A stretch of DNA of 64,000 nt from Promethearchaeota archaeon (GTDB taxonomy: Archaea; Asgardarchaeota; Lokiarchaeia; Helarchaeales; RDOG01), in assembly GCA_011365055.1 (NCBI GenBank), contig RDOG01000002.1, positions 62,001-126,000 of the forward strand, given 5' to 3'. Positions 1 to 64,000 of the stretch are shown in pieces; position 1 is the first letter of the stretch, and each line of letters starts with the position of its first letter. The position numbers and the translations under genes are program-made. Below the pieces are notes generated by a model. That model had not been told where the DNA came from and did no database searches. It saw nothing but the letters and a program-made list of their open reading frames with translations.

Positions 1-207
1 CTTCCTCAAGGGGAGGTTTTCCAGATAATGGGAAGCAGTACAAAATTATCGCAAGAAGAAGGCTCAACCGAGGAACCTGAATTTCAACCATCTATTGCAG
101 ATGTCCAGATTGTGATACAACAAACAGGAGCAACTCAAGAGGATGCAGAAAAGGCATTAAAAGAAAATGAAGGGAATATAGCTAAAGCGATATTGTCATT
201 AAAATAA
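1..207 (+). CDS. nac: Nascent polypeptide-associated complex alpha (NAC-alpha), C-terminal part
   Basis: Frame 1 is open from the window edge to a TAA at 205-207 and gives 68 residues; the N-terminus and most of the NAC domain lie outside. The visible end has the core-domain tail QIMGSS and then a UBA domain of about 40 residues with the typical pattern ADVQIVIQQTGATQEDA followed by a second helix ending AILSLK. Archaeal NAC binds nascent chains at the ribosome exit and is a homodimer of the alpha type with a C-terminal UBA. The next gene, a PUA protein, converges on it with 2 bases between stops. Identification is by pattern recognition of the UBA and its context. Confidence 0.85.
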   Translation, partial: LPQGEVFQIMGSSTKLSQEEGSTEEPEFQPSIADVQIVIQQTGATQEDAEKALKENEGNIAKAILSLK

Positions 208-209
208 AT

Positions 210-719
210 TTAATTAATGTTATTTTTGGTGCCTCTTCTAATTTTAACACCCATACCAAAATTTAAATCTTTTAATTCCCTATAATTTAATAGAGACCTA
301 CCCACTGCTAAGAGTTCATCATTTTCATTAACAACTATTACTTCAGAACTATTTTTTATACGATTATCACATTTTAAAACGTGTTTGGTGAATAATGTTC
401 GTCCCTGAGCTATCATCTCGGCAATTTCATTTTTTACTACTATCCTGTTTTTTGGAAAATCGCAGATTTTTAGAGTTTCCAAAGCTCCCTCAATATGAAA
501 TATTAAAAAACCATCATTGGGGCGTAATGTAAATAGAATTTTTCCATTTTTTTCGATACTTCGTATTCTTTTCGTTTTTCTTGATATCTTAATGATACAA
601 TCGTCAGAAATTATCTTTTTTACTTGTTCAGTTGTTAAATTAAATTGATATTTTAATAAAGCATGTAATTTCCTTAGTAAAAACGAAAAATCTTGATTTT
701 TTGAATCAATTTTTAACAT
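210..719 (-). CDS. PUA-domain RNA-binding protein
   Basis: This 169-residue protein has an N-terminal alpha/beta region and a C-terminal PUA domain at about 90-165. The PUA shows the usual signature of a buried strand (RIVVKNEIAEMIAQGRTLF), an acidic turn, a VIVVNENDELLAVGRS strand and a terminal GMGVKIRRG strand. PUA domains bind structured RNA such as tRNA or rRNA. A stand-alone PUA protein next to NAC is a recurrent archaeal arrangement, which supports a translation or RNA-modification role. No catalytic domain is visible, so the substrate is unknown. Confidence 0.75.
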   Translation of the reverse strand: MLKIDSKNQDFSFLLRKLHALLKYQFNLTTEQVKKIISDDCIIKISRKTKRIRSIEKNGKILFTLRPNDGFLIFHIEGALETLKICDFPKNRIVVKNEIAEMIAQGRTLFTKHVLKCDNRIKNSSEVIVVNENDELLAVGRSLLNYRELKDLNFGMGVKIRRGTKNNIN

Positions 720-802
720 TAAAAAAAGGAATACTATTTTATTATTAAAATTTTTGTTAGAAAATAAAAAAGAAAGGTATAAAGTTATTAATAATCCAAC
801 GA

Positions 803-1999
803 TTATGCATACATTTCTTTTGGTGCATCGTAAAATTCTTCTCTACCTACAACCTTATCAATTGCAGATAGGAAATCTTTCATAGTTACAGTATCTCGTA
901 ATTCCCTTATTGCAAACATTCCTGCTTCAGTAATTATTGCTTTGATATCTGCCCCACTAGTTCCGTCAGTCATTTTGACAATTTTTTCCAAATTAACACT
1001 TTCTTCTAAATTCATTTTTCGTGAATGTATCTTAAAGATTTCATGTCTGCCTTCCTCATTAGGAAGAGGAAACTCGATTATTCTATCAAATCTACCAGGT
1101 CTTAAAAGTGCAGGATCCAAAATGTCTGGTCTATTAGTTGCTCCAAGAATTTTAACATTACCACGCGTGTCAAAGCCATCCATCGTGCTTAATAATTGCA
1201 TTAATGTTCTTTGTACTTCCCTATCTCCAGATGTAGCGACTTCCAATCGTTTAGAGCCAATAGCATCTAATTCATCAACGAATATTATTGAAGGTGCTTT
1301 TTCTTTTGCTAGAGCAAAAATTTCCCTTACCAATCTTGCACCTTCACCTATAAATTTCTGAACAAGTTCTGAACCGATAACCCTAATAAAAGTAGCATTA
1401 GTCTCATGCGCAACTGCTCGTGCTAACAAGGTCTTGCCAGTACCAGGAGGACCACATAACAACACGCCTTTAGGAGGTTCTATGCCAACTTTTTCATATA
1501 ATTCTGGATGAATAAAGGGTAATTCAACGGTTTCCCTAATTTCTTGAAGTTGGTCATGTAATCCACCAACATCTTCGTAATTACATTCAGGCGCTTCTTC
1601 CAGTTCCATTCCTTTCACGAATGGATCTTTTGAGGGAGGTAATACTTCAATTATTGAGAAGGATCTTTGATTTAATGCCACTCTAATACCTGCAATAATA
1701 TTTTTTCTTTGAATTCTTGGTGATGCTTCAACAACAAATTGAGGACCAGTAGAAGATTTTACTATATATCTATCATCCTCTAAGATATCGATAACTTCGG
1801 CTGTAATTAAAGGAGTTTGCTTCATTCGATCCAGCTCTGCTCTCAAATTCTTCAGTTCCCTATCTTTTCTAATTTTTTCGGCTTCAAGTATTTGTTTCTC
1901 AGTTTCTAAATTTCTAATTTTACGTTCTAAATGTCTCGTATATGAGATAAGATAAGACGTGTCTTCATTTACTGAATTTTTCTTGTCTGGTTTTGACAT
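803..1999 (-). CDS. pan: Proteasome-activating nucleotidase PAN (AAA+ ATPase)
   Basis: This 398-residue homologue of the 26S proteasome Rpt subunits unfolds substrates and feeds them to the 20S core. Domains in order are a coiled coil (about 15-60), an OB domain (about 65-120) and an AAA+ module. The AAA+ module has Walker A GPPGTGKT at 183-190, Walker B IIFVDE near 238-243, and a sensor/arginine-finger region with LLRPGRFDR. The last three residues, M-Y-A, fit the HbYX motif that docks on the 20S alpha ring and opens its gate. Length and order match archaeal PAN. It appears monocistronic, with a 311-base upstream gap. No 20S subunit gene lies in the window. Confidence 0.95.
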
Positions 2000-2310
2000 C
2001 CTTATTTATCATCCTATATTCTGAATTGATTTTTTTTCCTAATCTACGTTAAGTAAGAATTGCATAAATACTTTAACATTTTGTCATTTTATATGAAACA
2101 TTCTTTTTAAGCAAGCAAATTTCATTTATTAAATAATACTTACTTATAAATGTGACGACTTTTTTTCCTTTGCTAAATCTTAATTACCGGGGTTTTTTTA
2201 TATGAATTGAATTTCATTATCTTTAAACCAATATTTAATTTTAATGACTAGGTTTGCCAAAATTTGTTCATTATTATAAAAATGAGAAGAAAAATTAATA
2301 CACTTTAATT
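2000..2310. other. Intergenic region upstream of pan, no gene seen
   Basis: About 310 AT-rich bases lie between the start of pan and the stop of the RING-like gene, both on the minus strand. All frames are broken by stops. It should hold the pan promoter, with AT-rich TATA-like stretches around 2040-2110, but no single element stands out enough to call. Confidence 0.5.
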
Positions 2311-2841
2311 TTATCCAGATTTAATATTTAATGTGGCTTCACATTTTGGACATTTGCCATTTACTCTTAGATATTCTAAAAAATGATCTTTATGAGCAAC
2401 AACCTTACAATTTGGACAGCTTATGGTTTCATGTTTTGTAGCGATGGGACCATTACAAACAGGACAATATTTAGGTATTTGAACTATTGTAAGTAACCTT
2501 TTTTGAGGATTATAATCAAAACTTTTCGTAGTTTCAACACCAAAATTAAGAATTTGTTTCTCCTGATTCCTTCCAAATGAACAAAAGACTTCTATACCTT
2601 TTACCGATTCTCTTCTATTCGCGATCCACTCAACCTTCACTGATAATCTATTAGCGTTTGGTTTATCAGATTCTAAAATATCAGCTTTTAATTCCGATTC
2701 AAGAATATAAGTATGGAGTATTTTTGAATAAAGTAATTGTTCCTTTTTCTTTTTATAAAATTCTGTATCTTCTTGAATTATTTTGTTGAATAATTCATCC
2801 ACATCTTCTAAATCGCTAATATAATCCAAAAATATCACCAA
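2311..2841 (-). CDS. RING-like zinc-binding protein
   Basis: This 176-residue protein has an acidic, helical N-terminus, a central beta-rich region and a C-terminal zinc module at about 125-172. The module carries ligands in the order CPVC, CPNC, VAH, KDH, CPKC. These eight Cys/His ligands in cross-brace-like spacing resemble RING/treble-clef fingers of ubiquitin ligases, though simple tandem zinc ribbons cannot be excluded. A GGTGAT ribosome site sits just before a TTG at 2829, so the true start may be there rather than 2841. It lies directly upstream of pan on the same strand (311 bases away). Asgard archaea are known to carry ubiquitin-like systems; whether this is an E3 is inference. Confidence 0.6.
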   Translation of the reverse strand: MVIFLDYISDLEDVDELFNKIIQEDTEFYKKKKEQLLYSKILHTYILESELKADILESDKPNANRLSVKVEWIANRRESVKGIEVFCSFGRNQEKQILNFGVETTKSFDYNPQKRLLTIVQIPKYCPVCNGPIATKHETISCPNCKVVAHKDHFLEYLRVNGKCPKCEATLNIKSG

Positions 2842-2920
2842 ATAATTTTCTAACTTAAATAAATATTCTTGTATTTTAATTAATTTAACATTAATTTAAT
2901 ACTTTTTCATTTAAGCATAA

Positions 2921-3769
2921 TTATTTTTTAGAATTAGTCCTTATTTTAAATAAAATAATAGCAAAGAAAAACATTAAAACTTGTAATATAACTTGAAAAA
3001 TAACTTGAACCAAGCTTAAGAGTACAAACGCAGTCATTATATGAAAAATTAAAAAAAATCCGAACAAGATGGCAGAAATATAAGAGTATTTCAGGATAAT
3101 TTCATCTTTATTTTCTCTTCTTCCATATAAGATAAATGTAACTACACCAAAAAGAATGCCAAAGGAAAAGTATAGAAGAAAATACCAATTTAGAATTATT
3201 TGAAATGGATTAGCTAAAATAATACTTTCTATCAAGAGGTATAACAATTCATTTGTATAAAAAATGCTATAAAAAAGACCAAATACGTAAAGGAATTCTC
3301 CAATATTTTTATAATATTCTTCATTTTTGATTATTTTAATGATTATCAAACAAATAAATAATTGAAACATAATTTTTGATAATATTGTTGTTAATAAATA
3401 GATCATGTAAAAAGTTACTAACTGATAATTTGTTTGAGAAAATGATAGTGATCCGAGGAGAATTTGTGAAATAATAGGAATATAATCGAAGCTTGTTATA
3501 ATTAAAGTTATCAAAAATGCAATTAGAACATATCTTGAGGAATTTTTTTTGTATTGATTTGATAAAAGGAATAATCCGTAAAAAATATAGAAAATTCCAA
3601 AGGAAAATTGAAGTATATCGTATAAATCGTAAAAGGAAATTGGTATTGATAATAATAGGTTAGAAATAATGTTATTTAATGGTCTTAAATATGTAAAAAA
3701 TTGATAAGAGCCAAATCCAATTAATAAAATCCCTGTTATATATAAAAGATGATAATTTTTTATTTCCAT
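2921..3769 (-). CDS. Polytopic membrane protein, unknown function
   Basis: The 282 residues contain seven to eight strongly hydrophobic segments (about 8-27, 50-70, 78-104, 115-147, 157-183, 187-215, 228-275). The loops are short and lysine-rich and the C-tail is basic (IRTNSKK). No catalytic motif, transporter signature or extramembrane domain is visible. It begins at ATG 3769 and stands alone between the RING-like gene and the fwdBD pair. I do not recognise a family. Confidence 0.6.
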   Translation of the reverse strand: MEIKNYHLLYITGILLIGFGSYQFFTYLRPLNNIISNLLLSIPISFYDLYDILQFSFGIFYIFYGLFLLSNQYKKNSSRYVLIAFLITLIITSFDYIPIISQILLGSLSFSQTNYQLVTFYMIYLLTTILSKIMFQLFICLIIIKIIKNEEYYKNIGEFLYVFGLFYSIFYTNELLYLLIESIILANPFQIILNWYFLLYFSFGILFGVVTFILYGRRENKDEIILKYSYISAILFGFFLIFHIMTAFVLLSLVQVIFQVILQVLMFFFAIILFKIRTNSKK

Positions 3770-3827
3770 TTTAAATCAATCGATTCTTTTGAGAAAAAAA
3801 ATATAGTAAATTAATTTAGACTTTTGT

Positions 3828-5081
3828 TTAAATATTCTTTAAAATATCGGATATGGATTTTAAATCTTTTTCAAATTGTAGGATGATATCTTGGTTCACA
3901 TCCAAAAAATCCAATCTCTTTACAGTCCCGTGAGATTCTATTAAAGGTTCTGAAGTAGGAATTGCTAAATCAGTAATCATTGAAATCCAATTTTTTCTTG
4001 GTCCAAGATAGACACTTTTTTTCTTCAACATTTCTTTAATGGGATCAATAGGGATGCTTTCTATTGGATCAAAGTTTAAATATAATACAAGATCTATATC
4101 ATAAATGATAGTGTAATCAAACTTTATAATTTCCGATTTATCTCTAAAATCTATTATTGTTTTACCATCATATTCTTCAAGCACTAATGAAATATAATTA
4201 TTAATACCAAAATTTTCAACCATTGGTAGAATCTTGATATTAACTCCTTTATTCTTATAAATCAGAACCAGATCTATGAATTTATCAATAGTATCAGGTG
4301 AATTGCCTAAAAATCCATCGCCAATAAAAATCACAATTTCATCAGATTTCATAAAAAATTTGTGAATGTTGATTAAATCTTTCAAGGGAAAATTAAAGGG
4401 AAGAGAATTAAGTTCTTTCTCATTTGCTATTTCCATTAATGCGGCTATTAAATCATTATCTTGATTAATTTCTAATTGAATAAATTCATCAGTTAATACC
4501 CTAATTTCAGTCTTTCTTATATCGACCATCACGACGAATCTATCTTCTTTACCTTTAGTAATTTTTTCACCTCTAGTTAAAACAGAAAATTTACTTGCAT
4601 GCCTTAGATGGGTTGCACTTGGATTGGTTCCCCAAAATACCATTGTATCTACAAAATCAATCATTTCTTTATATGTAGGAATTTCGATGCCTACTTTTTT
4701 TAATTTTTTCATAAATTTCAAATACGATTGAGAACTAGGACAGGCAACTATGCCATTAACATTTTCAGCTACCTGAAATATCTCTTTAATATCATCAATC
4801 GTGCATTTATTTCCTATTAGAAATAAGGGTCTCTTGGATTCTTTTATAAAATCCTTAAGCATTTGAATTGATTGCTCAAAATCAACTTTTTTTTGAATTC
4901 CAAATTTATTAATTATACTTTCATCTAATCGGTTTTTTGTTATTTTATTAAACTTCGCATATCCTTTTGAGCAAGCATTTAAAACATGTTCTATTTTTCC
5001 ATTCTCCAACTCTATAAAAATATCATCACATAAAATGGAACAACCCGGACAAGCGATCTTTTTTTTCTCCATCATCTTCAC
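3828..5081 (-). CDS. fwdB: Formylmethanofuran dehydrogenase subunit B (molybdopterin/tungstopterin catalytic subunit)
   Basis: This 417-residue protein matches the Fwd/FmdB family, which binds the pterin cofactor and a 4Fe-4S cluster and reduces CO2 to a formyl group on methanofuran (or an analogue). The N-terminal cluster motif CPGCSILC is at 11-18, with a fourth Cys at 37 (NAC). A Cys in VACPSSQ (about 115) sits where the active-site Cys/Sec is expected. The segments FWGTNPSATHLRHASKF and VVMVDIRKTE match the pterin-binding region. fwdD ends 6 bases upstream, so the two are cotranscribed. No fwdA, C or other subunits are in the window. Assignment to Fwd over other molybdopterin oxidoreductases is supported by the fwdD neighbour. 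Confidence 0.88.
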   Translation of the reverse strand: MKMMEKKKIACPGCSILCDDIFIELENGKIEHVLNACSKGYAKFNKITKNRLDESIINKFGIQKKVDFEQSIQMLKDFIKESKRPLFLIGNKCTIDDIKEIFQVAENVNGIVACPSSQSYLKFMKKLKKVGIEIPTYKEMIDFVDTMVFWGTNPSATHLRHASKFSVLTRGEKITKGKEDRFVVMVDIRKTEIRVLTDEFIQLEINQDNDLIAALMEIANEKELNSLPFNFPLKDLINIHKFFMKSDEIVIFIGDGFLGNSPDTIDKFIDLVLIYKNKGVNIKILPMVENFGINNYISLVLEEYDGKTIIDFRDKSEIIKFDYTIIYDIDLVLYLNFDPIESIPIDPIKEMLKKKSVYLGPRKNWISMITDLAIPTSEPLIESHGTVKRLDFLDVNQDIILQFEKDLKSISDILKNI

Positions 5082-5087
5082 TTCATA

Positions 5088-5489
5088 TTATTTTCTGATA
5101 TCTAATAGTATTGAATTGATATCGGTAATCTCAACTTCTGTACTCTTTGCTTTTACTTTAACATGTAATTCAGGTGTAAAATCATCTTTTAGGTTGACTA
5201 ATTGGAGACTCCAAGGACCTATTGGTAAAGTTATGATCCCTTCTCTTGCCTCTTTTTCCGATTCCATAATTTTTACTACTACTTCTCCCCAATCTGATTT
5301 AAGGGAAACATTACCACCAGATTTTACACCCAACTTTTTTAGATCATTAGGATGAAAATAACAGACAGCTCTCGCATCAATATATTCACCCGAATTAATG
5401 GGATATTCGTTAGTATCTTCTTGGATTACAGTTTTAATTAATACAGCATTAAATTCAACATCTTTAACTAACATTTGAAAGAAGCTCAA
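5088..5489 (-). CDS. fwdD: Formylmethanofuran dehydrogenase subunit D / molybdopterin dinucleotide-binding domain
   Basis: The 133 residues match the FwdD family, the molydop-binding beta-barrel that completes the catalytic site of FwdB. Visible signatures are YIDARAVCYFHPNDLKKLG, a short loop, GEVVVKIMESE, and the conserved EGIITLPIGPWSLQLV. It starts at TTG 5489, with GAGGT about 8 bases upstream; an in-frame ATG lies five codons later. It precedes fwdB by 6 bases. FwdB and FwdD as separate genes is the usual methanogen arrangement. Confidence 0.87.
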   Translation of the reverse strand: MSFFQMLVKDVEFNAVLIKTVIQEDTNEYPINSGEYIDARAVCYFHPNDLKKLGVKSGGNVSLKSDWGEVVVKIMESEKEAREGIITLPIGPWSLQLVNLKDDFTPELHVKVKAKSTEVEITDINSILLDIRK

Positions 5490-5647
5490 TTTGAAACCTC
5501 AAGTATTATTCATATTAATTAATTTAAACGCAATAGGATAGTTGTGAATTTAAATTAATAGTTTTTCTAAAGATTTACTATTTATCTATAAACAAGAAAG
5601 AAAAATTTGTTTAAAAATAGATGCTATTATAATTTGAAGTAATGAGA

Positions 5648-5923
5648 TTACATTATTTCAATTTTCTTTAATCGGACACTTTTCATTAACGTGGTTCTAC
5701 CACAAGTACCACATTTAGCTTTAGGTACGAGTTTTTTCGTATTTTTTGAAAATCTTTTTTGAATCGGTTTTGGCTGACTGCCATATCCTTTCTTTTTACG
5801 TTCGTATCTCCTTTTTCCTTCCGCCATTATGCTATCTTTTCCTTTTTTATATAAAGTTATGGTATGTGCTTGATAGGAGTTGCACTTTGGGCAATACTTG
5901 TTCATTTTTTTATTCATTTTCAA
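5648..5923 (-). CDS. rpl44e: Large ribosomal subunit protein eL42 (L44e)
   Basis: This is a basic, 91-residue zinc-ribbon ribosomal protein. The first knuckle YCPKCNSYQAH is near the N-terminus and the second, KCGTCGRT, near residue 75. The lysine-rich middle and the length fit eL42, which lines the tRNA E site. In many archaea it is followed by eS27 and aIF2-alpha; here the next downstream gene is fwdD and eS27 is absent. It is downstream of the GINS gene on the same strand with a 114-base gap. Confidence 0.93.
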   Translation of the reverse strand: MKMNKKMNKYCPKCNSYQAHTITLYKKGKDSIMAEGKRRYERKKKGYGSQPKPIQKRFSKNTKKLVPKAKCGTCGRTTLMKSVRLKKIEIM

Positions 5924-6037
5924 TTATTTTACCTACTTATCAACCAAAATTTATTTCAATCAATATCTAACTATTAAAGATGATACGTAATTTAAACATA
6001 AAAATAAATTTTGAGTTTAAAATTTTTTTCATAATCT

Positions 6038-6598
6038 TCAATTACTCTTGATGAGCATGGCAGCATTTTTTTCTATTAACGTAATGGCATTTTTTTCAGG
6101 AATAGTAGCAATATCTTCTTTTTTAAATGGTCCATAATTCTTTAGATCGATGCCAACCATTTCTTCTATATCCTCTAATATTCTAATTACTACAAGATTG
6201 GCTGAAGATTCAATTATATTAGTGTTCATTTCATTTTGATCACTTTTTACGTTGAAAGAATCATAAAATATCGCCAAAGCGCTCTTAAAAGATTCAATAA
6301 GTTTTTTTTCTTCTACCATCAGGTGACTTTTTTCTATCTCAATCCCCTCAATTGTTAAACAAATTAACTTATTCAAGCGAATTTTTAAGAAATCACTTAA
6401 TAATTGCATGAATTCGTGAATTTCATTCTCAATTAATCCTTTTTCGATGGATTCCTCATTATAAGAATTCATTATTTGTTGTAATTTTTCAACATGTGAA
6501 TGTATCTTGATTCTAAAATCTTTTGGAAGAAGATTGAGACTTTCTTTATCATTTTCTTTATCCCACAATTTTAAAAGCGTTTCATACACCATTATCAC
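6038..6598 (-). CDS. DNA replication complex GINS subunit (Gins51 type)
   Basis: The 186 residues form an all-helical A domain followed by a small C-terminal B domain at about 135-183. The B domain carries the diagnostic pattern YGPFKKEDIATIP and a following ALTL/AAML helix. The A-then-B order is that of Gins51. GINS bridges the MCM helicase with GAN/RecJ and polymerase in the archaeal CMG complex. The start GTG at 6596-6598 directly abuts the TAG stop of priS (6599-6601), so the two are translationally coupled; an ATG lies two codons in. Confidence 0.9.
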   Translation of the reverse strand: MIMVYETLLKLWDKENDKESLNLLPKDFRIKIHSHVEKLQQIMNSYNEESIEKGLIENEIHEFMQLLSDFLKIRLNKLICLTIEGIEIEKSHLMVEEKKLIESFKSALAIFYDSFNVKSDQNEMNTNIIESSANLVVIRILEDIEEMVGIDLKNYGPFKKEDIATIPEKNAITLIEKNAAMLIKSN

Positions 6599-7840
6599 CT
6601 AATATAATTCTGCTGTTCCTTTACATATTGAAAATATTGCAGCTGATTTATTGACTATTTCAACTTCTCCACCCTCATAAGGGCCGTAAACATAATTACC
6701 TAAAGTAAATTCAGGGCATTTTTTAAATTTGACTTTTACTTCTCCTTCAAAAACAAGCGTGTCTGTTAAAGGATCAAACTTATCGAGTTCATCATACGAG
6801 ACTATTTTTGCTTGTAATCCCGTTTTCCCATGCAGTGAATTTGGTAATCGGAGTAACCGTTTAGTATCAGTTGAAACGGGTTCATCAATCTTACCTGCAT
6901 GTGTCTCAATAGCCACTTCGATAATCTTTTTCCAGATTTTCGGTGATAATTTCATCACGTTCCACTTAGGTCTTTCTAACTTTAGATCCTTTATGATTAA
7001 ATCACGTTTGTCAAGAAATTCATTAATGAATTTGGAACTGCTAATTTTTTTGAAATCTTTCTGATCTGTTTCTTCAATATATTTAATAAGGTATTTCATT
7101 ATCCGACTGTTCCAACCTTTGTCATTTTTATATGGGCCAATCATTATAGATTTATCAAACTTAAATCCATGAAGGTCAAGATCAATGTTTTTTCCAGTAA
7201 TGTAATTTGCAATTTCTCTTCTTGAATCTTGATCTAATTTTTTAAAGCTTTCAGATTGAATTTGGATGTGATATCCCCTATTTCCACTGAACTTTATTAG
7301 CAACTTTTCAGGATCTAACCCAAAATCAGGAATGAAAAAGTCATCAATGATTTTTATCGTTTCCATTTTAGAGAATTTTAAGCAATCCTCGCAAACCCAA
7401 GTCTTATTTTTAAAAGAATTATTATTGCATGAACAAGTTTTCGGCGGTTTTCCCTTACCAGCTTTTCCACACGCATTGCATACATACTCATCATGCTCAA
7501 TCTGACATGGAAGATCGACATGATCTGCATCAATGTCTATAACAAAATCGCAACCTATCCAATTTTTTTCATTTATATTTTTTTCTCCAGGCAATTCATA
7601 TAATGCAGCTGAGGAATAACAATGTCGAGGAATTTTAGTTGTTAAATATTGATTGAGAGCATCTCTATCATAAAAATTAAAATGTCTCAAAAATAACGGA
7701 CCCTCCCAGTATTGGAATCCAAATTCTCTTTCTTCAATGCTCGTTATGGTTGATTGCTTTATAAATTCGTTTAGATAATATTTCTTAAATTCTTCTCTAA
7801 CGAAATCGGCACTCTTGTTCGTTCTATTCATTAAATTCAC
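6599..7840 (-). CDS. priS: DNA primase small (catalytic) subunit PriS
   Basis: The 413 residues match archaeo-eukaryotic primase. The metal-binding acidic motif FVIDIDADH is at 99-107, followed by a Cys-rich zinc insertion (CNAC, CSC, VCEDC; about 121-153). Next come the nucleotide-binding motif KFSGNRGYHIQ and the C-terminal DTKRLLRLPNSLHGKTG. It synthesises primers with PriL, which is not in this window. It starts at GTG 7840 or an ATG three codons later. It forms an operon with GINS and marks the left core border of the accessory island. Confidence 0.95.
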   Translation of the reverse strand: MNLMNRTNKSADFVREEFKKYYLNEFIKQSTITSIEEREFGFQYWEGPLFLRHFNFYDRDALNQYLTTKIPRHCYSSAALYELPGEKNINEKNWIGCDFVIDIDADHVDLPCQIEHDEYVCNACGKAGKGKPPKTCSCNNNSFKNKTWVCEDCLKFSKMETIKIIDDFFIPDFGLDPEKLLIKFSGNRGYHIQIQSESFKKLDQDSRREIANYITGKNIDLDLHGFKFDKSIMIGPYKNDKGWNSRIMKYLIKYIEETDQKDFKKISSSKFINEFLDKRDLIIKDLKLERPKWNVMKLSPKIWKKIIEVAIETHAGKIDEPVSTDTKRLLRLPNSLHGKTGLQAKIVSYDELDKFDPLTDTLVFEGEVKVKFKKCPEFTLGNYVYGPYEGGEVEIVNKSAAIFSICKGTAELY

Positions 7841-8058
7841 AAAATTATCCTGTATATTTTTATGTTATAGGAGAAAGGATCCTCTAATTCATATTAATTT
7901 GGAATACAAATATTTAATCCTATTAATTAAACGTTTTGTTATTCTTTTTAACATGTTTTTCTATTTATTGATACGTGAAATGAATGGGATCTTTAATCTT
8001 GATGTTCTTGCTGATGCCAAGAAATATAAAAAAAAGATGTACTTTAAATCTTGATTTA

Positions 8059-8229
8059 TTAATGTGTAGTACCGATGATATGGTCACATTTAGCGCATCT
8101 TATGACAAAAATCCATCCTTTCATTATCCCAAAATTTATAGATTCCTGTATTATATCTGGACCCATAAGATCCTCATGGCAATTTAAACATTTTCCATAA
8201 AATTTTTCTTCTTTTCCATATTTGGTCAA
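8059..8229 (-). CDS. Small zinc-ribbon-like protein (56 codons)
   Basis: A short minus-strand frame begins at TTG 8229, with a good AGGTGA ribosome site 5 bases upstream, and ends TAA at 8059. The protein has two CxxC knuckles, KCLNCHED near residue 14 and RCAKCDHIIG near 48, with a hydrophobic strand between them. This is the layout of a minimal zinc ribbon. It sits in the first part of the accessory island, 370 bases upstream of priS on the same strand. No family is recognised. Confidence 0.6.
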   Translation of the reverse strand: MTKYGKEEKFYGKCLNCHEDLMGPDIIQESINFGIMKGWIFVIRCAKCDHIIGTTH

Positions 8230-8317
8230 AATTATCACCTCTTGGTTTGTTATTGACTTTTATTGAAGCTTAAAAAATGTTCCCATTTAGGAAATTTAAT
8301 TTAAGGTGGTTGACATT

Positions 8318-8479
8318 ATGGTTATTAATTACGAGAATCTGGTCTCTTTCCTGAATGAAATAAGCTCAGGTAATGTTGATTTTGATATTCCTCATATTCA
8401 AGATGATTTTTTTTTAGTTATAAAAAATAGAATAAAATATAATGTAATCGGATCGATATATTTTCAAGAATTGTGTTGA
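8318..8479 (+). pseudogene. Detached C-terminal fragment of the repeat-bearing nuclease
   Basis: A 53-residue frame opens at ATG 8318 with a GGTGGT upstream. Its first 27 residues nearly repeat the tail of the nuclease gene at 22383-24197: both read NLVSFLNEISSGNVDFDIPH, and the DNA matches over about 75 bases (8328-8400 versus 24001-24073) with a handful of changes. After IPH the two diverge. The rest of the nuclease is absent here, so this is best read as the remnant of a second copy. The ribosome site could still let it be translated as a tiny protein. Confidence 0.65.
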
Positions 8480-8637
8480 TCTTAAGATTTATTAGATGCT
8501 GTATTTGAAGGGATTATAATTACATACATTGGAGGAGGGATAACTAAGTGTAGGAAATAGTTGAAGAAAAAACAGTTATAGAAGTTTATTATAAAGGTTA
8601 TAAAAATGTTACAGTAAATGATTAGGAAAAGAATAAT

Positions 8638-8859
8638 GTGAATAATAATGATATTCCCCCTAAATATAAAATGGATGCCTTCAATTGCCCAGATTGCCAA
8701 GCTTATGCCCATCAGAAATTGTTTAACTTATCAAAGATAACAAACTCTACTAAAAGTTCTATTGAATATCAAGGTGAAGTAAAAAATCTTGAGATTTGTC
8801 TTTATTTACGTCGTTTTAACTATTCTTTATGGATTAAAGAAAAAATGAACTCTCTGTAA
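8638..8859 (+). pseudogene. Truncated, degenerate copy of the DUF4145-type gene
   Basis: The 73 residues align with the N-terminal third of the intact gene at 12229-12906. Both have the IPP start region, FNCPxCQAYAHQ, and SLWIKEK. The second CxxC of the intact copy (CYSC) is lost here (CLYLRR), and the reading frame stops where repeat copy A begins (8848). The entire C-terminal helical domain is missing. The intact gene starts MNKK; this one starts at GTG 8638 without a clear ribosome site. It is a dead partial duplicate, probably cut by the repeat. Confidence 0.75.
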
Positions 8860-9127
8860 CTTTTTTTTTTTGAATTAGGTAGAGGATCGCTTGAATGAAA
8901 AAAAGTTTTATAGTTTATAAGTAAAAAGAAAGTGCTTTTTTTTGACTGTCTTTATTCAGGAAAATAAAGACGATAGTAATGATGAAACGATAAGGAACTG
9001 GAATGATGAATTTGAAAAAAAGCAATATTATATTAGTGATGCAGGATCGATGGACAGGATGGACTTTGCATCGAAATTTGTCGGTTTGTGATTGCAGGTG
9101 GGATCATTATTTTAATTATGGAATCGA
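8848..9127 (+). repeat. Dispersed repeat copy A (inverted partner of 17361-17638)
   Basis: About 280 bases match the reverse complement of 17361-17638 at roughly 90% by eye, from AACTCTCT through a T-run to TTATGGAATCG. The unit contains a perfect 9-bp inverted repeat, GTCTTTATT at 8948-8956 and AATAAAGAC at 8963-8971. Short frames inside are not conserved between copies in a coding-like way. No transposase is recognisable. A third, more diverged copy lies at 11571-12140. Confidence 0.75.
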
Positions 9128-9243
9128 AGGTTGGGAGGATTGTTGGATTCAAAGAATAAAGATAAAAATAATACTGTATATTATTCCATAAAGTAATTGT
9201 CCTTAATCTATTACTTAAAAAAATATTTATCAATAAAAATCAT

Positions 9244-9675
9244 TTAATCTGGTACATTTTCTAATCTTTTTATATCCCGAATTCCATCGAAATCAGAATC
9301 AAAGGAAAAAATATAAGCACATTTTAATTTCCAATAGAAGGCTATTGAGTTGGCATCAACATAACTCAATCGATCATATTGGTTGAAGAGGTGAACAGTA
9401 ATTTCACTCATTTTTTCATCATCAAAATACAGATCAATTTTTTCATCAGTATTGAATATTTCCACAATCTTTCTTGCTGGGGTTCCGTAGTTCTTACGTT
9501 TTAAAAAATTAGCTACCTCTGCCATGATAAGATTAGTCACAATTATCTTGTATTTATTTTGACTGTTAACCCAATTAATAATTGATTTTGCTTTTTTATG
9601 ATATTGATCTCTTTTAACAAATGCACCTATCCAAACGCCAGTATCTATAAAAATTAAATTAGCTATACTTCTCAC
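9244..9675 (-). CDS. PIN-domain ribonuclease, VapC-like toxin
   Basis: The 143 residues match the PIN fold. The acidic metal-binding set is visible: D11 in FIDTGVW, E53 in IMAEVANFL, D107 in YVDANSIAF, and D126/D128/D130 in FSFDSDFD. VapC-type toxins cleave tRNA or rRNA. The start is GTG 9675, with the ribosome site overlapping. It follows the 256-residue unknown gene by 9 bases. No typical short VapB (AbrB, RHH or similar) antitoxin is adjacent. The upstream gene is far longer than an antitoxin, so either that gene plays the role or the PIN protein is not part of a classic pair. Confidence 0.85.
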   Translation of the reverse strand: MRSIANLIFIDTGVWIGAFVKRDQYHKKAKSIINWVNSQNKYKIIVTNLIMAEVANFLKRKNYGTPARKIVEIFNTDEKIDLYFDDEKMSEITVHLFNQYDRLSYVDANSIAFYWKLKCAYIFSFDSDFDGIRDIKRLENVPD

Positions 9676-9684
9676 CTTAGAAAA

Positions 9685-10455
9685 TTAGAGATCATAATTA
9701 TTGAATGTTAATTCATCTGAGTCGATCATTCCAATAATTTCTATTATAGTATTTTTTTTTGGATTACTTTTTTCCTTTTTCTTAGGAGTATAATCTTCAT
9801 ATTTTTTAAGTAACTCATCAATAGGATCATAATCTATCTTTAATAGTCTATTTGTCATAATTTTTTGTTTTTTTTCTGGAATTATGCGTAAATCATTTAA
9901 TATATTAGATTTTATGAATTCATCTTGCAAAATATCCGATTCAAATTTTCTTGAAAATTTATCTAATTCAGTTTTAGAAATTAATTCTTGCCTAATTTTC
10001 TTTTTTTCGATTTCAGTATTAAAATGCTGTTCCTTTTTATCTATTATTTTACTAATAGAATTTCTCTCATCTTCTCTTAAAACATATGAGATCTTTATTT
10101 GAGAACAAGAATGAGAATTTGGATAATAAAAATCTTGATTATTACTTTCTAATCCATTTTTTGAATTTAATTGGATAATATTTTGAAAAAACTTAAAGTA
10201 TCTGACCTTGTCATTTCTAGTTATTTGAGTTTTAATTCTATGTTTAACATTTGTATTAGCTCTATTATATCTAAGTTGTAGTTTCTTTATTTTCATTTTT
10301 GAAAGAATTGGAGGGAGATTCAAATCTTTAATATTCTCGATCAAAATTTCTTGAAATTCTCTTTCGATTAGTGAAATTAATTCATTTTGACTCAAATGGG
10401 GATAGGATTTAATAAATGAACTTATATGATCATAAAATGTCATTTCTTGGGTCAA
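9685..10455 (-). CDS. Charged helical protein of unknown function, operon with PIN gene
   Basis: The 256 residues are rich in lysine, asparagine and isoleucine. The N-terminal part (1-60) is predicted helical (YDHISSFIKSYPHLSQNELISLIEREF), the middle contains basic stretches (about 90-110) and the C-terminus a KPKKKEKSNPKK-like basic linker. No catalytic motif or known family is seen. It lies between two genes with 6- and 9-base gaps, so it is cotranscribed with both. Its basic character would suit RNA or DNA binding or neutralising the PIN protein, but this is inference only. Confidence 0.6.
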   Translation of the reverse strand: MTQEMTFYDHISSFIKSYPHLSQNELISLIEREFQEILIENIKDLNLPPILSKMKIKKLQLRYNRANTNVKHRIKTQITRNDKVRYFKFFQNIIQLNSKNGLESNNQDFYYPNSHSCSQIKISYVLREDERNSISKIIDKKEQHFNTEIEKKKIRQELISKTELDKFSRKFESDILQDEFIKSNILNDLRIIPEKKQKIMTNRLLKIDYDPIDELLKKYEDYTPKKKEKSNPKKNTIIEIIGMIDSDELTFNNYDL

Positions 10456-10461
10456 TATATT

Positions 10462-11349
10462 TTACACCTCTTCATCCAATTCTTTTTCCATACCTTTTGA
10501 AACGATCTCCCTCATTTTTTCTTTCATATCTTCAGGTAACTCTAGTTCTTTTTTCTTTTTTTTCATAACCGGAGAAATTTCTAAAAATCGAGTATAATTA
10601 AATCTCCATTCTTTACATAAATAGAATAAATCATCGAGTGAATCATTTATATATTTATTTTCTTCAGAATCGAAAAATGTAGTAATATTTTTCTTAATTA
10701 ATTCAAATAATTTTTTTATATCTTTCAAAGCAATATTTTTCTCATTTTTTGATGAATAATAATAACTGTATCTTTGGTAATCAAATACTCTAGTTGAATA
10801 TTCTAATATATATTTAAGGATAAAGTGTTTATTTCTAAGACCATGAGTTTTAAAAACTCTTTGTAACTCATCAGTAACTCCTGGCAAAATGGCAGATACA
10901 CTAATAATTATATTATTATTTGTAATTTCATCTACAAGGAATTCTAAGTAATATTTTATAGTGAGATCTGTAAAATTAAGATTTCCCGTATATTTTTCTT
11001 CTTCATATAACAATTTTGATATGAGTTTTCTAAAAAAGTCAGATAACTTTAAAATTGAACCTAAATCAGGAATATTTTCATCTTTCAAATAATCTTTTAA
11101 ATGATTTATCAATTCATTAGTTATTTTAATTTGTTCATCTGGATCAATAATCCTGTCAATAATGCTGGTAAGATCTTTTAAAATAACAGAAAGGAATATA
11201 AACTCTTTAGATTCCAGTATAACTGCATTTGTGTTCATTCTATTACACATAACATTACAAAAATCGTATTTTTGATTTGATAATCCTTCATAATATCCTT
11301 CTAAATCCTCTTTTAGAACCTTTAAAAATTCTATCATTTTAAGAACCAT
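10462..11349 (-). CDS. Helical protein of unknown function, first gene of PIN operon
   Basis: The 295 residues look all-helical. There are several leucine/isoleucine-rich amphipathic segments, a run KKKKKELELPEDMKEKMREI near the C-terminus, and an acidic tail. A short CNVMCNR near residue 32 is not a zinc knuckle by itself. No family is recognised. It is first in a three-gene minus-strand operon ending in the PIN gene. The AT content and Asn/Lys bias equal or exceed those of the neighbouring core genes. Confidence 0.6.
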   Translation of the reverse strand: MVLKMIEFLKVLKEDLEGYYEGLSNQKYDFCNVMCNRMNTNAVILESKEFIFLSVILKDLTSIIDRIIDPDEQIKITNELINHLKDYLKDENIPDLGSILKLSDFFRKLISKLLYEEEKYTGNLNFTDLTIKYYLEFLVDEITNNNIIISVSAILPGVTDELQRVFKTHGLRNKHFILKYILEYSTRVFDYQRYSYYYSSKNEKNIALKDIKKLFELIKKNITTFFDSEENKYINDSLDDLFYLCKEWRFNYTRFLEISPVMKKKKKELELPEDMKEKMREIVSKGMEKELDEEV

Positions 11350-11570
11350 TTCAATATAATTTTCATCTAAATTAAAAATAATGATTCGACTTATTTTTTT
11401 TTCCTATATTGAATTAATCATAATCATCTAATTTTATTCTTATTTAAATAAAACCTTCTAATGATCTCGATAAGAATCATACCATTCAATTGAGTTATTA
11501 AAAAAAATTTTTTATTTTTATATCAAATATTATAATTTAATTACAATGGTTACAAAAATGTAATTATAAA

Positions 11571-12140
11571 TGATAATTAACTCTCTTTGACTTTATATAA
11601 GATGGAGGAAGGGATCGTTTTAGGGTATAAAGTTTTTTTGATGAGATGGAAAAGGTTGTTTTTCATTTTTGACGGTCTTTATTCCTCGAATAAAGACGAA
11701 AAATAGTATAGGAGTATAGAGAAATTAGGGATGAATTTTGGATAATTTACACCAGGTGTTGTTCAATGAAAAATTTTGTTATTAATAGTGATCGTGATTT
11801 TTATGTCAGCTTGGTCAGTTTTTGGAGGGACGTTGAGGTTGATGAGATGGACGACAAAACTGTTTGGGAGTTATTAAATGGATGAGAACGATTGTAACGT
11901 TGATTTGGTAGAGACTAAAGTTTTGATGTAGATGTTGAACGTTCAAGATGGTGGGTCAAGCAGATTTTTTTTGGGACCTAAAAGTTAAGGACTCAAAAAT
12001 TGAGGTTGAAAAAATAGGCTATGAATTTCATAATCGATCCCCTGCAGATCATCATAATCGATCTCTTGGAGTTTGAAATTTGTCGGATTGAGTTGGAGGT
12101 TGGGATCATAATTACAGTTATGATACATAGAGATCTGATC
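11571..12140 (+). repeat. Dispersed repeat copy C (diverged, with insertion) in the 11350-12228 gene-poor gap
   Basis: The gap between the unknown operon and the DUF4145 gene holds a third version of the repeat. The left part (11571-11700) has TTAACTCTCTTTGAC and a perfect 10-bp hairpin, GTCTTTATTC at 11675-11684 and GAATAAAGAC at 11688-11697. The right part (about 12030-12140) has GAAATTTGTCG and GGGATCATAATTACAG, matching the far end of copies A and B. About 330 bases between the two parts are absent from A and B. The palindrome TTGAACGTTCAA lies at 11935-11946. The rest of the gap (11350-11570, 12141-12228) is AT-rich spacer. Confidence 0.6.
11766..11885 (+). CDS. Possible 39-residue acidic peptide inside repeat copy C
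   Basis: An ATG at 11766 follows AGGTG by about 6 bases and opens a frame ending TGA at 11885. The product is acidic and has tryptophans (SFWRDVEVDEMDD, TVWELLNG). It lies in the segment of copy C that is missing from the other copies. Nothing outside the start context supports expression, so this is a weak call. It may equally be a gene remnant. Confidence 0.25.
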   Translation: MKNFVINSDRDFYVSLVSFWRDVEVDEMDDKTVWELLNG

Positions 12141-12228
12141 GTTACGAATTCGTTGAGGAAAAAAAGAAATATGAGTTTGATATTAAGTTATTAAAATTGT
12201 TAAAAGAAACGATAATGAAGGGAGGATT

Positions 12229-12906
12229 ATGAATAAAAAATATATTCCACCACAATTTCAACAAGAAAGATTTAATTGTCCGCATTGTCAAGCATACGCT
12301 CACCAAAGCTGGTACTATGGTGTTAAAGCTAGATTCATAGGTTCACCTATTCAAATTAAAACAGAAACTCATGGCACAATCCCTAATCTTGATGTAAGCG
12401 TTTGTTATAGTTGTAGGAAACATTCTTTATGGATAAAAGAGAAATTAATATATCCAAATCTCTCAATTGCGCCTTATCCTAACGAAGACATGCCAGATGA
12501 CGTTAAAGAAGATTTCTTAGAAGCTAGAAAAGTCGTTCAACTATCTCCAAGATCTGCATCTGCATTGTTACGATTATGTGTTCAAAAACTAATGCTTCAT
12601 TTAGGTGAAAGTGGAAAAAATATTAACGAAGATATAGCAAGTTTAGTAAGAGAAGGGTTATCAGTAACGATTCAACAAGCACTCGATGTTTTACGAGTTA
12701 TTGGAAATGAATCCGTTCATCCTGGACAACTGGATATGAGAGATAACCAAGATGTAGCATTAAAATTGTTCAATGCATTAAATCTCATCATTCAAGATCG
12801 AATCACTCAACCAAAGGAAATGCAATCATTATTTGATAATCTTCCCGATGGAAAGAAAAAAGCCATAGAAAAAAGAGATATGAAAGGAAAAAAACCTAAA
12901 CGTTAA
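12229..12906 (+). CDS. DUF4145-type protein with N-terminal zinc ribbon
   Basis: The 225 residues start with a zinc ribbon (CPHC at about 17-20 and CYSC at about 61-64). A helical DUF4145-like domain follows at about 95-200, with the typical SPRSASALLRLCVQKL, ALDVLRVIGNESVHPG and ALKLFNALNLII segments. DUF4145 is an all-helical, HEPN-like domain often found near or fused to restriction and other defence enzymes. The RxxxxH-like catalytic pair is not obvious; NESVHPG gives a His. The start has a GGAGG site 7 bases upstream. A truncated copy lies at 8638-8859. A role in phage defence is inferred from family habits and island context. Confidence 0.8.
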   Translation: MNKKYIPPQFQQERFNCPHCQAYAHQSWYYGVKARFIGSPIQIKTETHGTIPNLDVSVCYSCRKHSLWIKEKLIYPNLSIAPYPNEDMPDDVKEDFLEARKVVQLSPRSASALLRLCVQKLMLHLGESGKNINEDIASLVREGLSVTIQQALDVLRVIGNESVHPGQLDMRDNQDVALKLFNALNLIIQDRITQPKEMQSLFDNLPDGKKKAIEKRDMKGKKPKR

Positions 12907-12907
12907 G

Positions 12908-13171
12908 TTAGGAAACTTTTATCCCATTTCTCGATAGCTGTTCTTTAAGATATTTTAAAAACAAATTCTTTATTTCAGGATTAATTTTACGATCTTGGTC
13001 TGGAGGGTTACGACGTAAAAAATATTCTTTTATTTCTCCTTCTCCTGAAATCATATGAATTGTCATTTTATTTTGAAGTGATTCAATAAAGAGCATCCAC
13101 TTTTGATTTGTTAATCTAATTTTTCCTCGATCTACTTGTCCGGTCAATTTATCGCTAATAATTTTAATCAT
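12908..13171 (-). CDS. Small basic protein, unknown function
   Basis: The 87 residues convergently face the DUF4145 gene with one base between stops. The sequence has a strand-rich N-terminal half (GKIRLTNQKWMLFIESLQ, MTIHMISGEGEIKEYFL) and a helical basic C-terminus (IKNLFLKYLKEQLSRNG). No motif is recognised. It is the last in a same-strand run of very small genes spanning 12908-14664. Confidence 0.5.
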   Translation of the reverse strand: MIKIISDKLTGQVDRGKIRLTNQKWMLFIESLQNKMTIHMISGEGEIKEYFLRRNPPDQDRKINPEIKNLFLKYLKEQLSRNGIKVS

Positions 13172-13273
13172 TTTTTCTAATAAAGAAATTTCATCTTTAT
13201 GTAAAAAATAAATACTTTCAAATGCTTCTCCAAGTTTATTTTCTTTTATATAAATATAAAAATCTTTTAATAT

Positions 13274-13417
13274 CTACTTTACTTTCTTCTCTTTCTTATT
13301 TTCATTACACCATCTTTGCCAAAGGTATAAAATCATTGCAAAGAATAATGCAGAGAAAACACCAGAAAAGATACTACCTATAAAAGCAACTAATATATCC
13401 CAAGGGAGAGAAACCAA
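13274..13417 (-). CDS. Single-pass membrane microprotein (47 residues)
   Basis: A frame from TTG 13417 to TAG 13274 encodes a short N-terminus, one strongly hydrophobic helix (about 8-32: ILVAFIGSIFSGVFSALFF) and a very basic tail (ENKKEKKVK). This positive-inside layout is what a small bitopic membrane protein looks like. No strong ribosome site precedes the TTG, and it begins 21 bases after the stop of the 70-residue zinc protein, so it may be read by coupling. Small membrane proteins of this kind occur as antitoxins, toxins or regulators; none is recognised. Confidence 0.45.
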   Translation of the reverse strand: MVSLPWDILVAFIGSIFSGVFSALFFAMILYLWQRWCNENKKEKKVK

Positions 13418-13438
13418 GTCCGTTATTTATTTTTTATC

Positions 13439-13651
13439 TTATCTATCCGACTCTTCAATAAATCCTGCAACAAAACCACATTCAGAACATAAATAATACT
13501 TTGGGTAAACATCTTGCCAAGTTCTTTCCATAACTGATCCAAAAGGTGTTGGTGGTTCTGCTTTTACCCGTAGATCCTCAGGAAAACCACCTTGATATTT
13601 TTCCAATTCTTTCATTTCTGGATTATTACAAAATGGACATATTTTTGTCAT
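13439..13651 (-). CDS. Small two-knuckle zinc-ribbon protein (70 residues)
   Basis: CPFCNN near the N-terminus and CSECG near residue 55 bracket a hydrophilic proline-rich middle, giving a classic zinc-ribbon skeleton. The ATG at 13651 has GAGGG 6 bases upstream and a promoter-like 26-base element 30-55 bases upstream that is shared with the SecB-like gene. No family is recognised. Ribbon proteins of this size often bind nucleic acid or partner proteins. Confidence 0.6.
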   Translation of the reverse strand: MTKICPFCNNPEMKELEKYQGGFPEDLRVKAEPPTPFGSVMERTWQDVYPKYYLCSECGFVAGFIEESDR

Positions 13652-13680
13652 GTAAATCCCTCTTCTAAGTATGATAAAAT

Positions 13681-13706
13681 GATAGAGTAACTACTATAAG
13701 TAAGTA
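13681..13706 (-). promoter_or_regulatory. Shared promoter-like element, copy 1
   Basis: Read on the minus strand, the element contains TACTTACTTATAGTAG and then TTACTCTATC. The copy at 14460-14485 agrees at 24 of 26 positions. Both sit 30-70 bases upstream of a start on the same strand (13651 and 14413). The TTATA core suits a TATA box. Its conservation beyond the TATA core suggests co-regulation of the two genes. Confidence 0.5.
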
Positions 13707-13735
13707 TTTGTGAAAAGGAAGGGAATAAAAAAAAG

Positions 13736-13861
13736 TTAGGAATCATTGGAAGAATCCTTTTGTTTTACTTTTTGGATTATCTCCTCTAACTCCTTGGCTG
13801 AGATTCTTTTTTCTTGGTTATCGGAAGGGTTTCGAGGTTTGATCTTGTCTCTGTCGAACAT
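13736..13861 (-). CDS. Hydrophilic microprotein (41 residues)
   Basis: ATG 13861 to TAA 13736 encodes a charged peptide: a basic, proline-containing N-terminus (FDRDKIKPRNPS), then one amphipathic helix (ISAKELEEIIQKVKQK). A TATA-like TTTTTATATC (minus strand, 13904-13913) lies about 45 bases upstream. The helix pattern is reminiscent of small antitoxins, but there is no firm evidence. It is one of six consecutive small minus-strand genes. Confidence 0.4.
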   Translation of the reverse strand: MFDRDKIKPRNPSDNQEKRISAKELEEIIQKVKQKDSSNDS

Positions 13862-13957
13862 GAGTATAGCCTTCGTTTTTAGGTTACATTCTTACTTAGT
13901 CGAGATATAAAAAGGTAGCTTGTTAAATAGAGAAAAAGAAGGTTAAAAGTATTAGGT

Positions 13958-14413
13958 TCATCTTTGAGAGTATGTTTTTCTAACCATATCCATAAACACG
14001 TTTACAGGAGGGAAAACTTCTTTTGGTACGCCCGCACTTACTGAAACTCTAACTGCATGTTTATAACATTCTTGAATAATGAATGGGTTCATTAATGACT
14101 TTATTCCGGGAGGCATTTCGTTAATTAAAAAATCAAAACGAGATTGTTCTTGATGAGTTCTTGTTTCTAAAGTACAAGTTCCATCAAAATTAACTTTGAT
14201 AATGTCTGGCTTTCCCTCTAAATTAAAGTTAAACGTAAATCTTCTTTCTGTTGATGTAATTAACTGTTGATCCCTATAATCAAGATTCCAACTAAAGCCT
14301 ATCTTAACCTATTTATCTTTTTGTACCAAAAACGAACCTTTTTCTACTCTATCGTTTGTGAAATTAAAATTTTTAACTCTAATGGTTGCTTCTATTTCTG
14401 GAATGATGTTCAC
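13958..14413 (-). pseudogene. SecB-like chaperone gene interrupted by an in-frame TAG
   Basis: From GTG 14413 (AGAGGTG context) the frame reads 34 codons to a TAG at 14309-14311, then continues in the same frame for 116 codons to TGA 13958. The total of 151 positions is the usual SecB length. The downstream part has alternating strands (RRFTFNFNL, IIKVNFDGTCTL), a two-helix end (NPFIIQECYKHAV) and the late segment AGVPKEVFPPVNVF. That last segment resembles the GTFPQLNLAPVNF signature of SecB. SecB-like proteins exist in some archaea and as chaperones of toxin-antitoxin systems. The family call is by pattern only. The TAG is a nonsense mutation, a sequencing error, or read-through. Confidence 0.5.
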
Positions 14414-14459
14414 CTCTTACGTTTTAATTACCAGAATTTCCTATTAAAGGTAAGAACAC

Positions 14460-14485
14460 GATAGAATAACTATTATAAGTAAGTA
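14460..14485 (-). promoter_or_regulatory. Shared promoter-like element, copy 2
   Basis: This element has the same 26-base core as 13681-13706, with two differences. It lies 47-72 bases upstream of the GTG of the SecB-like gene and downstream of the Cys-rich microprotein. It reads TACTTACTTATAATAG on the minus strand. Confidence 0.5.
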
Positions 14486-14511
14486 TGCATAAAGGGAAAA
14501 GATTATCAATG

Positions 14512-14664
14512 TTACGGATTGCTACAAGGAGAGTTAGGGCAACAGTCGCAACAGTAATCTCGGCAACTTTCAGGAACGTGTTCTCTATCTTCTTCATGAT
14601 ATAGGATCATTACACATCCTAAACAATAAACTTTGGGTTTATCATGCTGAAATTCATAAGACAT
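14512..14664 (-). CDS. Cysteine-rich microprotein (50 residues)
   Basis: ATG 14664 to TAA 14512. Eight of the 50 residues are cysteine. A first CLGC knuckle sits at about 14-17, and then a dense C-terminal cluster SCRDYCCDCCPNSPC. A TATA-like TTTTATAAGAG (minus strand, near 14692-14702) lies about 30 bases upstream. The cluster would suit zinc or an Fe-S centre, or a disulfide-rich peptide. No known family (for example metallothionein) clearly fits. The open frame and promoter position support a real gene. Confidence 0.5.
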   Translation of the reverse strand: MSYEFQHDKPKVYCLGCVMILYHEEDREHVPESCRDYCCDCCPNSPCSNP

Positions 14665-15131
14665 GTTAAATACCTAAAAAACCGTTTGAATATCTCTTAT
14701 AAAAAAATTGCGTTGAACGTTCAAGTTGAAAAAAAAGGAAATGGAAACTTTTTGATGGTCTTGTCGTCAAGAGGGAATATATAGAGGAGGAAGAGGGAAA
14801 TTCTGAAAAATAAGTCGGTAAGACGTTCACCAAGCTTCCTGATATTCCTTACACTTGATGTTAGAAAAATCGTATTTAAAGACCTTGGATCAATGATTTT
14901 CGATAACTCTTTTGAATAAATAAAGCATTTCCAAGTTTTGGATTGGGTGTGAATTTTCTTTTAACTTATAATGAGTTAAAAAAAGTTTCGGGACTTTTGG
15001 CGGTACTTGTAGAGAAGATTTTGGAAAAATTTCTTATTTTTTATATACGTGAAATTTCAAACGTTTATAAGACCTTTTCAATATTTTCTGTTAAATTCAA
15101 TAATCTAATTATAGGAACCTCTTTTTCAGGG
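14665..15131. other. Gene-poor stretch with partial repeat copy D and a promoter for the 15132 gene
   Basis: Near 14745-14780 the text TTTTTGATGGTCTTG...CAAGA echoes the hairpin region of repeat B, here with only a 5-bp stem (TCTTG 14759-14763, CAAGA 14768-14772). The palindrome TTGAACGTTCAA recurs at 14713-14724. A strong TATA-like TTTTTTATATACG at 15035-15047 lies about 90 bases before ATG 15132. That position argues that the longer open frame from 14943 is not the real start. Confidence 0.45.
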
Positions 15132-15374
15132 ATGGAAAAAATGAAGGTAAAAGTAAAAAAAATGATAAAAACAATAACGAAACACTTGTTAAAATGTAAT
15201 AAATGTGGATTAGAATGGGAACCAAGACTTAAGCATCCTAAATACTATCCTGGATGCAAAAATCCCATTCAATATATCGAAGATGAAGAGTCTAAAACAA
15301 AGGGTAGCCATTCCCAAAGTTTAAATGTTAATAACAATAAAAATAGAAAGGAGGAAATAAAAAATGAGAGATAA
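15132..15374 (+). CDS. Small basic zinc-binding protein
   Basis: I place the start at ATG 15132 (or 15141), giving about 80 residues, because the TATA-like box at 15035-15047 lies inside the longer frame. The sequence has a very basic N-terminus (KVKVKKMIKTITKH), then KCNKCGLEWEPR and YYPGCK, a minimal zinc site of the type seen at the end of ribbon proteins. The tail is polar. Its stop overlaps the start of the next gene by 11 bases, so they form an operon. The function is unknown. Confidence 0.5.
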   Translation: MEKMKVKVKKMIKTITKHLLKCNKCGLEWEPRLKHPKYYPGCKNPIQYIEDEESKTKGSHSQSLNVNNNKNRKEEIKNER

Positions 15375-16014
15375 GGAACCAGAAAAAGAAAGAGAATTGG
15401 AAGAAGTGTTAAAAATCGGGAGGAAAAAAAGATCTGAAAAAAGAAGACAAGAAAGAGGTAAAGAAGTCGAAGAGGTTAACAAAGAATTAAAAGATAAATT
15501 TAGTGAAGGAGAAATAAGTGAAGGAGAAATAATCTTTCACGTCCCTACTTCTGGTATATTTCCAGGTTATAACTTGAAAAAAGTGGTGGAAACAAGAATT
15601 GAGAGAAAAATCCTACCGTTTTCTTTACCTTATCATCATTGTAGCCAGTCGGACTGTAATAAAAAACTTGATGATTTTTACGTTGAATATACAAATATTG
15701 ATATTCGTTTCTGCCTACCTTGTTTCTTTAAATTTATAGAAAGAGAGCAAAAAAGTATTGACGTGATCAAGACCTTCACGGAGAAAAAGACTTTAAAACC
15801 AGAACCTTTTATGATAGAAGCAAGTTACATCACTTGCAAGGATTGTAAAGGTGAAGGAATAAACATACGGACTCGTGAAACATGTAATGCTTGTAGAGGC
15901 ATGGGACGCAAAATAGATATTAAGTTCGATGGAAATAATGGAGATATTCTTTCAGAAAACATTGACATTGCACGACAGATTAAAAGCGTTCTTGACTTGC
16001 CGTATTTAAAATAA
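15364..16014 (+). CDS. Protein with coiled-coil start and DnaJ-type zinc finger end
   Basis: The 216 residues begin with a highly charged coiled coil (1-55). A Cys-containing middle follows (HHCSQSDCNKK, FCLPCF). At about 158-182 there is a CKDCKGEGI...CNACRGMGRK pair that closely follows the CxxCxGxG repeats of DnaJ zinc fingers. No J domain is present, so it is not a co-chaperone of the standard kind. It may bind unfolded protein or RNA. A strong GGAGG site precedes the ATG. It overlaps the preceding small zinc gene. Confidence 0.6.
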   Translation: MRDKEPEKERELEEVLKIGRKKRSEKRRQERGKEVEEVNKELKDKFSEGEISEGEIIFHVPTSGIFPGYNLKKVVETRIERKILPFSLPYHHCSQSDCNKKLDDFYVEYTNIDIRFCLPCFFKFIEREQKSIDVIKTFTEKKTLKPEPFMIEASYITCKDCKGEGINIRTRETCNACRGMGRKIDIKFDGNNGDILSENIDIARQIKSVLDLPYLK

Positions 16015-16144
16015 AAAATTCCATCCGCTTTTTTTTCTTTAATCATTAAAAAGTAGGTATAAATTTATGTTCCCAAAAAACATAAAAAAAATTGATAACG
16101 TCAAAAAAAGGATTGTTTATAAAATGTTAAAAAAATAGAAAAAA

Positions 16145-16402
16145 ATGAGGGAAATGCCTGTAGTGGAGATAGAATATTATCTAAAAGATACTTTGCCTGA
16201 GTATCTAAAGGAAGAAGCGGAAAAAATTAAAGTTGAATTAGGTAATGGTGTCATTGCAGTGAAAATACACTTAGATTCAAAATCTTCTTATGAATTCGTG
16301 AATATTGAACTGTCAGTTGATGGTTACAAAAAATTTCTTAAATATATAGCAGAACAGGATGGTGCTGACTTAAATAAAATAGCGGAAAGTATGAGTGTAT
16401 GA
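16145..16402 (+). CDS. Small acidic alpha/beta protein, unknown function
   Basis: The 85 residues show beta strands (VVEIEYYL, VIAVKIHL, FVNIELSV) and helices (LPEYLKEEAEKIKVEL, YKKFLKYIAEQ). The start is ATG 16145 or ATG 16154, the latter with GAGGG just upstream. It sits 52 bases before the AbiJ-like gene on the same strand, so the two may be linked. No family is recognised. Confidence 0.5.
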   Translation: MREMPVVEIEYYLKDTLPEYLKEEAEKIKVELGNGVIAVKIHLDSKSSYEFVNIELSVDGYKKFLKYIAEQDGADLNKIAESMSV

Positions 16403-16454
16403 CTTTTTCTTTTTTTAGAAAAAACTTAAAAACAAGTTTAATCAATTTGAACCC

Positions 16455-17303
16455 ATGCCAACATTTTCAGAGAGAAGAGGGATAATTCCCAAAAGAGAAA
16501 CCTTTCAAATGGAATCTTTGGAAGATTCAACAAGAATATTGTTATTTAATTGTATAAATATAACTTATGTTGACTCTTGCATCAAATTCAATAGTAATCC
16601 TGAAATTATAAAGTTTAGACAAAAACTGTGGGGCGTATTCTTTAAAAAAACTGTTGATAGTCTTCCAGAAGCACATAGATTAATTGATGATTTTGTTAAA
16701 AAATATGTTCTTCGTGCAGAATGGAATCTTGTCTATGAAGTAATTGAATTTCTAATTCAGAACTTTCCTAACGAAGTTCTTAATAACAAGTTTATAAAAG
16801 AAGCAAATAAAATTTTAAAAGAAGAAATGACAGGATATACAATCATAAACAAGTTGGTTGAACCGATCACGTCTAATGGAGAGATACGCGAGATAGAAAA
16901 GGTTTTGGAATCACCTTTAGATATCGTTAAATCTCATATAAAAAACTCTTTAGAACTTTTGGCGAAAAAACCGACTCCAGACTATCGAAACTCCATAAAA
17001 GAATCAATAAGTGCTGTAGAAGCCTTTGCTTATTTAATTGTAAGACCAACAAATAGACGCGAAATGACTTTAGGTAATATGTTAAACAAATTAGAAGAAA
17101 GTGGGATTGTTTTACATAAAGATCTAAAAAACGGTTTTAAAAAATTATATGGATATACAAATGATGACGATGGAATAAGACATGCTTTAAAAGATGAGCC
17201 AAATTTAGATATGGAAGATGCGAGATATTTTTTAGTTGCTTGTTCAGCATTTATTAATTATCTCATTGAAAAAGCAACAAAAGCTAACATTCATCTATCT
17301 TAA
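16455..17303 (+). CDS. AbiJ-like abortive-infection protein (AbiJ-NTD4 plus HEPN-type C-terminus)
   Basis: The 282 residues start MPTFSERRGIIPKRE, the hallmark of the AbiJ N-terminal domain 4 family. The C-terminal part has the conserved SISAVEAFAYLI, MTLGNMLNKLEESGI, DGIRHALKDE and YFLVACSAFINYLIEKA. These match the HEPN-like end of such proteins, with GIRHA as the candidate catalytic region. These proteins act in phage defence, probably by cleaving RNA and stopping growth of infected cells. The upstream TATA-like AAAAACTTAAAAAC fits a leaderless transcript. Its presence in the island supports a defence reading. Confidence 0.8.
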   Translation: MPTFSERRGIIPKRETFQMESLEDSTRILLFNCINITYVDSCIKFNSNPEIIKFRQKLWGVFFKKTVDSLPEAHRLIDDFVKKYVLRAEWNLVYEVIEFLIQNFPNEVLNNKFIKEANKILKEEMTGYTIINKLVEPITSNGEIREIEKVLESPLDIVKSHIKNSLELLAKKPTPDYRNSIKESISAVEAFAYLIVRPTNRREMTLGNMLNKLEESGIVLHKDLKNGFKKLYGYTNDDDGIRHALKDEPNLDMEDARYFLVACSAFINYLIEKATKANIHLS

Positions 17304-17360
17304 CTTTTTTTGGGTTTTCCAATGATCTACATCGTATCGATCTCACCATCCTCATTATGA

Positions 17361-17638
17361 TCGATCCCATAACTACAATTATGATCCCACTTGCAATCAC
17401 AAATCGACAAATTTCGATGCAAAGTCCTTCCTGTCCATCGATCCTGCATCACTAATATAATATTGCTTTTTTTCAAATTCATCATTCCAGATCCTTATCG
17501 TTTCATCATTACTATCGTCTTTATTCTCCTGAATAAAGACCATCAAAAACAAGCACCTGCTTTTTACTTGTAAACTATAAAACTTTTTTTCATTCAAGCG
17601 ATCTTCTACCTAACTCAAAAAAAAAGTCAAAGAGAGTT
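17361..17638 (-). repeat. Dispersed repeat copy B (inverted relative to copy A)
   Basis: The reverse complement matches 8848-9127 at about 90% by eye. It includes a perfect 10-bp hairpin, GTCTTTATTC at 17517-17526 and GAATAAAGAC at 17531-17540. It lies just after the AbiJ-like gene, so copies A and B bracket the 9-kb segment with the PIN, DUF4145 and AbiJ genes in opposite orientation. A 66-residue frame on the minus strand inside it (from 17597) is not preserved in copy A. Confidence 0.75.
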
Positions 17639-17986
17639 AATTTCTTCCAATTCAAAGCAATCTTGTTTTAAAGTATTATTGGACTTTTGTTAAAAAATTT
17701 TTAATTTTTGCCAATTGCGGATCTCGCAAGTAATGCTTGATATATAAAAAGATACCCGACAAATTGCTCTCGGACAAGAAGCGAGAACTTAACTTTTGAT
17801 ATTTAAAGCTTAGTGCGAATTTAATATATAGATAAATAAAGTTATTCCAAAGGTTCTCAACCAAAGCTGATTGGACGGAATTAGCATTAAATTTGGATGC
17901 ATAAGGTTAGTTATGAATCCAAATGACCGTTCAATCATCTATTGAATCTTGTGAATATTGTCAATTACTAATCCAATGAGAAGTTA
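17639..17986. other. AT-rich gap before the membrane-ATPase operon
   Basis: No convincing gene is present. A 62-codon minus frame (17676-17864) has no ribosome site and no recognisable content. The last 100 bases must hold the promoter of the operon beginning at 17987, but no clear TATA box is seen. Confidence 0.4.
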
Positions 17987-18862
17987 ATGATGCATATTGT
18001 AAATATTATTCCTGAACTAGATTATTATGTTAATTTTCTATTCTTTTTGTTTTTTGGGTGTTTTTCATGTTCTATCATGTTTTGGATTGGATTTCAATAT
18101 CTCTCAAAAGTTAAAGAAAAGCACTGGATTCTTGAAATTGCATGGTACATATGTGTTGGATTATCAGGGTTGGGAATAATAGTACATGAAATTGGACATT
18201 GGATCATGGCTAAATTATTTCATATTGAGGTAGCTCGTACAAACTTGTTATCTGTAAATCTTGATCCATTTGGAATGGAGGGACACGTTGACATGGATCA
18301 ACATAATAACTTTATTGCAGATTTATGTATTGCAATCGGTCCTATTATTTCAAATATTATATTAATTATGATTTTGTACATTTTTTATTGGTACACAGAT
18401 GATAATTTAATGAAGGGAGCCTTGATATTTATGATGTTTTCTCTATTTATGGGTGCTCTTCCATCTGGTGCAGATATAATGGTTTTAGGAGGCTCATTTA
18501 AGAGGAATTTCAAGCAAGGAATTGCTACAATTACATTTTTATCAATATCTTCCTTGCTAATGTTTTTTATTTTTTATGAAATTCTAGGATCCTTCCTGAC
18601 AATAGCGTTATTTTTCTCAATTATGGTAATAGGTTTTATTTTTATTACACGCTTTTGTTCATCCGATGCCTTAAAAAATCATTCAATTAGTCAAATGACG
18701 AAAGAACAACAACCCAAGAGTGAAGGTTCCGAAATTAGAAAAGTACTTGGAGAGGATAAATATCGAGATCTATTAAACAGTTTGGAATCAATAAATAAAA
18801 TTGATGAAAATAAAATAAATATAGAAAATAAAGAAGGAGATGATTATTCTGAATGGATATGA
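17987..18862 (+). CDS. Membrane metalloprotease-like protein (M50/site-2 type)
   Basis: The 291 residues have about six membrane segments. A zinc protease motif HEIGH is at 67-71 inside the second or third helix (GIIVHEIGHWIMAKLF), and FMGALPSGAD lies near 158-166 where site-2 proteases carry the third metal ligand. The C-terminal 60 residues are soluble and charged. M50 proteases cut within membranes; similar folds occur in non-protease membrane proteins, so activity is inferred. It is first of four co-oriented genes and overlaps the second by 23 bases. Confidence 0.6.
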   Translation: MMHIVNIIPELDYYVNFLFFLFFGCFSCSIMFWIGFQYLSKVKEKHWILEIAWYICVGLSGLGIIVHEIGHWIMAKLFHIEVARTNLLSVNLDPFGMEGHVDMDQHNNFIADLCIAIGPIISNIILIMILYIFYWYTDDNLMKGALIFMMFSLFMGALPSGADIMVLGGSFKRNFKQGIATITFLSISSLLMFFIFYEILGSFLTIALFFSIMVIGFIFITRFCSSDALKNHSISQMTKEQQPKSEGSEIRKVLGEDKYRDLLNSLESINKIDENKINIENKEGDDYSEWI

Positions 18863-19304
18863 AAATAAGAAATTACTAAAAGATCTAATATTTATGCTAG
18901 AATTTGCCTTAAGCGGTTCATTATTTATCATTGGTCTTTACCACTTAATTATTCTATTATATTTACCAGTTTGTATTTTAACAGACACGCCTCTACCACA
19001 AATTTTAAGCGACGTTTTAATCACTTCGTTGAATGATTTTTTTCTCAAGTTTGTTACTTTCTTTTGTATATTTTTTATTAGTTGCAGTTTGGTTTATTCT
19101 TATCGATTACTAAAACTGCAATGCTTTTGGTGTGGCTCCAAATTAGAAGAAAACGGTCAAATATTGAGTGAATGTCCTATTTGTAGGGAAATACCTCTTA
19201 ATGAGTTACTTGTAATGAAAATTAGGAGTAAATTCTTTAGAGGTCCTCATGTTAAAATTGTTCTTGATAAAGATTGGAATATAATTAAAAGGATTGAATT
19301 TTGA
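18840..19304 (+). CDS. Membrane protein with C-terminal zinc ribbon
   Basis: The 154 residues show two membrane helices (about 14-45 and 68-92). A cytosolic zinc ribbon follows (CFWCGSKLEENG, ECPICREI; about 100-125) and then a short basic tail. The gene overlaps the protease-like gene by 23 bases and is followed 15 bases later by the ATPase gene, so the proteins are probably made together. No family is recognised. It may anchor or regulate the ATPase. Confidence 0.6.
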   Translation: MIILNGYENKKLLKDLIFMLEFALSGSLFIIGLYHLIILLYLPVCILTDTPLPQILSDVLITSLNDFFLKFVTFFCIFFISCSLVYSYRLLKLQCFWCGSKLEENGQILSECPICREIPLNELLVMKIRSKFFRGPHVKIVLDKDWNIIKRIEF

Positions 19305-19319
19305 CGGAGAATTCTAGAG

Positions 19320-22300
19320 ATGTATTTACTTTTTTTTTCAATAACATTTTTAATTAGCATGTCCTTTTTAATCATGTTCTCATTTATTGTAGCTCAATGG
19401 GCGAGAGCAAGGCATAATTTTTATGATAATGATAGTATAAATGGATTTTTCAAGATATTATTAATTATTTCATCTCTTGGTCTCTTTACTTCAACTTGTG
19501 TATTCTTCATGGATAATCTCATATTCATCTTAATGAATGTTGGATGTATTTTTTTGAACATTTACTTCATGTTTGAGTGGATGAAAAAGTATAGTTTGAC
19601 ATTAATGAGTGACATCACAGCAATTCAATTTGTTTGTTTAATTTTTTGGCAAGTTGATTTTATTTCAATGTTCATGAGTATTGGCATGGTGATATTACTT
19701 GGAGTTTTCCTTCTTTTTACATGTATTATTCAAGATAAATATGTTTTAAAATACGTTGAGCACGCAATAAGGATCTTTGAATTATACGGAATATTTGAAA
19801 ATTATCATGAAAATATCCAATATGAAGATGAAAAACGAAATGTAAAACTTCTAAATACTCCAAAAATTAGCTATAAAAGCGTAGTAGATGCTATACAAGA
19901 TGCCTATTTTAATGTTACCCGAAATATTGTTAATATGATGCTAGAGTGTGAAATTATTCATCTTGTACAAAAGGGATTTCCAAGATATTTTATTGTTATT
20001 AAAGCAAAAACGGAATCAAAAGCTGAGAAATTACGAAAATTATTAAAAGGACACTTAAAAGTGAATTTAAACCAATTAAAATTCGTGGATATAGACCGGC
20101 TACCGTTTGAAATTTGGGATTCTAATGATCACTTCTTCGTGAAACGATTAGATGGAATCCTCGCACCACATTACATTAAAGATCCCCTATCGAGATTCAC
20201 GCGTTTTCTAAAAGATGAGCAAGCCACAGGATTTCTTATCACGGTTCTCAAGCCAAAAAAGGCATCATGGCAAGTTAAAAGTAATATAAAATCAATGGCT
20301 AGTAAGACTTTGTCACGTTCGGGATATTATCGACCTGAAGGAAAGAATATAAATCGATTATCTGGTATTCAACGTTATCATGTGAAGGGAAGCATTGAAA
20401 AATACCATGCGTCTCAAAATATGGCTAAAAAACTTGGGGATCGCGTGAAAACGCTTGCAATTAGTGTCAAGAATGGAAAATCCGTTTTATATGGGAAGAC
20501 TTTTCTTGCTTTAACTGATCCAAACATCTTCACGAGCGCGATTAACACGATTACAAGAGGATTACAAGGTCTTGAAAAACCTTACAAGTGGAAAATGGAA
20601 AATGATAAATATTTTTTAGCGAAGGTTCAAAAATTTGTAACTCCTGTATCATTGGATTTATTTATTCCGCCCATTGGGGCAAATTTTTTCTGGGTTCCAC
20701 AAGAAAAAGTAGGATATAGAAATTTAGGAAGTTGGATACCTGATAGCTCCAACCTCGCTAATATCAAAGAATGGAATGAAACCAGAAAACCCATGTTAAG
20801 TTTTGGTAAAATAATAAATGAAGAATTAGCCGTCCATATACCTCCAAATTATTTGAAATATGGAACTTTAGTGGTTGGGCTTCAAGGAACTGGAAAATCC
20901 ACCGCAGTTAAGGGAACATTGCTTGAATTTGATAAATTGAACATTAATTTTTTGCTTTGCGAGGGTGCTAAAAGCGAATACAGAAATTTAACCAGTAACA
21001 TCAAGACATTAAACGTCTTCACACCAGCTGATGAAAAGACTGCACCGTTCAAATTTAATATTTTACAAGTACCCGAAGGTGTGCCGGTATCAACTCACGT
21101 ATTTACGATTAAAGAGCTCTTTCGTCAACAATTTGCTCTTTATCCCCCAGGAGGTCACGTGCTTAAACAAGCTTTAGAAGAAATTTATGAAGACTTAGGA
21201 TGGGATCTTATAAGAAATGAACCACCACCTATTGGTAGACAAAAAACACCTACCTTACAAGCACTTGCTTTAAAATGTAAGGAAATTCTTACAAAAAAGA
21301 ATTTATACGATGAAGAAACCCGATTGACCGTTCATTCAGCATTAGTTGTTCGAATTGAAGAACTTGGTGAAGGTGTATTAGGTCCAGTTTTTAATGCACC
21401 GATGAGCATGAGCATCCGCGAACTGATAGAATCTAAAACCATAATTGAATTAAAGTATCTAGCTACTCCGGAATACCGTGCACTTTTAATTTCAGTCTTA
21501 CTTGCCAATATCATCAATTATTTTGAATTTCTTAAGGACATTCAACCCCAATTGCTTCAAAATAGTCCTAGAAATAAACCTAAATTCGTGCTCTTAATTG
21601 AGGAAGCACATACCGTATTCAAGAAAATTCCAGAAGTTGCCGATGCAACTGAAATGCAGAACATACAAGGATTTACAAACGAATTGTTACATCGAGTACT
21701 TGCAGAAGGACGAGGACATGAACTAGGTATCGTGTTAATTGATCAAAATCCCACCAGCCTTCCAGATATTGCTTTGAAATTACCTCGAACTCTATTGAGT
21801 TTTAAAATTGACGATTTGATTGAACGAGAAGCTATAAGGAACGCGAAAAACTTGAATAATAACGATCTCAAACAATTAGCAAGTCTAAAAACAGGAATGG
21901 CATGCTTGAAAGTGAAAGACATTGAAAGTGCATTTTATGTGCAATTTCCCTCATTAAAAGAACTGCATTTTGCAGATTTAGACGTCTCAAAGAAAGAATT
22001 AGCAGATTTAATGAGAATAAGATTTTTTAACCAACGAAGTGAATTGTTACGACCTTTTAAAAATAGAAAAATCTTGAATTTGGTTAATTCAATAGTATTT
22101 CATAATGATTTTTTTGAAAAATTAGGTATCTACGCAGAATCTAATGAAGATTTAAACCCATTAATTGATTTTTTAATCATGGAAGCTTTTCCTTTGAAAG
22201 AACACGGCATTGAGATAAGTGAGTTAGTCGAATCGTTATTAAAAGAAGCGCTTGCCAAATATTCGGTGTTTAAATCTAAGGGAAATGAAGAAATGTTTCT

Positions 22301-22334
22301 TAAAAAATTTAGAATTCAACTTGAAGCTTACTAA
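19320..22334 (+). CDS. Membrane-anchored VirB4/HerA-type ATPase
   Basis: The 1004 residues begin with four to five membrane helices (1-140). A middle domain of about 350 residues is unlike standard HerA. From about 515 there is a FtsK/HerA-superfamily motor: Walker A VVGLQGTGKST (about 518-528), Walker B FVLLIEEAH (about 754-762), and the late motif AEGRGHELGIVLIDQNP (about 800), typical of VirB4/HerA/CedB-like DUF87 proteins. Such motors pump DNA or protein through hexameric rings. Gene order and N-terminal helices recall conjugation or DNA-import motors such as VirB4 or CedB. No relaxase or pilin is nearby, so the role is open. Confidence 0.85.
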   Translation: MYLLFFSITFLISMSFLIMFSFIVAQWARARHNFYDNDSINGFFKILLIISSLGLFTSTCVFFMDNLIFILMNVGCIFLNIYFMFEWMKKYSLTLMSDITAIQFVCLIFWQVDFISMFMSIGMVILLGVFLLFTCIIQDKYVLKYVEHAIRIFELYGIFENYHENIQYEDEKRNVKLLNTPKISYKSVVDAIQDAYFNVTRNIVNMMLECEIIHLVQKGFPRYFIVIKAKTESKAEKLRKLLKGHLKVNLNQLKFVDIDRLPFEIWDSNDHFFVKRLDGILAPHYIKDPLSRFTRFLKDEQATGFLITVLKPKKASWQVKSNIKSMASKTLSRSGYYRPEGKNINRLSGIQRYHVKGSIEKYHASQNMAKKLGDRVKTLAISVKNGKSVLYGKTFLALTDPNIFTSAINTITRGLQGLEKPYKWKMENDKYFLAKVQKFVTPVSLDLFIPPIGANFFWVPQEKVGYRNLGSWIPDSSNLANIKEWNETRKPMLSFGKIINEELAVHIPPNYLKYGTLVVGLQGTGKSTAVKGTLLEFDKLNINFLLCEGAKSEYRNLTSNIKTLNVFTPADEKTAPFKFNILQVPEGVPVSTHVFTIKELFRQQFALYPPGGHVLKQALEEIYEDLGWDLIRNEPPPIGRQKTPTLQALALKCKEILTKKNLYDEETRLTVHSALVVRIEELGEGVLGPVFNAPMSMSIRELIESKTIIELKYLATPEYRALLISVLLANIINYFEFLKDIQPQLLQNSPRNKPKFVLLIEEAHTVFKKIPEVADATEMQNIQGFTNELLHRVLAEGRGHELGIVLIDQNPTSLPDIALKLPRTLLSFKIDDLIEREAIRNAKNLNNNDLKQLASLKTGMACLKVKDIESAFYVQFPSLKELHFADLDVSKKELADLMRIRFFNQRSELLRPFKNRKILNLVNSIVFHNDFFEKLGIYAESNEDLNPLIDFLIMEAFPLKEHGIEISELVESLLKEALAKYSVFKSKGNEEMFLKKFRIQLEAY

Positions 22335-22382
22335 ATATACTAAAAAAATAAAAAAGAATTGGTTCAAAAAAAGTGATTCTAA

Positions 22383-24197
22383 ATGACATCTCAACGCAAC
22401 ATACCTGAAAGTGCTGTGGAAAAGAAAGAAAAAGCACGAAAAGAGTCTGAAAAAAGTAAATCTTCAATTGTTCCTAGAGATAAAAGCGTAATCAAGCTTG
22501 AGCGGTTAATAAATAAAGATCAATATGTAAAAAAAATGGAAGATGAAATTAAGGACGGAAAAATAACTCAAGTTCTAAAAAATAAAAACGATTCGATCAT
22601 TGATAAGCTGAATAAATTGAATTCCATTGAGAAATCAACTGAGAAAAGCAATTTAAAAAAGAAAGACCTGATAGATAAAATAAATTTGTTAAATACTGTC
22701 AATATACCAGAAAAACAACTTGATCCTAAAGAAAATGATATAATCGACAAGATTAATAAGTTAAATCGCTCAGAAAGCGCGAATAATGAGATACTTCAGA
22801 ATGAATCAAATATAGAAACAAATAATGAACAAGAAAGTGATCCAGAACGAAAACCGCATGGTTATTGGAAGGATCCGGAAAACTTTTATCGCGAAATGCA
22901 AGATGCAATTGATGCAAATGACGGAAAGTTTCCAATGCAGAAAGAATTAAGAGAAATGGGCTTTATAAGTCTGGATGTAGTTTCAAGAAATTATGGGGGA
23001 TTAATGGAAGTTAAAAAAAAAATGGGATTTACGCTGGATAAAAAACCTTTTTTCTATTGGAAAAATCCTGAAAATTTTTATGAGGAAGTTAAAAGAATTT
23101 TAGAAAAAAATAACAATCAATTACCAAGTATGAATGAATTGAAAAAGACGGGGAAGGGAAATATTGTTGACGCAGCAAAACGATATTACGGTGGCATGAG
23201 AAACGTGAGAAAACAACTCGGACTTGATTTGATGCGAAAACCTCCTGAATATTGGAAAGATCCTGAAAATTTTTTTAAGGAAATGAAAAATTTTATCAAG
23301 GAAAATAATAGTGAATTCCCTACTATTGATCAATTAAGAAGAAAAAAACGTCATGATTTGGAAACAGCTGCTGAGAAACTTTATGGAGGTCTTTTTGAAG
23401 TAAAAAAGAAAATGGGTCTTCTTACAGAAAATGATTCAAAATTTACCTATCCAGATAGAAAACCAGCTAATTATTGGAAGAATAAGGAAAATTTTTTTGG
23501 AGAAATGGAAAAATTAATTAAAAATAATGATAAAAATTTTCCAACTTTACCTGAATTGGAAGAAATGGGAAGAAAAGATTTACAAAATGCGATTGTAAAA
23601 TATTATGGAGGTATAAATAACGTTCGAGCTATAATGGGATTTCCTATAGAAAATATTGCAGAAAGAAATGCTTATTTTAGTCGTAGAGGTTATTCTACTG
23701 AACGAATAACTATTAGTATAATCAAAAATTGGATGGATTTAAATGGATTTAATTATTCTACAAAAAAACAAATAAAAGTTAGTTCAAAAAGGCAACTTGA
23801 ATGTGTATGCGGAAAAAATAAAAAAATTGGAATAGATATTACTAATGCTAAATATCCAAGAACTGTAGAAATGAAATGGACAAAACGAATGTATCACAAA
23901 TATGTAGATCAATTGTGGATCATAGTAGTTTCTGATAAATGGAATGAAAAACAATATAAAAAATGGAATCAAATATCCCCAGATAATGTTACGGTCGTCA
24001 ATTACAAAAATCTGGTCTCTTTCTTGAATGAAATAAGCTCAGGTAATGTCGATTTTGATATTCCTCATAAAAAAAAGATCCAACTTGAAGCACTCGCAAG
24101 ATGCACGTTTGAAAATCGAGAAAAAATTAAAAGAGAATATGAAATGCTGAAAAAACAAAAATCAATCGAAGAATTTTTTGATGATAAAAAAGAATAG
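22383..24197 (+). CDS. Homing-endonuclease-associated-repeat protein with PD-(D/E)XK-like nuclease end
   Basis: The 604 residues have a charged N-terminus with three DKINKLN-like repeats (about 75-140). Four copies of a 62-66 residue module then start near 156, 219, 284 and 358 (PxxYWKDPENF ... FPTxxELxxMG ... YYGGLxxVKKKMG). This module matches the homing-endonuclease-associated repeat, thought to bind DNA. The C-terminal domain (about 430-560) has GIDITNAKYPRTVEMKW, a D-(n)-ExK arrangement of PD-(D/E)XK nucleases at about 482-497. It follows the ATPase by 48 bases. A detached copy of its tail lies at 8318-8479. The repeat call is firmer than the nuclease call. Confidence 0.75.
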   Translation: MTSQRNIPESAVEKKEKARKESEKSKSSIVPRDKSVIKLERLINKDQYVKKMEDEIKDGKITQVLKNKNDSIIDKLNKLNSIEKSTEKSNLKKKDLIDKINLLNTVNIPEKQLDPKENDIIDKINKLNRSESANNEILQNESNIETNNEQESDPERKPHGYWKDPENFYREMQDAIDANDGKFPMQKELREMGFISLDVVSRNYGGLMEVKKKMGFTLDKKPFFYWKNPENFYEEVKRILEKNNNQLPSMNELKKTGKGNIVDAAKRYYGGMRNVRKQLGLDLMRKPPEYWKDPENFFKEMKNFIKENNSEFPTIDQLRRKKRHDLETAAEKLYGGLFEVKKKMGLLTENDSKFTYPDRKPANYWKNKENFFGEMEKLIKNNDKNFPTLPELEEMGRKDLQNAIVKYYGGINNVRAIMGFPIENIAERNAYFSRRGYSTERITISIIKNWMDLNGFNYSTKKQIKVSSKRQLECVCGKNKKIGIDITNAKYPRTVEMKWTKRMYHKYVDQLWIIVVSDKWNEKQYKKWNQISPDNVTVVNYKNLVSFLNEISSGNVDFDIPHKKKIQLEALARCTFENREKIKREYEMLKKQKSIEEFFDDKKE

Positions 24198-24233
24198 GGA
24201 GAGACTATTTTTTTAGAACTGAGCATTTATAGG

Positions 24234-25097
24234 TTAAATATCTTCAAAATCTTCATCAAGATCCTCTTCTTCTTCAAAATTTTCATCAAAATCAGATTCA
24301 AATTCATCTTCAGTTTCATCCGATTGTGGTGCCAAAATATAGAACACCTCAATTTTATCATCAGAGAAATCAAAGACGGCAGGTTGTTCGGTGCCGTAGG
24401 ATACTGTCACTACTTCGGAGATTGAAGCGATCTTAAAGATTTTTTCGAGATAAGAAAGAGAGTATTTTGCTTTTGCATCACTCATATCTATGACGTCTAC
24501 TTCTTTCTTTTCTTCATCGGACGTTTGTTTCAACGAGATTTCCAGATTATATTCATCGTTCATCATTTCTTTAACAGCAATGATCTTCAATAAATCACTT
24601 GAAACATTAATTTCGAGGGTTTCACTATCAATGGTCTTTGCATCCTTGATAGCAGTTTGTAAAACTTCAGATTTAACTTTCATTTTCACGGGAAGCTCGA
24701 GTTTCCCTATATCTAATTCTTTCTCGAGTATTCCTTCGCTATCAATGGTGCTAAGATCAAAAGTTCGTTTTCTTTTTCCCTCTCCTTTAAATTCCAATTT
24801 AATTTTATTCTTATCATCTAAGAACATGAAGGTGAGCGTATCATTTGCGCCACATCTTTTCAATAAATTATTTAATTCTATTAAATCAAGAGCTATTTTT
24901 TGTTCTTTATCTGATTTATATTCATCAAAAGAATCTTTTTTCAACTTAAGGTTGACCATTGCAGCCTTTGTTGGATCTATAGCATTAAGACTGAATTTAT
25001 CCTTTGAAAACGTGAAAAAAGCTTCTTTAATTAATGCAGAAATTGAGTCGATAATAGTCTGGAACGTCCTTACTTTCGATAAAACGAATTTATTCAT
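24234..25097 (-). CDS. pcn: PCNA sliding clamp with acidic tail
   Basis: The sequence has the two-domain PCNA fold signatures (AIDPTKAAMVNLKL, LDLIELNNLLKRCG, DKIEVFYILAP at the end of domain 2). PCNA forms the trimeric clamp that tethers PolB and other enzymes. Usual length is about 245-250; here about 35 extra residues after ILAP form a strongly acidic tail (ETEDEFESDFDENFEEEED and more), which is unusual. A GGTGG site 5 bases before ATG 25097 favours that start over GTG 25106. It marks the right border of the accessory island. Confidence 0.93.
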   Translation of the reverse strand: MNKFVLSKVRTFQTIIDSISALIKEAFFTFSKDKFSLNAIDPTKAAMVNLKLKKDSFDEYKSDKEQKIALDLIELNNLLKRCGANDTLTFMFLDDKNKIKLEFKGEGKRKRTFDLSTIDSEGILEKELDIGKLELPVKMKVKSEVLQTAIKDAKTIDSETLEINVSSDLLKIIAVKEMMNDEYNLEISLKQTSDEEKKEVDVIDMSDAKAKYSLSYLEKIFKIASISEVVTVSYGTEQPAVFDFSDDKIEVFYILAPQSDETEDEFESDFDENFEEEEDLDEDFEDI

Positions 25098-25120
25098 GTA
25101 ATCCACCTAGTTTATTATAA

Positions 25121-25450
25121 TTATAACTTTAGCTTTTGTTTTATATCTTGAACTTTAGAATATAAAATTTTATTTAAATTCCCCATATTTTGAATATAAT
25201 CTGCTTTTATTTCGGTTTCTTGATTTCGATTTAATATCACTCGACCAGCAACTCGAACTAATTGATGTAAATTGTTTACAGTCTCATTAACTTGAACTTT
25301 TATTTTAGCAGTTCCATCATCTAAATATATTACATTATTTTCCTTCGTTGGAATCACGGTACCTAAAATTCGGACTTTTTTATTGACGAAGTCTTGATTT
25401 ATATTACGAATTTTTTCATTTTTTGCAGTGGGGAAGTTAGTAGTTTCCAT
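25121..25450 (-). CDS. Small OB-fold nucleic-acid-binding protein
   Basis: The 109 residues have a single OB fold: KVRILGTVIPTKENNVIYLDDGTAKIKVQVN, then QLVRVAGRVILN and EIKADYIQNMG, resembling RPA14/Stn1-like small OB proteins. It ends 23 bases before the PCNA gene and begins at ATG 25450. A single-stranded DNA-binding role in replication is likely from context. It could be an accessory RPA subunit. Confidence 0.7.
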   Translation of the reverse strand: METTNFPTAKNEKIRNINQDFVNKKVRILGTVIPTKENNVIYLDDGTAKIKVQVNETVNNLHQLVRVAGRVILNRNQETEIKADYIQNMGNLNKILYSKVQDIKQKLKL

Positions 25451-25686
25451 AAAACGTCATCAAAAATTTTTATTTTATCTAAAATCATCTTGAATTAATT
25501 TAAAGCTTTGGATTTATTGAATTCTTCGACAAAAATTAGGGGAATCCTTCATTTTAATTAAAACATCTTTAATTCTTTTAAAAAAATCCTAAAAGCATTT
25601 ATATTTATTTGATTAAATAGTTATTTGAATAATTTTAATCAACCTATAATTCTCTTTTCAATAGCGATATCTTGTAAGTTTTTAAT

Positions 25687-26997
25687 TTAAATTGATGATA
25701 ATAACTTGATTCTTCCTTTTAAATAATTAATTTCTTCATCAAATTCATTTTCTTTTTGTTTTAGATGTTCCATTTTAGATTGAAACTCAGTATTTGAAAT
25801 CAAATTATTTTTTATTTGTTCGCCGAGATATTTTCTATTTGAAATTAATTCATTTTTTTGATATTCAAGTCCTCTTACTTGTTTTTTTAATTTGTCTATT
25901 TCTAATTCGGTTTTAGATTTTGAGCTAATTTGTTCTGTAAGCAACATGTTAAATCTTTTCTTTAACATCTTTCCAAGTTCGTCGAATAATTGTTGGAATT
26001 CTTTAATGAGCTCTTTTTCTTCATAAATTAATTCCATTTCTAAAAATTCCCTGAATAAGTTTTCATAAGAATTTCTTAATTGGACTTTATCGTTATCTAC
26101 ATTCTTTTCATCAGAAATTATCAGCAAGTTTTTTAAACTCTGCTCAACCCTAAGTGAATAATTTTTAATTCGTTTTATTCTATTGAGATCCTTATGAAGA
26201 GTAAACTTCTTTATTAACATGTTTAATCTTTGAATTAAAGAATTAAAAGCTTGATCCGAAATTTGTATTTTGTCTAACGCCGTTTTATTATCTAATTCTA
26301 TTGATTTTCCACTCAATTTGCTTGGAATTGTGAACTGAAATTTGGGAGCTTTGATTTCTTCAATTTTAATGGTTCCTGAAAAATAATTCATAATATTCAT
26401 AAAAAAACTCGCGTTTTTAGATATTTTAAACATCAAATAAGAACCAATTATCACGACATTTCCTAATCCATAATGAATTTCAGCAATTAAAGGAGCATTA
26501 TTTTTACTAGCTAATATTTTTGCTCGAGAGTCTCCTATTATTAAACTACATCCATTTGAATACTCTGGTTGAACATCTGAGAATATTGGATGATGCGTTA
26601 AATCCTTAATAGTGAAAATAGATTCATTTTGATCAGCAGGTTTTTCGTGATCTATTATTCTATCTTCATTAAATTTAACACCAAACTTAGTTAGGATTTT
26701 TTCTGAAAAGTTCGTAAAATGAGCATGATCGCCTCCTGCATTTCCCAATAGTAATAAATTTCCTCCACTTTCAACATAATTAAAGATAGCTTTTGGTTCA
26801 TCAACATTGAATTGAGTTCGATCAGGTTGTAAAATAATAAAGATAGAATATTTTTTAATCCCTTCTAATTCAATAGGAAAATCTTCATGCTTTATAAATT
26901 GAAATTGATCACCAGTTTTAAAGGTAATTTCTTCGAATATTTCACCTAATCTATCTGCTTGGTTATGAGATATATCAAATGCTATCAATTTTTTCAT
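25687..26997 (-). CDS. GATase-like (DUF4350/IFT52 GIFT-like) protein with coiled-coil C-terminus
   Basis: The 436 residues start with a Rossmann-type domain (1-215). MKKLIAFDISHNQ opens it and GGNLLLLGNAGGDHAHF lies in the middle. This is the pattern of the class I glutamine-amidotransferase-like fold without a clear Cys nucleophile, close to DUF4350 and to the GIFT domain of intraflagellar transport protein IFT52. The C-terminal half (about 230-436) is helical and ends in a coiled coil (about 355-435). It is divergent from polB, with 113 bases between starts. The IFT52 link is a structural inference that needs checking. Confidence 0.55.
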   Translation of the reverse strand: MKKLIAFDISHNQADRLGEIFEEITFKTGDQFQFIKHEDFPIELEGIKKYSIFIILQPDRTQFNVDEPKAIFNYVESGGNLLLLGNAGGDHAHFTNFSEKILTKFGVKFNEDRIIDHEKPADQNESIFTIKDLTHHPIFSDVQPEYSNGCSLIIGDSRAKILASKNNAPLIAEIHYGLGNVVIIGSYLMFKISKNASFFMNIMNYFSGTIKIEEIKAPKFQFTIPSKLSGKSIELDNKTALDKIQISDQAFNSLIQRLNMLIKKFTLHKDLNRIKRIKNYSLRVEQSLKNLLIISDEKNVDNDKVQLRNSYENLFREFLEMELIYEEKELIKEFQQLFDELGKMLKKRFNMLLTEQISSKSKTELEIDKLKKQVRGLEYQKNELISNRKYLGEQIKNNLISNTEFQSKMEHLKQKENEFDEEINYLKGRIKLLSSI

Positions 26998-27110
26998 TTT
27001 TATTACTTTGAGTATGATTAATTAATCGTGTTAAAATTAATGTATTAGGAAGTAAAATAAAATTTGCATGTTCATTTTGTTTTATTGTTTTTTGATCTTG
27101 AGGTTAAGAG

Positions 27111-29747
27111 ATGGCATTAAAAGAACAAAAATCAACCAATGGCGATAATGTATTATTATCAGTTGGATATAATGGAAGAAAAGCAAGAGCATCAATCCTT
27201 TTATATAATAATGGAGAGATAGAAACGTGGTTCGATGATTCGGGCCATTTACCCTATCTAATTTCTTCTGATCAAGTTGAAGAGTTGGAAAAAAATCGTA
27301 ATTTGACAAATCATTCAGGATTTGATCATGTTGAACCTGTTATGAAAAAAGATTTGATTAAAGACAAAGAAATTAAAATGTCCAAAGTGATTGCCAAGGA
27401 TCCCTTATCCATAGGAGGAGGAAATAATTCGATCCGAGATCTTTTATTAGGGACTTGGGAAGATAAAATTAGGTATCATAATTGCTATATTTATGATAAG
27501 GGATTAATTCCGGGTTTTCCATACAAAGTAATTTCTGAAAATGATCCAGAATATGATAAACATAAGAATGGAATAGATGTTTATAGGAACGTGAAAGGTA
27601 AACAAAAAGAAAGGGGAAAATTAATACGTCTAAACACGCCAGTTCCGAATGAAATCAGATTAGAATTATTAAGTAAATTTAAAAATGAACCTGAAGAATT
27701 TCAAAGAGAATTACCTAAATTCATTGATTTATTTTTTACAGACATCCCACAATTAAAGCGAATAGCTTTCGATATCGAAGTGGAATCTGATAGAGATAGA
27801 TTACCAGATCCAAATCAAGCTGAAGACAGAGTATTTTGTGTTTCTTTAGTTGCAAACGATGGATTGAAAAGAGTTTTAGTTTTAAAACGAGAAGGAATTC
27901 CTGACGGAGAAAAAAAAGAGAATTTGGATATCAACGTCGAGTTTTTTGATAAAGAAGAAGTTCTTTTAAAACATTTATTAAAACAAATTAGTAAATATCC
28001 CATCGTACTTACGTTTAATGGAGATAATTTTGACTTTAAATACATTTATAATAGAGCTAAAAATTTAGATATTTACGATTTACGAAAAAAATATCCTAAT
28101 AATTGGGAATATGAAAGAGCATTTAGATATAAAATACCCATAGAATTGGCAAGAGAAGAGGCGATTTTGAATAATGGAGTTCACGTGGATCTGTATAAAT
28201 TCTTCCATAATAGAGCAATACAAATATCTGCATTCCAAAATTCGTATGCAAATGTATCTCTGGAAGATGTTAGTCAAGCTCTATTAAATACTGGTAAAAT
28301 TGAACTTGAACATGCAATATATAATTTAAGTAATTATGACGTTGCATATTATTGTTATATGGATAGCAAATTAACACTCCAATTAACAGAATTTGACGAC
28401 GAATTAGTTATGAACCTAATCATCTTGATGATGAGAATATCTAAGCTATCCATGAATACACTGACTAGAGTAGGAATTTTAAATTGGCTCCAAAATTCCT
28501 TTTATTTTGAACATAGAGGGCGCGATTATCTTATCCCTAATGCGGATTATGTTTTAAATGAAAAAGGTTTAGGTGAATCAAAAGCCATAATTAAAGGAAA
28601 GAAATTTCAAGGTGCGATTGTCATTCAACCAACACCTGGCATCTTTTTTGATGTTGTTGTATTAGATTTTGCATCCTTATATCCAAGTATAATTAAACAA
28701 TATAATTTGAGTTATGAGACTATAAATTGCATCCATAAAGATTGTCAAGCAAATGAAATGCCAGGGACGAATTATTATGTTTGTACAAAAAATATTGGTT
28801 TAATGTCATTAATTATTGGGTTATTAAAAGATTTGAGAGTTAAATGGTTTAAACCAAAAACTAAGGATAAGAATCTTTCTGAAAAACAGAGAAGGATTTT
28901 TGATGTCACTCAATATGCACTTAAAGTGATAGTGAATGCATCCTATGGCGTCTTTGGTGCTCAAATGTTCCCACTTTATTGCCCACCTATGGCGGAAAGC
29001 GTGACTGCAGGTGGAAGATATGCAATTCAACAAACAATTAAGCGGTCTGAAGATTTAGGCGTTAAAGTTTTGTATGGGGACACAGATAGTGTCTTTTTAC
29101 TTCACCCAAGTAAAGACCAGATCAAAGAATTAATTAATTGGGTAAAAAATGAATTGAAAATTGATTTAGAGGTAGAAAAAACTTATAGATATACTGCACT
29201 TTCAGACAGAAAAAAGAATTATTTTGGAGTATATAAAGATGGGCGGGTTGATGTAAAAGGATTATCAGGAAAAAAAAGTAATACACCACTTTTCATCCAA
29301 CGAGCTTTTTATAAAATGTTGGAAATTTTATCAGAAGTTAAAAAAGAAGAGGATTTTGAGACTGCTAAAGATAAAATAACTAAATTAATTAAACATGTTT
29401 TAAAAAAGTTAAAAGCCAGAAGATACACATTAGAGGAATTGGCTTTTAGGACGGCATTAACTAAAAAATTAGAAGATTATAGAAAAACAACACCACAACA
29501 TGTAAAAGCAGCAAGATTATTAGAAGAAAATTTTCCTAATAGAAAAATTATTCCTGGAGATTTTATATCATACATAAAAACTCGAGATGAAGTCGGTGTT
29601 AAACCGATAGAGACGGCATCAGTAAATGATATAGACTATAATACTTATAAAAAAGCTATCGAATCAATTTTTGAACAAGTTTTAGACGCTCTTGGAATTG
29701 ATTTCAACGAATTAACAGGAAAAAGGACATTAGACCATTTTATCTGA
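27111..29747 (+). CDS. polB: Family B DNA polymerase
   Basis: The 878-residue replicative-type polymerase has an Exo I motif RIAFDIEVES near residue 218 and Exo II FNGDNFDFKY near 305. Polymerase motif A is VLDFASLYPSI near 520, motif B KVIVNASYGVFGAQ near 605, and motif C YGDTDS near 655. The full set of exonuclease and polymerase motifs predicts a proofreading enzyme that works with the PCNA encoded nearby. The C-terminal PIP-like end (KRTLDHFI) may dock on PCNA. ATG 27111 is preceded by TTGAGGTTAAG. Confidence 0.95.
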   Translation: MALKEQKSTNGDNVLLSVGYNGRKARASILLYNNGEIETWFDDSGHLPYLISSDQVEELEKNRNLTNHSGFDHVEPVMKKDLIKDKEIKMSKVIAKDPLSIGGGNNSIRDLLLGTWEDKIRYHNCYIYDKGLIPGFPYKVISENDPEYDKHKNGIDVYRNVKGKQKERGKLIRLNTPVPNEIRLELLSKFKNEPEEFQRELPKFIDLFFTDIPQLKRIAFDIEVESDRDRLPDPNQAEDRVFCVSLVANDGLKRVLVLKREGIPDGEKKENLDINVEFFDKEEVLLKHLLKQISKYPIVLTFNGDNFDFKYIYNRAKNLDIYDLRKKYPNNWEYERAFRYKIPIELAREEAILNNGVHVDLYKFFHNRAIQISAFQNSYANVSLEDVSQALLNTGKIELEHAIYNLSNYDVAYYCYMDSKLTLQLTEFDDELVMNLIILMMRISKLSMNTLTRVGILNWLQNSFYFEHRGRDYLIPNADYVLNEKGLGESKAIIKGKKFQGAIVIQPTPGIFFDVVVLDFASLYPSIIKQYNLSYETINCIHKDCQANEMPGTNYYVCTKNIGLMSLIIGLLKDLRVKWFKPKTKDKNLSEKQRRIFDVTQYALKVIVNASYGVFGAQMFPLYCPPMAESVTAGGRYAIQQTIKRSEDLGVKVLYGDTDSVFLLHPSKDQIKELINWVKNELKIDLEVEKTYRYTALSDRKKNYFGVYKDGRVDVKGLSGKKSNTPLFIQRAFYKMLEILSEVKKEEDFETAKDKITKLIKHVLKKLKARRYTLEELAFRTALTKKLEDYRKTTPQHVKAARLLEENFPNRKIIPGDFISYIKTRDEVGVKPIETASVNDIDYNTYKKAIESIFEQVLDALGIDFNELTGKRTLDHFI

Positions 29748-29858
29748 AGAAATTTAAATTTCATGAAGATAAAAATAAAGTTATAAATGTGATATATTGA
29801 GATTATATTGAATTAAATCGATGAATATAATGGTTGAGAGAAAAATTTTAATTGAAAT

Positions 29859-31130
29859 ATGTGGGATTCAAAAAAAATGTCAGAATTAAAAAATATTATT
29901 GAAAAAATTGAAGAAATTTATGGAAAATTAACCACAAAGGATAATGATCCAGAAATCGAATCTCAATTAAAATCAGAATTATTAAATAACTTTTCATCTT
30001 TATTAGCCATAACAAAAGTAAAAGAGGGAGAATTTTCCGTAGATTTAGGAAAGAAGTTAGAGAATGTAAAAAATCTACTATTATCTTGGGATCCTTTAGA
30101 TAATTGGTTTAAAGAACTAAAAGATCTCGTTAATGGTACCTTTGATTTATTAACTGCAGCAAAATCGCTCAATTACAAAGATATTATTTTTGATAAGAAA
30201 ATGGTAAGCAATGACCTATTTCAAAAAGAAATCTCAGAAATAAAATCGGCAATAAATGAAATTAAGACTGAACTTACCAATATTAAGAAATCAAGTTTAA
30301 GAGCAGTGATTCCTCAACAACCGGACTTGACTAAACCAATAGTTAAAACGGATTCTACCATAAAAAGAGATATTCCACCTCCACAACCATTTGAGAGCCC
30401 AATGTCTATTCCAACATCCAAACCAGTAGAAATTCCAAAACCTCAGCAAGTTCCAAAGCCTGTATCTATAGACATTCCTAGACCGACACCCAAACCTGTA
30501 CCTCTAGACATGCCTATTGAGACACCTAAACCAGTAAATCTCCAAATGCCCGTTGAAATTCCTAAACCGACTCCTAAGCCTGTACATCTAGACACCCCTA
30601 TTGAAATTCCTAAACCAATACCTAAACCTGTAACTCTTGAAAGTGCTAAAACTGTCCCTACTCAAAAACGACAAGCATCAAAAGAAAAATTATTTGGATT
30701 ATTTTCACAACCTGCAGAACCATCTTCATTAGTAGAAAAACCTGTATCTGAACAAAGACCAATTTCTATTCCGAAACCAACTACATCAAGTTTTAAAACG
30801 ATAGGTGCTCCTGTCCAGCAACCTGTCGCGAAACCCGTCAGTCTCCCAAAAACAGCTTCTTCAGGTTTTAAAATCATCGGATCAGCAACAACTTCACCAA
30901 CTACACCTACTGGAACTGCTGAATCAATAGATCAAGATAAATTATATCAAGAATTAATTACATTAGAAGGTAAGAAATATTCGCTTGAACGAAATCTTAG
31001 AGACATCAAATCAATTTTTGAAAGTGGTGCATTAACAGAGAGTCAATATAAATCCCAATATAATGAAAAATTGAATGAATTAAAAGGGATATCCCAAAAA
31101 ATAGATAATATTAGAGAACAATTAGATTAA
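29859..31130 (+). CDS. Pro-rich linker protein with helical ends, unknown function
   Basis: The 423 residues have a helical N-terminus (1-145). A long proline/lysine linker (about 155-345) is built from short repeats such as PKPVxL and IEIPKPTPKPV. A C-terminal helical pair (about 355-423) includes LRDIKSIFESGALTESQYKSQYNEKLNEL, like the SHOCT-type tail. The real start may be ATG 29877. Tethers of this kind connect parts of complexes. It follows polB by 112 bases on the same strand; no direct link is proven. Confidence 0.55.
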   Translation: MWDSKKMSELKNIIEKIEEIYGKLTTKDNDPEIESQLKSELLNNFSSLLAITKVKEGEFSVDLGKKLENVKNLLLSWDPLDNWFKELKDLVNGTFDLLTAAKSLNYKDIIFDKKMVSNDLFQKEISEIKSAINEIKTELTNIKKSSLRAVIPQQPDLTKPIVKTDSTIKRDIPPPQPFESPMSIPTSKPVEIPKPQQVPKPVSIDIPRPTPKPVPLDMPIETPKPVNLQMPVEIPKPTPKPVHLDTPIEIPKPIPKPVTLESAKTVPTQKRQASKEKLFGLFSQPAEPSSLVEKPVSEQRPISIPKPTTSSFKTIGAPVQQPVAKPVSLPKTASSGFKIIGSATTSPTTPTGTAESIDQDKLYQELITLEGKKYSLERNLRDIKSIFESGALTESQYKSQYNEKLNELKGISQKIDNIREQLD

Positions 31131-31138
31131 ATTTTTTA

Positions 31139-31924
31139 TTGGCGAAACAAATGAACGAGTGGAGATTAATTAATCTCGAAACCCATAATGGATTTTCTAA
31201 CATGGCAATTGATGAAGCAATATTAAATGCCAGAATAAGAAACGAAGTTCCAAATACGGTTCGTTTTTATAGATGGAATCCATCAACAGTAAGTATAGGA
31301 AAAAATCAATCTATTTCAGCAGAAGCTAACATAGAAATGTGTAAGAATCACGGAGTTGATATTGTCCGGCGGATAACTGGAGGCGGAGCAGTTTATCATG
31401 ATTATGAGGGAGAAATAACTTATAGTGTGATAGTAAAACAAGAGCAAGATATCCCTTTTGAAACGGATTTATCTTTCATCAAATTATGTACAGGTATAAT
31501 AATTGCATTGAACAAGATAGGGTTGAATGCCTATCAAGGTAAGCATCATTGTCCTTCAATTTTCATTGATGAACGTAAAATTTCGGGAAATGCACAAACT
31601 AGAAGAAAGGGAGTAATCTTGCAACATGGAACTATTTTAAGAGATTATGATCCTGAATTAATGTATACATTCCTTAGAGTTCGAGAAGGAATTAAAAAAG
31701 AAAAGGTAGTTCATTCCGTTTACCAAAAAATAACTACAATAAAGAGAGAACTAAAAACTCAAGTAGATTTTAGTGAATTGGAAAGAATATTAAAGGAAAG
31801 TTTTGAAGAATCATTTAAGACAAAGTTTTTGGAAATTGGTCTTACAAATAGCGAGAAATTTGAAGCGGAGCGGCTTGAAAAAGAAAAGTTTAATACAAAA
31901 GAATGGATATTCAAAATAGATTAA
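31139..31924 (+). CDS. Lipoate-protein ligase A family protein
   Basis: The 261 residues match the LplA/LipB/BPL fold: EWRLINLETHNGFSNMAIDEAIL, FYRWNPSTVSIGKNQ, and the conserved VRRITGGGAVYHDYEGEITYSVIV. Later come KISGNAQTRRKGVILQHGTIL and the basic region. It attaches lipoyl groups to carrier proteins such as GcvH or 2-oxoacid dehydrogenase E2. Archaeal enzymes are often split, with a separate C-terminal accessory (LplB); no such gene is seen here. TTG 31139 or ATG 31151 may be the start. Confidence 0.88.
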   Translation: MAKQMNEWRLINLETHNGFSNMAIDEAILNARIRNEVPNTVRFYRWNPSTVSIGKNQSISAEANIEMCKNHGVDIVRRITGGGAVYHDYEGEITYSVIVKQEQDIPFETDLSFIKLCTGIIIALNKIGLNAYQGKHHCPSIFIDERKISGNAQTRRKGVILQHGTILRDYDPELMYTFLRVREGIKKEKVVHSVYQKITTIKRELKTQVDFSELERILKESFEESFKTKFLEIGLTNSEKFEAERLEKEKFNTKEWIFKID

Positions 31925-32150
31925 ATGTTCTCTTATTTTTCGTTTACGAGAATTGAATATTTTTTAGAGAATTTGTTGTCGTGTCAACATATATTGACAT
32001 TAATTTGGTTTTAATTTGGAATTATCTTAAAACAAATACTTTAATAACCAGATTTACTTGAAATATCTTAAGAAATGTCGTGATTTAAACAAAATGGATA
32101 CATTATAGAACCATTTAGAACTATATTTTTGTTTTTAAAAGGTTATAAAT

Positions 32151-33650
32151 ATGAAAGTTTTGTTGATTAATCCAGCAGGTTACGAATCAAAGTATAAAAA
32201 GCATAAATTGATAAGTTATACGGCAATTCCTTTGGGTTTAGCGTATACTGCTGCAATTTTGGAAAAGGCTGGTCACAAGGTTAAAGTTTTGGATGCAGCA
32301 GTGATAGGCATGGATAAAAATGATATGGCAAGATATATTAAAAAGGTTAAACCTGATGCAATTGCTTTTGCTGCATTTACACCTTCCTTTAATTATGCCG
32401 CAGAGCAGGCAAGTCATGCTAAGGAAATTTATCCAGATATTCCCATTATAATGGGCGGCATGCATCCTACGTTTCTTCCCGAGCAATCCTTACAATTAGC
32501 TCCTGCTGTGGATTATATAATACGAGGTGAAGGAGATTATACAACAACAAATTTAATAAATGCTCTTGAAAATAATGAACCAAACGTTAAGGATATTCAG
32601 GGATTATCATTTAGAGATAAGGGTAATAATGGAAAGATTTATCACACCCCAGATTCACCATTGATCAAAAATCTTGATGACATACCGTTTCCAGCTCGAC
32701 ATCTTTTTCCAAACGATTTATATCACTTTTTTGGCTCCTCTTTGAAAGGAACGAGTATTATTTCATCAAGAGGTTGTAATAGAGTCTGTTCATTTTGTTC
32801 CTGCACTGCTTTTTATAACCATAGATGGAGAGCTCGTTCTCCAAAGAATGTTGTAGAGGAAATGGTTCAAATTAAACAAAAATATAATGCGACTATTGTA
32901 GGTTTTATGGATGATTGTTTTGCATTGAATAAAAAACGAGTGTTTGAAATGTGTGAAATGATGAAAAAAACAGGAATCCATAAAAATTTATGCTGGGGTT
33001 CTGCTTTACGTGTAGATCACATGAGTTATGATGTGCTTTATGAGATGAGAAAGGCTGGATGTGCCATGTTATTTTATGGTGTAGAGAGTGGAAATCAAAG
33101 AGTTCTTGATAATGTTCAGAAAGGAACCACAGTTAGTATGATTGAAGATACTTTTAAATGGGCTAGAAAATTAGGAATAAATAGTATTGCATCATTAGCT
33201 TTAGGATTACCAGGAGATACTTTTGAGGATTGTTTAAAAACAATTGAGTGGGTACGACGTAAATTACGTCCTTCGTTTGTCGTTTGGGCTGCAGCAACAC
33301 CTTATCCGGGTACACCTTTTTATGAAGAAGCATTAGAAAAGGGTTGGCTTAAAGAAATCCCCACTGACTGGTCTGGATTCACTATGATCGATCCAGTTTT
33401 AGAATTAACAGATTTATCAAAAGAAGATGTAAAAAATTTAATTAAATACGCATATAAATCCATGCATATTAACATTGGTTATTTAATCAATAGATTGGCA
33501 TATGAGATTAAACAAGGAATGCAACTCTATGGGACTTTTAATATTTTTAAGCAATTTATACAAGTAGTATTCCCATGGCTTTTTCACTTGAAGAAATATG
33601 GAACTTATTCCCAACTTCCTCCTAAAAATTTAGAGGAATGGAAGGATTAA
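32151..33650 (+). CDS. B12-binding radical SAM protein
   Basis: The 499 residues have an N-terminal cobalamin-binding-like domain (1-140; LLINPAGYESKYKKH, GGMHPTFLPE, YIIRGEGD). A radical SAM domain follows with SSRGCNRVCSFCSCTAF near 205-220 binding the 4Fe-4S cluster, then the TIM barrel (GVESGNQRVLDNVQKGTT, LGLPGDTFEDCLKT, AATPYPGTPFYEE). Members methylate or form rings on lipids, cofactors and antibiotics; the substrate cannot be told. A second, partial member of this class lies at the right edge. It is preceded by a 226-base gap and probably forms its own transcript. Confidence 0.85.
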   Translation: MKVLLINPAGYESKYKKHKLISYTAIPLGLAYTAAILEKAGHKVKVLDAAVIGMDKNDMARYIKKVKPDAIAFAAFTPSFNYAAEQASHAKEIYPDIPIIMGGMHPTFLPEQSLQLAPAVDYIIRGEGDYTTTNLINALENNEPNVKDIQGLSFRDKGNNGKIYHTPDSPLIKNLDDIPFPARHLFPNDLYHFFGSSLKGTSIISSRGCNRVCSFCSCTAFYNHRWRARSPKNVVEEMVQIKQKYNATIVGFMDDCFALNKKRVFEMCEMMKKTGIHKNLCWGSALRVDHMSYDVLYEMRKAGCAMLFYGVESGNQRVLDNVQKGTTVSMIEDTFKWARKLGINSIASLALGLPGDTFEDCLKTIEWVRRKLRPSFVVWAAATPYPGTPFYEEALEKGWLKEIPTDWSGFTMIDPVLELTDLSKEDVKNLIKYAYKSMHINIGYLINRLAYEIKQGMQLYGTFNIFKQFIQVVFPWLFHLKKYGTYSQLPPKNLEEWKD

Positions 33651-33658
33651 CGGAATTA

Positions 33659-34741
33659 TTAAGGAATAATCTCACAACCGTTAAATTCAGAATAATTAAA
33701 TTGCTCTATTTTAATTATTCCTTCTTTAATTAATTCAACTACTTGAAGTTTTATTTTTTTTAGGTTATCAATCAAATTTTTAATAGTATTGCAAACTAAA
33801 TCAAACCCTTGTTCACCCCAAGGTTTACAATAATTAGCAAACAAGCATCTCCCTCCACATAGTCTAAAATAATTACAATTTATACAAGGTTTCTTGACTT
33901 CCATGGCATTTTTCGTATCAAGAGGATGAGTATTTTCAATATGACCAAATTGAAAAATTCCGAATTCAGAGCAAACGGGACAGGCAGAAATTGTCCCATC
34001 GGTGTTTATATTTTGCCATATCCATCCACAACCACAATATAACTTAGTTGGTTTATTTAAAATCAAGGATTTCATTATCGCAATGAAAGGATATATTTTT
34101 GTTACTTTTCCTTCTCGCTTCATTCGCTCAAGCCATTCTTCTATCAATTTTTTCACATCGTTATTATATATTTTAATCCATCCCTTGAGGTTTTTCCAGT
34201 TCTGTTGTTCATTAAACATCATATCTAATTGCCAATGCACCGAATCAAATTGAGGATTTTCGAGTGAAAGCAAAAAATTAACATCTCTATATATGTTTGA
34301 TTGTTCTCCAACAGTCATTCTTGCAATTAATTCATTTTTAAATCCTTTTTCCCTAATATTTTTACAATTTTCTATAACCCTATTAAATGTATTTATTCCC
34401 CTGTTAAAATCAGTAATTTCTTTGTTTCCATCTATAGAAACTAATATATCATCAAATTTTTCTAAATATGATACTGGAATTTTATGAAGAAGAAGCCCAT
34501 TAGTCTGAAGTATAAATTTTTTGGCATTAATAGAATCCATAATTTCAAGCATCAATTTAGTTTCTAAAAGCGGTTCTCCACCATAAAATAAAATGACAGC
34601 ATCTGGGTCTTTTTCAATGAAATTTTTTAACATTGCCACTGAATATGTTACTTTTTTTGGAAAAGTAGAAGTAGTTTCTTGGGCATTACAATAATTACAA
34701 TTTAAATTACAATTCAAGGTTAATTGTAAATTCCAGTACAA
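33659..34741 (-). CDS. Radical SAM/SPASM-type enzyme, possibly peptide-modifying
   Basis: The 360 residues carry the radical SAM CxxxCxxC as LNCNLNCNYCNAQ (about 10-20) and FYGGEPLLE. C-terminal clusters of Cys (LYCGCGWIW, ACPVCSE, CINCNYFRLCGGRC) would bind extra Fe-S centres, as in SPASM proteins. The layout fits the AF1577-type putative peptide-modifying radical SAM family. No precursor peptide is recognised nearby. It is downstream of metG with a 31-base gap and converges on the B12 radical SAM gene. The substrate is unknown. Confidence 0.8.
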   Translation of the reverse strand: MYWNLQLTLNCNLNCNYCNAQETTSTFPKKVTYSVAMLKNFIEKDPDAVILFYGGEPLLETKLMLEIMDSINAKKFILQTNGLLLHKIPVSYLEKFDDILVSIDGNKEITDFNRGINTFNRVIENCKNIREKGFKNELIARMTVGEQSNIYRDVNFLLSLENPQFDSVHWQLDMMFNEQQNWKNLKGWIKIYNNDVKKLIEEWLERMKREGKVTKIYPFIAIMKSLILNKPTKLYCGCGWIWQNINTDGTISACPVCSEFGIFQFGHIENTHPLDTKNAMEVKKPCINCNYFRLCGGRCLFANYCKPWGEQGFDLVCNTIKNLIDNLKKIKLQVVELIKEGIIKIEQFNYSEFNGCEIIP

Positions 34742-34772
34742 GTAAATCTGCCTTATGAGTTTATAATAAATG

Positions 34773-36821
34773 TTAGAGTATTTTACTTCCAGAAGGCACG
34801 TCCTTATCTGGTATTAATAAAATAGGTTTTCCATCAATATCAGCAGCCAATAACATGCCGTTGGATAGTTCTCCACGAATTTTTTTAGGTTCAAGATTAG
34901 TTAAAACCACTATTTTCTTATCTATCAAGTCCTTAGATTCATATTGTTCACCAATCCCAGCAATTATTTGACGTTGTTCATTTTCAATTTGAACTTGAAG
35001 TTTTATTAATTTATCCGCGTTTTTTACCTTCTCTGCACTAATTATTTTTGCAATTCTAATGTCTAATTTCTTAAAATCATCATATTTGATGGTCATAACA
35101 TCATCTTTCCTTTTTTTTTCTTTTATGCTTCTAATTCTTGATAAATTCTCTTGTATTTTAATTATATCTATTTTAGAGAATAATATTTTAGGTTTAGGAA
35201 TTAAGTGTTCATCGGGAATTAATAATTTCGAGCCATCTTGCCAATTAATTTTAATATTTGAAAAGTTTAACAACTCTCTCAATTGTTTTATAGTGAAAGG
35301 AATGAATGGTTCTAAATAGATTGATAACGAAGCTACTAATTGAATTGAGATGTTCAAGCAAGTTTCCACTTCTGAGAGTTTATTTTTTTCTTTAATTTTC
35401 TTCCATGGCTCCTTATTAGATAGATATAAATTACCTTCTCTCGCTAAAGAAATAATTTCTCTTAAAGCTTTTTTAAATTCAAAAGCTTCAATTAAAGAAC
35501 CAATATTTTCGGAGGAATTTTTTATTAAATTAATAATATTTTCATCAAGTTCATCTAATTTTCGCTTAGGAGGAACCTTTCCCTTAAAATATCGAAAAAT
35601 AAAAGTCAAAGTTCTATTAATCATATTTCCAAGCACGTCATTTAGATCCCCATTAATTGCATTCTCAAATTCTCGCCATGAAAAAGATGTATCTTTTGTT
35701 TCAGGACGATTGAAAATGAGAAAATATCTCCAATAATCTGCGGGAGCTAATTCCAATGCTTCATTAATCCAAATTCCAACGCCTCGGGATTTAGAAAATT
35801 TTTTAGTCTCAAAAAGCAAGAATTCCGTTGATGCTACATTATATGGTAAAACATAATCTTCTTTTGTAGCTAATAATAAAGCAGGAAACATTAATAAATG
35901 AAAGGGAATGTTATCTTTTCCTATAAAAAAGACAGTTCGCGTGTTTTTATCAAACCAAAATTCTTTCCATTTATTAGGAGTCTTGTTATTAATAGCCCAC
36001 TCTTTCGAAGCAGATATATAGCCTAATACAGCCTCAAACCAGACATAAATTGTCTTATTTACTGCACCTCTAAAAGGAGCAGGAATGCCCCAATCGAGAT
36101 CTCTTGTTATAGATCGAGGTCTTAAACCTTCATTTAATCGAGCAATACAAAAAGTTTTTGCATTTTCAGGAATAATTTCATGTTTTTCAATAAATTTGCT
36201 CAGTGGTTCTTGAAATTTGGGATAATCAAAATACCAATGCTTAGTTTTTTTTAAAATTGGAGTATTTCCACATATAACACAATGAGGGTTTATTAGTTGA
36301 ACAGGAGTCAATAATTTTCCACATGCAGGATTATCACATTGATCACCTCGAGCTGGAATATCGGATTCACAATGAGGGCATGTTCCTTCTACAAAGCGAT
36401 CAGGGAGAAACATATTGTCGTTAGGGCAATAAGTCATTTCTTCTTCTTGCTGGAAGATATATCCATTCTTTTCTATTTTTGTAAAAAAATCTTGTGTAAA
36501 TTGAATATGATTAGGATGGTGAGTTTTTGTATAATTATCATAAGAAATTCCCCATTTCAGAAATAATTCTTTGATCATTTCATGATTTCGATTTGTAAAT
36601 TCCTCGGGAGATGTGCCTTCTTTTAATGCGGCAACTTTATTAGGAGTCCCGTGCTGATCTGAACCAGAAACTAGAATTACTTCATCACCCTTCAGTCTAA
36701 GATAACGGGCAAATACATCTGCAGAAAGAACACTCCCAATCATATTTCCTAAATGTGGAATAGCATTAACATACGGCCAAGCTGAGGTGATGACCCATTT
36801 GCTTCGTCCCATCATTCTCAA
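34773..36821 (-). CDS. metG: Methionyl-tRNA synthetase
   Basis: The 682-residue class I synthetase has HLGN at 23-26 (HIGH motif), KFSKSRG near 338 (KMSKS), and a zinc-binding insertion with four Cys pairs (CPN, CPHC, CDNPAC, CVIC; about 130-185). The C-terminal EMAP-II-type tRNA-binding domain (about 575-682; KLDIRIAKIISAEKV) is fused in the same chain. It charges tRNA-Met. The start is uncertain among closely spaced TTG/ATG codons at 36812-36821. Downstream is a radical SAM gene at 31 bases. Confidence 0.95.
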   Translation of the reverse strand: MRMMGRSKWVITSAWPYVNAIPHLGNMIGSVLSADVFARYLRLKGDEVILVSGSDQHGTPNKVAALKEGTSPEEFTNRNHEMIKELFLKWGISYDNYTKTHHPNHIQFTQDFFTKIEKNGYIFQQEEEMTYCPNDNMFLPDRFVEGTCPHCESDIPARGDQCDNPACGKLLTPVQLINPHCVICGNTPILKKTKHWYFDYPKFQEPLSKFIEKHEIIPENAKTFCIARLNEGLRPRSITRDLDWGIPAPFRGAVNKTIYVWFEAVLGYISASKEWAINNKTPNKWKEFWFDKNTRTVFFIGKDNIPFHLLMFPALLLATKEDYVLPYNVASTEFLLFETKKFSKSRGVGIWINEALELAPADYWRYFLIFNRPETKDTSFSWREFENAINGDLNDVLGNMINRTLTFIFRYFKGKVPPKRKLDELDENIINLIKNSSENIGSLIEAFEFKKALREIISLAREGNLYLSNKEPWKKIKEKNKLSEVETCLNISIQLVASLSIYLEPFIPFTIKQLRELLNFSNIKINWQDGSKLLIPDEHLIPKPKILFSKIDIIKIQENLSRIRSIKEKKRKDDVMTIKYDDFKKLDIRIAKIISAEKVKNADKLIKLQVQIENEQRQIIAGIGEQYESKDLIDKKIVVLTNLEPKKIRGELSNGMLLAADIDGKPILLIPDKDVPSGSKIL

Positions 36822-36969
36822 CGTTTTTCATTTTTTCATTCTTACGATAAATACTCAATAAATTTAATTTAAAATTAATAGAACACAATCATAAATAATT
36901 TATTAATTTTTTTAAAGAGAAAAATAAGACACGATAGATTATGGAATAAAATGATTATTAATCTAAAAA

Positions 36970-37413
36970 TTAGTATCTAGCAGATGGAATTTCCTTAATA
37001 ATTTGTCCTAACTTATCTACAATTTTTTCTAATTTTTCCACGTATTTGGGGGAAATAATTTTCTTAGCTTCTTCAACTGTATTATTCATTGAAATTACTA
37101 AATCGTCCAAGGTCTCCTTATCAATAACTTCAGCTGATTCTGCCTGATAAAATGAGTTCATTTGATTCAAAGTCGAAAAACTTTGTTGAATGAAAATTTT
37201 TGCGCATAAAGCATCTTCGCATTCAACTGCTACTTTAAGACAACCTAAAAAATGTTGTGCTAAAATGTTTAAATTTGTTCTAATTTCCATTACTTTTTGG
37301 ATTACGTCAAAAAGATTTAGATATTTATCTTGAGATAGCCTTAATTTATTCTCTTCTTCCCTCAGTTCATCAATAATTTTTTCAATATTAGTTCCTCGTC
37401 CCAGATTTTTCAA
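36970..37413 (-). CDS. Helical protein of unknown function, start uncertain
   Basis: The 147-residue version starts at TTG 37413 without a ribosome site. The same frame stays open to 37503 and the added part (RDPWEFLALSEKEPSLSEI) looks coding. It has no usual start codon, but an out-of-frame ATG preceded by AAGGTA lies at 37508-37510. Either an unusual start or a one-base error near the N-terminus is likely. The body is helical (IDELREEENKLRL, KIVDKLGQIIKEI) with three Cys (57-70). The family is unknown. Confidence 0.55.
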   Translation of the reverse strand: MKNLGRGTNIEKIIDELREEENKLRLSQDKYLNLFDVIQKVMEIRTNLNILAQHFLGCLKVAVECEDALCAKIFIQQSFSTLNQMNSFYQAESAEVIDKETLDDLVISMNNTVEEAKKIISPKYVEKLEKIVDKLGQIIKEIPSARY

Positions 37414-37756
37414 ATAATCGTTAATATAATCATTAATTTCTTTTTTTATTTCTGATAGTGAGGGTTCTTTTTCACTCAGCGCTAAAAACTCCCAAGGATC
37501 TCGTCATTACCTTAAAAAATTTTAGATTCAGACTATTTCTCTAAAGATATTTCTATTAAATTTAATATTCTACACACATTTAAAAATGTTCGGAATTTAG
37601 CATTTGGTTATTTTTCAATCCTTTGCTGTCATATTTGCGAATATTGACTTTTTTCTTTTTAATTTAAAAATATAGATTGACTAATATAAGACATTATTAA
37701 AAAATTTCTCAAAATAAAGTAAAAAAGGTTTAAAATATTTATTCATCCTTTATCTA

Positions 37757-38998
37757 TTGATGTCATTCGAATACAAGTTGTTTCGAAGATTAATTTTTTG
37801 TAAAATTAAGAAGGGAGATGATTTAAAGCAATTTTTACAAATTTTAAAAGAAGATGATTGGAAGAGTGACTATTGGGGAAAAAGAGGAGCAAAGTATTCT
37901 TTGACTAAAAAGGATTCTGAGGAAACTCGTTACCATCTCCGAATTTATCGAATTGAAAATTATTACTATGTATTAGTTCATAAAGAACCCACAGTCCTAG
38001 GGAATATTAATTTTCACGTCAAAGGACTTCTTGATAGGCTTAAATCAACTTTCAAATCACAAAAAGAGTATTTAACTGATGATGATAAATTAGAATTGGC
38101 TAATTATGAGGAAGGTAATGAATATTTAAGTGAATTGGTAAATAAAAAGAAAGTCTTAAATAAGATTTGCAAATTTGATCTTGAAGAAAGCGAATTAAAA
38201 TTATTTTCTTCAATTTTTGGAATAGTTAGTTTAAAATTGCCATTCGAAATCTTGATTGAGGATTTGGGAGAGGCAATAGGATCAGAAAATGCTCATAATT
38301 TTTATTTAATTTTAAAAAAATTAATGAATATTTTAGAATTCAGATTAATATCACCCACACATAAAGATTTTTTAATATTTGAATCACCATCCGTTAAGAA
38401 TTTTAAATTATACATAAAAAGAATAAGAATAAATAAAATTGATGTTGATAAAATAAGAGAAGATATATTTGATTATGGAGAAGTTTATGTCATATTAATA
38501 CCAATGAAACATGATAATATTCCTCCAAATATAATAGAGATTTTAGAAAAAAATCGAATTGGAATTATTCACTCTATGATGTTTTTAAAATTATTTAATA
38601 TCTATTCAAGTTCTCCTTATAGCCATGAAAAATTGCATGAATTAGTAAAAATACACGGATTAATAGATTCTAACGATATTGATGAAATTTTCCAACCCCT
38701 AGATATATCAGAATTATCAAAAAACACGCTCGAAGTTTTTAGATTTTTAAAAGAACAGAATGATTGGGTCTATTTAGACTTATTAATAAATGAATTCATT
38801 AAAAATAAGAAATTTCCAAAGAAAGAAGGAAAGTTAATTTTACAATTTTTGACACACCCGCTGATAAATTTGGTTATAACTAAAAAAGAAAAGCGGTTAT
38901 TAAGAAAGGATAGAACAATGTATAGAGCAATTAAGAATTTTGACGAAATTCAATATAGATTGAAAACGGTGAAAAAATTATTAAATAATATCATTTAA
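37757..38998 (+). CDS. Unknown protein, 413 residues
   Basis: The sequence has an alpha/beta N-terminal region (KLFRRLIFCKIKKGDDLKQFL, YYYVLVHKEPTVLGNINFHVKGLLDRL). A helical middle follows and then a C-terminal winged-helix-like part (about 300-400) with LEVFRFLKEQNDWVYLDLLINEFI. The start is probably ATG 37760, leaderless, as a TATA-like TTTAAAATA lies 25-30 bases upstream. No family is recognised. Confidence 0.6.
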   Translation: MMSFEYKLFRRLIFCKIKKGDDLKQFLQILKEDDWKSDYWGKRGAKYSLTKKDSEETRYHLRIYRIENYYYVLVHKEPTVLGNINFHVKGLLDRLKSTFKSQKEYLTDDDKLELANYEEGNEYLSELVNKKKVLNKICKFDLEESELKLFSSIFGIVSLKLPFEILIEDLGEAIGSENAHNFYLILKKLMNILEFRLISPTHKDFLIFESPSVKNFKLYIKRIRINKIDVDKIREDIFDYGEVYVILIPMKHDNIPPNIIEILEKNRIGIIHSMMFLKLFNIYSSSPYSHEKLHELVKIHGLIDSNDIDEIFQPLDISELSKNTLEVFRFLKEQNDWVYLDLLINEFIKNKKFPKKEGKLILQFLTHPLINLVITKKEKRLLRKDRTMYRAIKNFDEIQYRLKTVKKLLNNII

Positions 38999-39015
38999 TT
39001 TTTAATCTATTCATT

Positions 39016-39387
39016 TTATAATAAAGGTAAATCATCAAGACCTAATTTTGTTGCTTGATCGTCTGTAATTGGACCAATAGCTAATGCCGTTTTTGTTCCT
39101 GGTGGAATTTGAGTTAACCCAGCGTCTTGAATAAGAGCATTTGGATATCCATTTTTATTTGCCAAATCTTGAAATTTAAGAAGAATATCCAAGGAAGAGG
39201 CTTTTATTACAACTTTTTTTTGTCCTTCACGAATCCATTTTTGCCAATATGATTGATAATTCGAATTTTTTCTTGCGACTTCAGAATTTGAAACCGCAGC
39301 ATGGGCTACTTGTACAGCAAGTTTTCCCTTACCCATTTTTATATCTGTTCTTATTAAAATGACTTGTTTAAATTCAAAATTTTTCAT
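39016..39387 (-). CDS. pth2: Peptidyl-tRNA hydrolase, Pth2 type
   Basis: The 123 residues are typical of Pth2: FKQVILIRTDIKMGKGKLAVQVAHAAV at the start, KKVVIKASSLDILLKF, then DAGLTQIPPGTKTALAIGP near the end. Pth2 releases peptides from peptidyl-tRNA that drops off ribosomes. It follows the KH-domain gene by 6 bases on the same strand, so the two form a translation-related operon. Confidence 0.95.
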   Translation of the reverse strand: MKNFEFKQVILIRTDIKMGKGKLAVQVAHAAVSNSEVARKNSNYQSYWQKWIREGQKKVVIKASSLDILLKFQDLANKNGYPNALIQDAGLTQIPPGTKTALAIGPITDDQATKLGLDDLPLL

Positions 39388-39393
39388 TTTTAT

Positions 39394-39906
39394 CTATTCA
39401 AAAGCAATCCTAATGTGTTCATCAGTCAAAGAATAAACAATATCTTCTAAAATTTCTATAGATGCAGGTAATTTTTTCTGATCACTTCTATAGATCCTAA
39501 CCTTGGATTCAGTCTCTCCTGTCGGGAGATAAATTTGATTTATGCCCAAGATTCTTGCAGGGGCAACGAGATTTTCTAATACATTCTTGATATCTTTCGT
39601 TTTTTCAATGAATCGAAATCGCTTATCAGGATAACTTTTTTCCAATTCGCGCAATATTTTACCACGTTGACCAGCAATTTTATTCAAATCACCTTTTCCA
39701 ACTTGTAATACGACCATATCAGCTATTTCGCTTGCTTTAACAAATGTAATTGATTCTAAAACTTTAAATTTTTTTTCTAATTCTATCAATTCTTTTGTAT
39801 ATTCTATATCTAAGCTTGTAATTTTACCATTTTCAACATTCTCAGTACAAGCTCCACATAGCACGCCGCTAATGGCACATATTTTACAAATAGGCATTTT
39901 TTTCAT
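39394..39906 (-). CDS. KH-domain protein with N-terminal zinc knuckles (NusA-like)
   Basis: The 170 residues start with a zinc site CKICAISGVLCGAC (about 7-20). One KH-like domain follows at about 55-110 (ADMVVLQVGKGDLNKIAGQRGKILREL) with the GxxG-type loop GQRG. The C-terminal part (about 115-170) is strand-rich. It belongs to a group of archaeal KH proteins related to NusA and bound to RNA or transcription. The operon link with pth2 supports a translation or RNA role. The exact family name is uncertain. Confidence 0.75.
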   Translation of the reverse strand: MKKMPICKICAISGVLCGACTENVENGKITSLDIEYTKELIELEKKFKVLESITFVKASEIADMVVLQVGKGDLNKIAGQRGKILRELEKSYPDKRFRFIEKTKDIKNVLENLVAPARILGINQIYLPTGETESKVRIYRSDQKKLPASIEILEDIVYSLTDEHIRIAFE

Positions 39907-40311
39907 AAAAATTTCGTCCAGAAAATTTCATCTTAATATAAGTAGGAATATTTCAAGAAAAGATGTGAAATATATCAAGAATTCCTTGAAAGTATCTATC
40001 AAAAAATTTGTTTTTAAATTTTATTTTTATTTTTATTTCATTTAAAATTACAATTATTAAAATGAGTATCGAAATTAACTTTAAATCATTTAAATGCATT
40101 TATTTCATAAAATATTCATATTTCTAAGAAATATCGAATATTAAAATTAATAAATTTTGGTTACATGTAATAGTTAGAACGCATATCATAAACTTTTAAA
40201 ATTGATTCTAAATAAAACATTTGAAATCTTTTTTATTATTAATCATATAGAAAAATAGTCTTTTTTAACAATAATAGTCTTTTTTAATAAAATTTGAAAT
40301 GGTGAAAAAAA
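39907..40311. other. Divergent promoter region with a 15-bp direct repeat
   Basis: About 405 very AT-rich bases lie between divergent transcription units and no gene is found. AATAGTCTTTTTTAA occurs twice, at 40254-40268 and 40273-40287, with a 19-base period, just 25-60 bases upstream of the TTG start of the 40312 gene. The position suits a regulator-binding site or a duplicated promoter element. Confidence 0.5.
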
Positions 40312-40815
40312 TTGGCAACACCTTCTAGAAAATCACAATCTTTACAAAGTGAAATAAATGAATGGGCTTCAAATATTAAAAAAATTGACTCAAAGCAAGA
40401 TTTATTGATAAAGAAAATTTTATCAAAGGTTGCAGCGCTGATAGAAAGTAAAGACCTTGCGGATAAAGCAAATCTTGCGAAAGAAATTGAGGATTTCTCC
40501 TATGATATAATTAACGAACTAGAAGAATTAATGAGCGTTATGGAATTAATAGGGGGAATCGAAAGGGAAATTGTGGACGTTAATCCTGTGTTAGAAGAAA
40601 TAAAAATCGGAAGAAGATTAACGGAAAAATTTAGAATTTCCATAAAAAATTTAGTTAAATCTTCATTCGATAGTTCCGACATAAAAAATGAAGTGTTTGA
40701 ACGTTTAAAGAATCATTATAAAGACTACAAAGAAATAGCTAATAGAATTAGGGAAAATTCCTATGAAATAATAGAAATTTTAAACCAAAATCTTTCTAAA
40801 TTTAGAAAACTATAA
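40312..40815 (+). CDS. Helical coiled protein, unknown function
   Basis: The 167 residues are almost entirely helical and charged, with heptad-like stretches (INEWASNIKKIDSKQDLLIKKILSK and later). It starts at TTG 40312, with GGTG 9 bases upstream. It is followed by hef after 158 bases. No family or motif is seen. Confidence 0.55.
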   Translation: MATPSRKSQSLQSEINEWASNIKKIDSKQDLLIKKILSKVAALIESKDLADKANLAKEIEDFSYDIINELEELMSVMELIGGIEREIVDVNPVLEEIKIGRRLTEKFRISIKNLVKSSFDSSDIKNEVFERLKNHYKDYKEIANRIRENSYEIIEILNQNLSKFRKL

Positions 40816-40973
40816 AATATTTTTATAATTTATTTTTTATTTTTATAATTATTAGTTTAAAAAAAAGAGGAAAATCTAGTTATTTCTTTTCATTATTTTT
40901 TTATGTCAGTCCTATATCTATTTATTAATATAACATCAGTTAAGAACTTGATATTATTTTCGGGAGAACATTC

Positions 40974-43268
40974 ATGGTTGATTATTTTAATCATTCTTTA
41001 CTAAAGAAGAACAGAATTGAGAGAAGATTATATCAAGAAACATTACTTGCTAAGTGTGTAACACAAAATTCTCTAATTATTCTTCCAACAGGATTAGGTA
41101 AAACCATAATTGCAATTTTAATGGCAGTAATGCGATTAAATAAATTCCCCAATTCACAAGTCATTTTTCTTGCTCCAACAAAACCTTTAGTGGAACAACA
41201 CAAAAAAACTTTTGAAGAAGTAATAAATATTGATCCATCAAAATTAGTTGTATTAACAGGATCAATCTCTCCTGAAAATAGAGAAGAATTTTATCAAAAT
41301 GCATCGATCATTTTTATTACTCCTCAAACCTTGCAAAACGATTTATTGAGAGGTAAAAGCTTGATAAACGTTTCTTTAATGGTTTTTGACGAAGCTCATA
41401 GAGCCATTGGTGACTATGCTTACCCATTTATTGCTAAACAATACATAAGCACTGCAGAAAGACCCTTAATACTTGGAATAACAGCATCTCCAGGATCAGA
41501 AGAAGAAAAAATTCGGGAAATAATACAAAACCTATTTATCGAACATATAGAAATTAGAACAGATACTTCAGCTGATGTAAAGGAATATATTCAAGAAACA
41601 AAATTCGAAAAATATTATATTGATTTACCTGAAAAATTTGAAAAATTAAGAAACTTAATAAAAGATGAATTAAAGAACGCTCTAAAATTATTAAAAGAAA
41701 ATAAATTAATTAATTCTATTGTTCTAGAAAATGTAAATCAAAAAGATCTTTTACAAGTACAAAGTATTCTAAGAAATAAGATTAAAAGTGATTATGTAGA
41801 ACCAATAATTTGGGAATTAATTAAAGTTACATCTATTTCAATTAAATTATCTCACATGTTAAATTTAATAGAGACACAAGGGCTTTCTTCATTTAAGGAT
41901 TATTTAAAAAAAATTGAAATGGGCAAGACAAAATCGGATTTAATGATCATAAATTCTCCTTTTTTTGAGGAAATTAAAGCATTGGCTAATAGTCTTTTAG
42001 AAGAAGAAATAGAGCACCCAAAATTGAAATTGTTAAAAAATATAATTGATAAACAATTTCAAGAACATAAAGATTCAAGGATAATGGTTTTTGTTCATTA
42101 TAGAAATTCTGCTAAAAAAGTTACAGAAATATTAGAAAGTTCAAAATTAATTCGACCCATACGTTTTGTAGGACAAGCTTCTAGGCGGAATGATAAGGGA
42201 TTAAAACAAAAAGAACAAATTGAGATCATACAACAATTTAAAGATGGGCTCTATAATGTTTTAATAGCGACATCAGTCGCAGAAGAAGGTTTAGATATAT
42301 CTGAAGTAGATTTGGTCATATTTTACGATACTGTTCCGAGTAGTATTAGAAGCATACAAAGGAGAGGCAGAACAGGAAGAAAGCGCGCAGGAAGAGTAGT
42401 TATTTTAATGGCAAAAGGTACAAAAGATGAGGGATATTTTTGGGTTTCAAAAAGAAAAGAAACACGAATGAAAAAGAATCTTGAAAATATCCAAAAAATT
42501 ACTCAATCTATTAATAAGGAGAAGGCTAAATCAAAAATAAAGTCGCTTGATTCATTCATAACAGATAAAAAAACAGAATTATTAAAAGTTAAAGACGGAA
42601 ACGAGATAACGATCATTATTGACTCGAGAGAAACTGCTTCCTCTGTTGCAAGAGAATTAAAAAATCTAAATTGCATGCTTGAGATTCAACAACTTACAGT
42701 TGGGGACTATATTGTTTCAGATCGAGTAGCTATTGAAAGAAAAAGTAATGATGATTTTGTTCAGTCAATAATTGATGGTAGGATTTGGGAAGAATTGATG
42801 AATCTTTCCTCCAATTATACGACTCCAATTTTGATCTTAGAGGGAGATCCGCCGCAGACCAATAAGAGGCTTCATATAAATGCTATTCTCGGAGCTCTTT
42901 CTACTATTTTAATAAAATTTAAACTACCAACAATATATTCTAGAAATGAGGCGGATACTGCAGCAATAATATTGGCTCTTGCTAAAAAAGAGCAGTTAGA
43001 GCAGAAAAGATCTATTAGGATAAGATATGAAAAAGCTGCGACTGAAAAATCTCAAATTTTAGAACGCGTAATTGCTGGAATTCCGGGCATAGATCTAAAA
43101 AGAAGTCGGTCGATCCTCACACATTTTGGAACTTTAAATAATATTTTTAAACAAAAAAAGGTAGATGAATTCATAAAAATTGAAGGGATAGGTAAAAAAA
43201 TAGCAGAAGAAATCATTGATATTTCTCAACATGAATATGAACCTAATGAGGATGTTGATAATGGGTGA
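40974..43268 (+). CDS. hef: Hef helicase-nuclease (FANCM/XPF family)
   Basis: The 764-residue protein has an SF2 helicase: Walker A LPTGLGKT (38-44), DEAH as VFDEAH (137-142), then QRRGRTGRKRAG for motif VI. A XPF-type nuclease follows with IIDSRE near 548 and VAIERKSNDDF near 587 (GDx(n)ERKx3D). A helix-hairpin-helix pair lies at the C-terminus (IPGIDLKRSRSIL, IEGIGKKIAEEI). Hef processes stalled replication forks. Its start is ATG 40974. The next small gene overlaps its end by 8 bases. Confidence 0.95.
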   Translation: MVDYFNHSLLKKNRIERRLYQETLLAKCVTQNSLIILPTGLGKTIIAILMAVMRLNKFPNSQVIFLAPTKPLVEQHKKTFEEVINIDPSKLVVLTGSISPENREEFYQNASIIFITPQTLQNDLLRGKSLINVSLMVFDEAHRAIGDYAYPFIAKQYISTAERPLILGITASPGSEEEKIREIIQNLFIEHIEIRTDTSADVKEYIQETKFEKYYIDLPEKFEKLRNLIKDELKNALKLLKENKLINSIVLENVNQKDLLQVQSILRNKIKSDYVEPIIWELIKVTSISIKLSHMLNLIETQGLSSFKDYLKKIEMGKTKSDLMIINSPFFEEIKALANSLLEEEIEHPKLKLLKNIIDKQFQEHKDSRIMVFVHYRNSAKKVTEILESSKLIRPIRFVGQASRRNDKGLKQKEQIEIIQQFKDGLYNVLIATSVAEEGLDISEVDLVIFYDTVPSSIRSIQRRGRTGRKRAGRVVILMAKGTKDEGYFWVSKRKETRMKKNLENIQKITQSINKEKAKSKIKSLDSFITDKKTELLKVKDGNEITIIIDSRETASSVARELKNLNCMLEIQQLTVGDYIVSDRVAIERKSNDDFVQSIIDGRIWEELMNLSSNYTTPILILEGDPPQTNKRLHINAILGALSTILIKFKLPTIYSRNEADTAAIILALAKKEQLEQKRSIRIRYEKAATEKSQILERVIAGIPGIDLKRSRSILTHFGTLNNIFKQKKVDEFIKIEGIGKKIAEEIIDISQHEYEPNEDVDNG

Positions 43269-43491
43269 AAATGAAGAGTGTAAAATATGTTTTAGAAAAC
43301 CTATGGAAAAGGGTTATTGTAAATATCATCTTGAGGCATATAATAATTTAAATAATACCTATCTTGACTGGAAAAAAGCATATAATGATAATTTAGAGTT
43401 TAAAGATTATTTAAAAAAAATTGTCACTAATAAATTTACTGGAGAATGGGTTCGAGAGGTAGCCGTAGAGCTTATGAAAAAAGAATTATAA
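43261..43491 (+). CDS. Small zinc-binding protein coupled to hef
   Basis: A start at ATG 43261, overlapping the hef stop by 8 bases, gives 76 residues; the longer frame from 43216 is unlikely. The N-terminus has CKICFRKPMEKGYCKYH (C-x2-C ... C-x2-H). The rest is helical (YLDWKKAYNDNLEFKDYLKKI, EWVREVAVELMKKEL). Translational coupling to hef points to a fork-repair accessory. No family name is known to me. Confidence 0.65.
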   Translation: MGENEECKICFRKPMEKGYCKYHLEAYNNLNNTYLDWKKAYNDNLEFKDYLKKIVTNKFTGEWVREVAVELMKKEL

Positions 43492-43499
43492 GTAATTTT

Positions 43500-44855
43500 T
43501 TAGATATTCTCTATTAAATCAACAAGAATTTTGGTCTCTTTACTCGAATAATTCTTAGGATTCAAGATATTTTTCGGATCGAAAACGGATTTTATTTGAT
43601 CTTTATAATTATGTTGTAATTTTTGATCATCATCAAATAACATTTGATTCCAGAGACTTAATCCAAAATCAGGAATTAATCCATCTCCAAGAGTCTTGAT
43701 AGTATCTAATAGTTTTAAACGCATTTTTATTATTTTTTTCATATCATCAATGGTATGATGAGATATTATTAAAACAAAATAAGAAGTTTGGTTAATTATT
43801 GTAATATCCAATTTGAGATTTAGTTGAAAAGTATCAATATATTTTTCAATTTCAATCAAAAATTTATTCGTATTTCCAATGAAGGTTTTAAATCCAAAAA
43901 TTAATGGTTTTTCCTTTATTAATTCCTTAAAAGTATTTGAATAGATGTTTTCTTGGAAATCTGAATAACTATAAATTTCAAATGTTTTTAACAACTGTAA
44001 ATTTGTTAACTTGGTTTTTAAATTTTCAATTTTTTGATCAATAGTCTCAATTATTAATTGATAGGTGTGTTTTTCCTTTAAATTTTCTTGTATGATTTTG
44101 ATGTAATTGATTTCTTGTTCCTTCCAATTATCTTGAAACCAATCAATTAATGTAGTTATTTGAGGTGAATCAAGCATAATGATTCTTAAATTTGTAGGTA
44201 TGGGATCAATCTTTAATATGGCTTTTAGAACAACACCCAAACTACCTTCTGAACCGATAAATAATGATGAAATGTTATATCCAGAAACATTTTTTAATGT
44301 TTTTGACCCTGTATTGATGATATCCCCATTTGATAAAATGATTTCTAAACCTAATATATAATTGGACGTGTAAAATCTGTAAGAATTCGAAACATTATTT
44401 CCAATTAATCCACCTATGGTTAATTTTTTATAATTATTAAATGAAGGAGGAAAATAAAATCCATTTTTCATTAATAATGGAATTAATTGTTCGATAGTCA
44501 CTCCACATTCAACAATTGCATATCTATCGGCAAAATTAATTTCTTCTATCTTATTAAATTTTGAAAGATCTAATAAAAACCCACCATTAGAAGGAAACAG
44601 TTGACCTGCTAAAGAATTACCTCCTCCTTTAGGGATAATTGGTATTTCTTTTTCATTTGCATATTGAATTATTTTTTTAATTTCTGAATAATCCTTTGGC
44701 TTTAATATTGCATCATATTGAAACTTATCAGTGGATACTTGAGATATATATTCAGAAAAAAATTCTAAATTCATTGATTTTTTTAAGACATTCGGATCTA
44801 TTTCAAAATCGGAGCATATGGCTTCTAAATCTTTTATTAATTGTTGCGAATTCAA
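43500..44855 (-). CDS. FAD-binding oxidoreductase, GlcD-like (second copy)
   Basis: The 451 residues match FAD/FMN-containing dehydrogenases: IPIIPKGGGNSLAGQLF binds the FAD pyrophosphate, and KLTIGGLIGNNVSNSYRF and SLFIGSEGSLGVV follow. The C-terminal cap is less conserved, ending FDPKNILNPKNY. It is third in an operon after GlcD-like and GlcF-like genes (83-base gap). It may be an alternative catalytic subunit for another 2-hydroxyacid. Confidence 0.8.
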   Translation of the reverse strand: MNSQQLIKDLEAICSDFEIDPNVLKKSMNLEFFSEYISQVSTDKFQYDAILKPKDYSEIKKIIQYANEKEIPIIPKGGGNSLAGQLFPSNGGFLLDLSKFNKIEEINFADRYAIVECGVTIEQLIPLLMKNGFYFPPSFNNYKKLTIGGLIGNNVSNSYRFYTSNYILGLEIILSNGDIINTGSKTLKNVSGYNISSLFIGSEGSLGVVLKAILKIDPIPTNLRIIMLDSPQITTLIDWFQDNWKEQEINYIKIIQENLKEKHTYQLIIETIDQKIENLKTKLTNLQLLKTFEIYSYSDFQENIYSNTFKELIKEKPLIFGFKTFIGNTNKFLIEIEKYIDTFQLNLKLDITIINQTSYFVLIISHHTIDDMKKIIKMRLKLLDTIKTLGDGLIPDFGLSLWNQMLFDDDQKLQHNYKDQIKSVFDPKNILNPKNYSSKETKILVDLIENI

Positions 44856-44938
44856 ATTCTATCACTTTTAATGATTTAAAAGAAAAAATAAAAAATTTTT
44901 GAAATATAATTTTTGATTAATTAAAAAAGAAAATTGAA

Positions 44939-46084
44939 TTACAGAAGCTCCGCAAGCATTTCGTGTATATCTAATAAATTAATTTCTTTCTTACGCTCGT
45001 CGATTGCAGTGAATAAATTATCAAAACAAGCAGGGCATGCAGTTACTATTAATTCTCCACCAGCTTCTTTATATTTGTCAATTACTCCACTTGCTATTTC
45101 TATTGCTTTATCAGGATATGCAGCTTTGCATAAACCGCCACCACCACAACAATATGCATCAGCTTTCTCTCTTTCGAGTTCTATTAATTCGATTCCAGGG
45201 ATGCTCTTGATAATGTTCCTTGGTTGTTCGTAAATACCACCATGTCTTCCCATTTCACATGGATCTTGAAATATAACTTTCTTTTTTATTTCCTTTTGAG
45301 CTTTAATTTTCCCTTGTTTAATTAATTCTGCAATAATTTCAGTAGAATGAAGGATTTCAATGTCTAATTCTTTATCAAGTTTCTTATAATCAACTTTCCA
45401 AGCTCTATAACAACCAGGACATGTCGTTACTATCTTTTTAACACCCAATGCTTTCATTTTTTCAATATTATGTTTCATCAGTTCAGTAGCTTTTTCGCTA
45501 TTTCCAAGTCCCATTAAAAAATATGGAGCACCACAACACCATTCATCTTCACCGAGGAGCGTATAGTCGATTTCTGCTTTATTAAATATTTTGACTAAAG
45601 ATTCTGGAATGTTATATAATGATCCTCGAAAGGATTCCTGACAACCCACAAATAATGCTAATTCGGCATTTTTATTTAAATGTAATTTGACCTCATCTTC
45701 AATATTAGAAGCCCATTCCATTCTATCCTCGTTTTCTAAAGAGAATATATTCTTGTCTTTTATAATTATATCAATTAAATTTTGAATTGCATCAGGCCCT
45801 TGCCCTTTGTCAATCAAGTATTTACGCGTTGCTTTTATAGTTTCAGTAACTTCTACACCAGATGGACAACTATCATCGCATAATCCACATAAAGTACAAG
45901 AAAATAAAACATCTTTTGCTTTTTGTGTTATTCCAATTTTATTTAAATACAAATTCCCAGCTATTGTCATCCTCGTTCGAGGAGAATAGGATTCAAGAAT
46001 ATTAGTTCTAAATATGGTACACATTTGCCTACAAGAACCGCAATTATTGCATAAATAGTAGTATTTGATCATTTCTCCACTCAT
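44939..46084 (-). CDS. glcF: Fe-S protein, GlcF/HdrD-like
   Basis: The 381 residues have two 4Fe-4S ferredoxin sites (CNNCGSCRQMC, CTLCGLCDDSC; about 12-75). Two CCG domains follow (WCCGAPYFLMG, YCCGGGGLCK), which bind a noncubane cluster in heterodisulfide reductase and serve electron transfer in GlcF. Its start overlaps the upstream GlcD gene stop by 4 bases. It should carry electrons from the flavoprotein to a membrane or soluble acceptor. Confidence 0.88.
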   Translation of the reverse strand: MSGEMIKYYYLCNNCGSCRQMCTIFRTNILESYSPRTRMTIAGNLYLNKIGITQKAKDVLFSCTLCGLCDDSCPSGVEVTETIKATRKYLIDKGQGPDAIQNLIDIIIKDKNIFSLENEDRMEWASNIEDEVKLHLNKNAELALFVGCQESFRGSLYNIPESLVKIFNKAEIDYTLLGEDEWCCGAPYFLMGLGNSEKATELMKHNIEKMKALGVKKIVTTCPGCYRAWKVDYKKLDKELDIEILHSTEIIAELIKQGKIKAQKEIKKKVIFQDPCEMGRHGGIYEQPRNIIKSIPGIELIELEREKADAYCCGGGGLCKAAYPDKAIEIASGVIDKYKEAGGELIVTACPACFDNLFTAIDERKKEINLLDIHEMLAELL

Positions 46085-47601
46085 AATTTGACCCCCAAAT
46101 TTTCAAATTTTGCTACATCGGGTATTTGACCTAATGCCATTTTACCAGGATTTAATATATTGTTCGGATCTAATGCATTTTTAATTAATTTCATGGTTTC
46201 AATTGTTTCTTTTCCTAACTCTTGCTCTAAAAATTGTTGTTTCCATAAACCCACTCCGTGTTCTGCAGTAATTGTCCCACCTAATGAAAAGACGATATCC
46301 AAGATCTTTTGCTGGAATTCTTTTACTTTCTCTAAATTTTCTTCTGTTATATTTTGCGCAGTAATTAGATGAACGTTTCCATCCAAAACGTGACCAAAGG
46401 TAACTGGGAAAAATCCATAGGATTTTGCCATTTCTTTCGCTTTCTTTAAAAAATCTGGAACCTTACTAGGAGGAACTGCAATATCAAGAATTGCAGGAAT
46501 GTACATCCTAGGACCCACAGGTGGACTCATACTCCTTGCTAAACCAGGTCCTGCGTTATGTCTTGCATTCCAAAGTATTTCTTGGTCAATAGATGTCTCT
46601 AGTACCTCTATTTTTGGAGGATTTTCAGCAAATTGTTCTCCTTGTAATAAATTTTTAAGTCTTTCAAGATCTTCTATATAGTTTGTACCAATTATTTTAA
46701 TTAATAATGTCCCTTCTTTTTTAGGAACCTTAATTTTACTTTGAATTAAGCCCTTTTTTAATAATATTTTAAAATTTTTATTCATTCCGTCAAGGGTCAT
46801 TTCGTCTGCATATTCAAGTAAGCTTAAATTTAAATCTAAATTTCTAATTAATTCAATTGCTTTAAAACACGAATCAACATCTCCAAAAGAAATGATAGCT
46901 GAAATCTCATTTTTTGGGATTCGTTGAATTTTTAAAGTTATTTCAGTAAAAATTCCTAGGGTACCTTCAGAACCAACAAATAATGATGTTAAATCCAAAC
47001 CCGTTACTGATTTTTCAGTTCCTGATCTGTGTTTCCCAGTTTTAATAATCTTTCCTGATGCTAGTACGACCTCTAGACCTTTTGTAAAGTCCCTTGTAGT
47101 CCCAAAGCGAAAACTCGTTGCACCAGAGGCGTTATTGCCAACCATACCACCAATCATGCATGCAAATGCACTACCAGGTTCAGCGGGAAAAAAATAACCT
47201 TTCTTTCCTAACTCTCTTTGTAAAAACCAGAATTCACAACCTGGCTGTACGACGCAATATTCTTCTTCAATATTTATTTCTAAAATCTTGTTTATATGCT
47301 TTCCAAAATCCATCATTATTGTATTATCATAAATGGGTAATACTTGACCCCCATATGACGTATTTGCAGCTCTAGGTATTATTGGTATTTTGTATTGATT
47401 AGCCAATTTTATGATTTCTACAATTTCTTCTTTATTTTTAGGTGTAACTAGAAATCCTGCTTTGAAATTAATATTTTTAAACAAAGCTTCTAATCCTTTA
47501 GCAATCCAATCACCGGTAGAAATCAAATCGACATCATCAATAGAAACATCTTCTTCAGTACAAATTCCAACTAATCTATCATATATTTCATCTTTATTCA
47601 A
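46081..47601 (-). CDS. glcD: GlcD-like FAD-linked 2-hydroxyacid dehydrogenase
   Basis: The 506-residue flavoprotein has PIIPRAANTSYGGQVLP and MIGGMVGNNASGATSFRFG binding FAD, and SLFVGSEGTLGIFTEITLKI. The C-terminal cap has FGHVLDGNVHLITAQ and ITAEHGVGLWKQQ, the signature of glycolate/D-lactate dehydrogenases. It oxidises a 2-hydroxyacid such as D-lactate or glycolate and passes electrons to the GlcF-like protein. It is first in the operon. The substrate is not determinable from sequence alone. Confidence 0.88.
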   Translation of the reverse strand: MNKDEIYDRLVGICTEEDVSIDDVDLISTGDWIAKGLEALFKNINFKAGFLVTPKNKEEIVEIIKLANQYKIPIIPRAANTSYGGQVLPIYDNTIMMDFGKHINKILEINIEEEYCVVQPGCEFWFLQRELGKKGYFFPAEPGSAFACMIGGMVGNNASGATSFRFGTTRDFTKGLEVVLASGKIIKTGKHRSGTEKSVTGLDLTSLFVGSEGTLGIFTEITLKIQRIPKNEISAIISFGDVDSCFKAIELIRNLDLNLSLLEYADEMTLDGMNKNFKILLKKGLIQSKIKVPKKEGTLLIKIIGTNYIEDLERLKNLLQGEQFAENPPKIEVLETSIDQEILWNARHNAGPGLARSMSPPVGPRMYIPAILDIAVPPSKVPDFLKKAKEMAKSYGFFPVTFGHVLDGNVHLITAQNITEENLEKVKEFQQKILDIVFSLGGTITAEHGVGLWKQQFLEQELGKETIETMKLIKNALDPNNILNPGKMALGQIPDVAKFENLGVKL

Positions 47602-47792
47602 AAAATAATCTCCCTAATTTTCTTATTTCTGTTATTTCAAGAATATTAAGTTAGAATTTATCTCAATAAAATTAGATTGTTTTGAAATAAAAAATATATA
47701 GATCCTAATTTGAATCAAATAATTTTTGGAAATATCATAATTTGTTTAAAATACTGTTCAGATTTTGAAATTGACTTAAAAAAGTGGAATTT

Positions 47793-47954
47793 TTATTTCG
47801 TTATTTCTCTCTTTTTCCATCTTAGATTTCTTCTACCGCACTTTCTACATCTTTTTGCACTTGAAGGATTCTTTGATCTGCATTTATAGCAAATTTTATA
47901 ATATAGCAACGAATGCATTGCAATACTTTTCTTTATAGGGTCCGAAATAGGCAT
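47793..47954 (-). CDS. rpl40e: Large ribosomal subunit protein eL40
   Basis: The 53 residues run from ATG 47954 to TAA 47793. The zinc site CYKC near residue 22 and CRKCGRRNLRWKK near 36-48 match eL40 (the ubiquitin-fusion ribosomal protein of eukaryotes, unfused in archaea). The C-tail is basic, as is usual. It is monocistronic between the roadblock-like gene upstream and glcD downstream. The gene is short and easily missed. Confidence 0.88.
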   Translation of the reverse strand: MPISDPIKKSIAMHSLLYYKICYKCRSKNPSSAKRCRKCGRRNLRWKKREITK

Positions 47955-48013
47955 AATAATCAACTTAATTTTTAATAATAATATCGTTTTAAAAGAGATT
48001 TTAAAACCTTTTG

Positions 48014-49957
48014 CTAATTTATTAAACTAGTACAATACGGACAAATCTTAGCAAAAACTGTAACTGGTTGACCACAATTTGGACAAATTTTTGCAGGTTT
48101 GTGGCATGATGGACACAGTCGTTTAGAAGCAGGAAAAATTGATCCACACGTTTCACATCTTACATCATTTTGTATTTTTGGTTGAATTGGATCAATTTCC
48201 AAAGATTCTGAAGAGAGAGAATGTGTTGAAATAACAGCTTTATCAGCAGTATCTTGAATCTCGCGCATTAAATCTTCAGCATCATCTCTACTACTATCTA
48301 GTCCGGCTACTACTTCAGCAGCTTCGTCGATCAATTTATCAAGTTCGGAAAGCGCATCTTCAAATCCTATCGGTTTTAAATCATCCGCAGCCTCAGTAGC
48401 ATCAATTAAAGAAGATAACTCCTCAATAGTATCTTCAACCTTATTATCAGGAATTATTTCTTCCTTTGGTAGTATTTCTTCCTTCGGTAGTATTTCTTCC
48501 TTTGGTAGTATTTCTTCCTTTGGTAATATTTCTTCCTTTGGCAGTGTTTCTTCCTTTGGCAGTGTTTCTTCCTTTGGCAGTGTTTCTTCCTTTGGTAATA
48601 TTTCTTCCTTTGGGAGTATTTTTTCTATTTCAGTTTCAGAATCGTCTAAATCTGAAGAAATAGATTCTAGAGATCCTATTTCATCATATTTCTCAATTGC
48701 AGGTAATTCAATACTCTGGATTTCTTCGTTTAATTCATTTGTGCCAATATCGAGCTCAGATAGTTCATCATCTAAAGTTTTTAAAATATCGAGGGTTTCA
48801 TCCTCGCTTTCTATATCTATTTTTTCTTCAAATAGATCCAATTTCTCTTCCTTAATGATTGGAGCTGGAGTTTTACTAATTTTAGGTGGTTCTATTTCAA
48901 ATGAACCTTTACCAATAAATCTCAATAATTTTAAGCCATCTTTCTTTTGAAATTTTTTAAAGATTTTAAAGAGACTTCTTTTATCTATATTAGTTAATTC
49001 AATAATATCACTGACAGAATGGCGACCATCACAAAGTTCCAGATAAAATTCTTCATCTTTAGAATACTTATACTTCGTTGCATCAAATATCGGGAATATA
49101 TCAAATGATTCGAAATCTAATGACACGCTTGTTGTTTCTCTAATTGGAAGACTTTCTTTTTTAGTGATTTTTTTTTCATTTTCAGAAAATGGGATTGCTT
49201 GAGAGGGTATCGGAGCTATTTCTTCTTTGTTAGCTAGATGCGGAATAGGTTCACGTACTTTAACTTCTTTTTGTTTAATTTCTGAGGAAACTTGTGCCTC
49301 TAATTCATTAAATATAGCAGATTTTTGGGTAGGAATAGTTTCAGAAGTGATGCTTTTTAATTGAATAATTTTCTTTTTCTCATATTTTAATATAATTTCT
49401 TCTACTTTTGAAACGGGTAATTCAGCGTCCTTTGCAATATCAGCAATGGATTTTTCTCCATCAATTTGATGGATTACAGCAGCTTCTCCCATCGTATATT
49501 TTTTCTTTTTATATTTTTCCTTAATCATTGGAATTGTTTTGGAAAAAGCAGAAGCAGGTTCTTCTACTGCTTCGACTGGTGGTGGACTTAAAACAGATAC
49601 ATTCAAGATTAATTCTTCGATTCTTTCTGAAAATAGATCAATTCTACTTTTAAAAACTAAAAGTTGTCCAACTGGTCCTTCACCACTTGCTGCTAATATA
49701 GTAATTGATGAATTTGAAGTTTTGAAAAAACCGAGCCTGGTTCCAGAAAGAGGAAGAGAATGATCATACATGTCGAGTAGCTTGAAATTTTCCGAAGAAA
49801 ATTTTTTAATAAAATCTTCATAATTTTTCAGAGCATCGTCTAAATAAACGATTCCTTCGGTTTTTGAGACAAAACCAACACTTATTTCTCCAGAGAGCAA
49901 TGCTTTTAGATTATTTTTGATTTCATTTGCCATATCTCTTAAATCTTCAATACTCAT
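48014..49957 (-). CDS. Multi-domain protein: roadblock-like start, winged-helix-like repeats, hexapeptide tandem repeat, double zinc ribbon
   Basis: The start at ATG 49957 (GAGGT 6 bases upstream) gives 647 residues. The N-terminus (about 1-130) has SVGFVSKTEGIVYLDD and SSITILAASGEGPVGQLLVFKSR, a roadblock/longin-like pattern. Two short helical PqqD/winged-helix-like units follow (EAAVIHQIDGEKSIADIA near 160; LELCDGRHSVSDIIEL near 310). Nine LPKEE(I/T) hexapeptides sit at about 460-515. The C-terminus is a double zinc ribbon (RCETCG, LCPSCHKP, ICPNCGQP, ICPYC). Roadblock proteins regulate small GTPases and motors in eukaryotes; here the function is unknown. Confidence 0.65.
   Translation of the reverse strand: MSIEDLRDMANEIKNNLKALLSGEISVGFVSKTEGIVYLDDALKNYEDFIKKFSSENFKLLDMYDHSLPLSGTRLGFFKTSNSSITILAASGEGPVGQLLVFKSRIDLFSERIEELILNVSVLSPPPVEAVEEPASAFSKTIPMIKEKYKKKKYTMGEAAVIHQIDGEKSIADIAKDAELPVSKVEEIILKYEKKKIIQLKSITSETIPTQKSAIFNELEAQVSSEIKQKEVKVREPIPHLANKEEIAPIPSQAIPFSENEKKITKKESLPIRETTSVSLDFESFDIFPIFDATKYKYSKDEEFYLELCDGRHSVSDIIELTNIDKRSLFKIFKKFQKKDGLKLLRFIGKGSFEIEPPKISKTPAPIIKEEKLDLFEEKIDIESEDETLDILKTLDDELSELDIGTNELNEEIQSIELPAIEKYDEIGSLESISSDLDDSETEIEKILPKEEILPKEETLPKEETLPKEETLPKEEILPKEEILPKEEILPKEEILPKEEIIPDNKVEDTIEELSSLIDATEAADDLKPIGFEDALSELDKLIDEAAEVVAGLDSSRDDAEDLMREIQDTADKAVISTHSLSSESLEIDPIQPKIQNDVRCETCGSIFPASKRLCPSCHKPAKICPNCGQPVTVFAKICPYCTSLIN
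48456..48617 (-). repeat. Nine tandem 18-bp units (LPKEE repeat)
   Basis: Nine near-identical 18-base units code for LPKEE followed by I or T. The differences fall mostly at the same codon positions, such as CCTTTGGTAG versus CCTTTGGCAG on the plus strand. They lie in the middle of the roadblock-like gene and can change in number by slippage. Confidence 0.85.
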
Positions 49958-50090
49958 TGAATAACCTCGGACCCAACTATTCAATATTTATATCGAGTAT
50001 TTCACTTAAATCTTTGTCTTTTTCTCTTTTATATTATTTACAGAAAAATTTCCTATTTATATAAAGTTGTAAACACTCGTAATTGTGGAA

Positions 50091-50165
50091 TGGGACGAGA
50101 GAGATTTGAACTCTCGAACCTCCAGCGTGTGAGGCTGGCGTCATAACCAACTAGACCACCGTCCC
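50091..50165 (-). tRNA. tRNA-Val (anticodon CAC)
   Basis: The minus-strand copy folds as a cloverleaf. The acceptor arm is GGGACGG/TCGTCCC with a G-T closing pair, there is a D-arm with GTTGGTTA, an anticodon stem CCAGC/GCTGG with loop CTCACAC, and a T-arm with GTTCAAATC. Positions 34-36 read CAC for valine. There is no intron and no encoded CCA. A decayed duplicate of the 5-prime half lies immediately upstream. Confidence 0.95.
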
Positions 50166-50174
50166 TTAATATGG

Positions 50175-50217
50175 GGTGTGAGGCAAGCATCCTCATCAAC
50201 TAAACAACAGTCCCTTA
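50175..50217 (-). pseudogene. Degenerate 5-prime half of a tRNA-Val copy
   Basis: The 43 bases follow the pattern of the 5-prime half of the neighbouring tRNA. On the minus strand GGGAC starts it, TAGTTGATG occupies the D-loop, and GCCTCACACC forms the anticodon region with CAC intact. The 3-prime half is absent and the anticodon stem no longer pairs. Such half copies arise from tandem duplication or from excision or integration at tRNA genes. Confidence 0.7.
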
Positions 50218-50349
50218 ATTATTCAATAAATTGATATTTAGAATTTATTGAATTTTTTGCAACAAGAAAAAATCAAAAAATTTAAAATAAAAGTCTTATC
50301 TTTAATTTTAAACTAATAAATAGATTTTTTTGGACAAGGAGTAATTCTA

Positions 50350-50547
50350 ATGCCTACTGAAATTACGGATGAAGAAAAATTTATAGAATTATCTGGTCAA
50401 GCGTTAGAATGTAGAGTAAAACATTCGCAAAATTCTATTAAATTTAAATTGAGAACAAAAAAACGCCTATATACCTTTAAAGCTTCCCCAGAAAGGGCTG
50501 ATGCATTAAAAAAACGAATTCAATGCGAAGTCAATGACATTAAATGA
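50350..50547 (+). CDS. rpl38e: Large ribosomal subunit protein eL38
   Basis: The 65 residues match eL38, with IKFKLRTKKRLYTFKASPERADALKKRI as the hallmark (compare KFKVRCSRYLYTL of human L38). ATG 50350 has GGAG 9 bases upstream. eL38 is present in eukaryotes and in only some archaeal phyla, which narrows the lineage. The end overlaps the stop of the convergent presenilin-like gene. Confidence 0.85.
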   Translation: MPTEITDEEKFIELSGQALECRVKHSQNSIKFKLRTKKRLYTFKASPERADALKKRIQCEVNDIK

Positions 50548-51487
50548 GTACGTAAATTAATGTGCATATCAAAAAACTACCAATACCCAAACCGATAGAA
50601 ATTGGTAGGCCCGGAAGCAGTTTTTCTTTTATTACAAGATACATAGTTATTCTTGCTCCAACAATTATTGAAATCACTACTAATAGAAAGGGAATTAGAG
50701 AACTTAAAAATCCAGAAATATAATTAATTGAATAAAATTTTAATAAAATTCCAAAAAGTAAGTCATTTCCAAAAACTAAATAAAAAATATGGGAAGCAAA
50801 CATGGTATAAAATACTAAATCACCAAGTCCAATTTCTAATTCTAATTCAGTTTCATCATCTTCGGTTGATTCAATTTTTTCTTTATTTATTCCTTTTTTT
50901 TCATCAATGTGTTCGAAGATTTTTTTAATTGTACCTCGTTTAACCGCCCAGATATCATACACAGAATAAAGTGCTAACATTATGATTGTGGTCCAAGTTG
51001 GAAGGTAAATTCCTAAAAATCCACCTAGAAAGCTTCCTAATAACAACATGGAAAGATTTTTTTGAATAAGACTTTCACTGAACATAAATTTGGAGACTAT
51101 GATGCCGAATGCAATTGAAAGAGCAGTTGTTAATATCAAAAAAAGAACATCTGCTTGTAAGATTACTAAAACATCATATAATACTAAAAACATTATTAAC
51201 GTGCTTGTAAACAGAAAAATACCAAATATTATTTTTTCTAGCATGTTTTCTTTGTCAGTTTTTATTAGATATAAGATAAAAACGCCACCTATAATTCCTG
51301 GAATAAAAAAGAATAACGCATTTAAAAGAGCATTTATTAAGTTCCCTTGTTCGGGAATCGGGACTGCTTGCGTTGTCACTCCACCTGCAAGAATCGATAT
51401 AACTGCTAAAAGAACGCCTATAAAAATGGTTGTAATTATAGGAAGTAGAAAATTTTTTTTAACGTGATATGTTAATTCAAATGCCAT
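50540..51487 (-). CDS. Presenilin/signal-peptide-peptidase family membrane aspartyl protease
   Basis: The 315 residues have about nine membrane helices. The two catalytic Asp are in the expected motifs: Y177-D178 in SVYDIWA and D223 in GLGDLVFYTMF. The third signature, LPGLP at 291-295, matches the PALP motif. A hydrophilic loop (190-220) lies between the catalytic helices. Archaeal presenilin homologues cleave within membranes. It converges on eL38 with an 8-base overlap. The substrate is unknown. Confidence 0.9.
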   Translation of the reverse strand: MAFELTYHVKKNFLLPIITTIFIGVLLAVISILAGGVTTQAVPIPEQGNLINALLNALFFFIPGIIGGVFILYLIKTDKENMLEKIIFGIFLFTSTLIMFLVLYDVLVILQADVLFLILTTALSIAFGIIVSKFMFSESLIQKNLSMLLLGSFLGGFLGIYLPTWTTIIMLALYSVYDIWAVKRGTIKKIFEHIDEKKGINKEKIESTEDDETELELEIGLGDLVFYTMFASHIFYLVFGNDLLFGILLKFYSINYISGFLSSLIPFLLVVISIIVGARITMYLVIKEKLLPGLPISIGLGIGSFLICTLIYVLI

Positions 51488-51502
51488 GGATTGTAATTAC
51501 TC

Positions 51503-52807
51503 CTAATTAAATTCTTCCCCAGCTTTGGGAGCATGTGCCTCAAGATTTTTGTATTTATCCATTATTTGATCTGCGAATTTCACGCAAGATTCCTCTTCTC
51601 CATGCACGCAAAACACCTTTGCTCCTTGATTAAAATTAATGTTATCAATTAAATTCCAAAGATGCTTCGAATCACTATGAGAAGAAAAATTATACAACTT
51701 GGTTTTTGCTTTTACTGTTATTTCTTCATCCAAATCTTTTAAAAAAATTGAACCCGTATCTAATAATTTTCTTCCTGGTGAGTCAGGTAATTGATAACTA
51801 ACAAGAAGAATGGAATTATTTTCATCTTCCGACATTTCTTGTAAATAAATCATTGCAGTTCCACCACGAAGCATTCCACTGGGAGCAATGATCGCCCCAG
51901 ATCTTTTTGTTGCATCTGATCTTTCTCGAGTTTTATTTCTTGAATATGAAATTAATTTAGCTTTATTCAGACTTTCTTCAAAAAAATTGTAATCTTTCAA
52001 AAATTGAGGATGATCTTTAAATATATAACTAGATGCTCGGGCCATGCCATCCATGGTCACGGGATAGTTAAATCCATTATAATATAATACTAAAAGAATT
52101 TCTTGAGAGCGAGCAACTCCAAATGCAGGAATTAAAACATTTCCACCAGCTTCAATGGTCGAGTTTATATCATTCATAAATTCATTTTCTGTTTCCATGC
52201 GTTCAGGATGATCTTGTAAAGCATACGTGCTTTCTATTATTAAATAATCGACTGGAGGAAAATTGGATTTGCAATTATCATTAAGCCTAGTCGGAATTTG
52301 ATTTATATCGCCAGTATATAAAAATTTTTTGTCATTTATTTCCAAATATATGCAACTACTTCCAGGTATGTGTCCAGCATCAAACAATGTTACTTTTATC
52401 CCATTCAACATAACTCTTTGATTATAATTAGTTATGCTTATTTTTTTAAGCATACGCATTCGTTCTTGATTTTCGAAGGGTAGATAATATTTTGAAAGTT
52501 TTATGGTATCCTTTACTAGTAAATTCGTTAAATCCCTTGTTACATCAGTCATTAACAAGTTTGGTTGAGCTGTCCCGCTATATAATAATGGAATGCCACA
52601 ACTATGGTCAGCATGGGCATGACTCAGAACAACATATTGGAAATTTTTATATTTTGTTTTTAAATGTGGAAAATTAGGAATTTTTTCATTACCTTCACCC
52701 ACTTTTATACCATAATCTAAAAGAATATTATTACCATTCTCACTTTCAATTTCTATAGCTGATCCACCTATCTCTCTACAGCCGCCTGCGAAATTTATTT
52801 CAACCAT
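51503..52807 (-). CDS. MBL-fold beta-CASP ribonuclease
   Basis: The 434 residues match metallo-beta-lactamase RNases of the CPSF73/RNase J group. LSHAHADHS at 61-69 is the zinc signature, with DAGHIPGSSCIYLE, then the beta-CASP cap (GMARASSYIFKDHPQF, LLVSYQLPDSPGRKLLDTG), and VHGEEES near the C-terminus. It cuts or trims RNA; the KH domains of aCPSF1 are absent, so it is of the shorter aCPSF2-like type. It precedes no operon partner on the same strand closer than 15 bases, where the presenilin-like gene begins. Confidence 0.9.
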   Translation of the reverse strand: MVEINFAGGCREIGGSAIEIESENGNNILLDYGIKVGEGNEKIPNFPHLKTKYKNFQYVVLSHAHADHSCGIPLLYSGTAQPNLLMTDVTRDLTNLLVKDTIKLSKYYLPFENQERMRMLKKISITNYNQRVMLNGIKVTLFDAGHIPGSSCIYLEINDKKFLYTGDINQIPTRLNDNCKSNFPPVDYLIIESTYALQDHPERMETENEFMNDINSTIEAGGNVLIPAFGVARSQEILLVLYYNGFNYPVTMDGMARASSYIFKDHPQFLKDYNFFEESLNKAKLISYSRNKTRERSDATKRSGAIIAPSGMLRGGTAMIYLQEMSEDENNSILLVSYQLPDSPGRKLLDTGSIFLKDLDEEITVKAKTKLYNFSSHSDSKHLWNLIDNINFNQGAKVFCVHGEEESCVKFADQIMDKYKNLEAHAPKAGEEFN

Positions 52808-52924
52808 TGACTTTTCACTTTACATTGATGAGTGAAGAAATCATATATAATACTAAATGGATTCCATATAATTTAAAATTGTTTTTAAGGAAAAGGAAAT
52901 TTTAATATTTAAAAGGTTTTATAT

Positions 52925-53728
52925 TTAACAATATAAATCCAAGTTTATATTGTTTTCTTTTTTATTGATCCCTAATTCCTTTTTTAGTGTTTCCTTTTCC
53001 TTTCCAAGTTTGGCTTCTAATCCTTGAATCTTTGCTTCAGTATATTCTGATTTCAAAGGAAACTCAAATTTCTGATTTAAGGTTTCGAGTAATTTGATGC
53101 TGGCTCTTATGTCATAGGAATCTCCATTCATTGCTTGAAATCCATTCGTTTCAGCTAATAATACAACACCATCAATATTATGATTTCGCTTTGCAAAGGT
53201 GGGTACCAAACCATTTACTCCTAACACGACACCTTTACCAATTTTTTCAACATTATCCAATTTTTCAAACTTATCTAAAAGCTCTTGTGAAGTGGCAGTA
53301 ACAAAAACTTTTGGTCCTTTGCCATTTATTTTTTCAACAGGTTGAGCACCTAAGGTTATGACTTGTGTTACCTTAAATTCGGCTAATAAATCACAAATAT
53401 ATTCTGATAAAGCATAAATTCCTCTTGGACTCATGGGTTGTGCGTCAGCGGTTATGAAAAATAGATCATTTTTACCTTGGGGATCTTTCCAAAAATAAAT
53501 TTCAACTTTTGGAACATATAATAAGGATTCATTGATTATTGCACCTGCAGGATAATCATCAAACGTTATATCCATTATTTTCGTTGCATTAAGATTTTTA
53601 GTTAAATTATCTATGCTTAATTTTCCAACATCTGCAATTCCAGGCATTCCTTGAATGCAAACTGGATTATTTAATTCATTTTTGTTAAAATCTTTATCTA
53701 AATCTTTTTTCTTAATATTAAAGGTCAT
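52925..53728 (-). CDS. PAC2-family protein (proteasome assembly chaperone-like)
   Basis: The 267 residues match PAC2: CIQGMPGIADVGKLSIDNL near the N-terminus, YAL..YICDLLAEFKVTQVITLGAQPV in the middle, and GVNGLVPTFAKRNHNIDGVVLLAETNGF. A C-terminal coiled coil (235-260) follows. In many archaea this family follows Nop10 in a ribosome-assembly cluster, but here the preceding gene is a 62-residue unknown. The ATG 53728 abuts the stop of that gene and is preceded by GGAGG. Confidence 0.85.
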   Translation of the reverse strand: MTFNIKKKDLDKDFNKNELNNPVCIQGMPGIADVGKLSIDNLTKNLNATKIMDITFDDYPAGAIINESLLYVPKVEIYFWKDPQGKNDLFFITADAQPMSPRGIYALSEYICDLLAEFKVTQVITLGAQPVEKINGKGPKVFVTATSQELLDKFEKLDNVEKIGKGVVLGVNGLVPTFAKRNHNIDGVVLLAETNGFQAMNGDSYDIRASIKLLETLNQKFEFPLKSEYTEAKIQGLEAKLGKEKETLKKELGINKKENNINLDLYC

Positions 53729-53917
53729 TTAAACATCATCCTCCATTAAATTTTGAACTTGACATAATATCGTGAGAATATCCAAATATACCCTGGGAAA
53801 TACGGGGAAAGTCTCTACATATCTATTTTCATCGGAAGTATAATGCCCCCGTCCTTTATTTCCACTGGAGCGATTTTTCTTGTTTTTTATTTGGAAATTT
53901 TCACTTTTTCTTTTCAT
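53729..53917 (-). CDS. Small basic hypothetical protein before PAC2
   Basis: The 62-residue frame begins at ATG 53917 and ends at the TAA directly before the PAC2 ATG, suggesting coupling. The first half is very basic (KRKSENFQIKNKKNRS), then YVETFPVFPRVYLDILTIL looks structured. It does not match Nop10, which lies in this position in other archaea: no CPxC is present. A real gene or a decayed one are both possible. Confidence 0.35.
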   Translation of the reverse strand: MKRKSENFQIKNKKNRSSGNKGRGHYTSDENRYVETFPVFPRVYLDILTILCQVQNLMEDDV

Positions 53918-54192
53918 ATGTTAATATAGTAGAAAAATATAGATAAAAGTGAGTGTTCTGTATGTATTATATCTATAATATGTCTATGACATCTATGATA
54001 TAAAAAATATGTTTTAAAAAAATCCTAGATAATATTAACAAGGTTAGAAATATAAAACAAAGAAGAGACCCATCAAGAAAAGTAAAAAAAATAATAATAA
54101 ATTAAAAAAAGAATTAAATATTTTGACTTACCAATTGATTTATATAGCGAACATTATTTATTAATTAATCAAAACTATAAGGTAAAATTAAA

Positions 54193-55302
54193 ATGAGTTT
54201 CGCACTATCTTACTTAATTTACATGATTACAGGCATCATATCAACGAGCATGATTATTTTTGCCTCAATATTTTTAATCTTACAAACATATCACAAGTCA
54301 AGGAACAAGATTTCATTATTGTTTTCATTTTTTTTCATATTTGCTGCTTTTTGGGCATTTGGAACTACTATTTTTCCCATTTTTCCATATTTTTACGCGA
54401 GATTAATTTTAGATATCGCCGTAATAGTGAGTTATATTGGATTTTTTATTTTATTTTTATCTCTCGAACTAATGAATTTTGCTAAAATAAACGTGATTCG
54501 CACGGTTTTTTTTAGTAGTATAATAAGCATCACTACAGTTCTCATCATTATCGATCCAAACTATTTATTGACAACATATCTTAGTGATTTTGGAGGTTAC
54601 GTGGGAAGACCATCAATATTATTTTCAGTACTTCAACTGGTTATCGTTGCAGGCATAAGCACAGAATACGTTTTTACTGCTTTTAGAATTAAGAAGATTG
54701 CAGAAACTTCAGTTCAAAAACAACAAGTAATTTTATTCATTTTAGGCATTTCAATTGGTCTCTATGGAATGATTATAGCGTCACTAATAAGGTGGATTAT
54801 TAACTTCCCAGCCTTAATGCTTCTTATTGGTGCAATAGGGATGTTTATAATGGGAATAGGGTTTATAAGAGACCCAGACATTGCATTCGCACTTCCTTTC
54901 AAGGTTCAAAGCTTAACCGTAATTAATACTGCAGGAGCAAATTTGTTTACTAAAAAATTCCATCAATCAAAAAATATTAGTGAAGATTTGCTTTCTGGCG
55001 CCATTTCAGGTATTTCGCTTTTAATGCAAGAACTTTTGGGCGTTATTACATCTTTAAAGGAAGTAGTTTTTGGTGATCGTATCATAATATTAGATATTAG
55101 AAAAGAATTTGGAGTTTTTATCATAGCTCAACAATCATCCACCACTTTAAAAATAGCATTAAATAATTTTACCAATCATTTTGAACAAGAATTTTCTGAT
55201 CATTTATCACGTTCATTTGATTTAGCTGTTTTTCAAGATGCAAATAAATATGTTGAAAAATATTTTGGATTTCTCCCCGGTGCATGGAAAACAAATAAAT
55301 AA
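54193..55302 (+). CDS. Membrane protein with seven helices and longin/roadblock-like C-terminus
   Basis: The 369 residues have seven membrane helices (about 8-230) followed by a soluble domain (240-365). The soluble domain starts KVQSLTVINTAGANLFTKKF and has LISAISGISLLMQELL, VFGDRIIILDIRKEFGVFII and FTNHFEQEF. That order resembles longin/roadblock-type beta-alpha folds that recur in Asgard signalling proteins. There is no histidine kinase or phosphatase motif. It may relay a membrane signal to GTPase regulators. Fold assignment is by pattern only. Confidence 0.6.
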   Translation: MSFALSYLIYMITGIISTSMIIFASIFLILQTYHKSRNKISLLFSFFFIFAAFWAFGTTIFPIFPYFYARLILDIAVIVSYIGFFILFLSLELMNFAKINVIRTVFFSSIISITTVLIIIDPNYLLTTYLSDFGGYVGRPSILFSVLQLVIVAGISTEYVFTAFRIKKIAETSVQKQQVILFILGISIGLYGMIIASLIRWIINFPALMLLIGAIGMFIMGIGFIRDPDIAFALPFKVQSLTVINTAGANLFTKKFHQSKNISEDLLSGAISGISLLMQELLGVITSLKEVVFGDRIIILDIRKEFGVFIIAQQSSTTLKIALNNFTNHFEQEFSDHLSRSFDLAVFQDANKYVEKYFGFLPGAWKTNK

Positions 55303-55598
55303 TGATTACTTCTTCAATAGATTATGAACCATATAATAACCCAGAAATTCTTTAGGAAAAATGAATTTAATGAGAAAAGTATTGAATTGATTTTTATCTC
55401 GATGGTGGAGATCGACTTATTTTGCATAAAATGCGGTTCTAAAATCTAATTTAAACATTTAAAATGGATTAAAGGATACAATTGATATTTTTTAAATAAT
55501 AAAACTTTGATTTTGCCATGTCAAATTATGCTTTTTTCATTAAATGGAAATGATGATAATAGATGAATTACATAAAATAATGAAGAAAAATAGAAAGT
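55303..55598. other. Gene-free spacer (with 55818-56206 on the other side of a small gene)
   Basis: The two spacers flanking the 72-residue gene total about 690 bases. They are AT-rich with stops in all frames, and I see no RNA fold or repeat. The segment from 55818 to 56206 contains the promoter-side region of the small gene and the 3-prime end of the alcohol dehydrogenase transcript. Confidence 0.5.
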
Positions 55599-55817
55599 TT
55601 ATTGAAATTTTTTATTGACTACAAGTAAGAAGTTTGTTCCATTTTGAATAACAGAATAATTACCTTCATCAAGTGCTTTTAACTCATCCGAGTTTTTGAT
55701 AATTATGTCTGCCTTCGCCCTACAAGTTAGTTCACGAAAAATAAGCATAGTGCAATGTTGATTTGATTGTATTTTTTTTTGATAGAGCGAAATTAACTTT
55801 TCTTTTTGCATATTCAT
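55599..55817 (-). CDS. Small hypothetical protein (72 residues)
   Basis: The protein has a basic N-terminus (QKEKLISLYQKKIQ), one Cys pair (C22, C32) far apart, and a strand-rich C-terminus (YSVIQNGTNFLLVVNKKF). The start codon ATG 55817 lacks a clear ribosome site. Isolation in a 900-base low-coding stretch makes it uncertain. Confidence 0.35.
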   Translation of the reverse strand: MNMQKEKLISLYQKKIQSNQHCTMLIFRELTCRAKADIIIKNSDELKALDEGNYSVIQNGTNFLLVVNKKFQ

Positions 55818-56206
55818 GACACTGATGAGATTTTCTTAGAAATACAATGCTTCATCATTTAAAGTCATGACTTTATGTAATTATTGAGTAATAAGTAATA
55901 ATTAAATAATTAAGGTTTTAGTAATAAATTCGAGAAGGAAAAGCGGTTCTTTTTTAGAAGATTAGAGTATAAAATTTAGATGGAAATTAAGAAAAATATT
56001 TAGATTTGAGTATGATTTAATAAAAGATTGGCAATTCAACTAATTAAAATAAATTATTTTATAAATAAAAAGAAATTAAATAAGAATTAGAAGCTTATGC
56101 TTCTCTAACTTCTTTTTCCAATTTATTAATTAAAATTTTATTTCTAAATTTAGAAAAAAAAACATATTTTATGTTAACGTGTTTAATTCTTTAATATTAT
56201 ATTCCG

Positions 56207-57217
56207 TTAGAATTCAACTAGTATTTTAATTTGATCTTTATTTGGTTGAGAAAGCAACTTAAATGCATCAGGTACTTCGTCTAATTTTATTTTTTTTGTA
56301 ATAATTGAAGTAATAGGTGGATGATACTTCTTTAAAAGTGTTATTGCGTCTCGAAAAGTTTGTTGATTATAACCATATACGCCTCGAATAGTTATATTTT
56401 TAAGCTGAAGTTGGATCATTCCTTCCATGGTGAATGGTTCAGCATGTAATCCAATGCTCGTGATATGACCACCTTTTCGGATCATTTTCAACGAATCTAT
56501 GTAAGTGCTTGGCAAACCCACACAATCAAAAACATGATCTGGTCCTATCTTATTGGTTAATTTATTAATTTTGATCCAATTATTTGGTTCTAATACTTCG
56601 CTAGCACCTAATTCAAGAGCTTTTTTCTGTTGTAATTCAGATGGCTCTATCACGAATATTTCGCTTGCGCCAGCAATTTTTAAAAGTTGTATCATAAGAA
56701 GTCCGATGCTGCCAGCCCCAAGGACAACAGCATTCTCACCAATTTTGAAGCCAGATTCTTTTACTGCATATAAACAAATAGCAAAAGGTTCGACGACAGC
56801 ACCTTGTTCTAGACTCAAATCTCCAAGCTCATGCAACCTTTCGGCTTTAACGCTAATATATTCTGCTAGAGCACCATTTACGGTTTGCCCGATACCGTGG
56901 GGACTTTTTCTGCACATCATCTCTTGCTCTTTCAAACACCAATAACATTTAAAACAAGGAATGTTAGGATTAGCAGTAATTTTATCTCCCACGTTCCAAT
57001 TTTTGATCTCTTCCCCAATTTCAACTAATTCTCCTGAAAATTCATGTCCAATGATCAAACCTGTTGGAATTAATGCTCCACTTTCATAAGATTCAATATC
57101 AGATCCACATATACCGCAATATTTTACTTTAATTAATACTTCATCTTTCTTAACTTTTGGATTTGGTACATCTTTTATTATTATTTGACCTTTATCCTGA
57201 AAAATAGCTGCCCTCAT
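56207..57217 (-). CDS. Zinc-dependent alcohol dehydrogenase (MDR family)
   Basis: From ATG 57217 (AAGGATTT upstream) the protein is 336 residues. It has the catalytic-zinc region CGICGSDIES and GHEFSGELVEIG, the structural-zinc loop with four Cys (CFKCYWCLKEQEMMC), and the NAD-binding VVLGAGSIGLLMIQL. Closest classes are threonine/sorbitol dehydrogenases. It would oxidise a secondary alcohol or polyol with NAD(P)+. The longer frame from 57253 adds 12 unlikely residues. Confidence 0.88.
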   Translation of the reverse strand: MRAAIFQDKGQIIIKDVPNPKVKKDEVLIKVKYCGICGSDIESYESGALIPTGLIIGHEFSGELVEIGEEIKNWNVGDKITANPNIPCFKCYWCLKEQEMMCRKSPHGIGQTVNGALAEYISVKAERLHELGDLSLEQGAVVEPFAICLYAVKESGFKIGENAVVLGAGSIGLLMIQLLKIAGASEIFVIEPSELQQKKALELGASEVLEPNNWIKINKLTNKIGPDHVFDCVGLPSTYIDSLKMIRKGGHITSIGLHAEPFTMEGMIQLQLKNITIRGVYGYNQQTFRDAITLLKKYHPPITSIITKKIKLDEVPDAFKLLSQPNKDQIKILVEF

Positions 57218-57309
57218 TCTAAACAAATCCTTTTTAAAATTAAAAGAAAACAAATTCTTATTAAAACTAGAGTCAATTAGTCTTATAATTATGAGGTGTG
57301 AAAAATACT

Positions 57310-58104
57310 ATGCCAAAAATAAAACATCGAGACTCCTTTTTACATTATGACGTGATAGGTGAAGGAGAGCCTTTATTATTAATTATGGGCTGGGGTGGAA
57401 ATTCTTTGATGTGGGATCCTATTATGTCTCCACTAGTTGAAAAATTTAAGGTTATAACTTTTGATAATAGAGGAGTTGGAAGATCCTCAAAACTAAAAGA
57501 ACCTTATACCATGGAATTATTTGTGGATGATACAAAAGCAGTCCTTGATGAAGTCAAGATATCAAAAACTCATGTTTTTGGAGTTAGTATGGGAGGAATG
57601 ATAGCACAAAATTTAGCTCTTACTTATCCAAAAATGGTAAATAAGTTGATTTTAGGATGTACGTCCCCAAAATTAGGAGTCAATATAAAACACGCGCTCG
57701 ATCAAGAGACTTCACCTTTTTTCGTAAGGAGTTTTTCTCCGAGTGATATAAAACAATTATTAAGTATGATATTTTCACCAAACTATGTGGAAAAACTTAT
57801 GAAAGATAAAGAAGAATTCAAGAAATTTTTCACGTTTTACGCTAAATATCCACCATCCTGGACTTCTATGAAGCATCAAGCAGCTGCAATAGCTGAGCAT
57901 GATACACTAAATAGATTAAATCAAATAGATCATAAAACTCTAATTATTGCAGGGAAACTAGATTCATTAATCCCCTTTAGACACTCTAAAAAATTAAAAG
58001 ACTCCATACCAAATTCTAAGCTTATACTTTATGAGGATACTGGACACGGTTTTTGGATTGAAAAACCCAAAGAAACGGCAAAAAACGTTCTTAAATTTTT
58101 ATAG
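57310..58104 (+). CDS. Alpha/beta hydrolase
   Basis: ATG 57310, with GAGGTGTG upstream, gives 264 residues. The nucleophile elbow GVSMGGMIAQ near residue 91-100 places Ser in G-x-S-x-G. The oxyanion region is LIMGWGGNS. Catalytic acid and base are in AGKLDSLIPF and DTGHGFWIEKP. It is divergent from the alcohol dehydrogenase gene. The substrate (ester, haloalkane or similar) is unknown. Confidence 0.87.
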   Translation: MPKIKHRDSFLHYDVIGEGEPLLLIMGWGGNSLMWDPIMSPLVEKFKVITFDNRGVGRSSKLKEPYTMELFVDDTKAVLDEVKISKTHVFGVSMGGMIAQNLALTYPKMVNKLILGCTSPKLGVNIKHALDQETSPFFVRSFSPSDIKQLLSMIFSPNYVEKLMKDKEEFKKFFTFYAKYPPSWTSMKHQAAAIAEHDTLNRLNQIDHKTLIIAGKLDSLIPFRHSKKLKDSIPNSKLILYEDTGHGFWIEKPKETAKNVLKFL

Positions 58105-58239
58105 CATTACATGATGCTTATTATTTCTCATATTTTTTGATAATAATTTTTAAATTTCTCAAGATTTAATGGATAGTATAAATGAATGAATTAGTTTTTA
58201 TTGAATTATGTTTAAGGAAGAAAAAAAATGGTGGATTAA

Positions 58240-60207
58240 ATGAAAAATTTAATGCTAGATTCTCCAGGTAAGAGAATTTTGGTGCTTGGTGATGAAGCTA
58301 TCGTTCGTGGTGGATTAGAAGCTGGTGCTAATTTTATAACCACCTATCCAGGTGCTCCTGCTTCTGAAGTAGCAGATACATTTCGTGATATAGCTAAAGA
58401 AATGCCTGATATTTACTTCGAGTATTCCATGAACGAAGCAGTCGCTACTAATGTTGCATTTGGCGGTGCTTGGGGTGGTGCAAATGCAGTAGTTTGTTTC
58501 AAGATGCTTGGTTTGAACATAGCAGCGGACATCATACAATGCGCTAATTATGCTGGTCCAGGACCAGGTTCTTTAGTTGTTGTACATGCAGGAGATCCAG
58601 GATTAATCAGCTCAACTAACGAAGCAGATAATCGTGACATGGCACGTCATATGGGAATGCCAATATTTGAACCCTCCGGCATTCAAGAAGCAAAAGATTT
58701 CACAAAGTACGCAGTTCAAATGTCAAAAAAGTGGGATCTTGCAGTTATGTTAAATTTCAACACGAGATTAGCTCACTCCATGGGAGACATTGAATTAGGA
58801 CCCTTAATATCAGGAGGACCATCTATTGGTAAGTTTAAGAAAGATAAAACTAAATATCTCCAAGGGGCAATGATCGCTCTTCAAAATCACAATAGATTAA
58901 TAAAAAGGATTAAAAAAGCGGGAAAATGGGCTGAAAAAGACGAATTTAAAATGAATAAAATCATTCATGGAAGTGAAAGTGCCAAAATTGGAGTTATTAC
59001 TGGTGGAATGTCATATGGTTACGTCTTAGAAGCACTTGACATGTTAAACTTAACAGATTTGCCAGTTTTAAGAATAGGTATACAAAATCCAGTGCCAGAT
59101 GAAACGATAATAAATTTTTGTAACAATCTTGAGAAAGTCATTGTCGTTGAAGAGTTAGATCCATATTTAGAAAATGAAGTTAAAAGAGTAGCTTTTGATG
59201 CGGGGCAAAAATTTGAGATTTACGGAAAAAATTGGTATAAGGGACCATTTAAAGCAGTCGATGAATTTAGTCCCGATGATGTTGTTAAAGGAATCATGAA
59301 GGTTATTCCTGAAGCAAAGCCAAAATTTGACATAACAGAGATTGAAAAGAAAACAAAAGGTCTCGTTGGTGCCCTTGGGCAACGATTAGCTGCATATTGT
59401 GCAGGTTGTCCACATAGAAGTACTGTATATGCATTAAAAAAGGTCTTAATGGAAGAAGGAATTGAACTTAAAGCTGTTGTTGGCGATGATATTGGCTGTT
59501 ATGCTTTAGCTACCATACCTCCCCTTGCCTTAGCGGATTGGTTAGTTTGCATGTCATCTGGTTTAGGAATTGGACAAGGCGTTGCCCATAGAGTTGACAC
59601 CGATGAACAACCCGTTTTTGCATATATGGGTGATTCAACATTTTTCCATTCAGGGATGCCGACGCTTTTAAATGCTGTATATTCTCAAGCAAACATCACT
59701 TTAATAATTATGGATAATAGATGGACAGCATTAACAGGACATCAACCGTTACCACACACTGGGATAAATTCTATGGGAGAAGTTGTTGAAGATACTGTTA
59801 GCATTCCTAAGATTTGTCGAGCTTTTGGCGTGAAGTATGTGAAACAAATAGATAGTTATGAAAATAAAGCCCTTCAACGCATTTTCAGAGATTGTTTAAA
59901 AATAAAGGGACCTAAGGTTGTCATATCAAGTCATGAATGTAATATCCAAGTAGAACGGCGAAGACAACGAGCATTAAGAGGTGGTTATATTGAACCGGAA
60001 GTTTATAATTATCAAATAATTCCTGAACGTTGCTTAAAATGCAATGAATGTCTGAAAGTCTTTGGATGCGTTGCCATAAGAGTTGAAAAAGATGAGAAAG
60101 GTGAAGATTATTATTTCATAGAAGATGCAAAATGCACGCAATGTGGTGTCTGCACGCAAGTATGTCCAAATGGATCAATTGTAAGGACTGTTCAAATGAG
60201 ATTGTAG
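58240..60207 (+). CDS. iorA: Indolepyruvate ferredoxin oxidoreductase, alpha subunit
   Basis: The 655 residues contain the 2-oxoacid ferredoxin oxidoreductase alpha-type domain (GLEAGANFITTYPGAPASEVADTF, NEAVATNVAFGGAWGGANA), then the thiamine-binding domain (ACCAGCPHR-type CAGCPHRST, GDDIGCYAL, GDSTFFHSG). Two 4Fe-4S ferredoxin sites close the chain (CLKCNECLK, CTQCGVCTQVC). It oxidises aryl pyruvates to acyl-CoA with ferredoxin, linking aromatic amino-acid breakdown to energy. iorB follows 7 bases downstream. Confidence 0.95.
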   Translation: MKNLMLDSPGKRILVLGDEAIVRGGLEAGANFITTYPGAPASEVADTFRDIAKEMPDIYFEYSMNEAVATNVAFGGAWGGANAVVCFKMLGLNIAADIIQCANYAGPGPGSLVVVHAGDPGLISSTNEADNRDMARHMGMPIFEPSGIQEAKDFTKYAVQMSKKWDLAVMLNFNTRLAHSMGDIELGPLISGGPSIGKFKKDKTKYLQGAMIALQNHNRLIKRIKKAGKWAEKDEFKMNKIIHGSESAKIGVITGGMSYGYVLEALDMLNLTDLPVLRIGIQNPVPDETIINFCNNLEKVIVVEELDPYLENEVKRVAFDAGQKFEIYGKNWYKGPFKAVDEFSPDDVVKGIMKVIPEAKPKFDITEIEKKTKGLVGALGQRLAAYCAGCPHRSTVYALKKVLMEEGIELKAVVGDDIGCYALATIPPLALADWLVCMSSGLGIGQGVAHRVDTDEQPVFAYMGDSTFFHSGMPTLLNAVYSQANITLIIMDNRWTALTGHQPLPHTGINSMGEVVEDTVSIPKICRAFGVKYVKQIDSYENKALQRIFRDCLKIKGPKVVISSHECNIQVERRRQRALRGGYIEPEVYNYQIIPERCLKCNECLKVFGCVAIRVEKDEKGEDYYFIEDAKCTQCGVCTQVCPNGSIVRTVQMRL

Positions 60208-60214
60208 GAGGATT

Positions 60215-60859
60215 ATGAAAATGAAGAAATATAACATATTTTGTTGTGGCGTAGGAGGTCAAGGAATAGTTACTTTAGGTCAAATTCTTAAAATTGCAGG
60301 TGTTGATGCAAATTTACGTGTCATCGGAACGGAAACAAGAGGTGCAACAATGCGAGAAGGTAGCGTTACGTCCACGGTTCGATTTGGAATTATGGAAAAA
60401 GGAGAAGAAGTTGATGAACGAATGCAACTTTATGCAGGTCGAATTGGAACAGGGACCGCAGACATGATTATTGCAAGTGAACCTCAAGAGGGGTTAAGAT
60501 GGGCTCAATATGCAAATCAAAAATCAATATATGCAGTAAATGAATATCCAATGCCTTCAGCAGACAATATAGTAGCAGGAGTTCATTATCCTACTAAAGA
60601 AGAATGGACAAATTCATTAAAGAATTTAACCCCAAAAGTTTATTCAATGAATGCATCAATGATTGCTAAAGAAAAGTTCGGAGGATTTCAATTAATGAAT
60701 GTGGTCTTGATGGGATTTGCCATGGGATGCGATCCCAATTTTCCAGTTACAATGGACCAAATGAAGAAAACACTTGAAACAATGTGGCCTAAATCAGCAG
60801 AAAAAAATAAAAACGCGCTCCAAATAGGATACGATGAAGCAAAAAAATTAGTAAAATAA
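60215..60859 (+). CDS. iorB: Indolepyruvate ferredoxin oxidoreductase, beta subunit
   Basis: The 214 residues match the gamma-type domain of pyruvate ferredoxin oxidoreductases: CGVGGQGIVTLGQILKIAG near the start, ETRGATMREGSVTSTVRFG, and DMIIASEPQEGLRW. It completes the iorA enzyme. A GGAGG site precedes the ATG. The gene is followed by a T-rich run at 60860. Confidence 0.94.
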   Translation: MKMKKYNIFCCGVGGQGIVTLGQILKIAGVDANLRVIGTETRGATMREGSVTSTVRFGIMEKGEEVDERMQLYAGRIGTGTADMIIASEPQEGLRWAQYANQKSIYAVNEYPMPSADNIVAGVHYPTKEEWTNSLKNLTPKVYSMNASMIAKEKFGGFQLMNVVLMGFAMGCDPNFPVTMDQMKKTLETMWPKSAEKNKNALQIGYDEAKKLVK

Positions 60860-60900
60860 ACTTTTTTTTCATTTTTTATTTTAATTTTTATTAATTCATT
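60860..60900 (+). terminator. Poly-T terminator-like run after iorB
   Basis: Directly after the stop, repeated T-tracts (CTTTTTTTTC, TTTTTTATTTTAATTTTTATT) lie in the 127 bases before the next gene. Archaeal transcription often ends at such T-runs without hairpins. Confidence 0.45.
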
Positions 60901-60986
60901 TAGTTTTTTTTATTAGTAATTATTATTAATTTTAATTTTCTATACAAATCTAAGTATTTTATAATTAATTTGGGAGGTTATTCGAT

Positions 60987-61556
60987 TTGGATGTAGCAGA
61001 AGCAATAAAAATCAGAAGAGCATATAGATCCTTTGAATCGATTGAAATAAATGAAAATATAATAAAGGATTTAGCAAGATACGCCCAATTAGCACCATCT
61101 TGCATGAATAATCAACCCTGGAAATATATTTTTATACGTAAAAATGAAATAAAGAAAATATTATCGAGTTTTTCTTCAGGAAATCAAATTTGGTCAAAAA
61201 ATGCTTCATTAATAGTTGGTGTATTTACTAAGAAAGATGATGATTGTATTATGAAAGAAAGAAAATACTATCTATTTGATGTAGGTTTAGCAACTGCCTT
61301 CCTGATCCTCCGAGCAACGGAACTAGGATTAGTTGCACATCCAATTGCGGGATTCGACGATGAAAAGGCGAAATTGATATTAAAAATACCTGCTGAAATG
61401 CTTTTAATTACCTTTATAATAATTGGAAAAAAATCAAATGAAATCAACCCTGAGTTGAACGATTATCAAAAAAAGCAAGAAATCTCAAGACCTGCTCGGA
61501 AAAAATTAAAAGAATTTATTTATCTAGATAATTATGAAAATCGGATTAATGAATGA
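60987..61556 (+). CDS. Nitroreductase-family FMN protein
   Basis: The 189 residues start MDVAEAIKIRRAYRSFES (TTG 60987 with GGGAGG upstream) and have the FMN-binding LAPSCMNNQPWKYIFIR and ATELGLVAHPIAGFD. These proteins reduce quinones, nitro-compounds or flavins; some act in cofactor chemistry. It follows iorB but is separated by 127 bases with a T-run, so probably separate. Confidence 0.9.
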   Translation: MDVAEAIKIRRAYRSFESIEINENIIKDLARYAQLAPSCMNNQPWKYIFIRKNEIKKILSSFSSGNQIWSKNASLIVGVFTKKDDDCIMKERKYYLFDVGLATAFLILRATELGLVAHPIAGFDDEKAKLILKIPAEMLLITFIIIGKKSNEINPELNDYQKKQEISRPARKKLKEFIYLDNYENRINE

Positions 61557-61570
61557 CTTGTTAACTATTC

Positions 61571-61861
61571 GTGATTAATATGAAAAACCAATTTATTATT
61601 ATGAATCCAAATGATAATTGTGCTACAGCTTTGGAACTCATCCCTGAAGGTTATGAAGTAAAAGTTAGAGATGATCTTACGATAAAAATCACGAGAAACA
61701 TTAAAATGGGGCATAAATTTGCATTAAAAAACATTAAAAAAGGAGATTATATCATTAAATACGGAGAAATTATTGGTATAGCTAAGGAAAACATAGAGAT
61801 AGGAGATTGGGTTCATATTCGTAATGTAGAAAGTGCATACATGGGGGGGGTGAAAGAATGA
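61571..61861 (+). CDS. UxaA-family small (SAF-domain) subunit
   Basis: The 96 residues form a SAF domain (PNDNCATALELIPEGYEV, MGHKFALKNIKKGDYIIKYGEIIGIA, ENIEIGDWVHIRN). In this family it is the small subunit of altronate/galactarate dehydratase or sulfolactate lyase. The stop overlaps the start of the large subunit by 4 bases. Its start may be GTG 61571 or ATG 61580. Confidence 0.88.
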   Translation: MINMKNQFIIMNPNDNCATALELIPEGYEVKVRDDLTIKITRNIKMGHKFALKNIKKGDYIIKYGEIIGIAKENIEIGDWVHIRNVESAYMGGVKE

Positions 61862-63042
61862 CTGAGGAATTCTTTGGATACGAACGTGAAGATGGTTCAG
61901 TGGGGATTCGAAACAAAATTGCGATTTTACCCAGCGTCGTGTGTTCATCTATTGTAGCTAAAAAAGTAGCTGAAAAAATTGAAAATTCGGTAGCTCTAAC
62001 TCATTCTTTTGGATGTGGTCATTTTGGAGTTGATTTTGAATACACTTCAAGGACACTTGCTGGTTTGGCTTTCAATCCGAATATTTTTGGAGTTTTAGTG
62101 ATAGGATTAGGGTGTGAAAACATCCAAAGTAAAATGTTAGCTAAACGAATAAAAAAATCCAAGAAAATTGTGGAGTTTTTTGATATTCAAGAGGTAAAAG
62201 GAGGGACAATTGCATCGATTGAAAAAGGGATTGAAATTGGAAAAAAAATCGGAGCAGAAGCCAAAGAAGTAAAAAAAGAATTGTTTGATTTTTCTCATTT
62301 AATACTAGGATTGGAATGTGGTGGCTCTGATTCAATTTCAGGAATTACAGCAAATCCAGCGGTAGGTGTAATTTCGGATAAAGTTATTGAATTAGGCGGT
62401 ACTTCGATTCTGCCTGAATTTACAGAATGGATTGGTACTGAACATTTATTAATGAAAAGAGCGATAAACGAGAATATTGCTCAACTTATAAAAAACCCTC
62501 TTGATATGTTTTTGAATAGGATCAAAAAAATGGGAGTTGACTTTAGAGGGACTCAACCAACCCCAGGCAATATCAAAGGAGGATTAACAACTATCGAAGA
62601 AAAATCCCTTGGAACAATAGCTAAAGCTGGAAAAGCTCCAATACAGGGTGTCATTCAATATTCAGAAAAACCAGGCGGAAAAGGTCTTTGGCTTATGATC
62701 GAACCTGGGTTAGATGTAGAATCAATGACTGGTTTAGCTGCTGCGGGTGCGCAGATAATTATTATGACAACGGGACAAGGGAGCCCTACTGGTAACCCTG
62801 TAGCACCGGTTATTAAAATATGTGGAAATCCAAAAACTTGTGATTGGATGAAATGTAATATAGACGTTGACGCAAGTGAGATCATAACAAAAGGAAAAAA
62901 AGTTGAAGATATAGCAAAAATTTTATGGGAAGAATTAAAAAATACATTAAATGGAAAAGAAACAAAATCAGAAATTTTAGGACATGATGAATTAGCAATA
63001 TGGAGACTCCCAGCATTCGGAGTTGAAACTGTCGACTTCTAA
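61858..63042 (+). CDS. UxaA-family large subunit (altronate dehydratase or sulfolactate lyase type)
   Basis: The 394 residues have FGYEREDGSVGIRNKIAILPSVVCSS, SFGCGHFGV, LGCENI, GLECGGSDSISGITANPAVG, and TTGQGSPTGNPVAPVIKICGNPKT. Together they are the UxaA/GarD core that binds a metal and dehydrates a sugar acid. A separate SAF subunit occurs in archaeal altronate dehydratases and in SuyAB sulfolactate lyases, and sequence alone does not decide. GGGGGGTGAAAG is the ribosome site; the run of eight G (61853 region) is unusual in this genome. Confidence 0.88.
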   Translation: MTEEFFGYEREDGSVGIRNKIAILPSVVCSSIVAKKVAEKIENSVALTHSFGCGHFGVDFEYTSRTLAGLAFNPNIFGVLVIGLGCENIQSKMLAKRIKKSKKIVEFFDIQEVKGGTIASIEKGIEIGKKIGAEAKEVKKELFDFSHLILGLECGGSDSISGITANPAVGVISDKVIELGGTSILPEFTEWIGTEHLLMKRAINENIAQLIKNPLDMFLNRIKKMGVDFRGTQPTPGNIKGGLTTIEEKSLGTIAKAGKAPIQGVIQYSEKPGGKGLWLMIEPGLDVESMTGLAAAGAQIIIMTTGQGSPTGNPVAPVIKICGNPKTCDWMKCNIDVDASEIITKGKKVEDIAKILWEELKNTLNGKETKSEILGHDELAIWRLPAFGVETVDF

Positions 63043-63060
63043 ACAATATTTTTAACATTT

Positions 63061-64000
63061 TTACTTTTTAAGCCCAAGAAATCCCAATAATTTTCGCTTT
63101 AAAAATGAAACACCTAAACATAATGCTCCAAAAACAACGCGTGTCTGATAAAATATCCGTTTTAAAGTCTCAATTGGACCTTTCTTGAAATAAAAATAGG
63201 GTTTTATAACAGCATTATAAAAAAATAAGACCATTCCTGTTATGCTTTTAATACTTAAATCATTCAAATCTACGAAAAATTGAGCAGTCACGTCATCTTT
63301 TAACATGCCTGATAATGATTCTATGTATTCCATTTCATAATTATTTGTTTTAAGAATATAACTAATTAATGGGCGCTTAAAATTTGTAATAGTTATTTGA
63401 ATTTTTTGATTTCCAAATACTCTAAGTAAATTTGTCATTTCAAGTATTTCGTTTGTTTTTAAGCCTCCTTGTTTAATGGATTTGCTTGTTCGTTCTCTCA
63501 TCCATTGACCATCGAGTGATTGACCATAAAAAAAATATTTTGCATCTCGACCTAATTCTCGACCTCTTAACCCCAATCCACCGTGTGACATAAAAAACAT
63601 TCCATTCATCCTACTGCTAATGAAATCTAACACGTGAATTTTCTTCTTCTTAATCCGAACGCGCTCAACCTTCATCTGATCAAGTAAAGTATCAGGAGTA
63701 TAAAATCGACCTAGGCAAATTCCATTAATGATTTCCATTTCTCCTTTTTTGATACCATCGATATGGAAAGTGCCATGCATTTCATCAAAGCAACTCCAAT
63801 TTTTTTCATATATCAATTTTTTTTCGTTTAGTTCATCATAAAAATCGCTTCCTGGAAATGGTGTAGCAATTCCGTAAGCCGAATACATTAATCCGATTTC
63901 CTTTGCATATCTTGGAAATTTTATCATTTCTTCTCGTTTATGCCAAGGCAATCCGATAACGAAAGTCCCTCCAGCTTGCCCGCCATATCTTCTAATTGTA
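63061..64000 (-). CDS. B12-type radical SAM protein, C-terminal part
   Basis: The frame runs off the window end, giving about 313 residues from the TIM-barrel part onward. GTFVIGLPWHKREEMIKF and ATPFPGSDFYDELNEK match the late barrel region of B12-binding radical SAM proteins (compare LGLPGDTFEDCLKT and ATPYPGTPFYEE in the 32151 gene). The rest is a C-terminal extension (about 100-300) with a possible membrane-near basic end (FLKRKLLGFLGLKK). Its cobalamin domain and Fe-S motif lie outside. Confidence 0.8.
   Translation of the reverse strand, partial: TIRRYGGQAGGTFVIGLPWHKREEMIKFPRYAKEIGLMYSAYGIATPFPGSDFYDELNEKKLIYEKNWSCFDEMHGTFHIDGIKKGEMEIINGICLGRFYTPDTLLDQMKVERVRIKKKKIHVLDFISSRMNGMFFMSHGGLGLRGRELGRDAKYFFYGQSLDGQWMRERTSKSIKQGGLKTNEILEMTNLLRVFGNQKIQITITNFKRPLISYILKTNNYEMEYIESLSGMLKDDVTAQFFVDLNDLSIKSITGMVLFFYNAVIKPYFYFKKGPIETLKRIFYQTRVVFGALCLGVSFLKRKLLGFLGLKK

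What the first reader, a model, noticed from the sequence alone, without database searches (positions are those of the whole stretch)
17987..24197. Four-gene operon linking a membrane protease, a membrane zinc ribbon, a VirB4/HerA-type motor and a repeat-nuclease
Genes overlap or are spaced by 15-48 bases, so they should be made together. The combination of M50-like HEIGH protein, TM zinc ribbon, ATPase with N-terminal membrane helices and Walker motifs, and a nuclease with four homing-type DNA-binding repeats is not a set I know. It looks like a membrane DNA-handling machine for defence, conjugation or DNA uptake. Relaxase, pilin and integrase genes are missing, which argues against plain conjugation.
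Basis: partly seen in the sequence, partly recalled or inferred. Interest (0 to 1): 0.8.

Follow-up and report, generated by a model that had tools for sequence, protein, structure and literature searches.

The report
Membrane protease, DNA pump, swappable nuclease
In an Asgard archaeon, four neighbouring genes encode a membrane-embedded protease, a small membrane zinc protein, a membrane DNA-pump motor and a probable DNA-cutting protein; some related archaea keep such a protease next to the pump while swapping pump and cutter, which suggests a modular DNA-cutting system of unknown purpose, possibly defence.

Summary
The four-gene operon is real (17987-24197; overlap 23 bp, gaps 15 and 48 bp): an M50-type membrane protease with intact metal ligands, a TM zinc ribbon, a HerA/VirB4-class ATPase with N-terminal hydrophobic helices, and a protein with four homing-type repeats plus a probable PD-(D/E)XK nuclease. 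The host is an Asgard archaeon. The exact four-gene set was found nowhere else, but part of its order recurs: 11 of 58 M50 ORFs read have a HerA ATPase as next gene (9 genomes); a large gene follows in the 8 loci where it can be seen, 6 of them with nuclease motifs or HTH repeats, mostly by eye. The other 47 M50 ORFs have other neighbours. In eight locus pairs DNA similarity ends 0-16 bp past the M50 stop; one genome holds a copy matching one sibling on the protease side (93%) and another on the ATPase side (90%). Protease and motor-nuclease thus seem exchanged as cassettes yet kept adjacent. In the window the operon ends a 16.4-kb island, with two candidate defence genes, where relatives carry PriL between PCNA and PriS. 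Best reading: a protease-controlled, membrane-tethered HerA-nuclease conflict system. DNA transfer, homing cassette and toxin export remain open; no function was shown.

The parts
17987..18862 (+). M50-type (site-2-protease-like) membrane metalloprotease, 291 aa, six hydrophobic segments, HEIGH 67-71, distal D163
18840..19304 (+). 154-aa membrane protein, three hydrophobic segments then a CxxC-CxxC zinc ribbon; no family match above cut-off
19320..22334 (+). 1004-aa HerA/VirB4-class ATPase with N-terminal hydrophobic helices (within residues 1-137), middle region not modelled, ATPase core about 490-880
22383..24197 (+). 604-aa protein: helical N-terminus, four homing-type DNA-binding repeats (about residues 161-420), probable PD-(D/E)XK nuclease domain (about 430-560)
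7841..24233 (.). 16.4-kb island between primase small subunit (6599-7840, -) and PCNA (24234-25106, -), at the place where relatives carry the primase large subunit
8316..8396 (+). 81-bp, 90% identical copy of nuclease-gene bases 23989-24069 at the primase end of the island
16455..17303 (+). neighbouring candidate defence gene: AbiJ_NTD4 domain, PADLOC PDC-S32 (context, not claimed as part of the operon)

Best explanation
The operon encodes one membrane-tethered DNA-cutting machine used in genetic conflict (defence against, or exclusion of, foreign DNA). Shown: gene order and spacing, intact motifs, HerA-class core, four repeats, a recurring M50-HerA-large-gene order in other Asgard genomes, and loss of DNA similarity at the M50 stop between such loci. 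Inferred: the HerA ATPase forms a ring held at the membrane by its N-terminal helices (perhaps with the zinc-ribbon protein), pumps double-stranded DNA and feeds it to the repeat-guided nuclease; the M50 protease is the control element, cutting a transmembrane segment of the zinc-ribbon protein or of the ATPase to release or activate the motor-nuclease when the membrane is breached. The nuclease cassette sets specificity and is swapped; the protease is the reusable part.
For: M50 followed directly by HerA: 11 of 58 M50 ORFs, against 1 HerA ORF (95 bits or more) among about 536 other ORFs of the same regions, Fisher p 3e-11 on loci that were not a random draw. Cassette exchange: eight locus pairs lose DNA similarity 0 to +16 bp from the M50 stop; L190 is 93% like L191 on the protease side and 90% like L246 on the ATPase side, all three in genome G143. 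HerA loci with a same-strand gene of 150 aa or more within 200 bp downstream: 37 of 43, 33 of them within 60 bp. Content there: LAGLIDADG_3 in 4 and Sigma70_r4 in 4 of 31 scanned proteins, window included; one profile group of 3 with LAGLIDADG and 15 further loci linked to it moderately or indirectly. Defence setting: PDC-S32 (E 1e-94) and PD-T7-4 (E 7e-88) in the same island; the closest ATPase relative lies 1.4 kb from a Cas3 gene followed by Cas5. HerA of antiphage HerA-nuclease complexes is among the best structural matches of the core.
Against: No function was tested. The four-gene set as such is unique to the window among what was searched. The window ATPase is a long branch with unresolved place (45/31 support); in pairwise search it is closest to TM-bearing ATPases that have no M50. 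The 11 M50-linked ATPases show no N-terminal hydrophobic segments. 26 of 58 M50 ORFs have a different partner pair, so M50 is not specific to HerA (my count). In four further pairs with different ATPases (L187-L192, L187-L242, L191-L242, L203-L242) similarity ends 125-178 bp before the M50 stop, not at it. Arrays of DNA-binding repeats suggest recognition of long sites, unusual for defence (inference). HNH, GIY-YIG and VSR-like assignments are by eye; Pfam did not report these families. Two archaeal defence surveys do not mention HerA, M50 or LAGLIDADG in their main text.
Confidence: 0.4

Rival explanations
1. DNA transfer machine: a reduced Ced/conjugation-like exporter or importer in which the homing-type nuclease replaces the relaxase by cutting at a particular site and the membrane HerA/VirB4 motor moves the DNA.
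For: Leaving aside the functionless 'serine-rich' model, CedD is the best NCBIfam hit of three TM-bearing relatives (L113 E 1e-19, L112 4e-18, L115 4e-10; window 2e-4), all far below its cut-off; for L112 HerA_antiphage is close behind at 2e-15. VirB4 is among the top structural matches of the window core (TM-score by target 0.75). Loci L115, L116, L120 and L121 carry 104-108-aa, 206-226-aa and 270-287-aa membrane proteins directly before the ATPase, and L119 the last two, a layout like pilin, partner and channel. PMC11868833 (passages) describes CedD as TM domain plus N-terminal domain plus HerA/VirB4 ATPase.
Against: No pilin, relaxase or channel gene recognised among the window genes scanned; the 104-aa proteins match no solved structure meaningfully and L115's three membrane proteins match no NCBIfam model (I do not know whether that library holds CedA or CedA1); residues 84-477 of the window ATPase could not be modelled, so a VirB4-type N-domain is untested; I know of no role of M50 in such systems (recalled).
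Confidence: 0.25
2. Selfish homing cassette: the HerA-nuclease pair is a mobile element that targets the 3' end of M50-type genes and other sites, with M50 a landing place rather than a partner.
For: DNA similarity stops at the M50 stop in eight pairs; downstream proteins carry homing-type nuclease features of several families, partly by eye; a piece of the nuclease gene lies at the other end of the island; the island occupies the PriL place in a replication-gene cluster.
Against: A HerA motor is not needed for homing (recalled); M50 and HerA keep one orientation at gaps of -4 to 168 bp; in the window the zinc-ribbon gene, not the cassette, follows M50; many HerA-large-gene pairs have no M50.
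Confidence: 0.15
3. Toxin export: M50 is a releasing or extruding membrane peptidase and HerA a secretion motor for nuclease toxins used against other cells, as proposed for PrsW-dependent polymorphic toxins.
For: PMC3482391 (passages) describes membrane-embedded PrsW peptidases coupled to restriction-type nuclease toxins; a bacterial relative of the ATPase on a Treponema plasmid is followed by genes annotated HNH endonuclease and SMI1/KNR4 (that SMI1/KNR4 proteins are SUKH immunity proteins is recalled); variable nucleases behind long acidic N-termini, by eye.
Against: No immunity gene recognised in the window genes scanned; neighbours of the M50-HerA loci were not scanned for one. DNA-binding arrays are not typical of secreted toxins (recalled). 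Signal peptides were not tested.
Confidence: 0.12
4. Ordinary: four unrelated accessory genes collected in an island, co-directional by chance.
For: Island of mixed content; the exact set was found nowhere else; window M50 is only 17-23% identical to the ten others aligned.
Against: Overlap and short gaps; recurrence of the M50-HerA order.
Confidence: 0.08

Closest known systems
HerA-NurA and HerA-nuclease antiphage complexes (SIR2-HerA, DUF4297-HerA; also DndH and TdpAB)
   Same: HerA-class motor acting with a nuclease; the window ATPase core matches HerA of these entries and DndH in the structure search. That TdpAB is antiphage is recalled
   Different: Here the ATPase carries N-terminal membrane helices, the nuclease carries homing-type repeats and gave no NurA, SIR2 or DUF4297 match, and an M50 gene heads the operon
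Ced DNA-import system (CedB/CedD) and VirB4
   Same: Membrane helices plus HerA/VirB4 ATPase; CedD is the best function-bearing NCBIfam hit of three TM-bearing relatives
   Different: Scores far below the curated cut-off; no CedA, CedA1 or pilin homologue recognised; nuclease and M50 are not Ced parts in the passages read
Asgard M50-HerA loci found here (L168, L187, L190, L191, L192, L203, L242, L244, L246, L247, L249)
   Same: M50 followed by HerA ATPase and, in the 8 loci where it can be seen, a large gene (in L249 behind a 296-aa gene)
   Different: ATPases of 639-700 aa without N-terminal hydrophobic segments, no zinc-ribbon gene between, other nuclease families
PrsW-dependent polymorphic toxins (PMC3482391, passages)
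   Same: Membrane-embedded peptidase linked to nuclease modules
   Different: M50 not PrsW, separate genes, HerA motor, no immunity gene recognised

Membership tests
M50 / site-2 proteases | HExxH in a membrane helix and a distal metal-ligand Asp | tested here: met
   H67, E68, H71 and D163 invariant in 11 of 11; Pfam score 24.5 bits, below the 27.2 cut-off
HerA/FtsK-class ATPases | RecA-like core with Walker A, Walker B and HerA-type C-terminal part | tested here: met
   Pfam HerA_C only 11.4 bits against 22, NCBIfam HerA model below cut-off
HerA-NurA repair system | NurA nuclease partner | tested here: not met
   No NurA family reported for the nuclease protein
Ced system | CedD model score above curated cut-off | tested here: not met
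   20.1 bits against 600
Ced / conjugation | Channel (CedA/VirB6) and pilin (CedA1/VirB2) genes alongside | tested here: inconclusive
   None recognised among the operon genes and neighbours scanned; distant forms could be missed
VirB4 | VirB4-type N-terminal domain | tested here: inconclusive
   Residues 84-477 modelled at pLDDT under 50
MADS / other PADLOC HerA defence systems | Further components of the same system | tested here: not met
   Only mad8-like and HerA-like core hits; no second component of those systems among 10 window genes scanned
PD-(D/E)XK nucleases | D...(D/E)xK active site in the alpha/beta fold | tested here: inconclusive
   GID...VExK in window and P0012-P0014, no E in L167; low-confidence model, hits include FokI, Can2, XisH and PspGI but all E above 4e-3, and the top hit is unrelated
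HNH_repeat (homing-endonuclease-associated repeat) | Pfam PF18780 above cut-off | tested here: not met
   13.2 bits against 26, though four repeats are clear and relatives P0015 and P0016 carry PF18780
Any of these | Biochemical activity | not testable with these tools
   -

The most novel reading that the evidence does not exclude
A previously undescribed, diversifying Asgard conflict system in which an intramembrane M50 protease gates a membrane-tied HerA DNA pump, and in which pump and site-recognising homing-type nuclease are exchanged as a cassette at the M50 stop codon, so that one protease module serves many DNA specificities.
Probability: 0.33. Interest if true: 0.88.

Novelty: new variant of a known kind. 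Interest (0 to 1): 0.72.

Why it matters
If the reading is right, this is a DNA motor and nuclease under the control of an intramembrane protease, a coupling that no title or abstract in my paper listings described, in the archaea held to be closest to eukaryotes. The sharp cassette boundaries make it testable: protease and motor-nuclease can be mixed and the specificity of each nuclease mapped. If it is a DNA-transfer system instead, it would point to a relaxase-free way of moving DNA in Asgard archaea.

Tried and rejected
The protein search returned only the window's own M50 and, for the ATPase, nine proteins of 23-27% identity besides its own. PDB profile of the LAGLIDADG-type group A4: no match; PDB searches for L192, L247 and L191: nothing meaningful; L242 weak to PI-PkoII at E 0.2. 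I first read the gene upstream of M50 in L187, L190, L191 and L192 as a TFB paralogue; Pfam and NCBIfam on L192's copy did not support it, so it is not claimed. The six-TM proteins of L115-type loci were considered as M50 because of an HExxH; it is absent in L116, L117, L119 and L120, so rejected. The A3 profile at E 1e-6 hits 218 of 227 genomes, the whole HerA superfamily, and is not used as prevalence. Tree placement of the window ATPase is unresolved. Plasmid and phage collections: ATPase matches in 41 plasmid records, the 12 listed rows all bacterial, and in 2 unannotated phage fragments; no match of the nuclease in phages; the nuclease was not searched in plasmids.

Bias to note: L168 was fetched because it held hits to both M50 and ATPase. 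The other M50 regions were taken from the M50 lists; G148:C191, G108:C70 and G160:C7 had by then been seen to have ATPase hits too. 57 M50 loci were read, not every hit of those calls. One region (L206) held no M50 ORF at the profile threshold and is not counted; L200 holds M50 as two ORFs, counted as two; a weaker HerA-like ORF lies two genes from the M50 of L184 and is not counted.
Full report
What is there. The window comes from an Asgard archaeon: its proteasome ATPase is 72% identical to Helarchaeota. No genome is held for it. The four ORFs lie as described and are tightly packed. The M50 protein has the HExxH and a distal Asp that are invariant in 11 of 11 aligned relatives. The 154-aa protein has three hydrophobic segments and two CxxC. 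The ATPase has five hydrophobic segments at its start and a HerA-class core with Walker motifs at 520 and near 758. The last protein has four repeats, against a mean of 0.003 in shuffles, and a C-terminal domain with GID..VExK shared with P0012-P0014. Models of modest confidence place the ATPase core with HerA, VirB4 and DndH and give weak hits for the nuclease, many but not all of them restriction-endonuclease-fold proteins.

Setting. PCNA was found in 12 of 12 relatives searched; I read the neighbourhood in 3 of them. There the order is OB-fold gene, PCNA, a gene of 369-404 aa, PriS, and a gene matching window 6038-6598. Pfam names the 369-404-aa gene primase large subunit in two of the three; the third was not scanned. 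The PCNA-PriS distance there is 1.2-1.5 kb (coordinates). In the window it is 16,393 bp, and tblastn with the three relatives' proteins found no PriL in the window. The operon is the PCNA-side end of this island, which also holds a PIN gene, a PD-T7-4 homologue and a PDC-S32 homologue. At the PriS side lies an 81-bp, 90% copy of part of the nuclease gene.

The motor and its large neighbour. Single-sequence searches of 227 Asgard genomes gave ATPase matches in 42 at E 1e-3, many weak, M50 matches in 49 at E 0.01 and nuclease matches in 6 at E 0.01, one of them strong. The nearest ATPase (L112) is 35% identical over the core. I read 43 of the stronger HerA hits in context, 6 of them M50-linked: 37 have a same-strand gene of 150 aa or more within 200 bp, 33 within 60 bp; 3 end at a contig edge; 3 have none; 22 have two or more hydrophobic segments in the first 250 residues. 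Of 31 downstream proteins scanned (window included; not always the first gene behind), 4 match LAGLIDADG_3, 4 match Sigma70_r4 and 1 an intein splicing domain. Profile comparison gives three groups: one of 3 loci with LAGLIDADG (Pfam on L225), one of 13, one of 2. The second and third are alike (E 5e-16), the first and second moderately (E 6e-5, probability 64%), the first and third not (E 0.08). HTH arrays with an HNH-like end occur in L115 and L119 (Pfam for HTH; HNH by eye).

The protease and the motor. Among 58 M50 ORFs in 57 loci, 11 have a HerA ATPase as the next gene, gap -4 to 168 bp, in 9 genomes (G107, G148, G143 three times, G133, G153, G138, G108, G114, G160). The same regions hold 652 ORFs and 12 HerA ORFs of 95 bits or more, 11 of them in that slot (Fisher p 3e-11; the regions are not a random draw). 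26 of the 58 have instead a membrane protein of about 115 aa followed by a Walker ATPase of about 236 aa (my count). In the 11 loci the large gene is visible in 8 (in L249 behind a 296-aa gene). Its content: LAGLIDADG with a Hint-like part in L242, two HNH motifs in L191, GIY-YIG in L192, a FEYNGIQHY (VSR-like) motif in L187 and L247, all by eye; HTH repeats in L203 by Pfam; nothing recognised in L168 and L249. Pfam did not report HNH, GIY-YIG or VSR families among the 31.

Cassette exchange. Comparing the 11 loci as DNA, eight pairs are alike up to the M50 stop or at most 16 bp past it and not beyond: L187 with L190, L191 and L203; L192 with L203; L190 with L191 and L203; L191 with L192 and L203. 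In four other pairs with different ATPases similarity ends 125-178 bp before the stop. Three pairs (L190-L192, L190-L242, L192-L242) are alike straight through. L190 and L246, from the same genome, are 90% alike from 15 bp before the M50 stop to the contig end while their proteases differ; L190 and L191, also from that genome, are 93% alike on the protease side while their ATPases are 28% identical. L190 differs by 7% and 10% from its two siblings, so it is not a simple misjoin of them, and L192 and L242 in other genomes carry the L190-type combination inside contigs. L187, L190 and L191 have their constant part at contig ends, so assembly caution remains.

Reading. The protease is kept beside a motor-nuclease pair that changes; that argues for a working link. 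HerA motors paired with nucleases are a known theme in defence and repair; the added intramembrane protease, and homing-type nucleases in place of SIR2, DUF4297 or NurA, are what differ. I prefer protease-controlled DNA cutting in genetic conflict, at 0.4, because of the island setting and the exchange pattern. DNA transfer is the main rival, because TM-bearing relatives score against CedD and the core against VirB4 and because some loci carry further membrane genes, which gave no match to known families. The homing-cassette and toxin-export readings explain parts of the data.

Literature. Passages were seen in PMC11868833 and PMC9905601 (Ced and Ted systems), PMC3482391 (polymorphic toxins), PMC9259645 (archaeal fusexin mobile elements with HerA and VirB4) and PMC10853773 (Dnd systems). 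A term search of PMC12988326 and PMC11291487 found no HerA, M50 or LAGLIDADG in the main text. In the listings no title or abstract shown describes an M50-HerA-nuclease operon; the full texts of most were not read.

Noticed in passing
window 12229-12906 and 8638-8859: PD-T7-4 homologue (PADLOC E 7e-88, DUF4145) and, by DNA and protein resemblance, a piece of a second copy at the primase end of the island.
   Followed up: partly
window 8839-9127 and 17361-17647: 289-bp inverted repeat, 92% identical, with weaker stretches at 11575-11699 and 12075-12122; it frames the part of the island that holds the PIN, PD-T7-4 and PDC-S32 genes.
   Followed up: partly
window 7841-24233: Primase large subunit is missing from its usual place between PCNA and PriS; whether it lies elsewhere in the genome is unknown.
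   Followed up: partly
M50 ORFs: Many M50 proteins end in a tryptophan, often EAQW at the very C-terminus, in both gene contexts; the window protein ends in SEWI.
   Followed up: no
L169, L173, L176, L177 and others: A second recurring set: M50, a membrane protein of about 115 aa and a Walker ATPase of about 236 aa (26 of 58 M50 ORFs), often with a divergent 408-435-aa CxxC gene.
   Followed up: no
L115, L116, L120, L121 (and L119): Membrane proteins of 104-108, 206-226 and 270-287 aa directly before a TM-bearing HerA ATPase; no known family for the three L115 proteins; in L119 the small one was not seen.
   Followed up: partly
L240 1825-10692 (Treponema plasmid pTS2): Bacterial serine-rich relative of the ATPase followed by genes annotated HNH endonuclease and SMI1/KNR4, with two dynamin-family genes upstream.
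   Followed up: no
L112 8007-15888: Closest ATPase relative lies about 1.4 kb from a Cas3 gene, next to a Cas5 gene.
   Followed up: no
L167 2-3612: Closest genomic relative of the nuclease (36%, 32%) sits directly behind an SF2 helicase gene instead of a HerA gene.
   Followed up: no
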